NCBI RefSeq assembly: GCF_014218335.1
Contig: NZ_AP023367.1
Coordinates: 1,489,501 to 1,553,500 of the forward strand
From: Anaerocolumna cellulosilytica
Lineage (GTDB): Bacteria > Bacillota > Clostridia > Lachnospirales > Lachnospiraceae
Direction of reading: 5' to 3'
DNA length: 64,000 nt
Made by a program: the position numbers and the translations under genes
Notes under the pieces: model-generated
Seen by the model: the letters and a program-made list of their open reading frames with translations, nothing else
The model's database searches: none
What the model was told of the DNA's origin: nothing
In this document: in pieces, positions 1 through 64,000 of the stretch
How the letters are laid out: every line of letters starts with the position of its first letter
Numbering within the stretch: the first letter of the stretch is position 1

Positions 1-714
1 GAGGCGGGAAAGATATCCACCTTACTTACGATTGAAGAGGGTGGGGTTACAAAGAGCAGCCTTGAACATCTGCGGAATTTTTATCGTCTTGGTGTAAGGA
101 TGCTGACACTTACCTGGAATTATGAAAATGGTATTGGACATCCTAACTTTACTCGGACAGAAGATCAAAAACCGGATTTTTACACCTCCCAGACGGAAAA
201 AGGATTAACAGATTTCGGACTTAAGATGATATGGGAAATGGAACAGCTGGGGATGATTATAGATGTGTCCCATCTATCAGATGCAGGCTTTTATCAAGTT
301 CTTGAAAATACTACAAAACCTTTTGTAGCAAGTCATTCCAATGCCAGAAACGTCTGCCGCCATGTAAGAAATCTAACGGATGATATGATAGTAAAACTGG
401 CAGAAAGAGGAGGCATAACAGGGATGAATTTCTGTCCTTCCTTTTTACAAGAGGTAAAGCAGGAGGAAGAAGCTGTGGGAACGATAGCATCTTTGGTGGA
501 AAATATTAAGCATATAGCCAATGTAGGCGGATATGAATGTATTGGACTAGGTTCTGATTTTGATGGAATACCGTCTCATAAGGAACTGCCTGATGCATCG
601 TATCTTCCGTTATTAGAAGAAGCTTTAAAAAGAGAAGGTTTTCAGAATCATGAGATTGAGGCAATCTTTTATAAAAATGTACTTCGTGTATATAAAGAAA
701 TATTAAGCCGCTAA
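1..714 (+). CDS. membrane dipeptidase (peptidase M19), 3' part
   Basis: The reading frame is open from base 1, so the 5' end lies outside the window; the 238 codons present cover the C-terminal two thirds of a zinc metallopeptidase of family M19 (renal dipeptidase type), which hydrolyses dipeptides. Visible family features are the TLTWNYEN segment, the DVSHLSD motif, the FVASHSNAR segment holding metal/substrate ligands, and the terminal GLGSDFDGI motif. An internal ATG at base 100 is not the real start because homology-like sequence (LEHLRNFYRLGVR) precedes it. A hairpin follows the stop, so it is probably transcribed separately from the downstream cluster. Confidence 0.9.
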   Translation, partial: EAGKISTLLTIEEGGVTKSSLEHLRNFYRLGVRMLTLTWNYENGIGHPNFTRTEDQKPDFYTSQTEKGLTDFGLKMIWEMEQLGMIIDVSHLSDAGFYQVLENTTKPFVASHSNARNVCRHVRNLTDDMIVKLAERGGITGMNFCPSFLQEVKQEEEAVGTIASLVENIKHIANVGGYECIGLGSDFDGIPSHKELPDASYLPLLEEALKREGFQNHEIEAIFYKNVLRVYKEILSR

Positions 715-755
715 ATATCAAAAAGTTTCATCCGTTTTTTATACAAAAATAAGAT

Positions 756-806
756 AGGCAGTTACCAAATCATCTTAGTTTGGATGGTTCTGGTAACTGT
801 CTTTTA
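756..806 (+). terminator. rho-independent terminator after dipeptidase
   Basis: Stem AGGCAGTTACCA pairs with TGGTAACTGTCTT, and the right arm runs into TTTT. It lies 40 bases after the dipeptidase stop. Confidence 0.8.
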
Positions 807-931
807 AATATATCCGTTCCATCAATGCCCCAGCTGCTTAAAAGAACTTGATATATAGTGTTATAAAGGATTGACATTATACGTCTATGGATTTATTCGG
901 ATTTATTATTGAAAAAAATGTAAAATATATC

Positions 932-960
932 TTGAAATTTCCAATAATTTGTAATAAAAT
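932..960 (+). promoter_or_regulatory. sigma-A type promoter of the biosynthetic cluster
   Basis: TTGAAA and TAAAAT are separated by 17 bases, about 95 bases before the first ABC gene. A small hairpin (CGTGCC/GGCACG) lies between it and the start codon. It is the only good promoter seen upstream of the cluster, so the ABC genes and probably the downstream genes start here. Confidence 0.55.
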
Positions 961-1055
961 GATGAATAATAATTGTGGGCAGTATAAGTGGGAAAGAAAA
1001 GCACTTTCAACGATTGATTTAAGTGCGTGCCAAGGCACGTAGATAGGGTATAAAA

Positions 1056-2867
1056 ATGAATAAGGAAAAACCAAAGAATTTACACAACGCGATTAAGAGT
1101 AATATCTATATTTTGTCCATAGCCTTTAAGCTCTGTCCGCCCAGAGTAATTATGGATATTGCAGTGAATCTTATGTCAAAATTAGTGAGCTTTTATTTTT
1201 TATTGATTATTGAAACGCTGGTAAAAGGTCTGCAAAGGAATGAAGCTTTTGATAAGCTTGTGCTTATAGTTGTAATTAACTCATTCGTTCTTCTTGTAAT
1301 AAAAGGAGTTCAGTGTATCTATAATGAAAAAACAAAGCTGATATATGACCAGATACTGATTGAGCGGATGAATCTTATGGTTTTTGGAAAAGCATTTGAA
1401 GCAGATATCAGTTGCTATGAGGATGCAGAATTTTATGATAACTATACTAAGGCGGCAGCAGAAGCCAATGGACGTATTATAAAGGTAATAGATACTATAT
1501 CCAATATACTATCCGGTATTGTAGTGGCAGTTTGTTATTTAATAAAACTGGCTACGATTGATTATTTTTCAGTTATTATTGTCTTAATGCCGGTGCTGGC
1601 TACCAGTGTCATGGGTAAAAGATTGAAATTATTGGATTACAAGCTTACGATGGAGAATGTATCTCACAATCGAAAAAAAGATTATGTAAAGCGAACAGTA
1701 TATCTGCAAAAATATGCCAAGGAACTAAGGCTCTATCCAATTTTTTCTGTCTTACAGGAAATCTTTAATGAGGCAGTAGAAAATATAATTAAGAATATAA
1801 AAAAGTATTGTTATCCTATGATGGGCTTTCGATTGTTTCAAAGATTGTTTGCAGGTTCTCTGCCCACCATAGGTTTCATGATATATAAGGTATATAAAAG
1901 CATAAGGGAGCCGGCAGGCATCAGCGATTTTACCGTATTATTTTACGGAGTACTGTCTCTATCCGGTGCCATGGAAGTTCTTCTCTATAATTTAATCACT
2001 CTTCGAACAGACAGTTTATACATCGATAATTTGAAACAATTTTTAAATCATTCACCAAGTATTAAAAATGAAGTAAATGCAATTCCTGTACCGGAACGCA
2101 TTGAGAGTATCGAATTTGTAAACGTTAGTTTTTCTTATCCGAATTCCGACCGTCCGGTCTTACATAATATCAATTTAAAGTTACATATGAACAGATATGA
2201 AAAAGTCTCCATAGTTGGACATAACGGGTCCGGTAAAACAACTTTTGTAAAGCTGATTTTGCGTCTTTATGACCCGACAGAGGGAGAAATCAGGCTTAAT
2301 GGAATCAATATTAAAGCCTATGATTTAAAAGAGTATCGGAAAGCTTTTGGTACGGTATTCCAGGATTTTAATATTTTTAGTATGTCAGCAGCAGAAAATG
2401 TTCTTATGGAGGACGCAGAGCCGGGAAAAGAGAATCTGGTCAAAAAATCATTGGAGAAAAGCGGGATTTTAGATAAGGTGCTGACTTTAAAAAAAGGTAT
2501 ATATACCATGCTTACTAGGGAATTTGATGAAGAAGGCGAGGTACTATCCGGTGGGCAGAATCAGAAAATTGCCATAGCCAGAGCCTTTGCTGCTAACAGC
2601 AATGTACTTATAATGGATGAGCCGTCAAGTGCACTTGATCCGATTGCAGAAGATAAAATCTGGGACAGTTTAATAGAGGTGAGCCGTGGCAAAGGTGCAA
2701 TCTTTATCTCCCATAGAATGTCAGCCTGTAAGCTTGCAGATAAGATTTATCTTATGGAGAGAGGCTGCATTACAGAACAGGGTTCCCATGAAGAACTTAT
2801 AAATTATAATGGTAAATATGCAGATATGTTCAAAAAACAAGCTATGAACTATCAGTCGCAGGAATAG
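1056..2867 (+). CDS. ABC exporter half-transporter (permease-ATPase), cluster subunit 1
   Basis: 603 aa: about six membrane helices (residues 20-330) fused to a nucleotide-binding domain (about 350-600). Walker A is GHNGSGKTT (about 388-396), signature LSGGQNQK (about 497), Walker B VLIMDEPSSALD, H-loop FISHR. It lacks the N-terminal C39 peptidase domain of leader-cleaving exporters. The next gene starts 7 bases after its stop and encodes a similar protein, so the two probably form a heterodimeric exporter for the product of the cluster. The RBS (AGGGT) is weak. Function as exporter is from the family; the substrate is inferred from context only. Confidence 0.9.
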   Translation: MNKEKPKNLHNAIKSNIYILSIAFKLCPPRVIMDIAVNLMSKLVSFYFLLIIETLVKGLQRNEAFDKLVLIVVINSFVLLVIKGVQCIYNEKTKLIYDQILIERMNLMVFGKAFEADISCYEDAEFYDNYTKAAAEANGRIIKVIDTISNILSGIVVAVCYLIKLATIDYFSVIIVLMPVLATSVMGKRLKLLDYKLTMENVSHNRKKDYVKRTVYLQKYAKELRLYPIFSVLQEIFNEAVENIIKNIKKYCYPMMGFRLFQRLFAGSLPTIGFMIYKVYKSIREPAGISDFTVLFYGVLSLSGAMEVLLYNLITLRTDSLYIDNLKQFLNHSPSIKNEVNAIPVPERIESIEFVNVSFSYPNSDRPVLHNINLKLHMNRYEKVSIVGHNGSGKTTFVKLILRLYDPTEGEIRLNGINIKAYDLKEYRKAFGTVFQDFNIFSMSAAENVLMEDAEPGKENLVKKSLEKSGILDKVLTLKKGIYTMLTREFDEEGEVLSGGQNQKIAIARAFAANSNVLIMDEPSSALDPIAEDKIWDSLIEVSRGKGAIFISHRMSACKLADKIYLMERGCITEQGSHEELINYNGKYADMFKKQAMNYQSQE

Positions 2868-2874
2868 AGGGGTT

Positions 2875-4674
2875 ATGGAGAAGAAGGGACTGCAAAAAAC
2901 CATTTCCAATAATATATTTATCGCAAGATATCTTTTTAAATATGTATCATTTTATGCAGTATTTAAAATAGTGATGCAGATACTGAATGCACTTATTGGT
3001 GTTCTCACCTATACATATTCTTTAAAGTATATCATAGATTCTGTGCAGCAGCAAAAAGCCTTTGAAGAGGTTCTTTATATGCTGGTTCTTTTAGGAGCTG
3101 CAAATCTTATTATCCGTCTGATTGATGCTGCACTGGAGTATGTGGTGACCCCGGTAGCTAAAGAGAGGCTAAAACAGAAGCTGCAATTGGAACTTTTTGA
3201 AAAGGCGGTTGCTATGGATTTGGACTGCTATGATAATCCTGCATTTTTTAATGATTTCATTTTGGCAGCTTCTCAGGCGGAGGATCAGTGTTTTGAAATT
3301 TATAATACAATGATGGAGCTTTTAAACTTATTTATTGCGATTCTGTCCCTAGGAGCTATCATACTATCTGTAAACTATCTGGGTATTATACTTGCCCTGT
3401 TTACAGCCGTTACAACGTTGGTTAATAATGTAAGACTTAATCAAACCAGAAATCAAAAGTATATGGAAATAAAACCATTAGAACGTAAAGGAGAATATGT
3501 AAAGCGGGTCTTTTACCTGGCGGACTATGCCAAAGAAATGCGGCTTTATGATTTAAAGGATAAAATGTCAGGAATTTACACCAAATCAAGTCAGGAAACC
3601 AAAAAAGTTCTGAAAAAGTATGGTTATAAACTCAGCTTTTATGGCTTTGTTTCAGAGTATGCATTAAATGATTTTGTTATGTTTACTGTATTTATGCTGG
3701 TGTTACTTTATCAGACGGTAAAATTAAAAACCGTTACTTATGGAGCCTTTGCAACTATGTTTTATGCGGCAACCCAGTTAAAGGACCGTTTAATCAGTCT
3801 CTCCGGATTCTTTGGGAAATTTCAGGCAAACAGTCTATATATCGAATACTTTAGAAGATTTATAAGCTATATCCCTAAAGTGGTGGAAAAGCCGGATAGC
3901 AAGGAACCACTAAAGGAAGGGGATATCAATCTTAAGCAGGTGGAATTTAAGTACCGAAAAGAGCAAAGCTCCATTATAGATAATATCTCCATGAAGATAA
4001 CGCCTGGTGAAAAGGTTGCGATTATCGGATATAACGGTTCGGGAAAGACCACCTTAATTAAACTCATATTAAGACTGTATGATGTGACAAAAGGAGAAGT
4101 ACAGTTAGGAAATCAGAATATAAAGGATTACCGGTTAAAACAGTACCGGAATTTGTTTGGAGCAGTCTTTCAGGATTATCAGGTATATGCCGCATCCATT
4201 GCAAATAATGTAACAATGGATTGTTATACTGGTACCAAAGACAGGGAGGAAAAAGTAAAACAGGCACTGAAAGAAAGTGGTGTTCTGGAAGTCATGGGAA
4301 AATACCCAGATGGCATACTAACACCGGTGACTAAGGAATTTGATGGAAAGGGAGCGCTTTTTTCCGGGGGAGAGGAACAAAAATTGGCTATATCTAGAGT
4401 GTTTTATAAGGATTCCCCTTACATTATTTTAGATGAACCCTCCAGTGCTCTTGATCCTATTGCAGAATACAATCTAAACCAGACAATTAAGTCAGTATTA
4501 AAGGATAAAACCATTATATTTATTACACATAGGCTTTCGACTTCCCGAATTGCGGATAAGATATTTATGATGGAAGAGGGGAGAATTATAGAGGAGGGAA
4601 CACATGAGAGCTTAATGGAATTAGGTGGGAAGTATGCCAGAATGTTTCAGGTACAGGCAGAAAAGTATCTGTAA
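2875..4674 (+). CDS. ABC exporter half-transporter (permease-ATPase), cluster subunit 2
   Basis: 599 aa with the same architecture as the preceding gene: membrane domain (about 20-330) then ATPase domain. Walker A GYNGSGKTT (about 385-393), Walker B YIILDEPSSALD, H-loop ITHR. The signature motif reads FSGGEEQK in place of LSGGQ, a deviation often found in one half of heterodimeric exporters, where one catalytic site is degenerate. A GAGGGG ribosome site sits just ahead of the ATG. Likely partner of the upstream subunit in secreting the cluster's product. Confidence 0.9.
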   Translation: MEKKGLQKTISNNIFIARYLFKYVSFYAVFKIVMQILNALIGVLTYTYSLKYIIDSVQQQKAFEEVLYMLVLLGAANLIIRLIDAALEYVVTPVAKERLKQKLQLELFEKAVAMDLDCYDNPAFFNDFILAASQAEDQCFEIYNTMMELLNLFIAILSLGAIILSVNYLGIILALFTAVTTLVNNVRLNQTRNQKYMEIKPLERKGEYVKRVFYLADYAKEMRLYDLKDKMSGIYTKSSQETKKVLKKYGYKLSFYGFVSEYALNDFVMFTVFMLVLLYQTVKLKTVTYGAFATMFYAATQLKDRLISLSGFFGKFQANSLYIEYFRRFISYIPKVVEKPDSKEPLKEGDINLKQVEFKYRKEQSSIIDNISMKITPGEKVAIIGYNGSGKTTLIKLILRLYDVTKGEVQLGNQNIKDYRLKQYRNLFGAVFQDYQVYAASIANNVTMDCYTGTKDREEKVKQALKESGVLEVMGKYPDGILTPVTKEFDGKGALFSGGEEQKLAISRVFYKDSPYIILDEPSSALDPIAEYNLNQTIKSVLKDKTIIFITHRLSTSRIADKIFMMEEGRIIEEGTHESLMELGGKYARMFQVQAEKYL

Positions 4675-4822
4675 ATGTTAAGGATTTAACCAGACCTTCC
4701 AGAAAAAATAGAAAGCCTGTTTAAATACAATAAAAGCTGAAAGAAAATGAAAAGGAAAGGATGCCACCACAATGATTCTTTCAGTCTAAATGTGGCAATT
4801 GTACATAAGAGAGGATGTACAT

Positions 4823-5089
4823 ATGGGTGTTATTATGATTAATAAGGTTAAGGAGTTAATTGCAGAAGTTTTAGAAAATGATGTTTTAAAGCCTGAACAT
4901 ATGGAGGATTCAGCTAATATAGTAGAAGATATTGGGTTGGATTCGCTCCAGTTAATCAATCTGATGCTGCGGGCGGAGGATGAATTTGGTATTGAAATTG
5001 ATTTTGATAACCTGGATATGAAACATTTAGAATCTGTGCAGGCATTTTGCGATTATATTATATCGTGCAAAGAAGGTCTTAATGTATGA
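4823..5089 (+). CDS. acyl/peptidyl carrier protein
   Basis: 88 aa from the chosen ATG, which has AGAGAGGA about 8 bases upstream; an in-frame ATG 33 bases earlier has no such site. The helix-II motif DIGLDSLQLINLML carries the serine that takes a 4'-phosphopantetheine arm, and the rest fits the four-helix carrier fold (PF00550). The stop overlaps the start of the next gene by 4 bases (ATGA), coupling it to an ATP-grasp ligase. That pairing is the same as BtrI/BtrJ in butirosin biosynthesis, where the ligase loads an amino acid on the carrier. A role as amino-acyl carrier is inferred from this. Confidence 0.85.
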   Translation: MGVIMINKVKELIAEVLENDVLKPEHMEDSANIVEDIGLDSLQLINLMLRAEDEFGIEIDFDNLDMKHLESVQAFCDYIISCKEGLNV

Positions 5090-6432
5090 GACAGGAAGCT
5101 TTTGTGGTAGCAGGGAATTTTGATGCGGAAACTTTGTGGAGGGATGAGGAGCTTTGTCAGTTACCCTTTATTCCGGACAAAGCTTCCATTTTGATAACCT
5201 CTGCTCTGGATGAGCTATTATTTTTACTATGTAAACAAGGAGATGTACTTTTAACCAACAAAGCATTTGACGAAAGTTTGCTTAACTATGTACATCAATT
5301 AGGCTTTTCGTTTTACTGTAACCGGGAAGATTTAGCTAAGGATAGTAACAGCAGAGGACAAAGTGATGTGTTAAAAAATCTTTTGGAATATACCGGGGAG
5401 ATAAAGGGGGTTCCGCACGAAGGATTATTAGATAAAACGTTTCAGACTTTTGCTGTTACAAAGCATAGTAAAGCTTGGTGCAAAAAAGAAGGGATAAATT
5501 ATAATTACCCTGAACTACCGGTTATTAAGACCGTTAATTCTAAAAGGTATTCTTATGAGCTTAGAAAGAGCTTTGATATTGATATCGGCAGCAGACTGGC
5601 AGAAAGTACGGAAGAACTTATTGCTTTTGGAACTGCCATGTTAAAGGAGGGTAATCCGGTTATTCTAAAAGATATGTTTGGTGTATCCGGAAAGGGAAAT
5701 CTTCTGGTTAACGGAGAGGGAATACTTAACCGCCTTGTAAAATACATCAAAAAGCAGGAGGAGAAGGGGATGAAGGTTGAATTCCTTTTAGAGCCTTTTC
5801 TTCAAAAAGAGATTGACTTTACCTGTATTGCCTTTATAGAACAAGACGGAACTTTCAGGGTGTTGGATATACAGTATATGCAGGCTTCCGGTTTTGCTTA
5901 CAGCGGAACTTGCGAGCTTACAAAAGAATTGAAAGAAAAGATATTTGCCAGCAATTATATTCCCATTGTGGAACGGGCATGTAAGGAGTTATACAAAGCC
6001 GGTTACCATGGAGATGTGTGTATAGACTCCATGCTGCTGCCTGGCGGTGAATTTGTTCCAATCGTTGAAATCAATGCAAGGAAATCCATGACCTATATGA
6101 AATACTGTCTGGATGCTTACTTAAGACAATTTCATCAGAGGGCAAAATTCACTTATGCACCTTTTCATGCACCTTATGGCTATACAGTTGAAAACTTGCT
6201 TATCATGCTAGAAGGAGAAAAGCTCTTATATAAGCCAGAGAATGGTGCAGGCATCATGCCTCTTAGCGCGAATACCCTCTGTCTGAAAAAAGAAATGGCA
6301 GAGGATAAAGGAAAAAATTTAAAATCCAAGGGACGCCTGTATTATGGAATTATTGGGGAAACCATGGCAGAGATAGAGGGAATATCATCAAAGGTTAACC
6401 TGTTATTAGCTAAGTATGCCAATAACCTTTAA
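5086..6432 (+). CDS. ATP-grasp ligase, possible amino acid--carrier protein ligase (BtrJ-like)
   Basis: 448 aa. The N-terminal 150 residues look like a pre-ATP-grasp region; the ATP-grasp fold follows, with KDMFGVSGKGN (about 191-201) as the flexible phosphate loop, EKEID-like strand near 245, and the metal-binding end motif VEINARKS (about 326-333). ATP-grasp enzymes form acyl-phosphate intermediates and ligate carboxylates to amines or thiols. Because it overlaps the carrier gene by 4 bases, loading of an amino acid onto that carrier is the simplest role, by analogy with BtrJ. A peptide ligase role on a free amine is the alternative. A terminator hairpin overlaps its stop. Confidence 0.75.
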   Translation: MRQEAFVVAGNFDAETLWRDEELCQLPFIPDKASILITSALDELLFLLCKQGDVLLTNKAFDESLLNYVHQLGFSFYCNREDLAKDSNSRGQSDVLKNLLEYTGEIKGVPHEGLLDKTFQTFAVTKHSKAWCKKEGINYNYPELPVIKTVNSKRYSYELRKSFDIDIGSRLAESTEELIAFGTAMLKEGNPVILKDMFGVSGKGNLLVNGEGILNRLVKYIKKQEEKGMKVEFLLEPFLQKEIDFTCIAFIEQDGTFRVLDIQYMQASGFAYSGTCELTKELKEKIFASNYIPIVERACKELYKAGYHGDVCIDSMLLPGGEFVPIVEINARKSMTYMKYCLDAYLRQFHQRAKFTYAPFHAPYGYTVENLLIMLEGEKLLYKPENGAGIMPLSANTLCLKKEMAEDKGKNLKSKGRLYYGIIGETMAEIEGISSKVNLLLAKYANNL

Positions 6433-6456
6433 ATCACCCTTATTTTGGTGATTTTG
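6431..6456 (+). terminator. hairpin overlapping the stop codon of the ATP-grasp gene
   Basis: AAATCACC pairs with GGTGATTT and is followed by TGATTACTT. The T-run is poor, so it may be a partial terminator or an mRNA processing stem that splits expression of the cluster in two. Confidence 0.5.
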
Positions 6457-6538
6457 ATTACTTCCAGCCTCTAACCTGTTGTTTTTGCAATCGAATATTT
6501 TGAATATTTAACCAGAAAGGATAGAAAAGGTGTAATGA

Positions 6539-7642
6539 ATGAATCAAAGAGCAGCAATTCTAACCTCCGGTATGGGATTGGGAGTATATGTACCTTCTCT
6601 TATACTACATAATCAGTTAAATGAGGATGGATATGATAATCATATCTATATATATGAGGAGTATTTTACGGAGAAGGCAAAGAAAAATATGGAGTCCTAC
6701 CGGAAGCTTTTTCATAGAGATTTCAGAGCAGCAATAGCAGGGCATAAAATACCGCTCCATGCAGCAGGAAAAGTTGAGAATCTGGAATTATTCCAAGGTT
6801 TATACGAGGAATGGGAGAAAAATAACATCACCCATTTTCTAATGCTATCAGGACATTGGGACTTAGTACTTTCGGAATATTGTAAGCGTGGACATAAGGA
6901 GATACAGATTGAATGTCTTCGTCTTGATTGTGGAATAACACCCTCCTGGAGAAACTATCAAAAGGAAGATAGAAATGATAATACCCAATGGTTGTTCGCA
7001 AGAGCAGGGGAAGAGATTCATTATAAGATAACAGTTGATAATAAGGAAGTCATACCCTTTGCTAGTCGAAAAGAGGAGTATTTTGTCCATGGCGGCGGCT
7101 GGGGAATGGGTACTTACAGGGACAGTATCAAAGAATTGTCCGAAGTAGGTACACTTAATATTACGTTATATGACTTGGATGAAGTAGATAAAGATTGTTC
7201 TAATAATCAGTATTACTACATGGATGCGGATTGGAAGCCTTGGTATAAAGGAGCTTTCGGTGAATATTCTTTCCCGCCTATGAGGCCGCTTGCGAATAAG
7301 GACTTTATAAACAGTAATGTGTTGCCGCCGGCTTATGATATAACCAGGAGGGTGCTTGGTATCATCTCAAAACCAGGAGGCGGAACGCTGTTGGATTCAA
7401 TTTCTGCTGCAACACCGGTTATCTTTTTACCTCCCATTGCCGAGCATGAACGAAACAATGCAGATTACTTTATATCCCATAACCTTGGTGTTGATTTTGA
7501 TACATGGAAATCCTCCGGTTATTCCAGGGAACTCCTTTATACACTCCATGAAAACCTAATAAAAGTAAGAGAGAATACCACAGAATATAGAGAATATCTC
7601 ATAAAACAATGGAACAAGGTTCCTGCCACAAAAGACCTGTAA
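6539..7642 (+). CDS. GT-B glycosyltransferase-like protein
   Basis: 367 aa. The C-terminal half contains SKPGGGTLLDSISAATPVIF (about 277-296) followed by EHERNNADYF, which is the donor-nucleotide binding pattern of GT-B folds of the MurG/GT28 and GT1 types. The N-terminal half (ILTSGMGLGVYVPSLIL) fits the glycine-rich acceptor-domain strand. It may add a sugar to the cluster product or use the same fold for another transfer. AGAAAAGG lies 8 bases before the ATG; a second in-register-looking ATG 4 bases upstream is out of frame. Family call is moderate; donor and acceptor are unknown. Confidence 0.6.
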   Translation: MNQRAAILTSGMGLGVYVPSLILHNQLNEDGYDNHIYIYEEYFTEKAKKNMESYRKLFHRDFRAAIAGHKIPLHAAGKVENLELFQGLYEEWEKNNITHFLMLSGHWDLVLSEYCKRGHKEIQIECLRLDCGITPSWRNYQKEDRNDNTQWLFARAGEEIHYKITVDNKEVIPFASRKEEYFVHGGGWGMGTYRDSIKELSEVGTLNITLYDLDEVDKDCSNNQYYYMDADWKPWYKGAFGEYSFPPMRPLANKDFINSNVLPPAYDITRRVLGIISKPGGGTLLDSISAATPVIFLPPIAEHERNNADYFISHNLGVDFDTWKSSGYSRELLYTLHENLIKVRENTTEYREYLIKQWNKVPATKDL

Positions 7643-7656
7643 GGAGGTAAACAGTA

Positions 7657-8715
7657 ATGAACTTTAACTATCCGAAATGGCTGGTCTTTCAGGTTACCCA
7701 AAGATGTAATCTGCGGTGTAAGATGTGCTATGAATGGGGGGAGAGCGGTTCTTATTTTGAAAAACCAGAACTAATGGATTTGGACATTCAGGCAGCAAAA
7801 AAAGTCATAGAAGAATTGGCACAGCATAATCCATATTATGAGCTGTTTGGAGGGGAACCCCTAATGTACCAGCATATTGAAGAATTGCTAATGACTTTTA
7901 AAAAGTATGATTGTAAGGTAGATATTCCTACGAATGGAACCTTATTAAAGAAATATGCCAAAACCATGGTGGATAACCAGGTACGAAGAATCTGGGTATC
8001 CATTGACGGACCGGAGGAATTTAATGACAATCAGCGTGGACACGGGGTATATCAAAAAGCGGTGGAAGGATTAAACGAAATTTACCGTATTAGAGAAGAA
8101 CAGGGAAGTACTTATCCACTGCTAGGTGTAACCATGGTAGTAACCCCATATAACTATAAAACCATCTATTCCTTTTTTACAGAGGAGATAGATTATACCT
8201 TGTTAGATAACATTAGTGTTGAATTCCAGCTTTATATAACAGAGGCGAGGTATAATAAATGTCTTACTTTTATGGAGGAGGAATTTAGCCAGAGCAGTTT
8301 TTTAGGTGCTTCAGGGCTGGTTAGGGAACTAGCTGATTTTAAAGACATTGACATAGATGAACTTATGGGTCAGGTATTAAAGCTAAGGAACTTTTGCGAA
8401 GAAAAAAATATAAATATGATAGGTTATCCTAAAACCATGGAAAAGGAGAATCTGATGCATTTCTACCAGGGAGAGTGGGATGAGATGAAAGATAAAAGAA
8501 ACAAATGCTCTTTTCCATGGATTTATATGGAGGTTTCTGCGAATGGGGATGTATCGCCCTGTCATACCTTCTATGAAATGAAGGTAGGAAATATCTATGA
8601 ACAAGGGATTATGGACATCTGGAAAGGGGAGAGATTTCAGGAATTTCGAAAGAAGCTTAGAAATAAAGTATCTCCGGTTTGCTGTGCTTGTTCCAGATAT
8701 TACAGTGATTTATAG
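7657..8715 (+). CDS. radical SAM/SPASM enzyme, first of two
   Basis: 352 aa. The SAM-cluster motif CNLRCKMC gives C17, C21 and C24, followed by the GGEP strand motif (ELFGGEP, near 65-70). The C-terminal SPASM region carries cysteines in KCSFPW, SPCHTF and VCCACSRYY, enough for auxiliary iron-sulphur clusters. A strong AAGGAGG site precedes the ATG, 14 bases after the previous gene. Enzymes of this type modify peptides or carrier-bound amino acids by hydrogen abstraction. No precursor peptide was found nearby, so the substrate may be carrier-bound. Confidence 0.88.
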   Translation: MNFNYPKWLVFQVTQRCNLRCKMCYEWGESGSYFEKPELMDLDIQAAKKVIEELAQHNPYYELFGGEPLMYQHIEELLMTFKKYDCKVDIPTNGTLLKKYAKTMVDNQVRRIWVSIDGPEEFNDNQRGHGVYQKAVEGLNEIYRIREEQGSTYPLLGVTMVVTPYNYKTIYSFFTEEIDYTLLDNISVEFQLYITEARYNKCLTFMEEEFSQSSFLGASGLVRELADFKDIDIDELMGQVLKLRNFCEEKNINMIGYPKTMEKENLMHFYQGEWDEMKDKRNKCSFPWIYMEVSANGDVSPCHTFYEMKVGNIYEQGIMDIWKGERFQEFRKKLRNKVSPVCCACSRYYSDL

Positions 8716-8786
8716 CAAAAAGTTGAAAAAGAACATAGCTTTTAGTGTGAATGATTCATACAAACGTATGAGGGAAGGAGTATAGC

Positions 8787-9971
8787 TTGCAGGTAAAACC
8801 AAAGATGGATAAAAAAGAGTTTGAAATTATAAAGATAGCCGCAAAGAATATATCAAATGCCAAAAAAGCTGCAAATTCTGGAGATTTTTACGGAAAATTG
8901 CCCTCTATACTGGGGTTTAAGCTGACGAATCGTTGTAATCTACGATGTGCCCATTGCTATGAATGGAATAAGGACGGATACCATAACAAGATGGATACGG
9001 AATCCCAAAACAAAGATTTGGATATTGCAATTCTTAAAAAATGTCTTAAGGAAACAAGAGAGGTAAAATCCAATGTTTATTTGTGGGGTGGAGAGCCTTT
9101 CGTCTACAGCCATATTGATGAGGTACTAAAGTATTTGGCAGAAGACAGGCGTATAACGGCCATTTGTACCAATGGTCTTTTACTTTGTGAAAAGGCTGAT
9201 TTATTGGTGCCAATGTCAGAGAAACTAGAGCTATTGATTGCATTAGACGGAACGGAAGAGCAAAACGATGCTATACGTGGAAAACAGGTGCATAAAAGGG
9301 TAATCGAAGCTATGAAGTACTTTATGGAACTAAGAAATAGAGGAACATTTCATGGAAAAATATCGGTACATACGGTTGTAACAGATGCAAATATCCGCAC
9401 TCTAAGACAGCATATTCAGGAAATGGAGGAAATTGGAATAGACAGCCTTATCTTATGTCTGCCCTGGTACATATCTGATAAGACAACTAAAAAGATGGAT
9501 GCCTTCTATCAGGAGCATTTCTCCTGGTTGTCTGTAAGCCCGCAGGATCAGGTGGGAAGCTGGCATGCTTTTAAATTCCGTCTTGCCACTGAAAATATAC
9601 CTTTACTTAATCAAATTATGGAGGAGGTCAGGGAAAAAAGCTTCAAGCTTCCTATAAAATTACAGCCTAACCTTGGAGCAGAGCAGGTTGGATGCTTTAT
9701 AAAGGGAGAGGATTTAAAGGAAACAGGCAGAAGAATGTGCTTATCCGTTGCCAATCGTATGGATATCCTACCAAATGGAAAAATCACCTCCTGCAAGCAT
9801 TTTCCCGAATTTACCATTGGTGATTTACATACGGATTCTGTAACGAATCTTTGGGGGCATGAAAGAATGAACCGGGTAAGAGAAGTCCTGTATGGGCAAA
9901 CCATGCCGGTGTGTTCTAAGTGTAACAATTTTTATCTTCATGGTTATAGAGCAAAAGAACCGGTATGGTAA
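8787..9971 (+). CDS. radical SAM/SPASM enzyme, second of two
   Basis: 394 aa, beginning at a TTG codon; GGGAAGGAG lies 6 bases upstream and no other start fits as well. The motif CNLRCAHC gives C50, C54 and C57, followed by YLWGGEP. The SPASM end has cysteines in GCFIKG, RRMCLS, TSCKHF and PVCSKCNNFY. About 45 residues precede the core, more than in the neighbour, and could be a substrate-binding extension. It shares the RCNLRCxxCYEW stretch with the preceding gene, so the two are probably paralogues acting in sequence on one intermediate. Confidence 0.87.
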   Translation: MQVKPKMDKKEFEIIKIAAKNISNAKKAANSGDFYGKLPSILGFKLTNRCNLRCAHCYEWNKDGYHNKMDTESQNKDLDIAILKKCLKETREVKSNVYLWGGEPFVYSHIDEVLKYLAEDRRITAICTNGLLLCEKADLLVPMSEKLELLIALDGTEEQNDAIRGKQVHKRVIEAMKYFMELRNRGTFHGKISVHTVVTDANIRTLRQHIQEMEEIGIDSLILCLPWYISDKTTKKMDAFYQEHFSWLSVSPQDQVGSWHAFKFRLATENIPLLNQIMEEVREKSFKLPIKLQPNLGAEQVGCFIKGEDLKETGRRMCLSVANRMDILPNGKITSCKHFPEFTIGDLHTDSVTNLWGHERMNRVREVLYGQTMPVCSKCNNFYLHGYRAKEPVW

Positions 9972-10133
9972 CCGTGTGATAAGAAATTCCAAGCTGATTA
10001 AATACGTCAACTAAGAATTTCTATCATTTCACAACGAAGAGGCCAAAGATTGTAGGCTTCTTCATCTCAATTATGCCGCTGAGCGGTAGGTTTTTAAGGC
10101 TGAACGTGGGCAAGGACATAGAGGGGAGTTCGT

Positions 10134-11288
10134 ATGAAGAAGGCTACAGTTGCAATTGTTAAGATAAAGGATGGAAATTATAAAGAGGCTGTTAATGAAG
10201 TCTTTCAATTGTTGGGAGGTGTCCCTAAATATCTGCCCCCCTTAAGTAAGGTTATGATTAAGCCGAATTGGGTTACGGATAAACATTATACAACGGGAGC
10301 AGTTACGAATACTTTAGTTCTAAAAGCTCTAAGTGAAATACTTCTTAAGAACTCGGCAAAACATATTACCATTGGTGATAGTGCCATGATAGGTAAAAAA
10401 ACAGAAAGTGTCATAACTCTGAATGGAGTGGGCGCTCTTGCAGGGAAACGGGTAGACGTTGTGGATCTTAATCAAACAGAATATACCCGTGTAATAATCC
10501 CCAATGCTTTAAAATACAGAAGACTATCCCTGCCGGCAGTATTCTTAGAAAGTGATATGGTAATAAATGTGCCGGTAATGAAAACCCATGATGCCTTTCC
10601 TTTTACATTAGGACTAAAGAATATGAAAGGACTCTTGCCGGATAATGAAAAAAGAAAATTCCATAGTCTTGGGCTGGATGAAGGTCTGATAGATTTAAAT
10701 AAAGCAGCTTTGGCAGACTTTACGCTAATAGATGGAAGTATAGCCATGGAGGGGCTAGGCCCTGTGAATGGAACGCCTGTTAATCTTGGACTCCTAATAG
10801 GCTCCTCCAATGCACTTGCAGCTGAAGTAGTGGCTTATCATATCATGGGTTTTGGGCATTTGCAGCCGGCGTATATAGAGATGGCCCATAAAGCCGGCTT
10901 TGGAGAAAAGGAACTTAAGAATATACAGATTGTGGGGGAAAAGCTTGAGGAATCCATCCATCCCTTTGAAAGTTTTTACCAGAGACATAAGGTAGTAAAA
11001 GAATGTATTCATATTCATGATGAAACCGCTTGCAGCGGTTGTAGAGATGTTCTGGTTCAGTTTGCTAGCGGGTATAAGAGCAATAGTATGGAAAAGGTAG
11101 TGATTTATGCGGGAGATTATAACCCGGACATAGATACGAAAGGCTTTAAAACGATAGGAATCGGTAGTTGCCTGCATCAGCATAGGAACAAATTTGACTG
11201 TTTTGTTCCGGGATGTGCGCCTCTAAAGAAGAATCTGGATGCCGGGTATCAACAGTTGACAGGTACACTCCGGCAGGAGGTGAAATGA
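10134..11288 (+). CDS. DUF362-family protein
   Basis: 384 aa matching DUF362: MIKPNWV near 43-49, the NVPVMKTHDAF and LGLKNMKGLLP segments, and DGSIAMEGLGPVNG. The C-terminal 100 residues include CSGC, GSCLHQH and VPGCAPL cysteine motifs that could hold an iron-sulphur cluster. The function of this family is largely unknown; members are often fused to ferredoxin domains, so an electron-transfer or oxidoreductive role next to two radical SAM enzymes is plausible but inferred. GAGGGGAG precedes the ATG. The next gene begins 7 bases downstream. Confidence 0.8.
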   Translation: MKKATVAIVKIKDGNYKEAVNEVFQLLGGVPKYLPPLSKVMIKPNWVTDKHYTTGAVTNTLVLKALSEILLKNSAKHITIGDSAMIGKKTESVITLNGVGALAGKRVDVVDLNQTEYTRVIIPNALKYRRLSLPAVFLESDMVINVPVMKTHDAFPFTLGLKNMKGLLPDNEKRKFHSLGLDEGLIDLNKAALADFTLIDGSIAMEGLGPVNGTPVNLGLLIGSSNALAAEVVAYHIMGFGHLQPAYIEMAHKAGFGEKELKNIQIVGEKLEESIHPFESFYQRHKVVKECIHIHDETACSGCRDVLVQFASGYKSNSMEKVVIYAGDYNPDIDTKGFKTIGIGSCLHQHRNKFDCFVPGCAPLKKNLDAGYQQLTGTLRQEVK

Positions 11289-11295
11289 GGTCTGT

Positions 11296-12282
11296 ATGGA
11301 AAAAATAATAGTTGATTTTAGGGCGGAAGAAGCAGGAAAAAACTGCTTGTATTCCGCTATAAGAAATGTCTTAAACTATGAAGGATTAAAAATAACAGAA
11401 GCGGAGGTATTCTTTGCCTTTGGCGGACTGGATTTAAGATATCACCCAGAGCAGTGCTATTATGGTATTTCAGATATAATTGGCAATATAAAAAAGTATA
11501 TTGTACCTTGGATTTCTGTCGAGAGCGGGAGTGCTGCAAATTATAAGGAAACAGTATTGGATTTAAGTAAGCAACTGGATCAGAAGAAACCAGTTGTGTG
11601 CATCATTCAGGTTGGTAAGTTAAGTTATCTAGACGCACCAGAGGAAATAAAATCACCAAGAAGACATACCTGTGTCCTCTACGGATTGAATGAAGAGAAG
11701 GATAAGGCTTATATTGCAGATACATATAGGGTGGATAGGCTGGGAAATATAACGGTATTTATGGGGGAAATCAGCCTGAGAGAGTTGATGGCCGCATTGC
11801 AGGGATATTTTACTCTGAGTTGTCTTTTAAATACGGACTCCTTGCCAATACAAGGTATATTTAGGGAGGCTTTAACTGACTTTTTACATCCATTGACGAA
11901 GAAGAATTGTATTACTGGATATTCTGCATTTTTAGAGTATTTAAATCAGCTAAAAAACTATGATGCTGATAAGAAGCTTTATCAGCAAAAGTGTTTTGAG
12001 GCTGGATATCTCATTAAGGTAACTACTATACAACCTTATTTGGATTATTTTACGGAGATATTGCCAATTTTATCAGGCTGTGAGAAGAGCCATCTCTATC
12101 AGTTGGTGAAGGAACTTGAAGAGATAAAGACCATGTGGGATGATTTTAGAGTAAAATTAATTCGGGATAGCTTCCGGGACAAAGAAAAACGAGATAAAAG
12201 TTTATTTTCTTTTAGCGAAACGATTATGAAAAGGCAAAAAGAGATTTTTCAAGATATTAGTACGGCATGCAGTGGGAGCTAA
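11296..12282 (+). CDS. BtrH-like acyltransferase/papain-fold protein, first copy
   Basis: 328 aa. Residues 10-180 resemble the BtrH N-terminal domain: KNCLYSAIRNVLNYEG with Cys17, an FGGLDLRY segment, RRHTCVLYG with His124, and IADTY with Asp142, which together can form a Cys-His-Asp triad. BtrH transfers an acyl group from a carrier protein to an aminoglycoside in butirosin synthesis. The C-terminal half is helical and unrecognised. The RBS lies across the end of the previous gene. The last six codons come from a repeated sequence that recurs 83 bases downstream, so the natural C-terminus may have been altered. Confidence 0.7.
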   Translation: MEKIIVDFRAEEAGKNCLYSAIRNVLNYEGLKITEAEVFFAFGGLDLRYHPEQCYYGISDIIGNIKKYIVPWISVESGSAANYKETVLDLSKQLDQKKPVVCIIQVGKLSYLDAPEEIKSPRRHTCVLYGLNEEKDKAYIADTYRVDRLGNITVFMGEISLRELMAALQGYFTLSCLLNTDSLPIQGIFREALTDFLHPLTKKNCITGYSAFLEYLNQLKNYDADKKLYQQKCFEAGYLIKVTTIQPYLDYFTEILPILSGCEKSHLYQLVKELEEIKTMWDDFRVKLIRDSFRDKEKRDKSLFSFSETIMKRQKEIFQDISTACSGS

Positions 12283-12368
12283 TGTGAAATCAAGGATCAA
12301 TTTCACAGCCTGTTTGAAGGCATTGCCGAATTTGACAAGCAAATGCGGCATGCAGTGGGAGCTAATGT
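12263..12368 (+). repeat. dispersed intergenic repeat (copy A) flanked by 23-bp direct repeats
   Basis: A TGTGAAAT/ATTTCACA-type hairpin begins directly after the stop codon, followed by a segment ending in AAATGCGGCATGC. The 23 bases starting CGGCATGCAGTGGGAGCT occur both at the end of the coding sequence and at the end of the element. Related elements follow the KdpD-like and PflX-like genes. Confidence 0.75.
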
Positions 12369-12406
12369 AATGGGGGAGTCAATAAAATATTAAGGAGGGC
12401 TTTTTT

Positions 12407-14155
12407 ATGTACTTTAATACCTTAGGAACAATTATTGCTAATAATAAGAGATGTGATTCCATAAGCATTCGATGTGAGATAGACCGAATCAAAGAAATGC
12501 TTGCATCCTACGTAGTGTCCGGTGAAATTGTAGGTTTGGCCTTACCAAGAACCGAATATATACTAATAACGGTTATGGCACTTTTGGAGTGTGGAATTCC
12601 GTTTCTTGCCATTGATTTAAATCTGCCGGAGTCGAGAGTGAAACTCATGCTTCAAAATGCAGGGGTAAAAAAGGTAGTAACCACCAAGGGAGTGGCGAAG
12701 GAGCTGTTAGCAGAGTATGAGTGTATTTATATTGAGTCTGAGAAAAAGAAAGGGATTGCGGCAGACTACTCAGAAAATGAACTGGCGTATATTATACATA
12801 CTTCAGGCTCTACCGGGCAGCCAAAGGCAGTTGAGGTAACAAGAGTGGGACTCGCCAGTTTCTTTGAAGCAATGCCGGAGAAAATACCTTTTATACCAGG
12901 AAAGGCAATAGCCTGCTTATCCAATTACACTTTCGATATATTCTTTTTAGAAGCGGTACTGGCTTTAATTAAAGGACTTACAGTAGTTATAGCCAATGAA
13001 GAGGAACAAAGTAATCCCAAACGGATTATAGATTTAATTAAAAGGTATGATATTAAGCTGCTGCAAATGACACCCTCTAAGATGAAGCTAATCTGGTTGT
13101 ATGATAAGGAGTTAATTTGCTTAAACCGTGCAGAAGCCGTAATGCTTGGAGGAGAAGTCTTTCCAAAGGAGTTGTTAGAATTCTTAAAAACAAAACAGAA
13201 TCTTAAGATATATAACCTGTATGGACCGACAGAAACCACTGTCTGGAGTGCGGTCAGCGATTTAACCAGAAAGGAAGTAATTGACATTGGAGAACCTTTG
13301 TCTTATGTCAAATTCTATTTACTAGGTGAAGATTTAAAGTCGGTTAAAAAAGGTGAAACAGGTGAAATATACATAGGGGGAAAAGGTGTAGCAAAAGGAT
13401 ATAGGAATAACACAGAACAAACCGATAAGCATTTTGTTAAGCTATCCTTAGAGTTTAGGAATACAATGTACCGTACAGGAGACATGGCGCGTTATGATGA
13501 AAATGGCCTCTTAATATTTATGGGAAGAAAGGATAATCAGGTAAAGCTTAGAGGACACCGGATTGAACTGGAAGAAATTGATGCGAACCTAATGAAATTA
13601 GATGAAATTAAACTGACTGTTACTTGTTTTGATCAGGAGAATCAGGAACTCGTTACTTTTTATATTTCAGAGATACCTATAGAAACTTCCATACTGCAAC
13701 AGCATCTTAAGAAACTTCTGCCAGGCCACATGATACCGGGAAGATATTTCAGGACAGACAGTTTTATATATACCAACAGTGGCAAGATAGACAGAAGGAG
13801 TATGCTTTCATTAGCAGATACTCTGACATATGGAAGGCGTGCAGAAGATGCAATCAAATCGGAAATTACACTTGCAGATAAATCTTGTTTGAATCCTGTA
13901 GATGAGCAAATAATACAAATTATAGGGAAAAATATTAAAGAAAAAGGAAAAAAAGTAACTAGCAAAGACAATCTGTCAGATCTTGGGGTGAATTCTTTAA
14001 GTTACATAGACATAATTGTTCAATTTGAAGATGCCTTTGATATAATCATTGGAGATGATAAACTGTACCTAACTGCTTTTAATAATATCGGTGAGCTGAA
14101 AGAATATATTTGTAGCCTGCTTACCAAGAAAGAACAGGTGGAGGGGGTATCATAA
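12407..14155 (+). CDS. NRPS-type adenylation-carrier didomain protein, glycine-like code
   Basis: 582 aa. Adenylation core motifs in order: HTSGSTGQPKAVEV, NLYGPTETT, YRTGDMARY, GRKDNQVKLRGHRIELEEID and the A10 lysine in NSGKIDRRS. By alignment to GrsA positions 235-517 I read the pocket as D-I-L-Q-M-G-L-V-W-K, which is two conservative changes from the published glycine signature DILQLGLIWK. A carrier domain closes the protein (LGVNSLSYIDII holds the pantetheine serine). There is no condensation or thioesterase domain. AAGGAGGG precedes the ATG, and the next gene starts directly after its stop. It probably activates and tethers glycine for transfer by the neighbouring BtrH-like protein. Confidence 0.88.
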   Translation: MYFNTLGTIIANNKRCDSISIRCEIDRIKEMLASYVVSGEIVGLALPRTEYILITVMALLECGIPFLAIDLNLPESRVKLMLQNAGVKKVVTTKGVAKELLAEYECIYIESEKKKGIAADYSENELAYIIHTSGSTGQPKAVEVTRVGLASFFEAMPEKIPFIPGKAIACLSNYTFDIFFLEAVLALIKGLTVVIANEEEQSNPKRIIDLIKRYDIKLLQMTPSKMKLIWLYDKELICLNRAEAVMLGGEVFPKELLEFLKTKQNLKIYNLYGPTETTVWSAVSDLTRKEVIDIGEPLSYVKFYLLGEDLKSVKKGETGEIYIGGKGVAKGYRNNTEQTDKHFVKLSLEFRNTMYRTGDMARYDENGLLIFMGRKDNQVKLRGHRIELEEIDANLMKLDEIKLTVTCFDQENQELVTFYISEIPIETSILQQHLKKLLPGHMIPGRYFRTDSFIYTNSGKIDRRSMLSLADTLTYGRRAEDAIKSEITLADKSCLNPVDEQIIQIIGKNIKEKGKKVTSKDNLSDLGVNSLSYIDIIVQFEDAFDIIIGDDKLYLTAFNNIGELKEYICSLLTKKEQVEGVS

Positions 14156-15079
14156 ATGAAAAACAACCTGCATCTGGTTCCATTTACAGACCATTGGATC
14201 AATTGTGAAATCAATGATAACCTTACGGTTCTTACCTCATTAAACAGCAGTTATCGTCTAATTCCGCTGTTAAACGATTATATGTACCAGATGGCAGGAG
14301 ATTTAGGATGGATAACTTCCCTGGATATAAAATATTCCAGAGAGCTATTAAGCAGGTTGGAGATTCTGCATAAGAAAAACAGTACATTTACAGAGCAGGA
14401 TTATATGAAAGACATCAAAGCCTGTATTGACCAAGGAAGAGTAATAAATGTAGTGGTTGACTTGTATGACTGGATACCGGAAAGCCTTATGTATCAGCGC
14501 TATCATATGAGCCATTATTCATTGATTGCCGGTTACGATGATGAAGAAAAAATTTTTACTATTTATGATGATGATGCGAATGGCTATAAACAGCATATTA
14601 TACCATACGAACGATTTCAAAAGGCAGTATGGAGAGAGAATGGTATACAGATTAGGGAGATATGTCTGCCGGAACATTTAGAGGACTATACATTACCGGT
14701 ATCAAAAGTCATTGCATTTGCTACGAGAATTAAAAATGACATTACGTATCTGACCTATATGACTCATTTTTTTAATGAGATAGATGAAATGTTAATCCAT
14801 TACTTGTCAATGCTTTCAAAAATTACAAACAGGCAGAAGGCAAACCAGCAATTGTTTAGTTATCTGGCAGAACAAAAGGTTGTCAGGCTGGAAGTCGGTG
14901 AGGAATTGGTCAGGCTAGCATTACAATTACAAAACCAATGGCAAACAGTGAAATCTCTGTTCATAAAAAGCATGATATCTGATTGCAGGCCAGACTATAA
15001 AAGAATTAATACCTTAAGTTATGAGAATCTTCTGTTAGAGCATAAGCTTTGGAATATCTTTAGCAAAGCCGTGAACTAA
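14156..15079 (+). CDS. BtrH-like acyltransferase/papain-fold protein, second copy
   Basis: 307 aa, starting on the base after the adenylation gene's stop with GTGGAGGGGG just inside that gene, so translation is coupled. It aligns by layout with the first BtrH-like protein: Cys17 in HWINCEIN, His120 in MSHYSLIAGYD, and an Asp cluster near 138-140 (IYDDD). Sequence identity between the two copies is low, but spacing of the putative triad is the same. Being coupled to the glycyl carrier, it may release or transfer the tethered amino acid. The assignment rests on pattern, not on a search. Confidence 0.6.
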   Translation: MKNNLHLVPFTDHWINCEINDNLTVLTSLNSSYRLIPLLNDYMYQMAGDLGWITSLDIKYSRELLSRLEILHKKNSTFTEQDYMKDIKACIDQGRVINVVVDLYDWIPESLMYQRYHMSHYSLIAGYDDEEKIFTIYDDDANGYKQHIIPYERFQKAVWRENGIQIREICLPEHLEDYTLPVSKVIAFATRIKNDITYLTYMTHFFNEIDEMLIHYLSMLSKITNRQKANQQLFSYLAEQKVVRLEVGEELVRLALQLQNQWQTVKSLFIKSMISDCRPDYKRINTLSYENLLLEHKLWNIFSKAVN

Positions 15080-15213
15080 AAGCAATAAAGCAACTAAATA
15101 TTAAGTAAAGTATAGAAAGCTATAAGATACGAATAAAGTTATCCTTAAGCAACTTTTTTATTAGATAAGCTTATATAAAGTATGTAAAATAAACAGGCAG
15201 GAGATGATAGAGT

Positions 15214-16398
15214 GTGCTTATACAAGAAGGTTTATTCAGTCATGCCACAATAGACCGTAATAAGGAATATCTGGTATTTCAGGGAAGTTGTTTTTATGAT
15301 GGCATTGTAAAATGTATGGTGTTAGAAGAGAATTTAGATACGCTAGACTATGAGGTTATGTCCATAGGATGTGGAATTATGGGTAAGCTATCAGGCAAAA
15401 TACCGATAATGAAGAAAACGGGTATATATAACTTTCAGCTTTGGCTGGAAGATACGGCGGGAGAAGTTTTAGAGACGGTGCAAATTCTTCATGTGACTAT
15501 TAAAGATAACATATCTAATAATCTATCAGTGCCAGAAATAGGGAGAAACTCTATAGAATTGGAGCGTATCACATATCATAAGGATTGTGAGGATAATAAA
15601 GCATTAATCATTCTTACATACAAGAATGTAGCAGATGGGCTGTGTGTCAAAGACGCTGCTAAAGGATTTCATATAAAACTGGCGCCAAGGCTTATGGACT
15701 ATGGACAGATTACAGAAGTTCATATAGAAGGCAATAAAATTATGCTTAAAACCGCAATTGCGTATCAGGGACCTAACGATGTAAGTAGTGCTTTCCTCTC
15801 CTATAAATATCCGGCAGAGACTCAGAATATAATAACAGATTCACAGGGAAGATACATTCCCGAAATGGATATGGTAAGAGTTGTATCAGAAGGATTTCTT
15901 TCACCCTATATGAATGTATGGCAGATAAGCATAAGTGAAACCCTAAACGAGGATTTTCGCAGTATAGGGTATCCTTGGCATTTATCGGAAAAAGACTACA
16001 AAGAAGTCCAATTTCCCGGCTGGTACTGTGAAGTGCCAGAAGAGTTATGTTGTCATGGGGAAGAAGCTGTCATTTATTTCGCCGGGTATCTAATGTGTGA
16101 AGAAAGGGAGAATTTTTGCTTACATGCCGGAAGTTGCGACGAGAATAAGTTAAAGCTCTGGTTTGACAACATAGAAGTAATGTATACAGATAATTCGAAT
16201 CAGGGAGCGGCTAAACTATTCATAGAACCGGGGATACATGAAATATTATTTGCTGTGAACACTATGGGAGGCAAAGCTGCCGGAATTTATGCAAGGCTTG
16301 AAAAACTAACGTATCCCGGAGACGATGGGAATATAGTAAAAACCCATCCTAAATTTCCAGTTTTCATAAGAAAAGATTATGTAAAAAACTTTCAATAA
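15214..16398 (+). CDS. unknown 394-aa protein closing the biosynthetic cluster
   Basis: I do not recognise the family. The start is GTG with AGGAG about 10 bases upstream. The protein is soluble, without signal peptide or membrane helices, and is mostly beta-strand in character. Residues about 275-365 (FCLHAGSCDENKLKLWFD, later EPGIHEILFAVNTMGG) look like the PA14-type pattern of a beta-sandwich carbohydrate-binding domain. If so it could bind the glycosylated product or a cell-wall sugar. It follows the second BtrH-like gene after 134 bases and is the last gene on this strand before a long non-coding gap. Confidence 0.55.
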   Translation: MLIQEGLFSHATIDRNKEYLVFQGSCFYDGIVKCMVLEENLDTLDYEVMSIGCGIMGKLSGKIPIMKKTGIYNFQLWLEDTAGEVLETVQILHVTIKDNISNNLSVPEIGRNSIELERITYHKDCEDNKALIILTYKNVADGLCVKDAAKGFHIKLAPRLMDYGQITEVHIEGNKIMLKTAIAYQGPNDVSSAFLSYKYPAETQNIITDSQGRYIPEMDMVRVVSEGFLSPYMNVWQISISETLNEDFRSIGYPWHLSEKDYKEVQFPGWYCEVPEELCCHGEEAVIYFAGYLMCEERENFCLHAGSCDENKLKLWFDNIEVMYTDNSNQGAAKLFIEPGIHEILFAVNTMGGKAAGIYARLEKLTYPGDDGNIVKTHPKFPVFIRKDYVKNFQ

Positions 16399-16687
16399 TT
16401 GAATTGCTTATGTGGGATTCATACCTTGCTTTAATGCGGTACGACAATTCAGATGCGGTATGCATAAAATAGTGCTGTTTAATAAGAACAATAAATTGTG
16501 TAAGAGGGTCTGGACAGTAGGATTACTTCAATGATAAAATAATTAAATCATATAGATATAAGAGGAGGGTACCTAGCCAATGGGTTCAATACGTATTCGG
16601 TAAGTAAACAAAAGCAGAATATTTCCACGGTTGTGGGCTTCTTTGTTATACTTATCTTTACGGATATAGACTCTGACTATAAAATGC

Positions 16688-16713
16688 TAGTCTTCTAAAG
16701 ACTATGCCTTTTT
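16688..16713 (+). terminator. possible terminator hairpin
   Basis: TAGTCTT pairs with AAGACTA around a 3-base loop, then TGCCTTTTT. Confidence 0.45.
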
Positions 16714-16738
16714 GGTGTATAAATCCTTGTGTATATAT

Positions 16739-16780
16739 AAGCAGACGAAGTCTACCAATGTGGATGTAGTCTGCTTTTTT
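16739..16780 (+). terminator. rho-independent terminator
   Basis: AAGCAGAC pairs with GTCTGCTT, extended by partial pairing of GTCTAC, and is followed by TTTT. It may end the biosynthetic cluster transcript. Confidence 0.7.
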
Positions 16781-16986
16781 CATGCAAAAAAAACAGGTGA
16801 TTAGCCTTAATGATGAAAAAAAGGACACCCAAATAAGAAAGTAAGTGAAGTATGAGAATACTTTTTATACTCATGGATAAATTATATCTGTCAAATATTG
16901 ATAGTTGACTTTGAAAGGAATATTTACAGACGGTATTAAAATATAGACCATACACATCAGATAACATGTATAGTCTATTTAATAAA

Positions 16987-17358
16987 TTACCTATTAAAAC
17001 CGTGGCAACTCGTGCGAGATTCAGGTGTTCCTGCATAAGAAGTACCGGCGCTACAAGTATTACACTTTAAAGTTATGGTTACGCTTCTGCGCTCTTCAAT
17101 GTCAGTACCATATCCAAAACCATGGCTGCATCTTGTTTCTCTAGCTCGGTACCAGGAACCGAACGATTTTGATTGTATAAGTACACCTCTGTCACAATTT
17201 CCACATACCTGTGCAAATGGTGTAATTATTGAATCAATTGTTGTTTCATGTACATGGTTATCATTATGTACATGAGCTGCATTGACTGTCTTAAGTGGCA
17301 TTACAGAAACAGAGAATAGCATTACAAGTGACAATGTTGCAGTTAAGATTTTTTTCAT
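16987..17358 (-). CDS. small secreted cysteine-rich protein
   Basis: 123 aa with a classical signal peptide (MKKILTATLSLVMLFSVSVM, cleavage probably after VNA at about residue 27). The mature part begins with a histidine-rich AHVHNDNHVHE stretch and contains CGNC, RCSHG, CNTC and SCHG motifs, an arrangement that would suit metal binding or disulphides. AAAGGGG lies 10 bases before the ATG and a sigma-A promoter is visible upstream. I do not recognise the family. It points away from the biosynthetic cluster and is probably a separate gene. Confidence 0.75.
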   Translation of the reverse strand: MKKILTATLSLVMLFSVSVMPLKTVNAAHVHNDNHVHETTIDSIITPFAQVCGNCDRGVLIQSKSFGSWYRARETRCSHGFGYGTDIEERRSVTITLKCNTCSAGTSYAGTPESRTSCHGFNR

Positions 17359-17397
17359 TTATATATCCCCTTTCAATTAAGTATTAGTTACTGGAAA

Positions 17398-17426
17398 ATT
17401 ATACCATTATTTCGAGAGCTTGGCAA
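17398..17426 (-). promoter_or_regulatory. sigma-A type promoter of the Cys-rich secreted protein
   Basis: On the minus strand TTGCCA and TATAAT are separated by exactly 17 bases, about 40 bases before the start codon. Confidence 0.65.
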
Positions 17427-17549
17427 TAGTAAAATTATGTAAAAATTATCTTATGGTAGTTATGTAGTAGTTCTAATATTTGCTAAAATTTTATAGTTTA
17501 AAGTTTTTTATAAATAAACTTCACTATAACAATGCTAATTTAGCCTAAA

Positions 17550-17746
17550 CAAGTGGTGAGGCAGATATTGGTTTTTAGGCTCAGAAGCATCTATATATGT
17601 ATATAATGAAGGTGCAGAGGATTAGGTAGTTAATTTTGCTCAATTAACACAACGTGCAGGTAATTTTCTGGTATCTAAAGTGTGAATGAAAATTTTACCT
17701 GGAATAATGTTAAAGGAAAGACTATCATAGGCGGTAGAGCTGATGG
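17550..17746 (+). pseudogene. decayed fragment of NMT1-like substrate-binding protein gene
   Basis: The sequence follows the internal part of the intact lipoprotein gene at 32965 (from the AGTGG(A)GATGCTGATAT region through GGCGGTAGAGCTGATGGT) with many substitutions, in-frame stops and no start. It is an older relic than the fragment near 23.8 kb. The remaining sequence of this 720-base gap holds no other gene, apart from a short open stretch at its end (ALAALGEKRDKYLQNNW) without start or RBS. Confidence 0.75.
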
Positions 17747-18000
17747 TCTATTAATCATAATGTAAATATGGAATCCATTTTGGTGAGACGGGGAACATTA
17801 TAGTACTAATCTTTTGCTTGGGTAACTTATGGATGATTAATTAGATTTTTTGAAACTGAACGAATCAAACAGAAATTAAAAAGTGCTGATTGCTATGTGT
17901 TTCATAGCAAATTATAAAGGTGAACTTAGATAGACGACAACAACAAAGAACAAGAACATAGGAAAGCGTTAGCGGCATTAGGTGAAAAAAGAGACAAATA

Positions 18001-18029
18001 TTTACAAAACAATTGGAACGTGGTATAAT
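18001..18029 (+). promoter_or_regulatory. sigma-A type promoter of the M23-like/ChW-like gene
   Basis: TTTACA and TATAAT with a 17-base spacer, about 50 bases before the start codon. Confidence 0.6.
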
Positions 18030-18077
18030 ATGTAAATAAGCTTATTATAAATTATACAAAGAGAGGGAATAATAAAT

Positions 18078-19127
18078 ATGAATAAGAAATTATTTCTACT
18101 GTTGTTATTCGTAACAGTTACTTTCACAAGTTTTCCTAATACTATTAGTAAAGCTGCAAGTCATGAATACGCTTGGTTTCCAGTAAGTGTAATGAATATT
18201 ACTCAAATAGCCTACGAAAGCTACTCACATAGTAATTCTAATCAAATTGATTGTTCTGGATCAACCTATGCATTTGCTCCTTTCACTGGAAAAGTGGTGA
18301 ATATTAGTAAGTCATATGGTGTAGTTTTATTCCAGTCGACAAATCCAGTTTATTATGCAGACGGTACTATTGACTATATGACTGTACAGTTTATGCACGG
18401 AAGCAATTATGATACTTGGAAATCCTATTATGAAAAGGGAACTGTTATTTCGCAAGGTACTGACTTTTATAAAATAGGTGGAACAGATGGCAACGGTAAT
18501 ACAACATATGGTCTTCATTATGATATAGGCGTATACAGGGGGAAAACGAGTTCGTTTGCCTCTTCATTTTCTAAATTCGGAAATACATTTGCTTTTGATG
18601 CCTTTTACATAAATACAAATAAAACTACTTCAATTAAAAATAAAGGTAAAGTCGAAAGCGGTAATACTATTTATAATAATGCTCCATCAAATTGGAGTAA
18701 TCTATGGCGTAATCTTTCAAACAGTTCTAAAATAAGTGTAATATATCAGGTATATGATGATGTTACGAAGCAATTCTTACCGAATGTGGTCGATACACAA
18801 GATTATGCAGGTATATTTGGGCATGATATTGATTGTTTATACGCTAATTTATCAAGTGGTAATATAACATACAAGGTACATTATAAGGGTGGAAGTTGGT
18901 TGTCTGAGGTAACAAATCGTAGTGATTACGCAGGCATAAAAAATAAACCTATTGATGGACTAATGATAAAAACTGATACAGGAAAAACTGTATATTACAG
19001 GGTTCATTTAAGAAGAACAGGCAAATGGCTTCCCTATGTAACAGGATATAATTCTAATGATTCAAATAATGGTTATTCAGGTATTTTAGGTCAAGAAATT
19101 GATGCAATACAAATTTATTTAGATTAA
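18078..19127 (+). CDS. secreted M23-like domain protein with ChW-like repeats
   Basis: 349 aa, signal peptide at residues 1-26 (ends SKAAS). Residues 60-170 resemble a LytM/M23 beta fold: APFTGKVVNISKSYG, then QFMHGSNY, then GLHYDIGVY in the place of the usual HLHFE motif; the canonical HxxxD zinc ligands are not clear, so it may be inactive or divergent. Residues 215-349 hold three repeats ending in YAGIFG, YAGIKN and YSGILGQEIDAIQI, with a Trp and Gly spacing like clostridial hydrophobic (ChW) repeats used in cell-surface adhesion. RBS GAGAGGG. Likely acts on or binds the cell wall. Confidence 0.65.
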   Translation: MNKKLFLLLLFVTVTFTSFPNTISKAASHEYAWFPVSVMNITQIAYESYSHSNSNQIDCSGSTYAFAPFTGKVVNISKSYGVVLFQSTNPVYYADGTIDYMTVQFMHGSNYDTWKSYYEKGTVISQGTDFYKIGGTDGNGNTTYGLHYDIGVYRGKTSSFASSFSKFGNTFAFDAFYINTNKTTSIKNKGKVESGNTIYNNAPSNWSNLWRNLSNSSKISVIYQVYDDVTKQFLPNVVDTQDYAGIFGHDIDCLYANLSSGNITYKVHYKGGSWLSEVTNRSDYAGIKNKPIDGLMIKTDTGKTVYYRVHLRRTGKWLPYVTGYNSNDSNNGYSGILGQEIDAIQIYLD

Positions 19128-19390
19128 ATAATAATACAAAACATAGTATGTATACGAAGAAAAAAAGTATTAAGTCTGCTCAATATCTTTTTTCTTTTGT
19201 TGGTAATCTTTAAGTTATTGTTAAATCCCAATTATTTATATAATCTCATCTGATTTATAAATGCATATTTCCACCTAGAAAGCACTGAACTCATACAGAG
19301 AACAGTGCTTTTTATATCAAAGAAAATTAATTATAATATAACCTTTCGTTATCCTCATTTGTATTCTTAGATGTTCAAGACACAGAAAGA

Positions 19391-21094
19391 CTAATCTGTG
19401 AATGAAATCGCCTCTTTGGTAATGATTCTCTTAATTGCAAGTTCGAATAATACTTGTATCAACAAATATATTATGTTTAAACCAAGAAATACAAGAACAA
19501 CCACAAAAATACTTGTTCCAAAAGGCATATAGTCATTTGTAGAAATGGACAACGATTTTTGAATTAACCTTGCCAACCCAATACCCGGTGCAAGTGTTAG
19601 AAAAAATGCAGTCCATACAATCGGCATATAAACATCAATCAACATTTGACGGATACGTCTTGTTTGATAACCCATCATATACAATATCAAAATGTCATGG
19701 GTATTGTCTTGAAAATTCACATATAAGGCGATAAAAATTAATATTGCCCCAACAACGCCACCTATAGATTGATTTATAACGGCACTAATTTTATTGGAAA
19801 CGGCTAATCTGTTCAATATATCTATTCTCTGTTCTTTTGTGATTGTAACATCGCCATTTATTTTTTCTGTACTCAAAATACCATTATAAGCACCGATTGG
19901 AACGTTTAAAATTTTGGACAATTCATTAACATTTACGTAAATATTGGCTGATTTGGCATTAGTAGCAATATTAGCAACTGTAAATGCAAGGCTAATACCT
20001 GCAATATCGGTCACAAGCCTATCACCTATATTTAAGCCATAAACTTCATATAGGCTAGGATTAATATAAACGGTTCCAGCCTTTGGTGCGGACAGAATAT
20101 TTTCTTTGGTATCTTGCAATTCATACAAGCTATTCAATGTGTAAAAGCCTGTCATAGTTTGTTCTATCTCATGACTGCCGATAAAAACGCGTGAGGTATT
20201 CTCAAGATATGAAATCATATTTTCTGATACAGAGGTTGTTTGATATTCAGAATAGGTTGTATCGTATTCGTAGTTATGTCCCATAGTTTGGGTTTCAAAG
20301 ATCTTTTGGCTGCTGCTATTCAGTGAACGTCCCAAAATAATACAAACGGTGAACGACATTACCGCCACTAGGATTAAGCATATGGATAGTGGCTTACGTA
20401 AGGCAATACGGAGTGGAAATTTATTCTTTGTTGGAATCATACCGCTAATACAATTCGCAGCCTTCAGTGAAAATGAAACCCCAGGGCAGCTTCTATTACC
20501 ACCCATCAAAAGCCCAGGTCCTTTGCCTTTGATAAAAAAATAGCATAAAAAAGCAATCAGGCAAAACATTGCGGTTGAAACTATAAGACCCACAAAAAGG
20601 TTCATTAAGCTTACACCTTTCACAAGTCCTGTTACGGAGTATGTATTTGTATTTGCATGAATTAAAACATCGGACAAGAAATATCCTCCGACTAAACCTA
20701 GCACTGTTCCGATTACAGAAAGTACAGCTACAAAATAAACAAAGCAGGCGCGCAGGCTACTATCCTTAAAACCCAAAGCTTTTATACAGCCAATCTGCTT
20801 TTTATTTCCACGATAAAATCTGTAAAAAAACATTACAAACACAAAAGAAGTAAGCACGATAGTTGAGATAAAAAATGTATAAGCAAGTGAAGTATTGGCA
20901 TCTAGTGCATTTTTATATAACTGCTGATTTTCTGTAAGGGTAGTCAATGTATTTAGCACAGCCATGTTACCGTCAATGGAGAAGATAACAAAGTAAAAGG
21001 AAAGGGATGTGAGTACAGTAAGTAAGAGTAAAAGTGATACAAAAATTTTATTATGGAGTAGCTGTTTCACTAACTGTTTATATACAAGCACCAT
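19391..21094 (-). CDS. FtsX/MacB-type ABC transporter permease
   Basis: 567 aa with a membrane helix near residues 18-36, three more between 70 and 190, a long extracytoplasmic region (about 250-430) and three C-terminal helices, the layout of Gram-positive FtsX-like permeases involved in antimicrobial-peptide resistance or lipid/peptide export. The start lies 3 bases after the stop of the ATPase gene, whose end carries the ribosome site. It is the last gene of a four-gene operon with LytTR, DUF3021 and the ATPase. Confidence 0.85.
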   Translation of the reverse strand: MVLVYKQLVKQLLHNKIFVSLLLLLTVLTSLSFYFVIFSIDGNMAVLNTLTTLTENQQLYKNALDANTSLAYTFFISTIVLTSFVFVMFFYRFYRGNKKQIGCIKALGFKDSSLRACFVYFVAVLSVIGTVLGLVGGYFLSDVLIHANTNTYSVTGLVKGVSLMNLFVGLIVSTAMFCLIAFLCYFFIKGKGPGLLMGGNRSCPGVSFSLKAANCISGMIPTKNKFPLRIALRKPLSICLILVAVMSFTVCIILGRSLNSSSQKIFETQTMGHNYEYDTTYSEYQTTSVSENMISYLENTSRVFIGSHEIEQTMTGFYTLNSLYELQDTKENILSAPKAGTVYINPSLYEVYGLNIGDRLVTDIAGISLAFTVANIATNAKSANIYVNVNELSKILNVPIGAYNGILSTEKINGDVTITKEQRIDILNRLAVSNKISAVINQSIGGVVGAILIFIALYVNFQDNTHDILILYMMGYQTRRIRQMLIDVYMPIVWTAFFLTLAPGIGLARLIQKSLSISTNDYMPFGTSIFVVVLVFLGLNIIYLLIQVLFELAIKRIITKEAISFTD

Positions 21095-21097
21095 ACT

Positions 21098-21793
21098 TTA
21101 CCCCCACACCATATCTTTAGCCGAGATTGGATTTTCGTTCCTTACATCCTTATGTATTAAACCATTGTTCATTGTAAGTATACGATCAGCCGTTTTCGCA
21201 ATTTGGGTATTATGTGTGGCAAAAAGTATCGTCATGCCGAAAGCAGACTTTAGGCTATGAAGAAGTTCAACCACTTTTTTACTGTTTTCTTCGTCCAATG
21301 CGCCTGTTGCTTCATCACAGAACAGTAAGCGCGGTGCTTTGATAACAGCTCGTGCTATGGCAACACGCTGTTGTTGGCCACCGGAAAGCTGCGCAGGAAA
21401 CTTAGCTAAAATACTTTCAATTTCAAGCATACGAACCAGCCGGTCAAAAGAAAGCGGTGTTTTGCCGGAAGCAATACCGATTTTAATATTTTCTTCCGCT
21501 GTAAGATTATTTAGGAGCATATAGTTTTGAAACACATTGCCTACCTCCGAGCGTTTCCACTTCGCAAGCTGTGACTCTGAATAATTAGAAATAACTTTAT
21601 CCTCGTACCATACCTTACCAGAAGTAGTCTGTATCAGACCTGAAAGAATATTTAATAAAGTAGATTTTCCAGAACCACTTGGTCCTAAAATTACGGTAAA
21701 TGTATTATCGTAAATAGTAAGCGAAATACCATCAACAACACTTTCTTTTCCATATTTTTTCTTAACGTATTCGGATTTTAAAATCGCTATCAT
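21098..21793 (-). CDS. ABC transporter ATP-binding protein (MacB/LolD type)
   Basis: 231 aa: Walker [10 protein letters not shown] (about 36-44), Q-loop VFQNYMLL, signature [14 protein letters not shown] (about 136-149), Walker [14 protein letters not shown]-loop ATHN. It pairs with the FtsX-type permease encoded 3 bases downstream. AAGGAGATGG precedes the ATG. Such modules often give resistance to bacteriocins or bacitracin-type peptides; the two peptide-like clusters nearby make self-protection an attractive but unproven idea. Confidence 0.92.
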
Positions 21794-21804
21794 TACCCAT
21801 CTCC

Positions 21805-22203
21805 TTAATTTGGTTTAGTATTGCGTCTTTTTAGTAAAGTGTTGATTGTATCAATTTCCTTCCGAATGCGGAATATGTTCAAAAGTAGACCCACAATATA
21901 GATCAATATGGACATTATAATAAGCATCCATAATGGCGTGCTGGTATACCAATGAAAGATACATCCAAAAGAAATAAGAACGATTATAGCATAGCCAATA
22001 TCGAGTGCAGTTTCTACGACAATATATTTACTTTCAAACTTGCGTGTCAGTAAATAACCCAAATGGATTACTATATTTGCGGCAAGCGATTGAAAAACGC
22101 TGCTGATACATATAACTTTTGCACCGGAAAGCATCCCTATAAATGAGAGAAGTACAAGTGTAATACCTGTTGTGGACATTATATTTATAATGGTTCTTCT
22201 CAT
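21805..22203 (-). CDS. DUF3021 family membrane protein
   Basis: 132 aa with four predicted membrane helices (about 8-28, 36-54, 66-84, 92-112) and a basic C-terminal tail. DUF3021 proteins are typically encoded beside LytTR regulators, and here the start overlaps the LytTR stop by 4 bases (ATGA). The protein probably senses membrane stress or sequesters the regulator; this is inferred from its pairing. Confidence 0.8.
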   Translation of the reverse strand: MRRTIINIMSTTGITLVLLSFIGMLSGAKVICISSVFQSLAANIVIHLGYLLTRKFESKYIVVETALDIGYAIIVLISFGCIFHWYTSTPLWMLIIMSILIYIVGLLLNIFRIRKEIDTINTLLKRRNTKPN

Positions 22204-22649
22204 AAATTCGAACCCTCCTGTAATGCCTGTTTTATATTATCGAGGTATTTTCGTGTTATATAAAGTCGTTCGCCATTTTTTAGTGTTGCTTCCATTCGGC
22301 TGTTTAACAGTGGCTTAATGTAATCAAGAACATTTAAATTTAATACACAAGCTTTGTTTATTTGAACAAACCCCAAGTGAGCTAAATCTTCTGCTAATTG
22401 ATATATGCGGGATTCCGTTCGGTAAACACTTTGCTCACAATAAACAAATGTTCTTTTATCTACACTTTCAAAGTAATAAATATCAGAAGTATTTACAAGT
22501 TTGTCACTATTGTCCAGCCTGCATTTTATACGAGTATTTATGGATTGCAACATGGCAGTAATTCGCTTCACATCTTTATTCATTGTTGCATACTTAATTA
22601 ATATTTCAATCTCATTTCTTGATAAATCCTGTTCCAGTTTTACAATCAT
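22200..22649 (-). CDS. LytTR-family DNA-binding regulator
   Basis: 149 aa from the chosen ATG, which has AGGTG 6 bases upstream; the open frame continues 40 codons further upstream without a ribosome site or homology-like sequence. The C-terminal 100 residues form a LytTR domain: YYFESVDKRTFVYCEQ, then the AEDLAHLGFVQINKACVLNL stretch, then ITRKYLDNIKQAL. There is no receiver domain, so regulation comes from the DUF3021 partner rather than phosphorylation. It is first in the operon and probably controls it. Confidence 0.85.
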   Translation of the reverse strand: MIVKLEQDLSRNEIEILIKYATMNKDVKRITAMLQSINTRIKCRLDNSDKLVNTSDIYYFESVDKRTFVYCEQSVYRTESRIYQLAEDLAHLGFVQINKACVLNLNVLDYIKPLLNSRMEATLKNGERLYITRKYLDNIKQALQEGSNL

Positions 22650-23220
22650 CACATCACCTGCTCTTAGTGTATAGAAAAACATTTGGCATATCAACGGGTT
22701 CTCTACTAAGATACAATAAATGGATACCCAAATGCAACTTGTTCTTAAAATAGACAACGGAATTTCCAATCAGACCTAAAGGATTGAATATACAAACGAA
22801 GTGATGTTATTGAGAATCCTTGTATAGATATGCAAGTAGAAACATACGGACATCTAAAAAATGGCAGTTATAAGAAAATAAATGAAGCATTCATTGCTTT
22901 ATTGGTAAGGATTCATAATTGATTCTTTAAGAAGTATTTAGGCAATTCTTTTATAGGTTTATTTAATACAAGCTAAATCGTTACTGCAAAGTAGAAAGAA
23001 TTAAAACGTTTTTACATATATTTTGTTTAACTTTATAATTTTTTTATATCTTTCATAGTAATCTTTACACATTTTCTATTAGAATCTGTTATAATAGAAT
23101 GGAATTGGTGTTGAGGATATCACTTAATACTTACATTAGAAGAAAAGAAACTACATGTATTTGAGAACCAGTATTGTTACTTGCACGTAGAATCAAAATA
23201 TATTTTAAGGGGCTTATTTT
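22650..23220. other. intergenic region between divergent LytTR and CBS genes
   Basis: No full gene. A TATAAT box stands near 23090 but the nearest TTTACA is 20 bases away, so the promoter is uncertain. Bases about 22810-22920 hold an open stretch reading ETYGHLKNGSYKKINEAF without a start, possibly the tail of a lost gene. Confidence 0.4.
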
Positions 23221-23703
23221 ATGCAGTTATATTCAAAAGATACAAAAAAACAAGATACGCACTCAAGCAACCACGAGAATAGTTTTTTAGGTAATGATCG
23301 AAAAAACATACTTTTTTTATTAACGCCAAAAGCTTCTGTAGAATTTTTACTAGATAGCAGTCCCTTACGTCAGGGGCTTGAAAAAATTAAGTATCATAGA
23401 TATGCCGCGATACCCGTTATTTCAGAAGATGGGGCTTACATTGGAACGGTCAGTGAGGGGGATTTTTTATGGCATATGATGGATAGCAATAATTATTTGA
23501 TAAAATCACAGGAGAATTCCTTGATTTCTGATATTATCAGAAAAGGCTGGAATCCCGCCGTTAAAATAGATACAACTATGGAGGAATTGCTCTTGCGTAT
23601 TATGGAACAAAATTTTGTCCCTGTAATTGATGACAGAAATAAATTTGTAGGGATAATAACACGTAAAGATATAATAAAGTATTATTGCAATTTATCAATA
23701 TAA
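23221..23703 (+). CDS. CBS-domain pair protein
   Basis: 160 aa. Two CBS motifs: residues 38-85 (SVEFLLDSSPLRQGL ... HRYAAIPVISEDG, GTVSEGDFLW) and 98-158 (NPAVKIDTTMEELLLRI ... FVPVIDDRNKFVGIITRKDI). Tandem CBS domains bind adenine nucleotides and act as energy or ligand sensors. There is no attached effector domain, so it may regulate another protein. AAGGGG lies 9 bases before the ATG and a strong terminator follows. Confidence 0.88.
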   Translation: MQLYSKDTKKQDTHSSNHENSFLGNDRKNILFLLTPKASVEFLLDSSPLRQGLEKIKYHRYAAIPVISEDGAYIGTVSEGDFLWHMMDSNNYLIKSQENSLISDIIRKGWNPAVKIDTTMEELLLRIMEQNFVPVIDDRNKFVGIITRKDIIKYYCNLSI

Positions 23704-23767
23704 TAAATGAATTCAAAAGGTGAACCCCGTAACCTAGGAATATGTAGTTTTAAGGCACGCCTTGTTA

Positions 23768-23820
23768 AATCCTGAGAAATATAACTAGATTTTGTTAAGT
23801 TATAGTTCCCAGGATTTTTA
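23768..23820 (+). terminator. rho-independent terminator after CBS gene
   Basis: AAATCCTG pairs with CAGGATTT, the inner TATAACT pairs with AGTTATA, and TTTT follows. Confidence 0.8.
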
Positions 23821-23835
23821 ATATCACATACTACG

Positions 23836-24076
23836 TAATGAAGTAGCACATTCTATTTTTTATACACCTCAATATGAGCAATCGAACAGGGGTATTTTAA
23901 AGACGAAGGCCTTGATGTGAAATTGGTAAACGGACTTGGTGCAGATAAGACAATGACTGCGGTCTTAAGTGGAGATACTGATATGGGGTTTATGGGGACG
24001 TAAGCAACAGTATATGTGTATAATGAAGGAAATGAAGATTATGTCGTAAACTTTGCACAGCTGACATAGCGAGCTG
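23836..24076 (+). pseudogene. recent partial duplicate of the NMT1-like lipoprotein gene
   Basis: Nearly identical over about 240 bases to the intact gene at 32965 (its codons for AHSIFYAPQYVAIEQGYF onward to the LTQRAG region). It lacks the start, signal peptide and C-terminus and carries in-frame stops (ACGTAAGC and ACATAGCG where the intact gene has CCGGAAGC and ACACAGCG). It is a direct repeat of a sequence 9.2 kb away, the two copies flanking the whole RiPP locus. Confidence 0.9.
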
Positions 24077-24220
24077 GAGTACGCCAAGGTATAATGTAAA
24101 CTTTGAGTCTATTATATTGGTATGTAATTGGATTAATAAGATTATTAGTCATAATAATAAGCAATTACCATCAGATTAAAGTAAATGATGAATAGTATGC
24201 TAGATAACCAGAGATATAGT

Positions 24221-24325
24221 ATGTATTTGTACCTATGGGAATATAAAGATTATGAATATGTTGAAAACGTTGGTAAATATAGAGGAGTAGTAAAGTTAAC
24301 AGTCTCTAATGATAGAATAGAATAA
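24221..24325 (+). CDS. possible 34-aa ORF, doubtful
   Basis: An ATG-initiated frame (MYLYLWEYKDYEYVENVG...) just upstream of the RiPP promoter. No ribosome binding site and no recognisable family; it may be the remnant of a longer gene. Listed because it lies in an otherwise empty stretch. Confidence 0.2.
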   Translation: MYLYLWEYKDYEYVENVGKYRGVVKLTVSNDRIE

Positions 24326-24355
24326 CATGTATTACAAAAAAAACCAAGTCATATA

Positions 24356-24384
24356 TTGACATATAAGGGAAAATAATGTATATT
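24356..24384 (+). promoter_or_regulatory. sigma-A type promoter of the RiPP operon
   Basis: Consensus TTGACA, 17-base spacer, TATATT. It stands about 90 bases before the ATG of the IS-interrupted first reading frame and is the only strong promoter upstream of the RiPP genes. Confidence 0.7.
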
Positions 24385-24474
24385 GTAAAACGATAAAGGT
24401 TTATAAATACATAGATATAATGGACAAGATATAAATTATTATTAATTTATATCTACAATAAAAGAAAGGAAGTA

Positions 24475-24510
24475 ATGAACTATAGTCAAGTAAGTAGACA
24501 CGATTATTAG
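24475..24510 (+). pseudogene. 5' stub of a MNY-starting peptide gene cut by the IS3-family element
   Basis: AAAGAAAGGAAG stands just upstream of ATG, and the first five to six codons read MNYSQV before the frame runs into the IS3-family terminal repeat and stops. The intact precursor 1.3 kb downstream, just beyond the element, also begins MNY. The stub is either the start of a disrupted tandem precursor gene or the original translation-initiation region of the locus. Confidence 0.5.
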
Positions 24511-24533
24511 AAAAAACTTTCTGGAAACAGTTA

Positions 24534-25436
24534 CTAAGCTTGATTCCAGAAGAGTTCCTCCTTTTCATTGGGTGTTAGCATTCCAAGAGAACTGTGTGGT
24601 CTTCTGGAGTTATAGAAACCTTCAATATACTCAAATACAGATAGCTGCAGCTCCTGTAAAGAGTAATAGGTTTTTCGGTTGGTTTCTTCTTTTTTCAAAT
24701 ATTTGAAGAAACATTCACAGCAGGCATTGTCGAAGGGATAACCTTTCTTAGAAAATGACTGCACTACATTAAGAGAATCCAATAACTGTCTGAATGAAAA
24801 TGCAGTATATTGAGATCCCCGATCAGAGTGGAACATGAGGCCTGTAGGGTATTTCCTTTTATCATAAGCTTTTTTGAATGCAGTCATTACCAAAGTGACA
24901 TCAGGTCTTGCTGAAATGTTCCAGGAAATGATTTTGCGAGAAAATAGATCCATTACAATACAGAGATAATACCATTTCCCAGAAACTTTGATATAAGTGA
25001 AATCACTTGCCCAGACAATGTCAGGGGATTTCTGGTTGAACTCCTGATGGAGATGATTGGTGCAATTGCCAGTATCTTTATGCCGATAGTTACGATATGG
25101 CTTCACCGTTGACATTCGTGGTAATTGAAGTGTTTTCATCAGGCGGTACACTCGTCCAACACTGATGTGAATGCCATGATCACGCTGGAGGACATAAGTA
25201 ATCTTATATGCACCAAGACGCTTGTTATAATCGGCGTAGATATGGAGAATCCGTTTGGCTATCTCCTGATTTTCCTTGGTGCGTTCAGCAGGTACTGAGT
25301 GAAAATGCTTATAATAGGTACTTCTGTTTACACCTAATACATTGCAAAGAATCTTTATGTCATGCTGAAAACGAAGCTTATGAACAGCATCTAATCGTTG
25401 CTGGAGTGTGGCGTGAAGATGGCAATCGCTTTTTTT
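24534..25436 (-). CDS. IS3-family transposase OrfB (expressed by -1 frameshift)
   Basis: The frame has no start codon of its own at the proper position; it opens at the A7 run inside orfA and continues KKSDCHLHATLQQRLDAVHK, giving an HTH_21 region and then the rve DDE integrase core: VWASDFTYIKV, HSDRGSQY, and the glutamate in NACCECFFKYLKKEE. It ends with the typical YNSRRPHSSLGMLTPNE segment. An internal ATG at 25151 would give only a truncated protein. DDE residues are present, so it is probably functional. Confidence 0.9.
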   Translation of the reverse strand, partial: KKSDCHLHATLQQRLDAVHKLRFQHDIKILCNVLGVNRSTYYKHFHSVPAERTKENQEIAKRILHIYADYNKRLGAYKITYVLQRDHGIHISVGRVYRLMKTLQLPRMSTVKPYRNYRHKDTGNCTNHLHQEFNQKSPDIVWASDFTYIKVSGKWYYLCIVMDLFSRKIISWNISARPDVTLVMTAFKKAYDKRKYPTGLMFHSDRGSQYTAFSFRQLLDSLNVVQSFSKKGYPFDNACCECFFKYLKKEETNRKTYYSLQELQLSVFEYIEGFYNSRRPHSSLGMLTPNEKEELFWNQA

Positions 25437-25684
25437 AGTATGAGGAGTTCCTCCTCAAGCTGAGCATTGCGTTTTTGAAGATCCTTCACTTGTTTGGCGG
25501 TCAAGACCTCGCCATCATCCGTTTTGACGGTTGAGTATTGCTTGATCCAACGGGTAAGAGCGGTTAGGGAAACACCGTATTCTTTACAGAGAGCAGCCTG
25601 TGTTTTACCGCCAGATTGATAAAGGTTAACGAGAGTACGTTTGAAGTCCTCGTCATACCGTGTTCCAGTTTTACTTGTGGACAT
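25391..25684 (-). CDS. IS3-family transposase OrfA
   Basis: 97 aa. An N-terminal helix-turn-helix (DEDFKRTLVNLYQSGGKTQA, then KEYGVSLTALTRWIKQY) binds the IS ends, and a leucine-zipper-like end (LQKRNAQLEEELLILKKA) dimerises. The heptanucleotide A run (25430-25436 on the plus strand as T7) in codons for LKKA is the slip site that fuses it to OrfB. TCTACTCATG and a GGAGGTA ribosome site precede the start. Confidence 0.9.
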   Translation of the reverse strand: MSTSKTGTRYDEDFKRTLVNLYQSGGKTQAALCKEYGVSLTALTRWIKQYSTVKTDDGEVLTAKQVKDLQKRNAQLEEELLILKKAIAIFTPHSSND

Positions 25685-25771
25685 GAGTAGATACCTCCTT
25701 TTTTTGTCTACTTAATTGTAATATATGGTTACTTATCGTGTCCACTTTTATAATATAGATCCATAAATATC

Positions 25772-25876
25772 ATGAATTATGTTAAACCAGAAGTAAAGGA
25801 AGTTAAGGTGACAAAGCCTAAAATAGTTATTATGTGTGCTCCTTGTAGAGGGAAAAACACTAGTTCGATTAATTAA
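25772..25876 (+). CDS. candidate RiPP precursor peptide
   Basis: 34 aa, too short for ordinary gene calling. It has a lysine/valine-rich leader (MNYVKPEVKEVKVTKP) and a compact core-like end KIVIMCAPCRGKNTSSIN with a C-A-P-C pair followed by small and polar residues. It lies just before the IS1182 element that separates it from PqqD-like, radical SAM/SPASM and ABC genes on the same strand, the usual companions of such a peptide. No ribosome binding site is visible; the IS3-family element ends 26 bases upstream and may have removed it. A cysteine-alpha or other thioether product (sactipeptide or ranthipeptide type) is inferred, not shown. Confidence 0.65.
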   Translation: MNYVKPEVKEVKVTKPKIVIMCAPCRGKNTSSIN

Positions 25877-25911
25877 TAATTAAAGGGGCTGTAAAAAAAC
25901 TCCCCTAAAAG

Positions 25912-25948
25912 AAAAATCGCTGAGGTCATGAGACTTCAGCGATTTTTT
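25912..25948 (+). terminator. inward hairpin at left end of the IS1182 element
   Basis: AAAAATCGCTGA pairs with TCAGCGATTTTTT (GTC/GAC inside). The A-run before and T-run after allow termination in both directions, shielding the transposase from outside transcription. A TATAAT box follows immediately. Confidence 0.8.
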
Positions 25949-25961
25949 GGTATAATTAATT

Positions 25962-27548
25962 ATGCAAATAAATAAAAACACCAATGATAATTATACAGTA
26001 CGTCAGCTGAAATTACCATTGGAAATCGAAAAATTAATTAATATATCTGATCCAGTATACACGTTCTGTGAGGTGATGGATCACATCGACCTATCAAAAT
26101 ATTTTGTAGAGAAAGGCTACAGAACAGGTCGTCCAAGATGTGATGAACAGAAACTCCTTAAAGTGATACTCTTTGCCTTCATGGAGCACGGAATTAGTTC
26201 TCTGCGTGAAATAGAAAAACTCTGTAGGAATGATATACGATACCTGTATCTTCTTGATGAGATGAAGGCTCCTTCTTTTGCGACCTTTGGCAATCTTATA
26301 CGCAATGAACTAACAGATTCCATAGAACAGATTTTTATTGACTTAAACAGTTACATTTTTGAAAAGGAGCATGTGGACCTGGAGCATACTTACATAGATG
26401 GAACAAAAATGGAAGCGAATGCCAACCGATATACCTGGGTATGGAAAAAGTCTTGTACAAAAAACCGAGGAAAGGTTTATGAAAAGATATCCACGCTAAT
26501 TGATGCAATGAACCAGGAAGTATTAGGATATTTCGGTGTAAAACTTGATAAGAGAGATGAGTATGCTGTCGAATATGTATCTGAACTCTTGGAAATGTAC
26601 AAGAATGCAACAAATCTGGTGGAATCCACGTTTGTATCTGGTTGTGGTCATAGAAAAAGCCTTCCGCAAAAACAATATCAGGAATTAGAGGGGTATCTAG
26701 AACGATTAAAGACATATGCACATCATATAGAAGTTTGTGGCGATGAAAGAAACAGTTATTCCAAAACCGATCACGATGCCACTTTTATGCGCATAAAACG
26801 GGATTATATGGGGAATGATCAGCTTCTCCCAGCGTACAATCTACAGACCGCTGTCTGTGATGAATATATAGCGGTAGTTGATGTAAAACCATATGCATCA
26901 GATATGGAATGCTTTGTTCCTTTGATGGAAAAATTCAATGAAATCTATGGTCATTATCCAAAGTATCCAGTTGCAGATGCAGGCTATGGTTCCTATAATA
27001 ACTATCTTTACTGTGAAGAGCATGGGATGGAAAAATATATGAAATTTACCATGTTCAAAAAAGAAACATCCGATAAGAAGTATCATGAAAATCCATATCG
27101 CGCAGTCAACTTTAAAAGAGACGAGAATGGAAATTTAATATGCCCAAATGGAAAGACTTTTCACTTTAAAAGCAAACAACATGTCTATAAAAACAAATAC
27201 AGCAGAACCGAAGAAATCTATGAATGCAAATCATGTGAAGGCTGCCAGTTTAAAAACGATTGTTGTCCTAAGGCAAGCAAAAATAGAACTATTCGAATGA
27301 ATCAGGAATTAACATCAATACATCAAGAGGTAATGACAAATCTTGAATCAATACATGGCGCACTGTTGAGAATGAATCGTAGTATTCAAGCGGAAGGAAC
27401 CTTTGGTATTTTAAAATGGAATAAATCCTACAAAAGATTATTTCGAAGAGGTGAGAAAAACGCAATTCTTGAACTCACACTGATTTCTTGTGGTTTTAAT
27501 CTTTATAAATATCATAATAAAAAACAGAGAAACAAGTTGGCTGCTTAA
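25962..27548 (+). CDS. IS1182-family transposase
   Basis: 528 aa, full length. N-terminal region LPLEIEKLINISDPVYTFCEVMDHIDLS and GRPRCDEQKLLKVILFAFMEHG, then the DDE core with HTYIDGTKMEANANRYTW and VADAGYGSYNNYLY, a CESCEGC-like zinc cluster (CKSCEGCQFKNDCC) near residue 425, and the C-terminal AEGTFGILKWNKSYKRLFRRG segment with the last acidic residue. No frameshift is present, so the element can probably move. There is no ribosome site before the ATG; a leaderless transcript from the adjacent TATAAT is possible. Confidence 0.93.
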   Translation: MQINKNTNDNYTVRQLKLPLEIEKLINISDPVYTFCEVMDHIDLSKYFVEKGYRTGRPRCDEQKLLKVILFAFMEHGISSLREIEKLCRNDIRYLYLLDEMKAPSFATFGNLIRNELTDSIEQIFIDLNSYIFEKEHVDLEHTYIDGTKMEANANRYTWVWKKSCTKNRGKVYEKISTLIDAMNQEVLGYFGVKLDKRDEYAVEYVSELLEMYKNATNLVESTFVSGCGHRKSLPQKQYQELEGYLERLKTYAHHIEVCGDERNSYSKTDHDATFMRIKRDYMGNDQLLPAYNLQTAVCDEYIAVVDVKPYASDMECFVPLMEKFNEIYGHYPKYPVADAGYGSYNNYLYCEEHGMEKYMKFTMFKKETSDKKYHENPYRAVNFKRDENGNLICPNGKTFHFKSKQHVYKNKYSRTEEIYECKSCEGCQFKNDCCPKASKNRTIRMNQELTSIHQEVMTNLESIHGALLRMNRSIQAEGTFGILKWNKSYKRLFRRGEKNAILELTLISCGFNLYKYHNKKQRNKLAA

Positions 27549-27636
27549 AATCCAAGAACTATACTCACAGCTTTATTAAGTGCACGCTTTTTTATGGAAA
27601 AATCAATCATAATCATAAAAAATAAATAAAAAAAAG

Positions 27637-27678
27637 AAGAATCACCAGAACCGGCATCTGTCGGAACTGGCGATTCTT
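27637..27678 (+). terminator. hairpin at right end of the IS1182 element
   Basis: AAGAATC and inner CCAG/CCG pair with CGG, CTGG and GATTCTT. It would end the transposase transcript and block read-through from the IS into the RiPP genes. Confidence 0.75.
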
Positions 27679-27805
27679 AATTAAGGACTTATTTTACAGC
27701 CCCTTTTTATGCAATTCATTCTAAGCTTTATGAACTAATAAAAACTATAAAGTAAAATTCTAAATCTCATTATAGTAAAATCTGAAGAAAATTTAGGTAT
27801 ATACA

Positions 27806-28081
27806 ATGGAAGTTATAATAAGCAAAGCACTATCATGGCAAATAATAGATGGTACATTATATATTATTGATGAGCATACAAAAAGGATGTTTTTATTAAA
27901 TGATGTAGCTGTTTTTATATGGAATTCAATATGTAATAAAGATTCTATTGACACTATGATAAAAAAGATTACTAGCCAATATACAGTCAAAGAAGAAATA
28001 GTAAGATGTGATATTATAGAAATATATAATGATTTACAAACAAAAGGATTAATTGAATTAAAGAATAAAGAGGTACTATAG
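27806..28081 (+). CDS. PqqD-like RiPP recognition protein
   Basis: 91 aa matching the winged-helix PqqD fold: WQIIDGTLYIIDEHTKRMFL, then LNDVAVFIWNSI, then a C-terminal helix DIIEIYNDLQTKGLIEL. Stand-alone PqqD proteins bind the leader of a precursor peptide and hand it to the radical SAM enzyme. The radical SAM gene starts directly after its stop, so the two are translated together. Its ribosome site is weak (TAGGT) and the IS1182 element ends about 100 bases upstream, so its native promoter has been displaced. Confidence 0.85.
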   Translation: MEVIISKALSWQIIDGTLYIIDEHTKRMFLLNDVAVFIWNSICNKDSIDTMIKKITSQYTVKEEIVRCDIIEIYNDLQTKGLIELKNKEVL

Positions 28082-29086
28082 ATGGACAGTGAAAATCAAA
28101 TCTCTTCATTAAATAGCTTGACTTATGAAAAGGGATTACCATATTCAGCATCTATTGAATTAATTACTAAATGTAATTTCAAATGCATTCATTGTTATAT
28201 AGCAGAACATAACAAAGAAATGAAAGCAACAGATGTAATTAAAATTCTAGATGAATTAAAAGCATTAGGAGTATTGGATTTGACTTTAACAGGTGGAGAG
28301 ATATTTTTACTTAAAGATATAATGAATATTATTGAATATGCAAGAAAAATAGGGTTTCGAGTTACATTGTTTACTAACCTCTCTCTCATGAATGAGGAAA
28401 TTATTAAGAAATTATCGGAATTGTACATAACGGAAATATCAACGACTGTTTTTTCTCTTGATTCAGGAATTAATGACAAAATTACTTGTATTAAAGATTC
28501 ACTAAATAATATTATGAAAAATATATTGTTAATTAAACAATATAATATTCAGCTAGAAATTAAAGTTCCAATTATGGATTATAATTATAATTCATATATA
28601 GAAATAAAAGATTTTTGCATTGAAAATGGGTTTAGATTTAACTATAGTACTGCTATTACAAGTAAAATAAATGGTGATACGAAAACACGTAAATATAATA
28701 TATCAAGTACTGATTTAAATAAAATTATAAAAGAGTTAGATAATGTAACTAGTAACAAATTTAAATCAGATGATTATATTTGTGGAGCTGTTAGAAATAA
28801 TATACATATTGATTGTTTTGGCAATGTATATCCTTGCCTTTCGCTACTATACAAATATGGTAATATATTTAATGATACTTTAGATAGCATTTGGAATAAT
28901 TCAAAGCAAAAAAAATATTTGAATTCTTTACGAAAGAAAGATTTTTTATTATGTACAAATTGTAATATAAATGATAAATGTGTAAAATGTCCTGGCATGG
29001 CATTATCAGAAGATGGTGATTTGTTTGGTTGTTCATCTTTAGATCAATGCCTAGCAATTGCTAGGCAGAATATTCTTGAGTTATAA
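28082..29086 (+). CDS. radical SAM/SPASM peptide maturase (PqqE-like)
   Basis: 334 aa. SAM-cluster cysteines C31, C35 and C38 in CNFKCIHC, then LTLTGGEIFL. The C-terminal SPASM region is cysteine-rich: ICGAVRNN, IDCFGNVYPC, LCTNCNINDKCVKCPG and GCSSLDQC, enough for two auxiliary clusters. Together with the PqqD-like protein it should modify the short precursor encoded upstream of the IS1182 element, most likely installing a bond at the Cys-Ala-Pro-Cys core. AT content is higher than in the first cluster, which suggests separate acquisition. It looks intact. Confidence 0.9.
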   Translation: MDSENQISSLNSLTYEKGLPYSASIELITKCNFKCIHCYIAEHNKEMKATDVIKILDELKALGVLDLTLTGGEIFLLKDIMNIIEYARKIGFRVTLFTNLSLMNEEIIKKLSELYITEISTTVFSLDSGINDKITCIKDSLNNIMKNILLIKQYNIQLEIKVPIMDYNYNSYIEIKDFCIENGFRFNYSTAITSKINGDTKTRKYNISSTDLNKIIKELDNVTSNKFKSDDYICGAVRNNIHIDCFGNVYPCLSLLYKYGNIFNDTLDSIWNNSKQKKYLNSLRKKDFLLCTNCNINDKCVKCPGMALSEDGDLFGCSSLDQCLAIARQNILEL

Positions 29087-29137
29087 AAGTCAAATATTAA
29101 TGAAGTAAAATAATAAAAAATAAGACCAATTAATTTT

Positions 29138-29189
29138 TGATTAACTAAAATAAAGGTGCTTAATAAAGCATCTTTATTTTAGTTAATCA
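29138..29189. repeat. 24-bp inverted repeat with 4-base loop
   Basis: The left arm starts TGATTAACTAAAATAAAGG and pairs with the right arm ending CTTTATTTTAGTTAATCA, with one mismatch that is a G-U wobble in RNA. There is no T-run in the direction of transcription, so it is more likely an mRNA stability or processing stem, or an attenuator, between the maturase and the transporter genes. Confidence 0.85.
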
Positions 29190-29256
29190 GAGGAGAGGAA
29201 ACTATTTAAATTAAAAAAATATGTAAAGCTGTAAACAAAACAAGACAGGAGCAACT

Positions 29257-31059
29257 ATGAAGCTAATAAATAAAACTTATAAAATGTATGATTACATAAT
29301 CATTTCATACAAGATTTCTAAAATAAATACAATTGGTATGGCTTTTCTGAAAACATTAAGCGCCTGTTTAGCGAGTATAATGGTATTAGTAACAAGCTCT
29401 TTTATTAATAATCTAATTAGCCAAAATAGTATTAAAAACATAAAGCTAAATTTTCTTGCTTTATTGATTACTATTGGATTAAATTGGTTAACTAATGCAA
29501 TGTATAAGTTTATTCATTTGAAATTATTATTAAAAATTAACGAAACCTTAACAATAACCATTACTGAAAAAAAGGGAGCTCTAGCCTATTCTTATATTGA
29601 AAATCCAGAAACGTGGGAATTGATGGAGAGAATAGGAGATGATCCCTCTGAAAGATGGATAAAAGGAATAAATAATATATTGGATCTTTTAGTATTTGTT
29701 ATACAAGCACTTGGCTTACTCATAATTATTGGTTCTAAAAATTACATTATCGCTAGTATTATATTAGCTCTTTTAATACCTTTCTTTTTTATATCAATAA
29801 AAAATGGACAAGAAGATTATGATGCCTTTGAAACTTCAAGTGAATACTTTAGAAGAGCAAAGTATTTCAGAAAATTAATCTCATCTAGAGATAATGTTGA
29901 GGAGAGGACACTTTTTCAATATAATGAGTTTATAAATAGAAAGTGGTCTAATCAATTTTTGAAGGCAATTAAAGTTGAAATGTTAGCAAATCGAAAAATA
30001 TTTTCAAGAGTACATATTGGAAATATTGGTATTTTATTCATAACTTCTCTAATTACATTTATATTAGTAATACCGGTAAAACAAGGAGAGATGTCAACCG
30101 GACTTTTTATAGCTCTTATAAAAGGTATCACAAGTTTTATTACTAGCATTTCATGGAAGTTTGCCTTGGTGATGATGGAATTGGAGAAGAGTAGGCTATA
30201 TTTAAAGGATGTAACAGCATTTTCACAGTTAAATGAAGAACAGGGAATAACTAATTTAACAGCAAGTATGGGACAGGAAGAAACATTGAATAGTATTGAA
30301 TTTATTAATGTAAGTTTCTGCTATCCAGGAACCAATAAGAAAATATTAGATAATTTCACAGTTATTCTTGATGGATTAAAAAAATATGCATTTGTGGGGT
30401 TAAATGGGGCAGGAAAAACAACAATAATTAAATTGTTGACGGGTTTATATGATAACTATACAGGTATAATACGGATTAATCAAAAAGATATCCGTGATAT
30501 AGAGAAACCAAAATTGAAGGCATATTTTTCAATAGTATATCAGGATTTTGCCAGATATGAAATATCGATTAGGGAAAATATTATTCTATCTTACTATGGA
30601 AAAGGATTATTTAAAGAAGCAAGCAATATTCAACTGGAAACAATTATGAAAAATCTTGGAATGGATAATTTGTTAATTAACTTAAAAAACGGAATAGATA
30701 CAAAAGTTGGGAAATTGGAGGAAGGAAGCATAGATCTATCTGGCGGTGAATGGCAAAAAATAGCTATTTTACGTTCACTAGTTAACAATGCTCCTATATA
30801 TATTCTAGACGAACCGACTGCTGCCCTTGATCCGGTAAGTGAATATGAACTGTATAAGATATTTTATGAAATTATAAAAGAGAAGTTTGCAATATTTATA
30901 ACGCACAGACTGGGAGCTGCTAGAATAGCAGATGAAATAATAGTCATTAATAATGGAACAATTGAGGAGCAAGGAAGCCACTTAGAATTAATGAAAAAAA
31001 ATGGACTCTATGCATCTATGTTTGAAACCCAAAGGAGTTGGTATAATGAAGGCAATTAA
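29257..31059 (+). CDS. ABC exporter half-transporter of the RiPP operon, subunit 1
   Basis: 600 aa: membrane domain (residues 20-320) and ATPase domain (about 345-595) with Walker A GLNGAGKTT, signature LSGGEWQK, Walker B YILDEPTAALD and H-loop ITHR. No C39 peptidase domain, so leader removal would need another protease. GACAGGAG precedes the ATG. The next gene overlaps its end by 14 bases. It probably exports the modified peptide with the following subunit. Confidence 0.9.
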   Translation: MKLINKTYKMYDYIIISYKISKINTIGMAFLKTLSACLASIMVLVTSSFINNLISQNSIKNIKLNFLALLITIGLNWLTNAMYKFIHLKLLLKINETLTITITEKKGALAYSYIENPETWELMERIGDDPSERWIKGINNILDLLVFVIQALGLLIIIGSKNYIIASIILALLIPFFFISIKNGQEDYDAFETSSEYFRRAKYFRKLISSRDNVEERTLFQYNEFINRKWSNQFLKAIKVEMLANRKIFSRVHIGNIGILFITSLITFILVIPVKQGEMSTGLFIALIKGITSFITSISWKFALVMMELEKSRLYLKDVTAFSQLNEEQGITNLTASMGQEETLNSIEFINVSFCYPGTNKKILDNFTVILDGLKKYAFVGLNGAGKTTIIKLLTGLYDNYTGIIRINQKDIRDIEKPKLKAYFSIVYQDFARYEISIRENIILSYYGKGLFKEASNIQLETIMKNLGMDNLLINLKNGIDTKVGKLEEGSIDLSGGEWQKIAILRSLVNNAPIYILDEPTAALDPVSEYELYKIFYEIIKEKFAIFITHRLGAARIADEIIVINNGTIEEQGSHLELMKKNGLYASMFETQRSWYNEGN

Positions 31060-32812
31060 TAATTGTTATAGCTTTATTATTAAAAGTGTAAAAGAAGTAT
31101 TTACTGTTTCAAAAGGATTATTTCTTACAATTTATTTGGTTGCATTTATTCAGGGGATTCTAAATTCATTCCCAATTATTTTAATGCAGGTGCTTTTTGA
31201 TCAAATAGAAAAGATATCATCAAGTCAAATATCTGTATATAGCGTACTACGAACTATATTTATTATGTTTGTGGTAAAATGCATTATTCAAGTCATGGCT
31301 GATTTAGGTAATTTTTTGTATGAATATCATCATATGAAAGTAATACATAAATTAACAAATAGATTGAACAATCACATAGGTTTAATTAACGCAATATCCT
31401 TTGAGGATAAAGAATTATTGGACCAAATTGAAAAAGCATATCAAGGCACTGGGCAGGTAAGAAAACTTGTTGATACAGTTCTTATGTTACTGCTAAATTA
31501 TTTACCAAGTCTAATTGTAGTTGGGGCATATTTATATAAAGCAAAGCCTGTACTGATAATTATATTATTATTAATATTTTTACCAGTACTTATATCTGAA
31601 ATTTCAAAAGCAAAGCTATTTACAGATTTGGAAGATGAATTGGCACCCTTAAATAGAAAAATTCAAACATATAATGATTACTTAATAGGAAGAAAGTTTT
31701 TCAAAGAAACAAGATTACTTGGAACATTTCAATTTTTTTTAAAGAGATTAAATGAAGCAATTAAGATTCGCAATGAGGCAATGTGGAAGATTACATTCAT
31801 AACAGATATTCGTGAATTAGGAACCAAATTTTTATCTCTAGGTGGCTATATATCTATATTAATTATCTTATATATATCTGTCTTAAAGAAAGAAATCAGT
31901 ATTGGATACTTTGCGGCAATTTTTACATCGTTGGATAGTCTTTTTTTTATGATGGAGGAAATAGTAAGTAGCTTAGTAGGAGGAGTAGCACAGGTAACTG
32001 GTAAAATAAAAAATTATTTTAAATTTAGAGAAGTGACGCCCCTTACAAAAGAGGGAATTTCTTTAAAATATCATGATTCAATAATTCTTGAAAATGTATG
32101 TTTTTCTTATCCAAATAGTTCTAATATAGCTTTGCATAACGTTAATTTAAAAGTGGGTAGAGGGGAAAGTATAGCAGTAGTAGGAGAAAATGGATCGGGA
32201 AAAACAACCTTAGTACGATTGCTAGCTGGAATTTATTCTCCGACTGATGGTAAAATTTTTTATAATGGAGTAGAATCAAATAAATATAATCCATTTGAAT
32301 TATTCTATAATACATCAGCGGTTTTTCAAAATTATGGGAAATATGATTTATCTCTTGAAGATAATATAAAAATTAGTAATTTGGACAGTGACAAAAATGT
32401 AGATTTTATCCTAAATGATTTGGAAATGGAGATTCCCAAAGGTATTTATCCAGAAGGAATTAAAACAATGTTATCTAGGGAATTTGGTGGAATTGATTTA
32501 TCAGGAGGTCAATGGCAAAAAATAGCTATAGCAAGAGGCGGGTATCGAGATAAAGATTTACTTTTATTAGACGAACCTACTTCTGCAATTGATCCAATTG
32601 AGGAAGCAGTATTGTATACTAAATTTCAGAAGTTGATTCGTGGAAGAATGAGTTTTATTGTTACGCATAGATTAGGGGCTGCAAGAATTTCTGATAAGAT
32701 TATTGTCATGAAAAAGGGGAAGATAGTAGGAATAGGAAAACATATGGAGTTGTTAAATACCTGTGACGAATATAAAAAAATGTGGCTAGCACAATCGGAA
32801 CAGTATACTTAA
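31046..32812 (+). CDS. ABC exporter half-transporter of the RiPP operon, subunit 2
   Basis: 588 aa from the ATG preceded by AAAGGAG at 9 bases; an earlier in-frame ATG 45 bases upstream lacks a ribosome site and lies deeper in the previous gene. Membrane domain then ATPase with Walker A GENGSGKTT, signature LSGGQWQK, Walker B LLLLDEPTSAID and H-loop VTHR. It overlaps subunit 1 by 14 bases. The pair resembles the two exporters of the first cluster in size and design. Confidence 0.9.
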   Translation: MKAINNCYSFIIKSVKEVFTVSKGLFLTIYLVAFIQGILNSFPIILMQVLFDQIEKISSSQISVYSVLRTIFIMFVVKCIIQVMADLGNFLYEYHHMKVIHKLTNRLNNHIGLINAISFEDKELLDQIEKAYQGTGQVRKLVDTVLMLLLNYLPSLIVVGAYLYKAKPVLIIILLLIFLPVLISEISKAKLFTDLEDELAPLNRKIQTYNDYLIGRKFFKETRLLGTFQFFLKRLNEAIKIRNEAMWKITFITDIRELGTKFLSLGGYISILIILYISVLKKEISIGYFAAIFTSLDSLFFMMEEIVSSLVGGVAQVTGKIKNYFKFREVTPLTKEGISLKYHDSIILENVCFSYPNSSNIALHNVNLKVGRGESIAVVGENGSGKTTLVRLLAGIYSPTDGKIFYNGVESNKYNPFELFYNTSAVFQNYGKYDLSLEDNIKISNLDSDKNVDFILNDLEMEIPKGIYPEGIKTMLSREFGGIDLSGGQWQKIAIARGGYRDKDLLLLDEPTSAIDPIEEAVLYTKFQKLIRGRMSFIVTHRLGAARISDKIIVMKKGKIVGIGKHMELLNTCDEYKKMWLAQSEQYT

Positions 32813-32964
32813 CCTAACCGAATTTGTTGAATGAAGATAGATATTACAAACCAATATATAAAATGGTATTAAAACAATAAGCAATTTTAATAGATAAGAC
32901 ATGCACAAAAACTTTTACTTCCCAATATACATATTGTAACAGCTTAATTTCAAGGAGACATGAA

Positions 32965-33960
32965 ATGAAGAAAAAGGGATTAGCAGCACTGGCCATTTTA
33001 GTTCTTATGGCAGTGCTTTTACCCGGTTGCGGCAAAAGTAACGGGAATCTGATAAAGGTCCAGTTAAATGAAGTAGCACATTCTATTTTTTATGCACCTC
33101 AATATGTTGCAATAGAACAGGGATATTTTAAAGACGAAGGCCTTGATGTGAAATTGGTAAACGGACTTGGAGCAGATAAGACAATGACTGCGGTCTTAAG
33201 TGGAGATGCTGATATCGGATTTATGGGGCCGGAAGCAACAGTATATGTGTATAATGAAGGAAAAGAAGATTATGTCGTAAACTTTGCACAGCTGACACAG
33301 CGAGCCGGTAATTTTCTGGTTACAAAGGATAAGAATGAGACGTTTACCTGGGATAATGTGAAAGGTAAGACAATTGTCGGCGGGCGAGCAGGTGGTATGC
33401 CTCAAATGGTTCTTGAGTATATACTAAAGAAAAATGGTATTAATCCCAAAGAAGACCTTACCATTGTACAAAATATTGATTTTGGTTTAACTGCCCAGGC
33501 ATTTACGGCAGGCACAGGAGATTATACAATGGAATTCGAACCAGGCGCAACTGCCTTAGAAAAGGAAGGTACTGGTAAAGTGGTTGCTTCACTTGGTGTA
33601 GAAAGCGGTAAAGTGCCCTATACAGCATATGCTGCCAAGAAAAGTTACATTGAAAAAAATTCCGAGGTTATCCAGAAATTCACCAATGCGATACAAAAAG
33701 GTCTCAATTATGTAAATGCCCATTCTCCGGAAGAGATAGCCAAAGTCATTGCACCTCAGTTTAAAGAAACGGATGCGGATACGGTGCAATCTATTGTTAC
33801 CAGATATTATGAACAGGGTACTTGGAAGGATAATACCGTATTTGAGGAAGAAAGTTTTAACTTGCTGCAAGATATTTTACAGGAAGCGGGAGAACTGTCG
33901 GTTAGAGCTCCATATGATGATTTGATTAATACAGAATTTTCAACGAAAACGGCAGAATAA
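32965..33960 (+). CDS. NMT1/SsuA-like ABC substrate-binding lipoprotein
   Basis: 331 aa with a lipoprotein signal (lipobox LLPGC, acylated Cys22). The body has the type-II periplasmic-binding pattern of the NMT1/THI5 and TauA/SsuA group: FYAPQYVAIEQGYFKDEGLDV, then GADKTMTAVLSGDADIGFMG. Such proteins deliver pyrimidine precursors, sulphonates or similar to ABC importers. AAGGAGA precedes the ATG. No permease or ATPase gene is next to it, which is unusual; two broken copies of its sequence lie 9 and 15 kb upstream, and they may mark where a former operon was rearranged. Confidence 0.88.
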   Translation: MKKKGLAALAILVLMAVLLPGCGKSNGNLIKVQLNEVAHSIFYAPQYVAIEQGYFKDEGLDVKLVNGLGADKTMTAVLSGDADIGFMGPEATVYVYNEGKEDYVVNFAQLTQRAGNFLVTKDKNETFTWDNVKGKTIVGGRAGGMPQMVLEYILKKNGINPKEDLTIVQNIDFGLTAQAFTAGTGDYTMEFEPGATALEKEGTGKVVASLGVESGKVPYTAYAAKKSYIEKNSEVIQKFTNAIQKGLNYVNAHSPEEIAKVIAPQFKETDADTVQSIVTRYYEQGTWKDNTVFEEESFNLLQDILQEAGELSVRAPYDDLINTEFSTKTAE

Positions 33961-33997
33961 ACTTAAATAAAGGTATTAATAACATTAGAATAAATAA

Positions 33998-34028
33998 GGA
34001 TACTGGAGTAGGTTGTTCTCCAGTATCC
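33998..34028. terminator. bidirectional hairpin between convergent genes
   Basis: Perfect 11-bp stem GGATACTGGAG/CTCCAGTATCC. T-rich sequence follows better on the minus strand, so it can end both the lipoprotein and the small membrane protein transcripts. Confidence 0.65.
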
Positions 34029-34059
34029 TGCCAAATGCATTTTATTTATTTTCAATCAT

Positions 34060-34377
34060 TTAATTATCTTCTGAAGAAGTTTCGCCAGCGCTTGTAGAAG
34101 TAGCTTTATCGCCTATGTTGGATTCGCAGTCACAAGCTTCTACATCGTCAAAATCGTCATCGAAGTCGTCGTCAAAGTCATCATCGAAGTCTTCCAGATA
34201 GTCCGGTGTCAGGTATTTGTATACAGCATAGGCAATACCTGCTACAGCAGCAACAGCACCAATAACAGCTAATATTGTAAGGACGCAGTTCGTATTTTTC
34301 TTTTGTTCTGCTTCTTTCCTGTGTAATAATTCACCAAGTTTAGCTGCGTTAAAAAGTTCTTCAATCTTATTGTTCAT
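34060..34377 (-). CDS. small single-pass membrane protein with acidic FDDD repeats
   Basis: 105 aa from the second ATG, which has AAAGGA 9 bases upstream; the first ATG, six codons earlier, overlaps that site. An N-terminal helix (IEELFNAAKLGELL), one membrane helix at about 31-54 (VLTILAVIGAVAAVAGIAYA), then an acidic tract of four DFDD-type repeats and a Ser/Thr-rich tail. I do not recognise a named family. The repeats are encoded by near-identical 12-base units and may vary in number between strains. Confidence 0.75.
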   Translation of the reverse strand: MNNKIEELFNAAKLGELLHRKEAEQKKNTNCVLTILAVIGAVAAVAGIAYAVYKYLTPDYLEDFDDDFDDDFDDDFDDVEACDCESNIGDKATSTSAGETSSEDN

Positions 34378-34472
34378 TGTTGCACATCCTTTCATGGTAA
34401 AATAAGTTCCTTTCTATTATACCACGATAAGAGGATTTTTACTATAGAATTTCTGGAAAATGTATGAATAAA

Positions 34473-36818
34473 CTACAGTTTTTTCAATTTTGCAAAGGAA
34501 GCTAACATTTTTTTTGTACCAAAATTTGAAAAATCAACGGTTACCTCATAATCTCTTCCCCCGGCATTAATATTAGTAACAATACCGGTACCAAATTTGA
34601 TATGGGATACCGTATCACCGATTCCATAGTCGACGCTGCCCAGATTACTGCCGCCAAACTCTTTTGGAGTGGAAGCAGCATATGGTTTTTGAAAAATGTT
34701 GTCACCCAGTTTACTGTTATACGCAGCTTGCTGGCGGCTGGTTCCGGAAGTTCTACTGCCTGCTGGTGTAACCCCGGCCGGTCTTAATCGGTCATTCATA
34801 TTCGGGGACAGGCTTTGGTAAGAATTACTTTTTAAAGAATTGCTTTTAAACGGATTCTTTTCCATCGTCAGCAGAAAACGCGGTATCTCATTTACAAACC
34901 GAGAAGGGCGGTTAAACTGGGTCTCACCTCGTATCATTCTCATAGCAGCCGCACTTAAGCCCAGCTTTTTCATAGCTCTGGTAATTCCAACATAGCACAG
35001 ACGTCGTTCTTCTTCAATTTCTGTTACAGGGTCATCAGCATGAATGGACATGTAGCTTGGAAAAATACCTTCTTCCATTCCACATAGATAAACATATGGG
35101 AACTCCAGACCTTTAGCACTGTGTAAGGTCATTAATACCACCATGTTATTGTCTTCCTTGAGATTATCTATATCCGCAACTAAAGCAACTTCTTCTAAAA
35201 ACTCGCTTAAAGTGGGAGGTTCGTCCGCATTTTCTTCAAATGCAGCAATCTTACTTTTAAATTCTCCGATGATTTCCAATCTGTCTTCAGCCTCTTGCGA
35301 ATCCTGCGCTTCCAGATTACTCGTATACCCGGTAGCCTCTAAGATTTCATCCAACAAATCGGTTAAGGTATAAGAAGGATTGGTAAGATTGGATTTTAAT
35401 ACCTCAATCAAGCTGACAAAAGGTGAAATTTTAGCTGCTGTTCTTCCAAGCGTAGGAATGTACTCGGCCTGTTTTAAGGCTTCATAAAAGCTGATGCCGT
35501 TTCTGATAGCATAGTCTTCTACCTTATCAATGGTTGTCAGACCGATTCCCCTTTTAGGAATATTAATAATACGTTTGACAGCAAGGTTGTCCAAACCATT
35601 GTCTATGGTTTTTAAATAAGCCAGCAAATCTTTAACTTCTTTTCTGGAATAAAAATTAATACTACCAATTATCTTGTAGGGGATGTTTTTTAGAATTAAC
35701 TTTTCCTCAAAGATACGGGACTGGGCATTGGTACGGTACAAAACAGCAAAGTCCTGGTAATTTGCCTCACCGCTTGATATGGTATTTGCGATTTCAGAGA
35801 CAATACTATCGGCTTCCTCATAATCATGGTCAAATTGAGTAAAATATATCGGATCACCCTCTGGATTATCTGTCCATAAGGACTTGTCTTTTCTTCCTAC
35901 ATTGTTACTGATAACTTCATTGGCGGCCTGCAAAATCTTCTTTGTTGAGCGGTAATTCTGCTCCAGTTTAATAACTTTTGCATTAGGGTATTCCTTTTCA
36001 AAATTAAGAATGTTGTAGATATTAGCGCCGCGGAATTTATATATGGACTGGTCATCGTCACCAACGACACATAGGTTATGTTCTCTATAGCCGTCTTCGT
36101 TGATTCCATCTGCCAGCAGGCTGATTAACTTAAATTGAGCTGTATTCGTATCTTGATACTCATCCACCATTATATAGCGGAATCTTTGCTGATAATAGGA
36201 GAGGGCTTCTCTGCTGGTTTGGAACAGCTCAACAGTTTTATAAATTAAATCATCAAAATCCAGAGCATTGTTGGATTTTAGTCTTTTCTGATATTCTTTA
36301 TATACACCTGCCAGCTTAGTTTTGTTAAAATCCCCCACGGCTCTTAATTCATACTCTTCCGGAGATATGAGTTCATCTTTAGCTGAGGATATAATGGAAA
36401 GTAAGGCACGTTCCTTGTAGGTCTTGGTGTCAATCTGTAAATGTTTGCACACATCTTTCATAAGGGTTTTCTGGTCATCGGTATCATAAATAGTAAAGCT
36501 CCGGTCATACCCCAAAACGTCTATAAAGCGTCGTAGAATTTTAACGCAGGTGGAGTGAAACGTACTGACCCAGATATTTTCTGAACCATAACCGACTATC
36601 TTGTCAACTCGTTCCCTCATTTCACTGGCAGCTTTATTAGTAAAGGTAATCGCGAGGATATTCCAGGGGTTTACATCATGGTGTTCCATCAGGTAAGCGA
36701 TTCTATGGGTTAATACCCTTGTTTTGCCGGAACCTGCACCTGCCAGAAGCAATAAAGGACCTTTATTGTGTTCTACAGCCTCACGCTGCATGCTATTTAG
36801 TGTATCATATATACTCAT
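34473..36818 (-). CDS. pcrA: UvrD/PcrA-type DNA helicase
   Basis: 781 aa from the ATG with AGGTGG 8 bases upstream; the frame extends 27 codons further with no site. SF1A helicase motifs in order: Q-motif LNSMQREAV, motif I LAGAGSGKTRVL, Ia TFTNKAASEM, II VDEYQDTN, III VVGDDDQSIYKFRGA, IV LEQNYRS, V LMTLHSAKGLEF, VI GITRAMKKL. The C-terminal end has the PcrA Tudor-like region (GDTVSHIKFGTGIVTNI). It removes RNA polymerase and recombination intermediates and supports plasmid rolling-circle replication and repair. Confidence 0.95.
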   Translation of the reverse strand: MSIYDTLNSMQREAVEHNKGPLLLLAGAGSGKTRVLTHRIAYLMEHHDVNPWNILAITFTNKAASEMRERVDKIVGYGSENIWVSTFHSTCVKILRRFIDVLGYDRSFTIYDTDDQKTLMKDVCKHLQIDTKTYKERALLSIISSAKDELISPEEYELRAVGDFNKTKLAGVYKEYQKRLKSNNALDFDDLIYKTVELFQTSREALSYYQQRFRYIMVDEYQDTNTAQFKLISLLADGINEDGYREHNLCVVGDDDQSIYKFRGANIYNILNFEKEYPNAKVIKLEQNYRSTKKILQAANEVISNNVGRKDKSLWTDNPEGDPIYFTQFDHDYEEADSIVSEIANTISSGEANYQDFAVLYRTNAQSRIFEEKLILKNIPYKIIGSINFYSRKEVKDLLAYLKTIDNGLDNLAVKRIINIPKRGIGLTTIDKVEDYAIRNGISFYEALKQAEYIPTLGRTAAKISPFVSLIEVLKSNLTNPSYTLTDLLDEILEATGYTSNLEAQDSQEAEDRLEIIGEFKSKIAAFEENADEPPTLSEFLEEVALVADIDNLKEDNNMVVLMTLHSAKGLEFPYVYLCGMEEGIFPSYMSIHADDPVTEIEEERRLCYVGITRAMKKLGLSAAAMRMIRGETQFNRPSRFVNEIPRFLLTMEKNPFKSNSLKSNSYQSLSPNMNDRLRPAGVTPAGSRTSGTSRQQAAYNSKLGDNIFQKPYAASTPKEFGGSNLGSVDYGIGDTVSHIKFGTGIVTNINAGGRDYEVTVDFSNFGTKKMLASFAKLKKL

Positions 36819-36911
36819 GTATCTTACCACCTGACTTATGTATTTGTATTTTAAGAGGCAGTTATGGCTGTTTTTGTACCATACATACCCAATTTCCAAA
36901 CATATGTTTAA

Positions 36912-36940
36912 ATTATAACATGGATTTATAAGTGATACAA
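36912..36940 (-). promoter_or_regulatory. sigma-A type promoter of pcrA
   Basis: On the minus strand TTGTAT and TATAAT are separated by 17 bases, about 95 bases before the chosen start. Confidence 0.6.
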
Positions 36941-36967
36941 CCCGTAACTTGCCAAAACCTATGGTTG

Positions 36968-37192
36968 TTAACTGGTAATAATAATGCTGGAAGTGTTTCC
37001 TGAATCGGTGCCTTCTTCCACATCAAAACCTTTCTTTCCTTCACATTGCTGTCTTTGAATTGATATGGTGGCAAGTGAACTGGCTATTTGAGAAAGGATG
37101 ACAGCAGTTAGGTCAATCTCATCCGTAGTTCTATCTTTTGCAATTGCAATCGCCAGGGAAGTAGCGAATAATGTTAACTCTTCCGGACACAT
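36968..37192 (-). CDS. small conserved-looking protein, 74 aa
   Basis: The chosen ATG has a near-perfect AGGAGGTGA 5 bases upstream; an earlier in-frame ATG has none. MCPEELTLFATSLAIAIAKD suggests a helical N-terminus of the type seen in small clostridial DUF proteins (DUF6774-like, low certainty), followed by a second helix and a Ser/Thr-rich tail. No signal peptide. Function unknown. Confidence 0.7.
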   Translation of the reverse strand: MCPEELTLFATSLAIAIAKDRTTDEIDLTAVILSQIASSLATISIQRQQCEGKKGFDVEEGTDSGNTSSIIITS

Positions 37193-37357
37193 AAAATCAC
37201 CTCCTGTATAATATATGTCAGGTTTAAGTAAGGGTGCCAATGCTTATAAGATATAAAAGAAATATATGATTCGAGAAATAATGTATATGCAAATCAAGAA
37301 ATAAATATGTTTACATCTAGTATTAAATACTATATAATAAACTAAGAGGTGATAAAT

Positions 37358-37981
37358 GTGGACGTGAGTAGCGATGATTACTTGCAAAGTTTAATTGAGA
37401 CTATTAAAAAGTTGGATTATATTAATCCTGACGATATACCGAATATAGATTTATACATGGATCAGGTAACAACCTTTATGGATGAGCATCTGAAAGGTTC
37501 TAAGCGATACAGTGAAGATAAGCTGCTTACAAAGACCATGATAAATAATTATACAAAGAATAATTTACTGCCTTCTCCGAATAAAAAGAAGTATTCGAAA
37601 GAACATATTCTTTTGTTAATTTTCATCTATTATTTTAAGAATATATTGACGATAAGTGATATCCAGCATATATTTAATCCGTTAACAGAGAAGTACTATG
37701 GAGGCGGGAATAAAGAAATTGGCTTAGAAGCCATCTATAAGGAAGTCTTTAAATATGAAGAAGATCAGATGGATAATCTATTAAAGGATGTAATACGTAA
37801 ATTCAATAAGTCCAGAGAAACCTTTGAAGATGTTAAATCTGAGGAGGACAGAGAATTTTTGAACACTTTTTCTTTTATCTGCATGCTTTGCTTTGATGTA
37901 TATGTGAAAAAACAGATGATAGAAAAATTAGTTGATGAATCCATTCTCGATGCTAAAAAGAAAATAAAAAAAGAAAAGTAA
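37358..37981 (+). CDS. DUF1836 protein
   Basis: About 207 aa starting at GTG, which has AGAGGTGA at a good 8-base distance; a GTG three codons upstream sits on top of that site. The central region (LLTKTMINNYTKNNLLPSPN and YSKEHILLLIFIYYFKNILT) is the MerR-like winged-helix pattern of DUF1836, so it probably binds DNA. The C-terminal 70 residues are helical and charged. A strong terminator follows. Targets are unknown. Confidence 0.82.
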   Translation: MDVSSDDYLQSLIETIKKLDYINPDDIPNIDLYMDQVTTFMDEHLKGSKRYSEDKLLTKTMINNYTKNNLLPSPNKKKYSKEHILLLIFIYYFKNILTISDIQHIFNPLTEKYYGGGNKEIGLEAIYKEVFKYEEDQMDNLLKDVIRKFNKSRETFEDVKSEEDREFLNTFSFICMLCFDVYVKKQMIEKLVDESILDAKKKIKKEK

Positions 37982-37987
37982 GTAATC

Positions 37988-38019
37988 AGCCGTAGGATTT
38001 TGGTGTCCTACGGCTTTTT
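37988..38019 (+). terminator. rho-independent terminator after DUF1836 gene
   Basis: AGCCGTAGGA pairs perfectly with TCCTACGGCT, followed by TTTT. Confidence 0.93.
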
Positions 38020-38477
38020 GTGCTCCCAATAGCACCTTAAGAGCATCGTATTACACCTAATAACCAATAAATAGGTGAAATCAATGACTGCATGAACCAT
38101 AGTAGTTTTCCACAGTAAAATAATCCTCCAATAAAGAGCAGGCTGTCATACGTACAACAAGGATGATGGATCTTCATTGGAGGATTGTTAAGAATAGTGT
38201 CTCATACCTAGAAATGCAGAGGGCTGAATCAGCCCTAATTACGTTATATATAAAAGATAGGTAGTTGCGAAACAATCATTTTTAAGAGGTGAATGCAGGC
38301 AAAGAATTTCGTAATTGATTCAAGAGATACCATTTAAGGTAAGTACTATGTAATTTATGCCAAAGCATGATTAAAATAGTAATCTAGTCTTGTTAACAAG
38401 ACAGAAGCGGCTCTCTTTTGATTAGGAACTAAAAAAAGCCGGAACAAAGTTCCCTGCTCCTTTGACATATTGTTATA
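38020..38477. other. non-coding stretch with a long-armed inverted repeat
   Basis: No gene. Between about 38127 and 38192, AATAATCCTCCAATAAAGA can pair with TCTTCATTGGAGGATTGTT (two mismatches) around a 33-base loop. It could be a structured RNA or a small non-autonomous element; I found no promoter that decides. Confidence 0.45.
38431..38458 (-). terminator. rho-independent terminator of the YerC-like gene
   Basis: On the minus strand AGCAGGGAAC pairs with GTTCCGGCT (one bulge) and runs into seven T. Confidence 0.8.
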
Positions 38478-38792
38478 CTATTCTATCTCATCCTCAGTAT
38501 CTTTGATTTCTGCTATTCTTGAAAATACCATATCATATCCGTCTTTTCCATAATTTAAGGAACGGTTTACCCTGCTGATGGTAGCAGTGGATGCACCGGT
38601 TTTTTCTGCGATTTCTAAGTAAGTTTTATGATTGCGAAGCATACGTGCTACTTCAAAACGCTGAGAAAGGGATAATAATTCATTAACAGTACAAATATCT
38701 TCAAAGAAAGTATAACATTCTTCTGAATTCTTCAAACTTAATATGGCTTCAAATAAATGGTCCACAGCAGAGGTTCTTATATTTTTACTCAT
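38478..38792 (-). CDS. YerC/YecD family TrpR-related regulator
   Basis: 104 aa. The central part (CTVNELLSLSQRFEVARML) and the helix-turn-helix YLEIAEKTGASTATISRVNR are the signature of the YerC/YecD subgroup of the TrpR superfamily. These are small DNA-binding proteins; in Bacilli, YerC lies beside pcrA, and here pcrA is 1.7 kb away on the same strand. A likely role is regulation of metabolism, but the ligand is unknown. Confidence 0.9.
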   Translation of the reverse strand: MSKNIRTSAVDHLFEAILSLKNSEECYTFFEDICTVNELLSLSQRFEVARMLRNHKTYLEIAEKTGASTATISRVNRSLNYGKDGYDMVFSRIAEIKDTEDEIE

Positions 38793-38880
38793 ATTTTAAC
38801 TCCTGATTATGTGTATTATTAATTCATTTTAACACGATAAAGTTATAAAGTAAAGGGTTATTTTCAGCATTAATGAAAAT

Positions 38881-38922
38881 AAAAAAACACTCCAATATTA
38901 AAGCAGTGATATAGGAGTGTTT
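38881..38922 (-). terminator. rho-independent terminator of the FMN-binding lipoprotein gene
   Basis: On the minus strand AAACACTCC pairs with GGAGTGTTT and runs into T-rich sequence. Confidence 0.8.
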
Positions 38923-38946
38923 GGGAGTTAGTATTCTATTATAGAA

Positions 38947-39333
38947 CTACTTTAAGGCTTCTGTATCAACACCACCTTTTTTTAAGGCTTCTTCCGCTGC
39001 TTTAATAACAGCTTCACTGGTAACCGTAGCTCCTGAGATTGTATCAACAGTAAGGCTCTGCTTTGATACGATTGCTTCGGCGACTTTAGGTGCCGCCGCA
39101 CCGCCAAGCTCAGGTGTCTCTTTTGGTGCATCTACTTTAATATTGCCAATTTTACCGTCTTCCGTTAAGGCAACCTCAACGGTAACATCCCCGCCATATC
39201 CGGCAGCAGTAGCAGTATACGTTTTATTCGTATTATTACCAGTGTTGGTCTTTGCGCAGCCGCTTAAAAAAGCACTGAAAACTATAACTGTTAATAGTAC
39301 TGAAACTGTGGTTTTATTAAATAATAATTTCAT
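38947..39333 (-). CDS. FMN-binding domain lipoprotein
   Basis: 128 aa with a lipoprotein signal (FLSGC, Cys26) and one FMN-binding domain (PF04205). The TISGATVTS motif near residue 100 carries the threonine to which ApbE-type transferases attach FMN through a phosphoester. Homologous domains occur in Rnf/Nqr subunits and in extracellular flavin-based electron transfer. It is monocistronic here, so its redox partner cannot be named. Confidence 0.88.
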   Translation of the reverse strand: MKLLFNKTTVSVLLTVIVFSAFLSGCAKTNTGNNTNKTYTATAAGYGGDVTVEVALTEDGKIGNIKVDAPKETPELGGAAAPKVAEAIVSKQSLTVDTISGATVTSEAVIKAAEEALKKGGVDTEALK

Positions 39334-39583
39334 GTGTAAAACCTCCTGTATAATTAATTAACTTCTATTATTATAATCAGAAAATAATATTTCAATCATA
39401 GATTTTAAACTATCTTAAATTACAAATGAAATAGTAGTTAATTGAACACTTATTTTATGTGATGCTATTCTGTGTTTTTTTCTGCTTTCTAATTGAATCA
39501 AGGAGGTTTATTACTTGCTAATAGGAAATAAGAGTGAAAAAGATTTATTAGCAGTAACTTATTGTTAAAAATTGGATAATATA

Positions 39584-39611
39584 TTGACATCAAAAAACAG
39601 AATGTTATACT
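39584..39611 (+). promoter_or_regulatory. sigma-A type promoter of the aldo/keto reductase gene
   Basis: TTGACA and TATACT with a 16-base spacer, about 48 bases before the start. The rest of this 325-base divergent region shows nothing further. Confidence 0.6.
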
Positions 39612-39658
39612 TATCATAAATATATACCACTACAAACCAAGATTAGGAGTTATTATTT

Positions 39659-40849
39659 GTGAAAACTAGAAAAAATGTAAAGAATACGGATGAATTATCA
39701 ATACTGGGCTTTGGATGTATGCGATTTCCTACCCAGGGCGGTAACATTGATGAGCCTAGAGCAACGGCTATGCTTCATGATGCAATTAAAAAAGGTGTCA
39801 ATTACTTTGACACAGCCTATATCTATCATGCAGGAAAGAGTGAAAGCTTTTTAGGGAAAGCCTTGGCAGGCGGATTACGGGAAAAAGTTTATATTGCCAC
39901 AAAGCTGCCTCCCTACATGGTTAAAAAGCTAGAGAATGCCAAGAAAATTTTCAGAACACAATTGGAGCGTTTGCAAACCGATTATATAGATTATTACCTA
40001 TTACATATGCTGACGGACAAGCCCATGTTTGACAGGTTACAGGCTCTTGGTGTAATGAACTGGCTGGAGGAATTAAAAGAGAAAGGAACGATTAAAAATA
40101 TTGGTTTTTCCTTTCATGGCAGTAAAACAGACTTTGAGCTTATATTAAAGGCTTATCCCTGGGACTTTTGCCAGATTCAATATAATTACATGGATGAGAA
40201 TAACCAAGCAACAAAGTCCGGGCTTGAACTAGCAGGAACCATGGGAATACCTGTTATTATCATGGAGCCATTACGGGGCGGCAAGTTAGTCAATAATCTT
40301 CCGGAGGAAGTAAAGAAGACCTTTGAAGATTATAAAGAGGTTCGTTCTCCGGCAGAGTGGGCGCTGCGCTGGGTATGGAATCATCCCCAAGTTACAGTTT
40401 TACTATCGGGTATGAGTGATGAAGCTCAGGTTGCTGAAAATATTCGGATTGCCGGAGAGGTAGAGGCAGGAGCACTTGGTGTAGAGGAACTTTCAATTTT
40501 TGATAATGTTAAGAAGATTCTGTATGAGAAGACCAAAATTCCTTGTACGGCATGCGGTTATTGCATGCCATGTCCGGCAGGGGTGAATATTCCCGGTTGT
40601 TTTTCCAGTTATAATGACAAATACCTGTTATCAGATAAAATGGCACGCTTTAAGTATATGCAGACACTGGGAGCATTGTCGGTGCAGCCGGCCAATGCAT
40701 CCCAGTGTAAGGAGTGCGGCAAATGTGAAGCGCACTGTCCGCAGAATATTCAGATAAGAGTTCAGCTAAGACAGATATCAAAGGAAATGGAAGGTATTTT
40801 CTATAAACCTCTGGTGGGACTTGTTAGAAAGTTTTTAAGAATTAAGTAA
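39659..40849 (+). CDS. aldo/keto reductase with C-terminal ferredoxin domain
   Basis: 396 aa, GTG start with AGGAG about 10 bases upstream. Residues 1-275 are an aldo/keto reductase TIM barrel: GFGCMRFPT, then NYFDTAYIYHAGKSE with the catalytic Asp and Tyr, and the lysine in YIATKLP. The end has two cysteine groups, CTACGYCMPCPAGVNIPGC and CKECGKCEAHCPQ, for 4Fe-4S clusters. This is the clostridial group that couples NAD(P)H and ferredoxin-like electron transfer. Its stop codon overlaps the end of the convergent ABC permease gene by 8 bases. Confidence 0.92.
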   Translation: MKTRKNVKNTDELSILGFGCMRFPTQGGNIDEPRATAMLHDAIKKGVNYFDTAYIYHAGKSESFLGKALAGGLREKVYIATKLPPYMVKKLENAKKIFRTQLERLQTDYIDYYLLHMLTDKPMFDRLQALGVMNWLEELKEKGTIKNIGFSFHGSKTDFELILKAYPWDFCQIQYNYMDENNQATKSGLELAGTMGIPVIIMEPLRGGKLVNNLPEEVKKTFEDYKEVRSPAEWALRWVWNHPQVTVLLSGMSDEAQVAENIRIAGEVEAGALGVEELSIFDNVKKILYEKTKIPCTACGYCMPCPAGVNIPGCFSSYNDKYLLSDKMARFKYMQTLGALSVQPANASQCKECGKCEAHCPQNIQIRVQLRQISKEMEGIFYKPLVGLVRKFLRIK

Positions 40850-41867
40850 ATGATTTTTTGTTATAGTTTGTGCAGGTAATTGCCAAGAAAAGGAATAATA
40901 CAATAAATATAGTTAAAATCAGTAGAGAATAATTGTTAAACAGTCCGGAGGCTCCTTGCTCAACATTGGTGACGGATTCAAGAAACCAGCGGATTGGGCT
41001 GACAATACTAATATGCTGTAGTAAATCAGGCATCTGCTGATAAGAAATGAAGGTACCTCCAGTCAGAGAGAACAGTAACACAATTCCGCTGGAACTTTGA
41101 TTGGCATACATATCATTTTTAAATAAAGAAGCAATCCAAGTGGCAAAGGATGCCGCAAGTCCTGACAGCCAGATACCTAAGAGCAACAGGAGGTTGTAGG
41201 AAATTCCAAGATTAGGTATCAGAAGTTTGGCAAGGGTGATTCCAAGAAAAAACTGTAGGTACGTAATTAAAAAGTTATAGAGCATATTGCCTAAAAGATA
41301 GCTAAAAGTATGTCCAGAGGAGTACAAGTATCTTAAGAAGGTGCCTGAAATTTTATCTTTTAGAAATAGAGTGGCACTTAAGGTTGAAGTAATCATTAGA
41401 AACGTAAGTAAAAAAGCAAGTATTTTTGATACAGGTGACACCTTGATGTTGTCTAAATCAAATGAAACTGTGGCAGTGTCCATGTTGAGGGAGGCATCTA
41501 CAAGAATTTCAATACGATTGATGACTTCTTTGTTCCTGACAGAGTGTAATAGATAGCTCCCATCTGGTCGAAACTCCACAATAGCAGTAAAGTTACCGGT
41601 TCGAATATCTGATTGGAGGGTTTCTGACCCGGTTAGCGCTGCGCTTATTCCTTCCAGGTTATTACAAACAGATAAAAGGGTATTGCTTTTGTTTGTCTGA
41701 TCGTTAGACAGTATGCCAACCCGATAGCTAGGAGTACTTATTTTACCGGATATAAAACCTAGCAGGACAACTAAAACAGGAAGGAGCAGAGATATAACGA
41801 AAGTGGATTTTTTATGTATATTCCTTTTATAGTGCATAATAAAAACAGTTAACCAGACAGGTTTCAT
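40842..41867 (-). CDS. ABC-2 type permease, subunit 2
   Basis: 341 aa: one N-terminal helix (VISLLLPVLVVLLGFISG), an extracytoplasmic segment of about 130 residues, and five C-terminal helices. The pattern is that of ABC-2 permeases of drug or lantibiotic export. It overlaps the upstream permease gene by 4 bases and its 3' end overlaps the convergent reductase gene by 8 bases, so no terminator separates them. Confidence 0.87.
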   Translation of the reverse strand: MKPVWLTVFIMHYKRNIHKKSTFVISLLLPVLVVLLGFISGKISTPSYRVGILSNDQTNKSNTLLSVCNNLEGISAALTGSETLQSDIRTGNFTAIVEFRPDGSYLLHSVRNKEVINRIEILVDASLNMDTATVSFDLDNIKVSPVSKILAFLLTFLMITSTLSATLFLKDKISGTFLRYLYSSGHTFSYLLGNMLYNFLITYLQFFLGITLAKLLIPNLGISYNLLLLLGIWLSGLAASFATWIASLFKNDMYANQSSSGIVLLFSLTGGTFISYQQMPDLLQHISIVSPIRWFLESVTNVEQGASGLFNNYSLLILTIFIVLFLFLAITCTNYNKKSFT

Positions 41868-42622
41868 AGAATAGCCTCCTTTTTAAAGTGCTTTATGGTT
41901 AGGAAAAGTAACAGTATGCTTAAAAGTGTAAAAATAAACACCAACAGAGTAAGCAGAGTATGCTGGTTATCATAGACTGCTTCAAAGATACTCCGGTTAA
42001 TATAGGTCATAGGTGAGAGTTTGCGTAGAGTTGTTAAAGTGAGAGTATCAGAGGCTATCGGGAAAAAAGAACCGCCTGTTAATCCCCCTAGCATAATAGG
42101 AAGATTTAAAAAGTTCTTCAATACTTCCATTTTGTGAAAAGCATATCCCAAATTCAGTCCGATACCAGTTACGACAGCAGCTTCCAGAGTTAATAACACT
42201 GCACAGGGGATAAAACTCCTGGCTATAGGTAACTGGTATAATAAAACATTAAGTCCCAGTGTTATAATATTACAAAGGGCTAAAATGATAAAAGAGGATA
42301 GAAATTTCGCTAAAACCAGTGCGGCATTGCTTGTGGGAGCTGTCAGTAAACGGCAGGAGGTATTTGAAAGTTTATCCTCTTTCGCTACATAGGCAACGGT
42401 GATAATGCCCATTAAGGCACAAAATGGTATTATAACCAACGTATAATATTGGTAAGAAGTAAATTCCTTGCTGTAGGATTTTTGGGTCAGGTAGCCTAAG
42501 AGAAGAATTATAATAGTAGGAAATAGTATGTTATAAAAGAGAATAAAAGAATCTTTGCTTCTTTTACGTAATCCCAATAAAAAAAGTGGTAAAAAAGTAT
42601 TCATAACTAAACTCCTTTTCAT
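41864..42622 (-). CDS. ABC-2 type permease, subunit 1
   Basis: 252 aa with six predicted membrane helices and no large extracytoplasmic region. It lies between the ATPase gene (108 bases upstream) and the second permease (4-base overlap). The two permeases with the ATPase probably form a multidrug-type efflux pump under PadR control. Confidence 0.87.
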   Translation of the reverse strand: MKRSLVMNTFLPLFLLGLRKRSKDSFILFYNILFPTIIILLLGYLTQKSYSKEFTSYQYYTLVIIPFCALMGIITVAYVAKEDKLSNTSCRLLTAPTSNAALVLAKFLSSFIILALCNIITLGLNVLLYQLPIARSFIPCAVLLTLEAAVVTGIGLNLGYAFHKMEVLKNFLNLPIMLGGLTGGSFFPIASDTLTLTTLRKLSPMTYINRSIFEAVYDNQHTLLTLLVFIFTLLSILLLFLTIKHFKKEAIL

Positions 42623-42730
42623 GCATTTTATTCAAGTTAGTCAATTGCCAAACGCTATTTTTTTAAAGACAGTTTTACAATAGACTATTTTTTACAACTA
42701 AAAAACACTAAGGGTTGATATATCTAGCAT

Positions 42731-43486
42731 TCATTCATTTGTATCCCGTAAAGCAGTTCCTGTTAGTTTCAAAAATATATCCTCAAGAGAGCCGGTTCCG
42801 AGGGCTTTATGTTTTATTTTGTAATCAGCCTTATTGGTATCTTCTAATATAATCCCTTCATCCATTAAAAGGATCCGGTTACATAGGGCTTCAATTTCTT
42901 CCATATAATGAGAAATGTATATAACAGTAGTGCCTCTTTGATTTAAGGTTCTTACAGTATCAAGTATATGATTTCTGGACTGGGGATCAATTCCTACAGT
43001 AGGTTCATCCATAATTAACAGTTCCGGGTGGTGGGCAATGGCACAGGCAATATTCAATCTGCGCTTCATACCCCCAGAAAAGGTAGTGGGAAAATCCCCT
43101 CTTCTATCCCAAAGTCCTACAAAATTCAAAGCTTCTTTAACCTGCTGTTTTAGTTCTTTTCTTTTAAAACCATAAAGGGAGCAAAAGAAGGATACATTGT
43201 CATAAGCAGTCAAATCCTCGTAAAAGGCCAAATCCTGAGGGACGATACCCAAAGAACGTTTGTAAACTTTCAAATTATTGTGTATGTCTTCCTTTCGGTA
43301 ATATATTTGACCGGTATCAGGAGGGAAAAGAGCTGTTAACAGTTTGATGGTAGTGCTTTTGCCGGCGCCATTTGGACCAATAAAGCCTATAATATCCTTT
43401 TCAAAAACCTGAAAGGAAATATTGTCTACAACCTCCTTTCCTTGATATGATTTTTTTAAATTTGTCACTTCTAATGTAGTTTCCAT
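42731..43486 (-). CDS. ABC transporter ATP-binding protein (ABC-2 efflux)
   Basis: 251 aa: Walker A GPNGAGKST (about 36-44), Q-loop VPQDLAFY, signature FSGGMKRRLNIA (about 133-144), Walker B LLIMDEPTVGID, H-loop ISHYMEE. It belongs to the DrrA/CcmA group that serves ABC-2 permeases. AAGGAGGATC precedes the ATG. A perfect 18-bp palindrome related to the one in the PadR promoter lies about 35 bases upstream, so it is probably repressed by that protein. Confidence 0.93.
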   Translation of the reverse strand: METTLEVTNLKKSYQGKEVVDNISFQVFEKDIIGFIGPNGAGKSTTIKLLTALFPPDTGQIYYRKEDIHNNLKVYKRSLGIVPQDLAFYEDLTAYDNVSFFCSLYGFKRKELKQQVKEALNFVGLWDRRGDFPTTFSGGMKRRLNIACAIAHHPELLIMDEPTVGIDPQSRNHILDTVRTLNQRGTTVIYISHYMEEIEALCNRILLMDEGIILEDTNKADYKIKHKALGTGSLEDIFLKLTGTALRDTNE

Positions 43487-43519
43487 AGATCCTCCTTAAA
43501 ATATAATGTATAACGTTGC

Positions 43520-43537
43520 ATATCCAATATTGGATAT
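43520..43537. promoter_or_regulatory. PadR operator upstream of the ABC efflux genes
   Basis: Perfect palindrome ATATCCAATATTGGATAT. The same core, ATAACCAATGTTGGATAC, occupies the spacer of the PadR gene promoter. Confidence 0.8.
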
Positions 43538-43624
43538 ATGTGCCTTTAAAAGGCTTTTACCAATAGGATAAGAAGAGAAGTGATTCATCTATTCTAATGT
43601 TTATTGTGTAATAGCCATTATAAT

Positions 43625-44347
43625 TTATGGTGTTTTGTTATGGAGTCTTGTGATTAATTTATCCAGGTTTTCTACCGCGCTGGCAGGGTTTGTGAGAATT
43701 TCATTCCGCAATCTTTGAATCTCTGCTATATCCATTGGCACAGTCTCCTGTTTGGGTGTATCGGGAATATCAGAAAAGTCAATGGTTTGTATGAGTTTCT
43801 GAGTGTTCTCTCCAGCCAGCCGGTATATATCAATATTTGCAAGAAGCTCTTCATGCCAGAGGATTTGATATGCAAGGCTGCTAATGGTCATATCAAAGGC
43901 AAGTTGCTCGGCCTTTAAGCTGTTACTGTCAACTTTTGCCGCTTTCCACCACTCCCAATATTCCTTTTCCTTCTGTAATTCGTCAATATGTCTTTGCAGG
44001 TTTTGCGCCATGAGGGATTCAGGCACCTGATTTAGGAAGCTTTGCAGCAGAAACTTATCTGAGCCGCTAGGAACAATTGGACGCTGTAATTCTTCCAAGA
44101 GGCCTCTTTGTAATTCTTCTTTGCCAGAATTGGTTATATCATAAATTTTACGAACCCTTGCTCCGGTTCGTTCTTCACGCAGAACTTTGATAAAACCCTC
44201 TTTTTCTAATTTTGCTAAAGCATAGTAGATAGAACCGGATTGTATCTTTGCCCAGCTGTCAGATCCGGAAATCTGTAAAAACCTTTGAATCTCATAGCCG
44301 TGAGTTGGTTTTATATTTAGATAATATAAAAGTAAAGAGCGTATCAT
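43625..44347 (-). CDS. PadR-family transcriptional regulator
   Basis: 240 aa. The N-terminal winged helix (IRSLLLYYLNIKPTHGYEI, then SIYYALAKLEKEGFIKVL, then RKIYDITNSGKEEL) is PadR; a long helical C-terminal domain (Vir_C type) follows with a further 60-residue tail. Proteins of this family repress neighbouring efflux genes and release DNA on binding a drug or phenolic ligand. Two matching palindromes, one in its own promoter and one before the ATPase gene, indicate autoregulation and control of the pump. Confidence 0.9.
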   Translation of the reverse strand: MIRSLLLYYLNIKPTHGYEIQRFLQISGSDSWAKIQSGSIYYALAKLEKEGFIKVLREERTGARVRKIYDITNSGKEELQRGLLEELQRPIVPSGSDKFLLQSFLNQVPESLMAQNLQRHIDELQKEKEYWEWWKAAKVDSNSLKAEQLAFDMTISSLAYQILWHEELLANIDIYRLAGENTQKLIQTIDFSDIPDTPKQETVPMDIAEIQRLRNEILTNPASAVENLDKLITRLHNKTP

Positions 44348-44376
44348 AATCGGCCTCCTTATATCATTTGTTGGGT

Positions 44377-44405
44377 ATTATATAACCAATGTTGGATACT
44401 GTCAA
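44377..44405 (-). promoter_or_regulatory. PadR gene promoter with embedded operator
   Basis: On the minus strand TTGACA and TATAAT flank a 17-base spacer, and the palindrome ATAACCAATGTTGGATAC (44382-44399) fills that spacer, so bound repressor would block RNA polymerase directly. Confidence 0.85.
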
Positions 44406-44531
44406 GAAGTCTTTTTGAGATGACCGGTATAAATACTTATAAAATGGAAATTTTACAGTTTATAGTGTTATATTTGGGATGGTGTACTATTAAAACGTGA
44501 GTATAGAAAAACAGAAAAATGGAGGGCAGCT

Positions 44532-45881
44532 ATGAGAAATATTTATCAATTTACTATAAATGAGCTTCAAATTTTGTTGCAGTCAAAGAAAATTTCAGTA
44601 AAAGAACTGGTGAATGAATATATTAAGAGGATTAAGACTTTGGATAAAGGGTTAGATGGACTTAACAGTATAATAGAATTAAATCCTGCTATAGAAGAAC
44701 TTGCTAATAAGGTGGATGAGAGAGGGGTTAAAAATAGTGGAACGCTTGCAGGAATACCTATTTTATTAAAGGATAACATAAACACGGGTGATACTATGCA
44801 TACTTCAGCGGGTTCTCTCGCACTGGAGAATTCTTATGCTATACAGGATGCAGATATAGCAAGACTTTTGAGAGAACAGGGTGCCATATTCCTTGGAAAA
44901 ACGAATATGACAGAATTCGCTAATTATATGACGGAGGGAATGCCCGCAGGATATAGTTCAAGAGGTGGGCAGGTTATATCTCCATATAAAAAATCAGGAG
45001 ACCCATCCGGTTCCAGTACCGGTTCCGGAGTAGCAGCTGCCGCAGGTTTTTGTGGTGCAGCTATTGGTACAGACACCTCTAATTCCATAGTAGGGCCAAG
45101 CTTAAATAACAGTTTGGTTGGATTAAGACCAAGTGCCGGAAGTATAAGTATAAAAGGAATAATACCTATTAGCTTTACGCTGGACGCGGCCGGTCCTATG
45201 GCGAGGTCAGTAATTGACACAGCAGTTTTGTATTCCGTACTTACGAAAAGTTCCATTCCCTTAGTGGAAAGCTATAATCTTTCAGGAATTACAATTGGAA
45301 TTAACAGGTGGAGGGGCGACACTTTGACAAAAGAGGAATGGTCAAAGTATGAGGAGGTTATAACTATGTTAAAAAAGGCAGGTGCCAAGATAAAAGATAT
45401 AACCATAGAACCTATCAAATTTGTTAAAAAAATAATGAAGTATGAATTCAAGTATGGATTAAATAAATATCTGTCTGAATTACCCGCCACCTTTCCTATT
45501 CGCTCTTTAAGCGATATCATAGATTTTAATAACAGACATCCTGAAGTAAACTTAAAATATGGACAGAAGTATCTTATAGAAGCCGAAGAGGAAACAAGGG
45601 GGGATTTACAGGAAGAAAGTTATAAAGAGGCATTAAATGACAGGGTTGCTGCCATCCAGCGTATAAATAACATCTTTCGAACGATTGACATGTGTATTAT
45701 GTTAAAAGACAATAACATACTTCAATATACCGGTATGCCTGTTATTACCATACCTTGTGGTTTATATAAAAGCGGAATGCCCTTCGGTCTGACTGTAACG
45801 GCAAAATCCGATAGGGAACTTATCCAATACGCTTTTATACTAGAGAAACTGGTGGGACACAGAGTGGAACCGCCTTTATAA
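44532..45881 (+). CDS. amidase (amidase signature family)
   Basis: 449 aa. The Ser-cisSer-Lys triad residues are visible: Lys80 in ILLKDN, the cis-Ser in the GSSTGSG stretch near residue 160 and the nucleophile in TDTSNSIVGPS near 184. The last motif reads SNSIVGPS where most family members have GGSIRIPA, which places it in the subgroup of peptide amidases and uncharacterised amidases rather than GatA. It hydrolyses an amide, substrate unknown. TGGAGGGC precedes the ATG. No signal peptide. Confidence 0.88.
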   Translation: MRNIYQFTINELQILLQSKKISVKELVNEYIKRIKTLDKGLDGLNSIIELNPAIEELANKVDERGVKNSGTLAGIPILLKDNINTGDTMHTSAGSLALENSYAIQDADIARLLREQGAIFLGKTNMTEFANYMTEGMPAGYSSRGGQVISPYKKSGDPSGSSTGSGVAAAAGFCGAAIGTDTSNSIVGPSLNNSLVGLRPSAGSISIKGIIPISFTLDAAGPMARSVIDTAVLYSVLTKSSIPLVESYNLSGITIGINRWRGDTLTKEEWSKYEEVITMLKKAGAKIKDITIEPIKFVKKIMKYEFKYGLNKYLSELPATFPIRSLSDIIDFNNRHPEVNLKYGQKYLIEAEEETRGDLQEESYKEALNDRVAAIQRINNIFRTIDMCIMLKDNNILQYTGMPVITIPCGLYKSGMPFGLTVTAKSDRELIQYAFILEKLVGHRVEPPL

Positions 45882-45904
45882 AGGATAGATTGTTTATGTC
45901 AAGG

Positions 45905-46671
45905 AACGCTTAAATTCATTTGGAGGCTCTTTCGGTATTCTCTGGAGGTAAAACCATAGGTATTCTTGAAAGCTTTTGTGGATCTTCTTTAGCAGCAGGT
46001 TACTATTGGCTGGACGGCGGAATCACAGCTGGGGAATTTGTAAATTGTATTATACTTCCCATGTTCCTAACAGGGCTTTTAAGTAGTTTATTTATTGACT
46101 TGACCTCATATAAGAATTTCATGCTTTCTAAGAGGTCTATAGATACACTGAGGTTAGAAGAGGAAGAAAACGATTCCGGTAAAGCCTTTAAACCGAAGGA
46201 AAATACCATTCAATTATATAATGTATCCTTCGCATATGACAGGGAACCGATACTAAGGAATGTAAGTTTCACTGCAAAGAGTGGAGAGTTAACAGCTATT
46301 GTGAGAGAATCAGGCTCCGGAAAATCCACTCTTTTAAGCCTTTTGGCTAAATATTATGAAGCTTTAGAGGGGATATTACTATTGGTGGAGTCAGTATTAA
46401 GGGAATATGAACAGAAACCGTATTAGATAAAATATCCTGGATATTGAAAAAAAATGAACTGGCAGTAAAGCAGGCTATAACATGACTACTAAAGGAAAAC
46501 AAAACGGTACTGATGATTGCTCATAATCTGTCTATGATACGGCATGCCGATTAGTTACTGGTTTTATCGAATGGAACGATAGTAGAACAGGGACGCCATG
46601 AGGAGCTGCTAGAACAAAAGGGCAGATATTATTCCATGTTGGCGGCAGAGCAGGAAATACAAGATATCTAA
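45905..46671 (+). pseudogene. ABC exporter pseudogene
   Basis: The first part, open to 46426, encodes the last membrane helices and the start of an ATPase domain (NTIQLYNVSFAYDREPILRN, then a changed Walker A, RESGSGKST). The frame then stops. Downstream, in other frames, come remnants of the end of the domain: KTVLMIAHNLSMIRHAD and GTIVEQGRHEELLEQKGRYY. The N-terminal membrane region, signature motif and Walker B are deleted. It is non-functional. Confidence 0.88.
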
Positions 46672-47204
46672 GACATGCCAGAAAAAATCAGCTAAAATGT
46701 AAAATATTTTAGTAATATCGAAAGTTTTTAGAAAATAGTAAAAAGGTCATAAATTGTAATTTATTTACAGATTTTTGTTGACATAATAAGTAAAACATGG
46801 TATGTTATTGGTAAATAATTACATAAATGTTACAAAATGATACTTTAAATTAGTTATTAAGTTCGAAAGTTTTAGTGAAATCAGGAAAAAATTATAAATT
46901 TTCGTCTTATTCCATAAAAGGCCGCATAGTCTAAAAGAGGACATGCCTTATACCGGCAAAACGGCTTAGGTCAAGAAGTTATACAGAACTACAAGAGAAA
47001 GGTGTCTTAGGTACAAGAGGTGAACAAAAGATGATACATAGAAAAGGATCTTAAAAGTATAATGAGGGGCTTTCAACTTAATTCAGACAGCAGGATTTCT
47101 TTATTGGAATCAAGTAGAGAAAGGGGCGTAGACATGGGGTTTTACTACAGTAAAGAACCAGCTGAGGGAATTAGTTGTTAGATAAATTATGAGGAGGTTA
47201 TTGG
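46672..47204 (+). promoter_or_regulatory. long leader region of the GH48 cellulase gene
   Basis: A promoter TTGACA-17-TATGTT stands at 46778-46806, leaving a leader of about 390 bases. Within it, GGCCGCAT and ATGCC can form a stem near 46920, and two very short ORFs each have a good ribosome site: MIHRKGS (47031-47054, after AAGAGGTGA) and MGFYYSKEPAEGISC (47134-47181, after AAAGGGG), the second ending 23 bases before the cellulase ATG. I could not match a known riboswitch. Confidence 0.6.
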
Positions 47205-50021
47205 ATGATACGCAAAGATTTAATAAAACAAAGGATTTTAGAACGTTTTAAAAAAGTTATGAATTTATTTTGCTCCGGAAGCAGAAGAAAACGCTTCCCG
47301 AAAGTGGTAGTGGCTACGCTGCTTATGATGGGAATGCTTTCAGCATCCTTTGCACCACTTGGAATCACTAGGGCACCTGAAATTGCCCTTGCCAGCTCAG
47401 ATGTTTATCAGGATAGATTTTTAGAACTCTGGGAGGATATCAAAGATCCTTCAAACGGCTATTTCAGTCCGGAAGGGATTCCTTATCATTCGATTGAAAC
47501 GCTGATTGTGGAAGCACCTGATTATGGTCATGTAACCACAAGTGAAGCATTCAGCTACTACATGTGGCTAGAGGCTATGTATGGCAAATTTACCGGTGAT
47601 TTTGATGGTTTTAAAGAAGCTTGGAGAGTAGCAGAGGAATATATTATCCCAACAGAAAAAGACCAGCCGAATTCAAGTATGAGTAAATATAATCCGAATT
47701 CTCCGGCTACCTATGCCCCAGAGTGGGAATTACCTGATTATTACCCGGCAAAGCTTGAATTTAATGCGCCGGTAGGTAAAGACCCGATTCATAATGAGTT
47801 GGTTTCCACCTATAAGACCTCTACTATATACGGTATGCACTGGATATTAGATGTTGATAACTGGTACGGTTATGGCAGAAGAGGTGACGGCAAATCCACA
47901 CCGTCTTATATTAATACTTTCCAGAGAGGTAAACAAGAGTCTTCCTGGGAGACCATACCACATCCAAGCTGGGATGAAATGACTTTTGGCGGAAGAAATG
48001 GTTTTCTGGATTTGTTCGTAGGAGATAATTCCTATTCAAAGCAGTTCAGATATACAAATGCACCCGATGCAGATGCTCGTGCGGTTCAGGCTACTTACTG
48101 GGCTGACCAGTGGGCAGATGAATATGGTGTAGATCTTGGTACATATAAGTCAAAAGCCAGTAAAATGGGTGATTATTTAAGATATTCCATGTTTGATAAG
48201 TATTTCCGTAAAATAGGTACACCTTCCGTAGCGGGTACGGGTTATGATTCAGCACATTATCTGCTATCCTGGTACTATTCTTGGGGTGGTGGAATTTCAG
48301 CTGATTGGGCTTGGAAGATTGGAAGCAGCCACAATCACTTTGGTTACCAGAATCCTATGGCAGCCTGGATTTTATCAGAAAATGCTGAATTTAAACCACT
48401 TTCTCAAAATGGTGCGAGAGACTGGGCAACCAGTTTGGATAGACAGCTAGAGTTCTATCAGTGGTTACAGTCCGCTGAGGGTGCTATTGCAGGTGGTGCC
48501 AGCAATTCAAGAAATGGTCGCTATGATGAATGGCCGGCAGGAACCGGAACTTTCTATGGAATGGGCTATGAAGAAAATCCTGTATATGCAGATCCCGGAA
48601 GTAATACATGGTTTGGCATGCAGGCATGGTCAATGCAGCGTATCGCAGAATTATACTATAAAACAGGTGATACTAGAGCAAAAGAATTACTGGATAGATG
48701 GGTTCCTTGGGTAAAATCAGTGGTTAAGCTGAATGCAGACGGTACCTTTGCTATACCTAATGAGATTGACTGGTCAGGTCAGCCGGATACATGGACAGGC
48801 ACCTATACAGGTAATAAAAATCTTCATGTATCAGTAGTAAGCTATGGAACTGATCTTGGCGTAGCCGGTTCGTTATCCAATGCTTTATTGTATTACAGCA
48901 AAGCATCCGGTGATGATGAAGCAAGAGAAATCGCTAAAGAGATTTTAGATCGTATCTGGACCCTTTACAGAGATGATAAAGGAGTTGCAGCACCAGAAGC
49001 TAGAGCAGATTACAGTCGTTTCTTTGAACAAGAAGTTTTTGTTCCCAAGAATTGGACTGGAACTATGGCGAATGGTGATGCACTTAAATCCGGTGTAACT
49101 TTCCTTGATATCCGTTCAAAATACAGAGATGACCCTAATTTCCATATCCTTCAGGATGCTTATAATAAAGGAGAAGATCCTGTATTTACGTATCACAGAT
49201 TCTGGGCACAGTGTGATGTTGCAATTGCAAATGGTGTATACTCTATGCTGTTTAGCGAGAATACAGAACCGGTTGATAATTCTTCCATCACGCCAAGAAC
49301 TGCAATCTTTGATAAAAAGGTAGAAAACCAACAGGATGTTGAAGTAACACTTATCTTAAACGGAAATACGTTCACTGGTATTAAAGACGGCAGCCTAAGC
49401 TTGGTTGAAGGCACAGATTACACTTTAGCTGGTGATACAGTAACAATTCTTTCCTCCTATCTTGCACAAAAAGCAGTAGGCGATTTAAGGCTTACTTTTA
49501 CCTTTAGTAAAGGAGTTTCTCCGGTACTTACCATTACCATAAAAGATTCGTCTGTTGTTGTGGTGGAAGGTAATATAAAAGTGCAGGTATCTAATGGAGC
49601 TACAACGGCTCAAACCAATGGAATTAGTCCAAAAATTAAGCTTTACAACACAGGAGATACTGCAATTAATCTTTCGGATGTAAAACTTAGATATTACTAT
49701 ACCATTGATGGAGAGAAAGACCAAAGCTTCTGGTGTGACTGGACAACGGTAGGCAGCAACAATGTGACTGCAAGCTTTGTAAAACTGCCAACTGCCAAAA
49801 CAGATGCAGATTATTATTTAGAAATCGGCTTTACTACTGGTGCCGGAGAATTAGCAGCCGGTCAGTCTATAGACGTCCAAGTCAGATTCTCAAAATCTGA
49901 CTGGAGTAATTATACACAGACAAATGACTACTCCTTTACTGGCGACAGCAGTTTTTCTGACTGGTCAAAAGTTACTGGATATATTGGTGATACCCTAAAC
50001 TGGGGTATTGAACCTAAGTAA
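47205..50021 (+). CDS. GH48 cellulase with X2 and CBM3 modules
   Basis: 938 aa secreted processive cellobiohydrolase. Residues 1-64 are an extended basic n-region plus hydrophobic signal helix ([16 protein letters not shown]). The GH48 domain runs from about 66 to 690 and includes [19 protein letters not shown] with the glutamate that acts as general acid in this family. An X2 immunoglobulin-like module ([12 protein letters not shown], about 693-785) and a family-3 cellulose-binding module (about 788-938, ending TLNWGIEPK) follow. No dockerin or SLH is present, so the enzyme is free, not cellulosomal. AGGAGG precedes the ATG. It should act together with the GH9 enzyme encoded next. Confidence 0.96.
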
Positions 50022-50044
50022 TCCAAACACTAAATAGGTAGAAG

Positions 50045-50089
50045 CCTGTCCCCAATCCGCTATTGGTCGAAATAGGATTTGGGGACAGG
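50045..50089 (+). terminator. strong hairpin between GH48 and GH9 genes
   Basis: CCTGTCCCCAATCC pairs with GGATTTGGGGACAGG, one base bulged. TTAAACTAATAAGG follows, so there is no T-run; it may be a weak terminator or an mRNA-stabilising 3' stem that sets the ratio of the two enzymes. The rest of this 318-base gap holds a second small stem (ATTGGT/ACCAAT at 50305-50322) before the GH9 ribosome site. Confidence 0.6.
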
Positions 50090-50339
50090 TTAAACTAATA
50101 AGGGGAGAATCATGCAGTCTTAATGTATGTACAGTGTATCAATTGTTTCTACGCCGGGATTTTGAAGCTATTCTGCCGAACGTATAAATTCAATCAGAGG
50201 TTATTATATTCCGAATAATAAACTTTAAAAGCTGGCTACATAATGTAATTGGGGAAAATGAGGGCAGTTATTCCGGCGATGAACGCTTAAACCGGTTAGA
50301 TACAATTGGTACACTGACCAATAAAAAGGAGGTTTAGGT

Positions 50340-53291
50340 ATGCGTAAAATAATTAGTCTTCTTCTTGCTGTATGCTTACTGACAGCTGGATTTTATACCC
50401 AGACGCCTGTTAAGGCAGCAACAAATTATAACTATGGTGAAGCATTACAAAAAGCAATTATGTTTTACGAATTCCAGCGTTCCGGTGAGTTACCGGATGA
50501 TATAAGAAATAACTGGAGGGGTGATTCCGGTCTGTCAGATGGTTCTGATGTTGGTCTTGATTTAACCGGAGGCTGGTATGATGCCGGAGATCATGTAAAG
50601 TTCAACCTTCCTATGGCTTATACAGCTACTATGCTTGCCTGGAGTATTTATGAAGCAGAAGATGCTCTGCGAGACAGCGGGCAGCTGGAATATCTTTTAA
50701 AAGAAATCAAATGGGCAACAGATTATTTAATAAAATGCCATCCTTCTGCCAATGTATTCTACTATCAGGTAGGAGATGGTAATGCAGACCATTCCTGGTG
50801 GGGACCGGCAGAGGTAATGCAAATGGAAAGACCCTCCTTTAAAGTAGATTTAAGTAAACCGGGATCTGCTGTAACAGGGGAAGCAGCCGCAGCCTTAGCA
50901 GCCGCAGCCGTTATATTTGAAGATATTGACCCTGCCTATGCAGCAACCTGCATCAAACATGCAAAAGAATTGTTTGCCTTTGCAGATACAGCAAAAAGCG
51001 ACAGCGGTTATACGGCAGCCAATGGCTTTTATAGTTCTCACAGTGGATTTTATGATGAATTATCCTGGGCAGGGGTATGGTTATATCTTGCAACGGGAGA
51101 AACTCCATACCTTACTAAGGCAGAATCCTATGTATCTAATTGGGGAACGGAACCACAATCTTCAACCATTGCTTACAAATGGGCTCAAAGCTGGGATGAT
51201 AAACATAACGGCGCAGCATTGCTCCTTGCCAAAATAACCGGTAAGGAAGTGTATAAAACTGCTACGGAGATGCATCTTGATTACTGGAGTGTCGGTTACA
51301 ATGGAAGCAGAGTTTCTTATACACCAAAGGGTCTGGCATGGTTAGATTCCTGGGGTGCACTTAGATATGCAACAACAACTGCATTTTTAGCAAGTGTATA
51401 TGCTGATTGGTCCGGCTGCACACCAAGTAAAGTCGATACCTATAAGACTTTTGCTAAGCAGCAGGTGGATTACGCTCTGGGAAGTACAGGCCGTAGTTTT
51501 GTGGTAGGTTTTGGTACAAACCCTTCTGAAAGACCTCATCACAGAACAGCACATGGTTCCTGGGCTGACAGTCAGACAACACCGAATAATCACAGACATA
51601 CTATTTATGGTGCTCTGGTAGGAGGGCCTGGTAAAGACGATAGTTATACTGACGATATTGGTAATTATATCAATAATGAGATTGCCTGTGATTACAATGC
51701 AGGTTTTGTTGGAGCACTTGCTAAATTATATGGAGAATATGGCGGTAATCCAATCGAGAATTTTAAAGCGATTGAAGAAGTAACCGATGACGAGTTCTTT
51801 GTAGAAGCAGGAATAAATGCATCGGGCAATAATTTTATTGAAGTTAAGGCTTTAATAAATAACCGCACCGGTTGGCCTGCTAGAATGGGAGATAAGTTAT
51901 CCTTTAAGTATTTTGTAGACATTACTGAGGGAGTAAACTTAGGTTACAGTGCAGCAGATTTTACAGTAAAAACGAACTATAATGCAGGTGCAACTGTATC
52001 CAATTTATTGCCTTGGGATGTAGAAAACAATATTTATTATGTAGATGTTGATTTTACCGGAACTAAGATATATCCAGGAGGACAGTCCGCCTATAGAAAA
52101 GAAGTTCAGTTCCGTATAGCCGGACCAATGAATACGAACTTCTGGGATAATTCCAATGATTTCTCCTACACAGATATCAAAGGTGTAAGTTCAGGAAAGA
52201 CTGTTAAAACGGTTTATATTCCTGTGTATGACGCAGGCGTAAAGGTATTTGGTGATGAACCGGGAAATGCCCAGAGCAGTTCTTCCATCACACCGGTAAC
52301 AGCCGCTTTTGATAAGTATGATCCAAAAGATATTACTGTAACAGTAAATTATAACGGTAATACCTTAAATAGTATCAAAAACGGAACAACCACACTGGTA
52401 AAAGGTACAGATTATACCGTAACTGGAGATGCTATAAAGCTTGCAGCCTCCTATCTGTCAACCCTCACGACAGGTACGACGAAGTTAGTTTTTGACTTTA
52501 GTGCAGGTATGGATCCGGCCTTAACCATAAGTGTAACCGATACAACGCCAAGCGCTTCTATTACTCCTACTTCTGCACAGTTTGATAAACATCCTGATAA
52601 TCAGGCAGACATTGCGGTTGATTTGACATTAAACGCTCATACCTTTAATGGTATCCGTAACGGCAGTACACTGTTGACCGAAGGTACAGATTATGTAGTG
52701 ACTGATGATACCGTTACCCTGTTAAGCTCCTATTTGGCAGGAAAAACATTAGGAAAGCTTGAGCTGACCTTTGATTTTAGTGCAGGTATCGATCCGGTAC
52801 TTACGGTAACCATAATAGATAGCTCTATTGTAGTTAGTGGAGATATTAAAGTGCAGATGTTTAATGGAAGCACTTCTGCCTCTACCAATGGTATTACACC
52901 AAGATTTAAGTTATATAATACAGGAACAACGGATATTAATCTATCTGATGTAACCCTGCGGTATTACTACACAATTGACGGAGAGAAAGCACAGACTATG
53001 TGGTGTGACTGGTCTACTGCCGGAACTGACAATGTAACCGGTAAGTTTGTAAAACTTCCAGTGGCAGCAAGTGAAGCGGATTATTATTTAGAAATCGGAT
53101 TCACTTCTGCGGCAGGTGTTTTAACTGCCGGAAGCTCCATTGAAGTACAGGTAAGATTCTCAAAAAATGATTGGACAAATTATACCCAGACAGGAGATTA
53201 CTCCTATCAGGGAACAGGTTCCAGTTATGTTGACTGGGATAAGGTAACAGGTTATCTTGCTGGAAATCTCCAATGGGGTATCGAGCCTTAA
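50340..53291 (+). CDS. GH9 cellulase with CBM3c, two X2 and CBM3 modules
   Basis: 983 aa secreted endoglucanase. Signal peptide residues 1-26 (ends PVKAA). The GH9 domain (about 28-465) shows [14 protein letters not shown] with the catalytic base aspartates, HHRTAHGSW, and [15 protein letters not shown] with the catalytic glutamate. A fused CBM3c (about 480-640) gives processivity, then two X2 modules ([12 protein letters not shown] at about 645 and [12 protein letters not shown] at about 739) and a cellulose-binding CBM3 (about 833-983). No dockerin. AAAAGGAGG precedes the ATG. The layout matches the essential GH9 cellulase of C. phytofermentans. Confidence 0.96.
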
Positions 53292-53379
53292 TGTCATCTC
53301 CCAAAGAATCGTGTGAAACTAAAACCACAATTCACACACCCTAAGTAACTATCCATCGCATAAAATATAAGGTATACAC

Positions 53380-53427
53380 AAAGACTGCTGCAAACCCTGA
53401 AACAGATGGGGTTTGCAGCAGTCTTTT
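53380..53427 (+). terminator. rho-independent terminator of the cellulase genes
   Basis: AAAGACTGCTGCAAACCC pairs perfectly with GGGTTTGCAGCAGTCTTT, ending in TTTT. Before it, TGTGAAACTAAAACC and ACAATTCACACA resemble a degraded arm of the dispersed repeat. Confidence 0.95.
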
Positions 53428-53605
53428 AATGACACTAATTTCTTTATACAATCTTTATACCAAAAGGAGTTTCTAAACACTATTTTTATACACATTTTGT
53501 TTGCTTTAGGTTATAATTATCTGATTAATGGAATCACACGTTTATTTTAGAGGCCATGGGACATCTGCAAGTAGATTGGTATGCAATTCAAAAGGTGGTG
53601 AAGTG

Positions 53606-56296
53606 ATGGTTCAAAGAGAAGTAAGACAAGAAGTAGATACTATTTTAGATGAAATAAAAAACAAAGACAAAACCAGAGGAAACTTAAAAATATTTTTTAG
53701 TTATGCAGCCGGTGTTGGCAAAACCTATGCAATGTTAGATGAGGCAAGAGAGAAGTTAAAAAGTGGAAATAACGTAATGATTGGATATGTGGAGCCACAT
53801 ATTCGCCCGGAGACAATGGAGCTGGTACAAGGGATTCCGATGCTGCCGCCCACGTCCGTTAAGCAGAATAACCATGAATTAAAGGAATTTGATTTGGATG
53901 GGGCTTTAAGAATAAAACCGGATATTATACTTGTGGATGAGCTGGCCCACACCAACGTAAAAGGTTTACGCAATAAAAAACGCTATCAGGACGTAGAGGA
54001 ACTGCTCCATGCCGGGATAGATGTTTATACCACATTGGATGTACAGCATATCGAAAGCTTGAATAATGTAATAGAGGATATTACAAAGGTAACAGTGAAA
54101 GAAACTGTACCGGATTATATTTTTGAACAGGCCGATTATGTAAAGTTAATTGATACTGACCCAGAAGAGCTTATAGTACGTCTGAAAAAGGGAAAGATAT
54201 GTTCAGAAGACAGGGTAGAATCTGCTATGAAAAATTTCTTTACAAGAGAAAATCTTAGCATATTGCGTGAGATTGCCATGCGGTTAGCTGCCGACAGACT
54301 AAGCAATGAAAATCAAAACGACCATGGACTGGCAGAAAAGATGGCAAATAGTAAGTTCTTAGTATGCTTCGGGACATCCCCCTCATCTGCAAAATGCATC
54401 CGATGGACAGCCAGGGCAGCAGAAGCTTTTCATGCGCCATGGGCGGCTCTATATGTAGAAAATGAGAAAAATAAGAGCTTAGCAAGAACCGAATTAAGTA
54501 ATCTTAAAGCCAATATGGAGCTGGCGGAAACCCTGGGAGGGGAACTTGTTACTTTAAACGGGCACAACGTAGCCGAAGTAATCTCAGAATACGCTAAAGT
54601 GTCGGGAATCACAAACATTGTAATTGGTAAGAGTCGGAACAGTCGTTCTCTTAAAAATATATTTACGGAGGATTTAGAGGACAGCCTGATTGCTCTGTTA
54701 CCTACCATAGAGGTTCATATTATACCTGGCAGTAACTCCTTTAACCATTCCTTAAAAAAAGAAGCCAGACTTTATTTAGGAGACAAATTCAGTATAACCT
54801 GGATTGATATTATAAAGACAGCCGGAATTCTGGCAGCAGCTACAGGACTATCCTATTTTTTGGTGGGGATGCATTTAGGGGAACAAAACATTATGCTGGT
54901 TTATATTCTGGCAGTGATGTTAATATCGGTTAAAACAAAAGGTTACACCTTTGGTATTTTATCCTCTTTCATAAGCGTGGTGGGATTTGACTATTTTTTT
55001 ACCAGGCCTTATCTGACCTTATATACTTTACAGCCGGAGTATCCGCTTACTTTTGCCATAATGTTAATAGTAGCAACAGCCACCAGTACACTTACAATCC
55101 GTATAAAAGAACAATTAAAGCTTACGGTTAACAGAGAACACCGTACGGAGATGCTATATGAAATTAATAAAAAGCTTTTAGCCACCAGAGGACTTGAAAA
55201 TATTGTAAAGATTACCAACAATTATATTGTTAAGTTATTTCACAAGTCCGTAATCTTTTATACCGCAGACCCAAGCATCGGTATAAATGGTATATTACAG
55301 CAGGCTCAAGAAGACAGTGATTCTACGTATATGCACCAGGAAAATGAAAAGGCAGTGGCACAATGGGTATTTGCAAATCAAAAGCGAGCAGGAACCGGAA
55401 CCGATACACTTACTGGCGCAAATGGCTTTTATATGCCTGTTATATCACAGGGAAATGTATTTGGAGTACTTGGAATCTCCTGTATCGACGGAGAATTAAA
55501 CCATGACAAAAGACAGTTCCTTCGTATGATTGCATCTCAGGTAGCTATGGCATTAGAGCGTCAGCATCTATCCAATGAACAGAGAAGAATTTTAGTAAGC
55601 TCAGAAAAAGAAAAAATGCGGAGTAATCTACTGCGAGCTATTTCTCATGATCTTAGGACGCCTCTGACCGGAATACTGGGTGCCAGTTCTGCTATTCTTG
55701 ATAACTATGATAGGATAGACAGGGAAACTAATGAGAAACTCTTAAAGAATATTAAAGATGAATCCCAGTGGCTTATCCGCATGGTAGAAAATCTGCTGTC
55801 CATAACCAGGATTAGGGAAGGGACCATGAATGTGACAAAAGCGCCGGAGGCAGCAGAAGAAATCGTTGCTGAGGCTATTAGTAGAATTCGAAAACGCTTT
55901 CCGGAGACCAACCTGACAGTAAAAGTGCCGGAAAAGGTAGTGATAGTACCAATGGATGGAACCTTAATCGTACAGGTGCTGATAAATCTGGTGGAGAATG
56001 CCATTAAACATACACCTTCCGGTAAATTAATAGAAGTAAATGTAAGAGAAGGTATCAATAGTATTATTTTTGAGGTTTCAGATAGCGGAGAGGGTATACC
56101 AGAGGAAGAACTATCAGGTATCTTTGAGTATGTTCCGGGAGGAAAAGGAAGCTCAGATTCCACCAGAGGTATGGGGATTGGTTTGTCCTTGTGCATGTCT
56201 ATTATTAAAGCACATGACGGAAGTATGGAAGCGAAAAATAAAAAGGATGGCGGAGCAGTCTTTCGTTTCTATCTGCCAATGGAAGAAGGAGAATAG
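53606..56296 (+). CDS. kdpD: KdpD-like sensor histidine kinase
   Basis: 896 aa from the ATG with AAGGTGGTG upstream; the frame is open 26 codons earlier, but that part is repeat-like sequence. Order: KdpD N-terminal domain (FFSYAAGVGKTYAMLDEA, DELAHTN), Usp-like domain (about 250-370), four closely spaced membrane helices (DUF4118, about 395-495), GAF-like region, HisKA with ISHDLRTPLTGILG (His near 683), and HATPase with VNLVENAIKHTP, SDSGEGIPEE and RGMGIGLSL. It senses potassium or turgor in the known system. No kdpFABC genes are in the window. Confidence 0.92.
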   Translation: MVQREVRQEVDTILDEIKNKDKTRGNLKIFFSYAAGVGKTYAMLDEAREKLKSGNNVMIGYVEPHIRPETMELVQGIPMLPPTSVKQNNHELKEFDLDGALRIKPDIILVDELAHTNVKGLRNKKRYQDVEELLHAGIDVYTTLDVQHIESLNNVIEDITKVTVKETVPDYIFEQADYVKLIDTDPEELIVRLKKGKICSEDRVESAMKNFFTRENLSILREIAMRLAADRLSNENQNDHGLAEKMANSKFLVCFGTSPSSAKCIRWTARAAEAFHAPWAALYVENEKNKSLARTELSNLKANMELAETLGGELVTLNGHNVAEVISEYAKVSGITNIVIGKSRNSRSLKNIFTEDLEDSLIALLPTIEVHIIPGSNSFNHSLKKEARLYLGDKFSITWIDIIKTAGILAAATGLSYFLVGMHLGEQNIMLVYILAVMLISVKTKGYTFGILSSFISVVGFDYFFTRPYLTLYTLQPEYPLTFAIMLIVATATSTLTIRIKEQLKLTVNREHRTEMLYEINKKLLATRGLENIVKITNNYIVKLFHKSVIFYTADPSIGINGILQQAQEDSDSTYMHQENEKAVAQWVFANQKRAGTGTDTLTGANGFYMPVISQGNVFGVLGISCIDGELNHDKRQFLRMIASQVAMALERQHLSNEQRRILVSSEKEKMRSNLLRAISHDLRTPLTGILGASSAILDNYDRIDRETNEKLLKNIKDESQWLIRMVENLLSITRIREGTMNVTKAPEAAEEIVAEAISRIRKRFPETNLTVKVPEKVVIVPMDGTLIVQVLINLVENAIKHTPSGKLIEVNVREGINSIIFEVSDSGEGIPEEELSGIFEYVPGGKGSSDSTRGMGIGLSLCMSIIKAHDGSMEAKNKKDGGAVFRFYLPMEEGE

Positions 56297-56365
56297 TGTG
56301 AAATAAAGGGCAATTTCACACCTTGATTGATACGTGTGCAAGCGCAGATAGCGTAGTGCAATTAG
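56297..56365 (+). repeat. dispersed intergenic repeat (copy B)
   Basis: TGTGAAATAAAGGGCAATTTCACA begins on the base after the kinase stop, followed by a diverged distal arm (GTGTGCAAGCGCAGATAGCG). It fills most of the gap to the response regulator gene. Confidence 0.75.
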
Positions 56366-56393
56366 TACTAGAGCACACAGATTGGAGTTTAGA

Positions 56394-57089
56394 ATGCAAA
56401 ATAATCCGATTATACTTATTGTGGAAGACGATGATGGCATTTCCAGCTTTATATCAGCCATATTAAAAGCAAACGATTATTCTGTACTTAAAACTAATAA
56501 GGGTACGGAGGCAGTCTCAATGATTTGCTCCCATATGCCGGACTTGGTAATACTAGATTTAGGACTTCCGGATATTGATGGTGTGGAAGTATTAAAGAAA
56601 ATTAGAACCTGGAGCGGACTCCCCATCCTAATCGTGTCTGCCAGAGGGCATGAAAGAGATAAAGTAGAAACACTTGACTTGGGAGCTGATGACTTTATTA
56701 CGAAGCCTTTTGGCACCAATGAACTCTTAGCAAGAATTCGAATGGCGTTACGGCATGCCAGGAAAAATACAGACGGCTCTGTCTTCACAACCCAATATGT
56801 AAATGGTAAGTTAAAGGTAGATTGTGACAAAAGGGTTGTAACCATGGAAGAAAAAGAAGTTCATCTTACCCCTATTGAATACAAAATAATCGTCCTATTG
56901 TGTTCTAATGTAGGGAAAGTGCTGACACATGACTATATTATCCGGAATATCTGGGGACCCTACACCAATGAGTCCCAGACCCTGCGGGTAAACATGGCAA
57001 ATATTAGAAGGAAGCTTGAGAAGAATCCGGCAGAGCCGGAATATATATTAACAGAAATCGGAGTAGGATATCGTATGGCAGAATTTTAA
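56394..57089 (+). CDS. kdpE: KdpE-like response regulator
   Basis: 231 aa from the ATG preceded by GGAG at 6 bases; a TTG four codons upstream overlaps that site. The receiver domain has acidic residues EDDD at 11-14, the phospho-acceptor Asp55 in LVILDLGLPD and Lys in ITKPFG. The C-terminal OmpR/PhoB winged helix (VHLTPIEYKIIVLLCSN, then RVNMANIRRKLE, then TEIGVGYRM) binds DNA. It is partner of the upstream kinase, and a large-loop terminator follows. Confidence 0.93.
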   Translation: MQNNPIILIVEDDDGISSFISAILKANDYSVLKTNKGTEAVSMICSHMPDLVILDLGLPDIDGVEVLKKIRTWSGLPILIVSARGHERDKVETLDLGADDFITKPFGTNELLARIRMALRHARKNTDGSVFTTQYVNGKLKVDCDKRVVTMEEKEVHLTPIEYKIIVLLCSNVGKVLTHDYIIRNIWGPYTNESQTLRVNMANIRRKLEKNPAEPEYILTEIGVGYRMAEF

Positions 57090-57114
57090 CCTATGTGTAT
57101 AGTCATTTTGCTGG

Positions 57115-57210
57115 GAATGCTCCTCTTTGTACCGTTCTATGTTACGGTTTATGGTAAGTAACCTTATGTCTAATGGTTTCCTATCGCGAACAAAGCGGAG
57201 CATTCTTTTT
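57115..57210 (+). terminator. large-loop terminator after kdpE-like gene
   Basis: GAATGCTCCTCTTTGT pairs with ACAAAGCGGAGCATTC (15 of 16) around a loop of about 59 bases, followed by TTTTT. Confidence 0.7.
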
Positions 57211-57244
57211 ATAATAAACAGAATAAATAGTTTCCCGACGTACA

Positions 57245-58003
57245 CTAGGGACGGACAAAACCAGTATTATAATATCTTGGTTTGCCCTGGGATTTCTTTT
57301 TGTACTCAATAGCTTCTTTCGGGCAAGAGCAGATACAAGCCATACAATGGGTGCAATTACCATCCCAGACCGGTTTACCTTCATTCATCCGGACATTGTT
57401 AAGGGGACAGACCTTTTCACACTTTTTACAACCGATACAGGCATCCGTTGCATAAAATCCCTTTGCACTAACAAATAATTTGTAAAAAAGAGGATTCGTT
57501 GCACTGCTGATTAATTTGTCCGCTAGATTGATAGTTTCCGCTGCTAAAGTCTGTTTATTCTTAATGCGCTGACCAAGTGCCTGAATTACAGGCAGAGCCT
57601 TGTCAATTATGACAGCAGCCTCCACTTTATCAGGCGCGTCAAACATAGCAATGTAATTTTCAGGCATAATCAGCGAGGAGAATCCCATAAAAGTAAAGTG
57701 TTTATCAGTACATAATTTTTTTGCAAAGTGCACAGCGTCGTGAGTATGAGTACCGCAGGTCAGGAGAAAATAAGCCTGGTTATTTCCTGTGAATTCAGAA
57801 TTTCGAATAAATTCTTCAACCACCCGTGGAAGCCGCCAGGCATAGGTAGGGGCAACAAAAACAAAGGGCTCCTTAGAATGAATAGTAACCCGGTTCCCCT
57901 TCTTTATGCAATCGTTGATAGAAACAATTTCGTCACCGGTTTCTGCCTGTATCACTTGTGCCGCATACCGGCTATTCCCGGTACCACTGAAATATAAAAT
58001 CAT
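57245..58003 (-). CDS. EFR1-type flavodoxin/ferredoxin fusion protein
   Basis: 252 aa from the ATG with AGAGGAG 8 bases upstream; 38 further in-frame codons upstream lack a site. An N-terminal flavodoxin-like domain (MILYFSGTGNSRYAAQ binds FMN phosphate; VAPTYAWRLPRVV) is followed by two 4Fe-4S motifs near the end, CIGCKKCEKVC and CTHCMACICSC. Such proteins shuttle low-potential electrons in anaerobes. The ArsR regulator lies 50 bases upstream on the same strand and may control it. Confidence 0.9.
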   Translation of the reverse strand: MILYFSGTGNSRYAAQVIQAETGDEIVSINDCIKKGNRVTIHSKEPFVFVAPTYAWRLPRVVEEFIRNSEFTGNNQAYFLLTCGTHTHDAVHFAKKLCTDKHFTFMGFSSLIMPENYIAMFDAPDKVEAAVIIDKALPVIQALGQRIKNKQTLAAETINLADKLISSATNPLFYKLFVSAKGFYATDACIGCKKCEKVCPLNNVRMNEGKPVWDGNCTHCMACICSCPKEAIEYKKKSQGKPRYYNTGFVRP

Positions 58004-58052
58004 ATAGTATCTCCTCTCAATATCTAAAATTCTAGTGGGAATTATAAAAAAT

Positions 58053-58424
58053 TTATTCCGTTCTATTATAAAGCTCTTTTTCTTCCGCTGGCATGGTTTG
58101 AATAATTTCATTGACAAGGGTAACCAGATGCAGAATTTTACTCCATTGTGTATCCGCAGCCTTTATAAAATAATAATTCATAGTGCCCTCACGGCGCATA
58201 TCAATAATGTCTGCATTCTTTAGAATCTGTAAATGGTGGGAAACCGCAGAGCGGGATAGGTGCGTCCTCATTGTTATTTCACCTACCCGGCTTCCATGAC
58301 CTTCACTTTCTAAAAGTGCAATAATAATCTGTTGCCTGGTTTCATCACCAATGGCAATTAGTGCTTTCTGGCAATCCTTAAATTCACTGGAAAGTGAAAG
58401 CATGCAATCCTTACAGTCCTCCAT
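58053..58424 (-). CDS. ArsR-family transcriptional regulator
   Basis: 123 aa from the ATG with AAAGGAA about 8 bases upstream; the frame is open 43 codons further without support. The winged helix is clear: GDETRQQIIIALLES, then HLSRSAVSHHLQILKNADII, then RREGTMNYY. The N-terminus MEDCKDCMLSL with a third Cys at about residue 18 could bind metal or sense redox state, which would fit the flavodoxin/ferredoxin gene that follows. A 28-base palindrome upstream is a candidate operator. Confidence 0.88.
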   Translation of the reverse strand: MEDCKDCMLSLSSEFKDCQKALIAIGDETRQQIIIALLESEGHGSRVGEITMRTHLSRSAVSHHLQILKNADIIDMRREGTMNYYFIKAADTQWSKILHLVTLVNEIIQTMPAEEKELYNRTE

Positions 58425-58579
58425 AAAGAAGTTCCTTTCGTAATAAATTATTGTCAGTATTAGGGTGTCAAAGCCCTGATAATTATATAGAACCAGACAT
58501 TTGTCTAAAGTCAAAGACTCCTGCTTCAATTTCAATGAATGTTTTACAATCACCTCTATAGATATAATATATAATTGAT

Positions 58580-58607
58580 ATAATGGTTTAAGTACTTAGA
58601 CCATTAT
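58580..58607. promoter_or_regulatory. 28-bp palindrome upstream of the ArsR gene
   Basis: ATAATGGTTTAAGT and its near-perfect complement ACTTAGACCATTAT form a symmetric site (one mismatch pair). It lies about 155 bases before the ArsR start and is the best candidate operator. The remaining 220 bases up to the next gene show nothing clear. Confidence 0.6.
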
Positions 58608-58829
58608 ACCACGATTGAAATAAAATATATCAATGGTAGAGAAAATCAAGTCCATTAATTCGAGGTAGATATTACAACACAGCTTTGGTATAATAACTTA
58701 GTATTTCAAGATGACATAGCAATGAATAAAATATTCGTATATAAGAATTTATAAAAGAGCATGTGAAACAAGTTATGAAAGAAGTGGTAATATCACAGGT
58801 AAGCCTGTAATAACCAAGAGGTCAAAAAG

Positions 58830-59732
58830 ATGTATGGACATTTATTAGAAGACTGCACATTATGTCCGAGGAATTGCCATGTTAACCGACTAAAAGGAGA
58901 GATTGGCAGGTGCAGGGTAAGCGGTGAATTGATGGTGGCAAGGGCCGCCTTGCATATGTGGGAGGAGCCTTCTATATCAGGGGAAACAGGTTCTGGTACG
59001 GTATTCTTCTCAGGATGTTCCCTGGGGTGTGTTTATTGTCAGAATCATAATATAGCAGCAGGTATGGCAGGAAAAAAGATAACCATAGAAAGACTTGCTG
59101 AAATATTTCTTGAATTACAGGAGAAAAAGGCTAATAATATAAATCTGGTAACACCGGGACACTATGTACCACAGATAATGAACGCGATAGAACTCTCAAA
59201 GTCCAGAGGATTGGAACTGCCTATTGTATACAATACCAGTAGCTATGAGAAGGCGGAAACCTTGAAACTGCTAGAAGGCTATATCGATATTTATCTGCCG
59301 GATATGAAATATTATGATAAGGCAATAGCCAAAAAGTACTCGAAGGCAGAAGAGTATTTCAAATATGCCAGCGAAGCCTTACAAGAGATGGTACGTCAGG
59401 TCGGGAAACTTACATTTCGTGAAGACGGTGTTTTGACAAAAGGTGTAATTGTAAGACATTTGACCCTTCCCGGATATCTTACTGATTCCAAGAAGATAAT
59501 AAAATATCTGTATGAAACTTATGGGGATACAATATATATCAGTATTATGAACCAGTATACACCGCTTGATAAGGTAAAAGACTATCCGGAGATTAACAGG
59601 TGCATCTCGGAAAAAGAGTATGAAGAATTAATCGATTACGCAATCGAATTGGGAATAGAAAATGGATTTATACAAGAGGGAGAAACAGCTTTGGAAAGCT
59701 TTATCCCTGAGTTTAACGAAGAAGGCGTTTAA
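58830..59732 (+). CDS. PflX-like radical SAM protein
   Basis: 300 aa. The N-terminal CTLCPRNCHVNRLKGEIGRC cysteine pattern and the SAM-cluster motif GCSLGCVYC (C63, C67, C70) are those of the COG1313/PflX group related to pyruvate formate-lyase activating enzymes. The protein ends in the (ALESFIPEF) stretch typical of the group. The reaction is unknown; members may activate glycyl-radical enzymes, but no such enzyme is in the window. CAAGAGGTC precedes the ATG. A dispersed repeat begins at its stop. Confidence 0.88.
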   Translation: MYGHLLEDCTLCPRNCHVNRLKGEIGRCRVSGELMVARAALHMWEEPSISGETGSGTVFFSGCSLGCVYCQNHNIAAGMAGKKITIERLAEIFLELQEKKANNINLVTPGHYVPQIMNAIELSKSRGLELPIVYNTSSYEKAETLKLLEGYIDIYLPDMKYYDKAIAKKYSKAEEYFKYASEALQEMVRQVGKLTFREDGVLTKGVIVRHLTLPGYLTDSKKIIKYLYETYGDTIYISIMNQYTPLDKVKDYPEINRCISEKEYEELIDYAIELGIENGFIQEGETALESFIPEFNEEGV

Positions 59733-59733
59733 G

Positions 59734-59812
59734 TGTGAAATAAAAGGCAATTTCACATCCTGATTTGAGGCAGTGCCACATCTGCAAGCAGATGCGGCAT
59801 GCAAAGAGCTAG
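59734..59812 (+). repeat. dispersed intergenic repeat (copy C)
   Basis: TGTGAAATAAAAGGCAATTTCACA hairpin two bases after the stop, then ACATCTGCAAGCAGATGCGG CATGC forming a second stem (CATCTGC/GCAGATG). It is the most complete copy. Confidence 0.8.
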
Positions 59813-59896
59813 GTTGAAAAAAGATTATTTTCGACCGTTCTATTAGGCCTGTTCAATTTTTGAATAGGCATCAGAAATGAAAGGTATGGGTATAAA

Positions 59897-61399
59897 ATGC
59901 AAGAAAAAAATGATAGAGAAAAGAGTAAAGGATATGGGGAGGCGCAAAAGAAAAGGGCAAGCGGAAAAAATGGGAATCGGAAATTTGAATTAGGTAAAGC
60001 CAAAACCAATGGATTGAATACATGTGGCAAATTTGCAGGTGAAAATAAAAAAGATAAATCTGCTGAAAAGAATACCAGAAAGTCCTTTGACAAAACAGGG
60101 AGCAAGGATAATAAGAATCAGATAAATAAAGACAACCCAAAATTCCAAGAGAGAGAAAAGTCAATAAAGAATAGAAACACCGGTAATAAAACAGTTGATA
60201 AAAATAGAAAAACGGGTAAGGATAATGCCAATAAGAGCAAATGTCCGGTATTGTATAAATGCGGTGGCTGTCAGCTTTTGCATCTGGAGTATCCTAAGCA
60301 GTTAAAGGAAAAACAGACCAGAGTTGAAGCCCTTTTAAAGAAATTCGGTAAAGTAGAGCCAATTATCGGGATGAAAAATCCGCTGCACTATCGGAATAAG
60401 GTACATGCAGCATTTGACCATGATAGAAAAGGGAATCCTATATCAGGTATATACGAATCCGGTACTCATAACATAGTTCCTATAGATAGCTGCCTTATTG
60501 AAAATGAAAAGGCTGATGCTATCATTGTATCTATCCGAGGCTTATTAAAGTCCTTTAAAATCAAGACGTATGATGAGGATACAGGCTATGGACTTCTTCG
60601 CCATGTTCTTATTAGGACAGGTCATAGCACCGGAGAAATAATGGTGGTGCTGGTAATATCCTCACCTATCTTTCCATCAAAGAACAACTTTGTAAAGGCG
60701 TTGCGTAAAATACACCCTGATATCACTACAATCGTAGTAAATGTAAACAATAAAAAGACCAGTATGATTCTTGGAGAGAAAGAACAGACCATTTATGGAA
60801 AAGGGTTTATAGAAGATACTCTGTGTGAAAAAGTATTTCGTATCTCTCCTAAATCTTTTTATCAGGTTAATCCGGTACAAACAGAAATCTTATATGGAAA
60901 AGCAATTGAACTTGCAGCCTGTAGTGGTAAGGAAATCATTGTGGATGCTTATTGCGGTATTGGAACTATTGGTATTATTGCCAGTGGTCATGTAAAGAAG
61001 GTAATCGGAGTTGAGTTGAACCAGGATGCTGTAAGGGATGCGGTTATGAACGCCAAACGAAATGATATTAGCAATATTGATTTCTATAATAAGGATGCCG
61101 GGGAATTTATGACCCAGCTGGCAGAACAGGGACAGCCGGTTGATTTGGTATTTATGGATCCTCCAAGAGCAGGAAGTGATGAGAAATTCTTAACTTCTTT
61201 GGTAACTCTGGCACCGAAGAAAGTGGTGTATATTTCTTGTAATCCGGAAACCTTGGCAAGAGATTTGGAATTTATCACGAAGAAAGGGTATCGGTGTGAA
61301 AGGATAGTGCCGGTAGATATGTTCCCGGGGACGGGGCACGTGGAGACGTGCGTACTTTTGTCCCACAAAAACCTACAAATATCTCCACCGTCCTTATAA
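59897..61399 (+). CDS. rlmD: RlmD/TrmA-type rRNA uracil-C5 methyltransferase with basic extension
   Basis: 500 aa. Residues 1-112 are a low-complexity Lys/Asn/Gly-rich extension with no TRAM domain. C116, C122 and C125 (CPVLYKCGGC) belong to the 4Fe-4S site of RlmD-type enzymes. The methyltransferase domain shows VDAYCGIGTIGI (SAM site), FMDPPRAGSD and YISCNPETLARDL with the nucleophilic cysteine, and ends PVDMFPGTGHVETC. It methylates a uracil in 23S rRNA; which position is not decided by sequence. The extension probably binds RNA. Confidence 0.92.
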   Translation: MQEKNDREKSKGYGEAQKKRASGKNGNRKFELGKAKTNGLNTCGKFAGENKKDKSAEKNTRKSFDKTGSKDNKNQINKDNPKFQEREKSIKNRNTGNKTVDKNRKTGKDNANKSKCPVLYKCGGCQLLHLEYPKQLKEKQTRVEALLKKFGKVEPIIGMKNPLHYRNKVHAAFDHDRKGNPISGIYESGTHNIVPIDSCLIENEKADAIIVSIRGLLKSFKIKTYDEDTGYGLLRHVLIRTGHSTGEIMVVLVISSPIFPSKNNFVKALRKIHPDITTIVVNVNNKKTSMILGEKEQTIYGKGFIEDTLCEKVFRISPKSFYQVNPVQTEILYGKAIELAACSGKEIIVDAYCGIGTIGIIASGHVKKVIGVELNQDAVRDAVMNAKRNDISNIDFYNKDAGEFMTQLAEQGQPVDLVFMDPPRAGSDEKFLTSLVTLAPKKVVYISCNPETLARDLEFITKKGYRCERIVPVDMFPGTGHVETCVLLSHKNLQISPPSL

Positions 61400-61883
61400 A
61401 CAGGAAAATTGAATAGAATAGACTTTAAAGGCAATTTAGCCTCGTCACATGGAAAAATCTCTATTTCTTTGATTAACGAAGAAATTAGGGATTTTTCTCT
61501 TCATAACTGATAATTTTCATGGTTTTACCATCCTTTCGATTTTTTGTTTGCTGAAATCGAAAGGACGGTGGTGGAGAACGGCAGTGAGGATCTATAAACG
61601 CAAAAATGTCCGACTGAGAAAACCTCAATCGGGCATGGTGAATCTTATTTCTTGTTGGGTACTTTTGTATTTCATCTAATGGACCATAGTACACAAGCAG
61701 CACGGCAGTACCTATTTATTAAAACGTAAGTATTTACAAATATTTTCTTGAATTTCTATTTTTTTTGCCACTTTCTGTTAAAATGTATTAGGACTATAAT
61801 TTTAGAAAATTAAGGAATATAGTAAAATGTTACCGAAATACAGAGAAAGGAAAAAAATATTTCAACATAAAGGAGAAAATCGC
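61400..61883. other. intergenic region with several hairpins
   Basis: No gene. Besides the terminator listed next, CCTTTCGATTT/AAATCGAAAGG (61532-61564) and CCGACTGAG/CTCAATCGG (about 61608-61632) can fold. CTCCACCGTCCTT at the end of the methyltransferase gene recurs inverted near 61560. A TATAAT at 61794-61799 precedes the next gene. Confidence 0.5.
61452..61500 (+). terminator. rho-independent terminator after rRNA methyltransferase gene
   Basis: GAAAAATCTCTATTTCTT pairs with AAGAAATTAGGGATTTTTC with two mismatches and ends in a T-run. Confidence 0.8.
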
Positions 61884-62414
61884 ATGATCTCACCGAAGGA
61901 ATTTGCAAAGAAGTGGAAGGAACTGTGGGAGAAAGACCCCATAAAGTTCAGCGCAGAGGTGCTAAAAGGCTTAGAAGTTGATGAGGAAGTAAAGAGCTTT
62001 CTTATGGAAGGTGGACTGCCAGATGAGGCACCCTTATTAAATTTTGAAACAGAGTTGCCGTTATATGCAATAGAAGAAGATCTTAGTGACTACAAATACT
62101 TAGGCTTTACTAGTTGGGGTGACCCTATATGCCTGTATGAAGGTGATGGGTCCGTTGTGTACTTGGATCATGAAAATGATTATGAGTATGAAACATTTAT
62201 CAACTCTTCAATTCCGCAGTTGGCGGAAACATTACTGGTATATTCCCAGATGATTCAGGAAGCAAGGAAGGAAAATGGAGAAGATGCAATTCTCAATAAT
62301 AATATCCCGGAACGACTGAAGCATTGGTTGCTTGAAGAATTAAAAAGGATTGATCCTCCGGCGGTGGAAGGCGGTTTTTGGCAAGCAGAGCTGGAAAACC
62401 TGGATGAAGAATAG
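61884..62414 (+). CDS. SUKH-like (SMI1/KNR4-type) immunity-family protein
   Basis: 176 aa from the ATG with AAAGGAG at 7 bases; 19 in-frame codons upstream lack a site. The central region LGFTSWGDPICLYEGDGSVVYLDHEND is the SUKH beta-sheet core (G.. I.. L... VY.. DHE), most like the SUKH-4 group. SUKH proteins neutralise polymorphic toxins by contact. The following gene has a similar core, which suggests an array of immunity genes, though no toxin gene is in the window. Confidence 0.6.
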   Translation: MISPKEFAKKWKELWEKDPIKFSAEVLKGLEVDEEVKSFLMEGGLPDEAPLLNFETELPLYAIEEDLSDYKYLGFTSWGDPICLYEGDGSVVYLDHENDYEYETFINSSIPQLAETLLVYSQMIQEARKENGEDAILNNNIPERLKHWLLEELKRIDPPAVEGGFWQAELENLDEE

Positions 62415-62513
62415 AAAACCTATCCAGAGAATATCCAAGAGCTGAAGATACTTAATAATATCTGAAAGGGATAAATCCGATACAAAATAGAATTTAAGAA
62501 GGGTTAGACTTAT

Positions 62514-63059
62514 ATGGTTAAAAATGTATTTGAAAATTATATAGGATATTCGGCAAAACTGCGTCCTGATTATCCGGATAGCCTGGGAAGCTCCATCAGC
62601 GGATGGGAAAATGTCGTAAAAACGATAACAACTGATATTCCTGCAATCTATAAAGCTATTTATGGTAAGGTTTCGGGAACGATGCGTAATATTGAAAATC
62701 AGGCTCTGATGGACTTTATTCCCGGATACCGTTTAATACATATTCAGGAGTTAGAGCAAGAGAAGACGAACCTGGACGGCGTCTTGCAGTACTGTGAAGA
62801 GATAGAAGGGCTAACTTTTCTACCCCTATTGGCAGACTACTCCAGTCATTATATTTGTTATTGCAAAGATGAGAGCGGAGCGGAAATGATTTATAGGGTG
62901 ACGCTGGAGGATGAGCCAGAGTTATTATATGAATCACCGGAGACATTTTTGAAGACGATTTGTGAATATTATAAACAGCAGATATACTTTTTGGACCAGG
63001 ATGGATTTTTGGATTGTGATTTTGATCATTTGGACGAACACCTTGATAAGGAGAAATAG
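62514..63059 (+). CDS. second SUKH-like (SMI1/KNR4-type) protein
   Basis: 181 aa. The segment FIPGYRLIHIQELEQEKTN and FLPLLADYSSHYICYCKDES fits the SMI1/KNR4 pattern (PGYRL, then FLPL, then hydrophobic strand), followed by ESPETFLKTICEYY, the usual terminal helix. AAGAAGGG lies near the start. It belongs with the neighbouring genes as a probable immunity cluster. Confidence 0.65.
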   Translation: MVKNVFENYIGYSAKLRPDYPDSLGSSISGWENVVKTITTDIPAIYKAIYGKVSGTMRNIENQALMDFIPGYRLIHIQELEQEKTNLDGVLQYCEEIEGLTFLPLLADYSSHYICYCKDESGAEMIYRVTLEDEPELLYESPETFLKTICEYYKQQIYFLDQDGFLDCDFDHLDEHLDKEK

Positions 63060-63093
63060 GGTGTGATGAAATAGTAAAGTAAGGGGCAAATGT

Positions 63094-63507
63094 ATGGAAT
63101 ATTATGTTTTTAATGAAAATAACTGCCGGCAAAAAGTGACTGATGAACAACTGGATACTGCTTTTTTGCAAAAGGATGAGTTACCGGTACACATCATTGC
63201 GGGGATGGGGGCAGCGAAAGCAGTCAAATACCTTCCCAGACTGAAGGAAGCGCTTTATTATGAGAAGCGGAGATCAAGACACGAAGCGATATACAGTATA
63301 TTTGGTATTGAGGACAAGGAAGTAATTTCGATTTTAAAACAAAAAGAGAGCAGCTTAACTGTGGAGGAGTTAAATACCGATGGGAGTGAGAAAGCTTTTC
63401 TTCAAGCTTTGATCATACGTCTTGAGGGTGGCTCAAGTGCTGTTACGACCGCATTTTTTGATCCTTGTGTAAATGCTCTTGTAAAATACCGAATTATGTT
63501 TATGTAG
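63094..63507 (+). CDS. unknown protein of the immunity region, possibly truncated by an in-frame stop
   Basis: 137 aa, helical. MGAAKAVKYLPRLKEALYYEKRRSRHEAIYSIFG looks like a HEAT-type repeat. The frame ends at TAG, but the same frame stays open afterwards to the end of the window and continues as helical protein. AAGGGG precedes the ATG. I cannot tell whether the stop is natural. Confidence 0.5.
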   Translation: MEYYVFNENNCRQKVTDEQLDTAFLQKDELPVHIIAGMGAAKAVKYLPRLKEALYYEKRRSRHEAIYSIFGIEDKEVISILKQKESSLTVEELNTDGSEKAFLQALIIRLEGGSSAVTTAFFDPCVNALVKYRIMFM

Positions 63508-63522
63508 TACTCCCATTTCACT

Positions 63523-64000
63523 ATGGTACTTGAGGATCTTCATTTTTTGATCGATGCTTTGGAAGCCTTCTCTCGTAGAGAAGAAGGCTGGATTCAAGCA
63601 TTGAATAAGGATGATTATACAGATGCTGTTATTCAAGGAGTCGAAGCTGTAAGTAAGGCTATGGAAAGTTATAATTTGCTGGAGCATTTATCCTGTGATT
63701 ATTATAGCAAATTAGCTGTAACAGGTAAGAAATTATTAGAAATGAAGCTAGATTCTATTGTTAAGGAAACGATTGCCGATTTTTCAAAAGGATTACCACC
63801 TTCCTACGCCTATTCCATGCTTGAGCCTATCATGAATGGTAAAGCGAGAGGGGATGTTAAAAGAGAGCTTAATAAGTCACTAGCAATTCTGGCGATGAAG
63901 AGAGAGAAAAAAGAGGAAAAAGAATATCTTGATTTGGAGGAAAGCAAAATGGAAACTGTGAAATGTGTCAGAACATCTATAAGCCTGGAACAGTTATTTA
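63523..64000 (+). CDS. helical protein, 3' end outside window
   Basis: Open from ATG to the last base in the same frame as the gene before (stop codon, five codons, then ATG). Reads MVLEDLHFLIDALEAFSRRE and later LDLEESKMETVKCVR. No ribosome site is visible before the ATG. It is either a separate gene or the rest of the preceding one after a nonsense mutation. Family not recognised. Confidence 0.5.
   Translation, partial: MVLEDLHFLIDALEAFSRREEGWIQALNKDDYTDAVIQGVEAVSKAMESYNLLEHLSCDYYSKLAVTGKKLLEMKLDSIVKETIADFSKGLPPSYAYSMLEPIMNGKARGDVKRELNKSLAILAMKREKKEEKEYLDLEESKMETVKCVRTSISLEQLF

Follow-up and report, generated by a model that had tools for sequence, protein, structure and literature searches.

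The gene cluster described here occupies positions 1056-16398 of the window, the stretch of 64,000 nucleotides from the clostridial species Anaerocolumna cellulosilytica that was analysed. All twelve open reading frames are present and lie on the + strand, as the preliminary description had stated, and its remark that genes are coupled by overlap also holds: the carrier protein and ATP-grasp genes share 4 bp (5086-5089), and the A-T gene abuts the BtrH2 gene (14155/14156). Intergenic gaps are at most 162 bp across all twelve genes, the widest separating the genes for rSAM2 and the DUF362 protein. The G+C content of the cluster (0.35-0.40) falls inside the range of the flanking DNA; composition gives no sign of acquisition from elsewhere. 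The first two genes encode the exporter pair noted earlier, two ABC proteins of 603 aa (1056..2867; ABC_tran, 109.9 bits) and 599 aa (2875..4674; 97.0 bits), which have homologues at equivalent positions on L019, a contig of another organism (47% and 49% identity). On that contig the order of genes 1-6 (ABC1, ABC2, ACP, ATP-grasp, GT-B, rSAM1) is kept at 41-60% identity, which argues that the grouping is more than chance.

Related loci were collected in a scan with an alignment of the glycosyltransferase, and the best 80 of 150 relatives, ranked by GT-B similarity, were compared; the GT-B gene is present in these 80 by construction, since it was the bait. Three further loci (L012, L013 and L014) were added via the ATP-grasp protein; used as a lone query against the genomes, the ATP-grasp protein gave no matches. 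One locus, L015, is the same 74079-base contig of Cellulosilyticum ruminicola as L038 and was removed to give 83 distinct loci; it is still counted in figures out of 84, in the iterated BtrH profile and in the cysteine-row alignments. The sequence compared extends about 10 kb at most from the match in each direction for most loci, and 15 kb for L012 and L013; absences are uncertain on contigs L019, L044, L050, L076 and L089, which end close to it. All locus counts below refer to this set, the best 80 of 150 plus three.

The conserved core consists of the carrier protein, the ATP-grasp ligase, the GT-B protein and rSAM2, which co-occur in 67 of the 83 distinct loci, with ATP-grasp and GT-B genes no more than 300 bp apart in 54 of those 67. 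Gene by gene, the carrier protein was matched in 74 loci, ATP-grasp in 78 (>50 bits), rSAM2 in 72 and rSAM1 in 15 (both >150 bits). One of the four core genes is missing from 16 of the 83 at the scores used; L035, L065, L080, L082 and L085 combine a GT-B relative with a different gene set and no rSAM2. The record titles name members of the Bacillota, Actinomycetota, Cyanobacteriota and Bacteroidota, plus a metagenome-assembled genome of the Chitinispirillaceae, which we take to represent five phyla. No described pathway with such a gene set was found in the one open-access full-text library searched, and the earlier statement to that effect stands within that scope.

The free-standing carrier protein (4790..5089; PP-binding, 45.5 bits) carries its serine in a GLDSLQ motif. 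It is followed by a predicted carrier-loading ATP-grasp ligase (5086..6432), for which the Pfam ATP-grasp score of 17.3 bits lies under the cut-off of 27 and whose assignment comes from the residues K153, K195, D314, E328 and N330, invariant in the 22 aligned rows. The pairing of a free carrier with an ATP-grasp ligase that characterises butirosin biosynthesis is thus present here.

The product of the fifth gene (6539..7642) is, judging from its AlphaFold model (pLDDT 89.2), a GT-B protein; the Pfam match to Glyco_tran_28_C is weak (13.8 bits, cut-off 22). The model has two Rossmann-like domains in the MurG/UGT topology, and superimposes on MurG (3s2u) with Z 20.6 and an rmsd of 3.1 over 281 aligned residues. 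A distant likeness to diacylglycerol glucosyltransferases was also seen.

The preliminary description had recognised two radical SAM/SPASM enzymes, rSAM1 (7657..8715) and rSAM2 (8787..9971). Both do score over the Radical_SAM and SPASM cut-offs, but their cysteines indicate the twitch type rather than a full SPASM domain, each having a CX3CX2C motif and a C-terminal four-Cys auxiliary site of the BtrN type. Among rows scoring >150 bits, where L015 and L038 are one sequence, C17/C21/C24 and C284, C302, C342 and C345 of rSAM1 are kept in 18 of 18, and C318, C336, C376 and C379 of rSAM2 in 74 of 74, with its C50/C54/C57 in 73. A second auxiliary cluster was sought: rSAM2 has no further cysteine conserved in at least half of the rows, and for rSAM1 one extra cysteine beside the CX2C pair occurs in 10 of 18 rows and is absent from the window's protein. 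The C-terminal part of the rSAM2 profile matches BtrN, the ring dehydrogenase of butirosin biosynthesis (4m7t, E 5.9e-9); the best solved matches, ahead of BtrN, are the peptide-acting SkfB (6efn) and 5wgg. The best generic radical SAM family matches, to a tungsten-enzyme maturase and to peptide maturases, all fall far under cut-off. In the three genomes searched, close rSAM2 relatives occurred only inside the module (366 and 337 bits in the two other genomes); the next scores, 133-136 bits, belong to the module's own rSAM1 in the host genome and in G148, and all other proteins lie below 40 bits.

The 162-bp gap after rSAM2 holds a terminator-like hairpin (10074..10088, + strand; 6 pairs, then GGTTTTTAAG), which is weak evidence, since 15 such sites were found in the region against 10.6 (sd 3.2) expected; a promoter scan gave 66 sites against 60.9. 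Beyond it lies the DUF362 gene (10134..11288). Its family is clear (PF04015, 145.5 bits), but its place in the gene set, as first proposed, is doubtful: no match at E 1e-4 was found in the 84 core loci (best 80 of 150 plus three), and around nine distant relatives (about 30% identity) the nearest 1.5 kb contains no homologue of the other genes of the window. A role as core partner is not supported. Membership is also doubtful for the last gene (15214..16398), which has no Pfam match, no direct match in the same 84 loci, just two matches, both weak and partial, among 294 other genomes, and an unusable model (pLDDT 35).

Between these two genes lies a putative transfer arm of two papain-like aminoacyl transferases and an A-T protein. 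BtrH1 (11296..12282; BtrH_N, 52.0 bits, cut-off 29.7) has C17, H124 and D142 invariant in seven rows, as befits a BtrH-family transferase with catalytic Cys and His, and BtrH2 (14156..15079; 31.0 bits against the same cut-off) has N16-C17 invariant in four. BtrH2 was matched solely in its own genome, in G126 and weakly in G163 and G184 among 295 genomes; no direct match was found in the 84 core loci (best 80 of 150 plus three) and none in a plasmid search. The A-T protein (12407..14155) joins an adenylation domain (AMP-binding, 170.2 bits) to a second carrier (PP-binding, 35.4 bits), as had been reported. Its pocket, read by motif anchors as D-I-L-Q-M-G-L-V-W, fits the glycine code, so that a glycine-type assignment is plausible from sequence, but the nearest solved A domains do not settle the matter: the highest-scoring single stretch belongs to 8xjz_C (282.5 bits), followed by 5u89 (226), 8www (211.3) and 4zxh (209.8), and LgrA heads the table through the sum of two A domains (144.3 + 191.4). 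The arrangement of A-T protein, BtrH1 and BtrH2 was seen at no other locus compared (best 80 of 150 plus three).

Arms of a related kind do recur beside the core. Butirosin side-chain assembly employs BtrI, BtrJ, BtrK (a PLP decarboxylase), BtrO, BtrH and BtrG, and a complete butirosin-like arm, made up of another ATP-grasp, another carrier, a PLP decarboxylase of the Orn/DAP/Arg type and a BtrH1 homologue, occurs in 11 of the 67 core loci, which supports the originally proposed butirosin-like logic of carrier, ATP-grasp and BtrH. BtrH1 has direct matches in 13 of the 84 loci (L015 included), 11 of these 13 having such a complete arm, and together these two counts make a BtrH1-type arm beside the core a recurrent feature; a PLP decarboxylase is present in 16 of 83. 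A putatively glycine-type A-T protein stands here where relatives have the decarboxylase-type arm. With every sort of BtrH-like protein counted, an iterated profile gives matches in 44 of 83 loci (best 80 of 150 plus three), a figure open to drift, as in 16 of the 44 aligned loci no member has both Cys and His. Profile comparisons of the groups C14 and C23 with BtrH may be circular, the BtrH alignment having been iterated on the same loci.

Our preferred reading, to which we assign a probability of about 0.4, is that the cluster uses carrier proteins to assemble a small aminoacyl glycoside; its substrates, order of steps and product we infer throughout. In butirosin biosynthesis the ATP-grasp enzyme BtrJ joins an amino acid to a free carrier, and the ATP-grasp ligase would by analogy do the same. 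The GT-B protein would glycosylate this amino acid, either on the carrier or after its release. Again by analogy, rSAM2, accompanied by rSAM1 in the subset to which this locus belongs, could carry out two-electron oxidations in the manner of BtrN, for which a hydroxyl of the tethered sugar is the simplest target. The A-T protein would load the second carrier with activated glycine. Transfer of both aminoacyl groups from their carriers, glycine as well as the glycosyl unit, would fall to BtrH1 and BtrH2, with formation of amide or ester bonds and release of the product, which the paired ABC proteins would export.

The aminoacyl glycoside is favoured by the recurrence of the four-gene core, by the confinement of rSAM2 relatives to the module and by the invariant twitch sites. 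It is also favoured by Gfo/Idh/MocA oxidoreductases and APH-family kinases, both common in sugar pathways, which accompany the module in 41 and 10 of the 83 loci, respectively (best 80 of 150 plus three; Pfam, one representative of each), and by the BtrH1 homologues or butirosin-like arms adjoining the core and the gene order kept in L019. Against it weigh the lack of any sugar-nucleotide synthesis or Gfo/Idh gene among the twelve proteins (Pfam and NCBIfam), the chance that the GT-B acceptor is free, and the activity of SPASM/twitch enzymes on peptides as well. The unmatched DUF362, BtrH2 and last genes, the set of A-T protein, BtrH1 and BtrH2 seen at no other locus compared, the 16 loci with an incomplete core, the drift of the BtrH iteration and the A-domain relatives weaken it further.

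The same observations bear on whether the twelve genes are one unit, as first assumed. Neighbourhood comparison upholds this for genes 3-7, joined by genes 1-2 in L019, but not for DUF362, BtrH2 and the last gene. Two adjoining units, genes 1-7 making and exporting one product and genes 8-12 forming a separate short glycine-using pathway, would accord with this division, with the hairpin in the widest gap and with a host genome that has three further BtrH_N proteins over cut-off and a BtrH-bearing NRPS/PKS-like locus; given the single strand, the short gaps and the recurrence of a BtrH1-type arm beside the core, we consider this division unlikely. Also rather improbable is the carrier-bound dipeptide-like intermediate envisaged in the preliminary description, on which radical chemistry (e.g. 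dehydrogenation, epimerisation or cross-linking) would act at the amino acid, the sugar being added at a late stage or to the product once released. The pair of carriers, the glycine-type pocket and the pair of BtrH proteins are consistent with the assembly of a dipeptide, and both the generic radical SAM matches, far under cut-off as they are, and the ranking of SkfB and 5wgg above BtrN point towards peptides. The GT-B protein, however, belongs to the conserved core and the glycine A-T protein does not, and the auxiliary site is of the four-Cys type of BtrN, which the C-terminal part of rSAM2 matches. With a conserved GT-B protein and a BtrN-type twitch site, a glycoside on the carrier is no less likely than a dipeptide there, and BtrH-mediated joining to glycine, itself a dipeptide-like step, is possible at the end.

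Decoration of a surface polymer or lipid by the core, in place of a diffusible compound, is suggested by the distant likeness of the GT-B protein to lipid glucosyltransferases and MurG and by genes near some loci that, from their sequence starts, we take to be of nucleotide-sugar type. It appears very improbable beside the compact locus L020, which combines the core with a KAS III-like gene, an APH-family kinase and an exporter that is, from its sequence start, presumably of the MATE type, and beside the PF06182 ABC-2 permeases in 53 of the 84 loci (best 80 of 150 plus L012-L014, L015 duplicate included).

A four-gene core conserved across five phyla, with no described product found, would indicate an overlooked family of aminoacyl glycosides, and if the tethered-sugar reading is correct, twitch radical SAM enzymes would here perform sugar chemistry on a carrier protein. 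More speculatively, and with less confidence, the core may define an undescribed cross-phylum class of natural-product pathway in which an amino acid, while tethered to its carrier protein, receives a sugar that is then oxidised by radical chemistry. Interchangeable release arms (BtrH with a glycine A-T protein, butirosin-like sets, a condensation domain, such as that of a protein present in one Streptomyces relative, or perhaps a KAS III-like protein) would join another building block to the glycoside on the carrier.

Among known systems, the butirosin AHBA pathway with BtrN shares with this cluster a free carrier, an ATP-grasp ligase, a BtrH-type transferase and a four-Cys twitch radical SAM enzyme. 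PMC9012708 describes BtrN, which oxidises an aminocyclitol, as a twitch enzyme whose auxiliary cluster has four cysteines. In contrast to butirosin, no PLP decarboxylase, monooxygenase or cyclitol family was found among the twelve proteins (Pfam and NCBIfam), and the cluster has a GT-B protein, a putatively glycine-type A-T protein and two radical SAM enzymes. Free-standing A-T chemistry of non-ribosomal peptide synthetases likewise fuses an A domain to a carrier domain, but the same searches found neither a condensation nor a thioesterase domain among the twelve, and transfer would fall to the BtrH proteins. The butirosin-like arms of the 11 loci (e.g. L046 and L069) adjoin the same core and carry a BtrH1 homologue, as here, whereas they use a second ATP-grasp, a second carrier and a PLP decarboxylase in place of the glycine-type A-T protein. 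With the MurG/UDP-glycosyltransferase superfamily (GT1/GT28), the predicted glycosyltransferase shares its modelled GT-B fold and a C-terminal PGGGT-type nucleotide-sugar motif; it differs in that it recurs paired with a carrier protein and an ATP-grasp ligase and in that it has an HGGGWGMGTY block of its own, a motif that offers a simple key for genome mining.

All twelve same-strand genes claimed in the preliminary description were found, on the + strand at 1056-16398. They comprise, in order, two ABC exporters (ABC1 and ABC2), a carrier protein (ACP), an ATP-grasp protein, a GT-B glycosyltransferase, two radical SAM enzymes (rSAM1 and rSAM2), a DUF362 protein, BtrH1, A-T, BtrH2 and a last gene, as assigned by Pfam and NCBIfam, in which the last gene is without a family match. 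The host genome is a single contig of 5.43 Mb.

Among 392 genomes from the order, nine have a match to the ATP-grasp protein, a strong one in three cases (the host, G184 and G148); three Streptomyces plasmid records match as well. In two of these plasmid records, as in G184 and G148, the neighbourhood contains ACP, ATP-grasp, GT-B and rSAM2 genes. Conserved blocks were taken from alignments of five sequences. A scan of the GT-B alignment against genomes of 84,980 species yielded 150 relatives, of which the best 80 were kept; these are in the majority from Paenibacillus and Clostridia, and also include Kribbella, Umezawaea, Kibdelosporangium, Actinosynnema, several cyanobacteria, Pedobacter and MAGs of Prolixibacteraceae and Chitinispirillaceae. 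GT-B is rare among genomes drawn evenly from across the phylum (4/398 at E 1e-30, the host counted). The closest locus, in an uncultured Clostridia MAG (L019), retains ABC1-ABC2-ACP-ATP-grasp-GT-B-rSAM1 in the same order up to its contig end.

All 84 loci compared (one duplicate; best hit at E 1e-4) have GT-B, while 81 have ATP-grasp, 75 ACP and 73 rSAM2. Outside this core, rSAM1 is found in 17/84, BtrH1 in 13/84 and A-T in 12/84, the last with similarity limited to the A or carrier domain; DUF362, BtrH2 and the last gene were detected in 0/84. With stricter scores and the duplicate left out (83 loci), the counts are 78 for ATP-grasp, 74 for ACP, 72 for rSAM2 and 15 for rSAM1, and all four core genes occur together in 67. 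Accessory families, defined as sequence-similarity groups and named from a Pfam search of a single representative, include Gfo/Idh (41/83), APH-family kinase (10/83), PLP decarboxylase (16/83) and KAS III-like proteins (7/83; a sub-threshold label, 19 bits against a cut-off of 24). BtrH-like proteins of any kind occur in 44/83. We estimate a probability of about 0.9 that the conserved core is real and makes a specialised metabolite.

The GT-B model (pLDDT 89.2) matches MurG and UDP-glycosyltransferases in Foldseek, with a VIA-align Z of 20.6 to MurG 3s2u (rmsd 3.1, 281 aligned). Both radical SAM enzymes carry a CX3CX2C motif together with an auxiliary site of four cysteines, the latter conserved in 74/74 rows for rSAM2 (C318, C336, C376, C379) and 18/18 for rSAM1 (C284, C302, C342, C345). 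Their profiles are clearly related (hhalign probability 100, 28% identity). The best solved matches of the rSAM2 profile are peptide-acting SPASM enzymes for the radical SAM part (6efn, E 1.6e-13) and BtrN for the C-terminal part (4m7t, E 5.9e-9). Close rSAM2 relatives are confined to the core module in the three genomes searched (the host, G184 and G148).

The window's own transfer arm consists of two BtrH proteins and an A-T of putative glycine type. BtrH1 keeps C17, H124 and D142, and BtrH2 keeps an N-C start. Motif anchors suggest a glycine-type pocket in the A domain. By best single stretch, the closest solved A domains are 8xjz_C (282.5 bits), 5u89 (226), 8www (211.3) and 4zxh (209.8); LgrA ranks first overall through the added scores of two of its domains, not by a single stretch. 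We take 5u89 (DhbF), 4zxh and the second LgrA domain to be glycine domains. Among 53 BtrH-like ORFs, 23 miss the full Cys/His/Asp set, and one group (C14, e.g. L084:17614-18690) has seemingly lost the catalytic Cys. Elsewhere in the host genome, an NRPS/PKS-like locus (L109, G000:C1 about 2063000-2080000) with BtrH1-like and BtrH2-like genes, and a gene presumably resembling aspartate decarboxylase, is a second user of BtrH transferases.

Other relatives place differing transfer sets by the core. A butirosin-like arm (second ATP-grasp, second ACP, PLP decarboxylase and BtrH1 homologue) adjoins it in 11/67 core loci, all Paenibacillus (L031, L045, L046, L048, L052, L055, L056, L063, L069, L071, L072); a condensation-domain protein occurs in one Streptomyces relative and a KAS III-like protein in L020, L022 and L029. 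We read the family as a single core to which different, exchangeable release steps are joined. Genes 8-12 in the window's form are found with the core nowhere else among the loci examined, as expected if the cluster were two unrelated neighbouring units, the core side and genes 8-12, to which we give a low probability. The analysis establishes gene content, conservation, a predicted fold and conserved catalytic-type residues; the substrates, step order and product are our inference. The full mechanism, in which an amino acid would be loaded on the carrier, glycosylated, oxidised by a twitch radical SAM enzyme, joined to glycine by BtrH proteins and exported, is tentative, at somewhat below even odds; its boldest form, sugar chemistry on a carrier-tethered amino acid, is rather unlikely.

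Five loci (L035, L065, L080, L082, L085) from Ruminiclostridium, Cohnella and Gorillibacterium represent a sister type of cluster, in which a GT-B relative and a PLP decarboxylase are combined with A-domain-like genes and distant ATP-grasp genes, and rSAM2 is absent from all five; L035 additionally has NTP_transf_5, a GT2 protein and BtrH2-like stretches. An 879-aa protein (L048:5691-8330, frame from the first start codon) with a depolymerase-like match below cut-off belongs to a similarity group of six loci (L031, L048, L065, L071, L080, L082). Within the window, 27806-32812 encodes a radical SAM enzyme (SPASM-maturase matches, all below cut-off), two ABC exporters and a 91-aa ORF that we take to be PqqD-like. 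The group has the look of a RiPP cluster; among its listed small ORFs no precursor was identified. G+C is low (0.25-0.29) over 28001-32000, and a transposase-like ORF (25962-27548) adjoins the group. The host is probably cellulolytic, since two large ORFs at 47205-53291, judged from their sequence, are presumably secreted-cellulase-like with repeated C-terminal domains.

The preliminary description recognised no described pathway with this gene set, and a full-text literature search in one open-access library found no paper on it. Neither 'radical SAM' nor 'glycosyltransferase' occurs in the main text of PMC2922099, according to which BtrH-family papain-like transacylases and ATP-grasp ligases occur in other operons.
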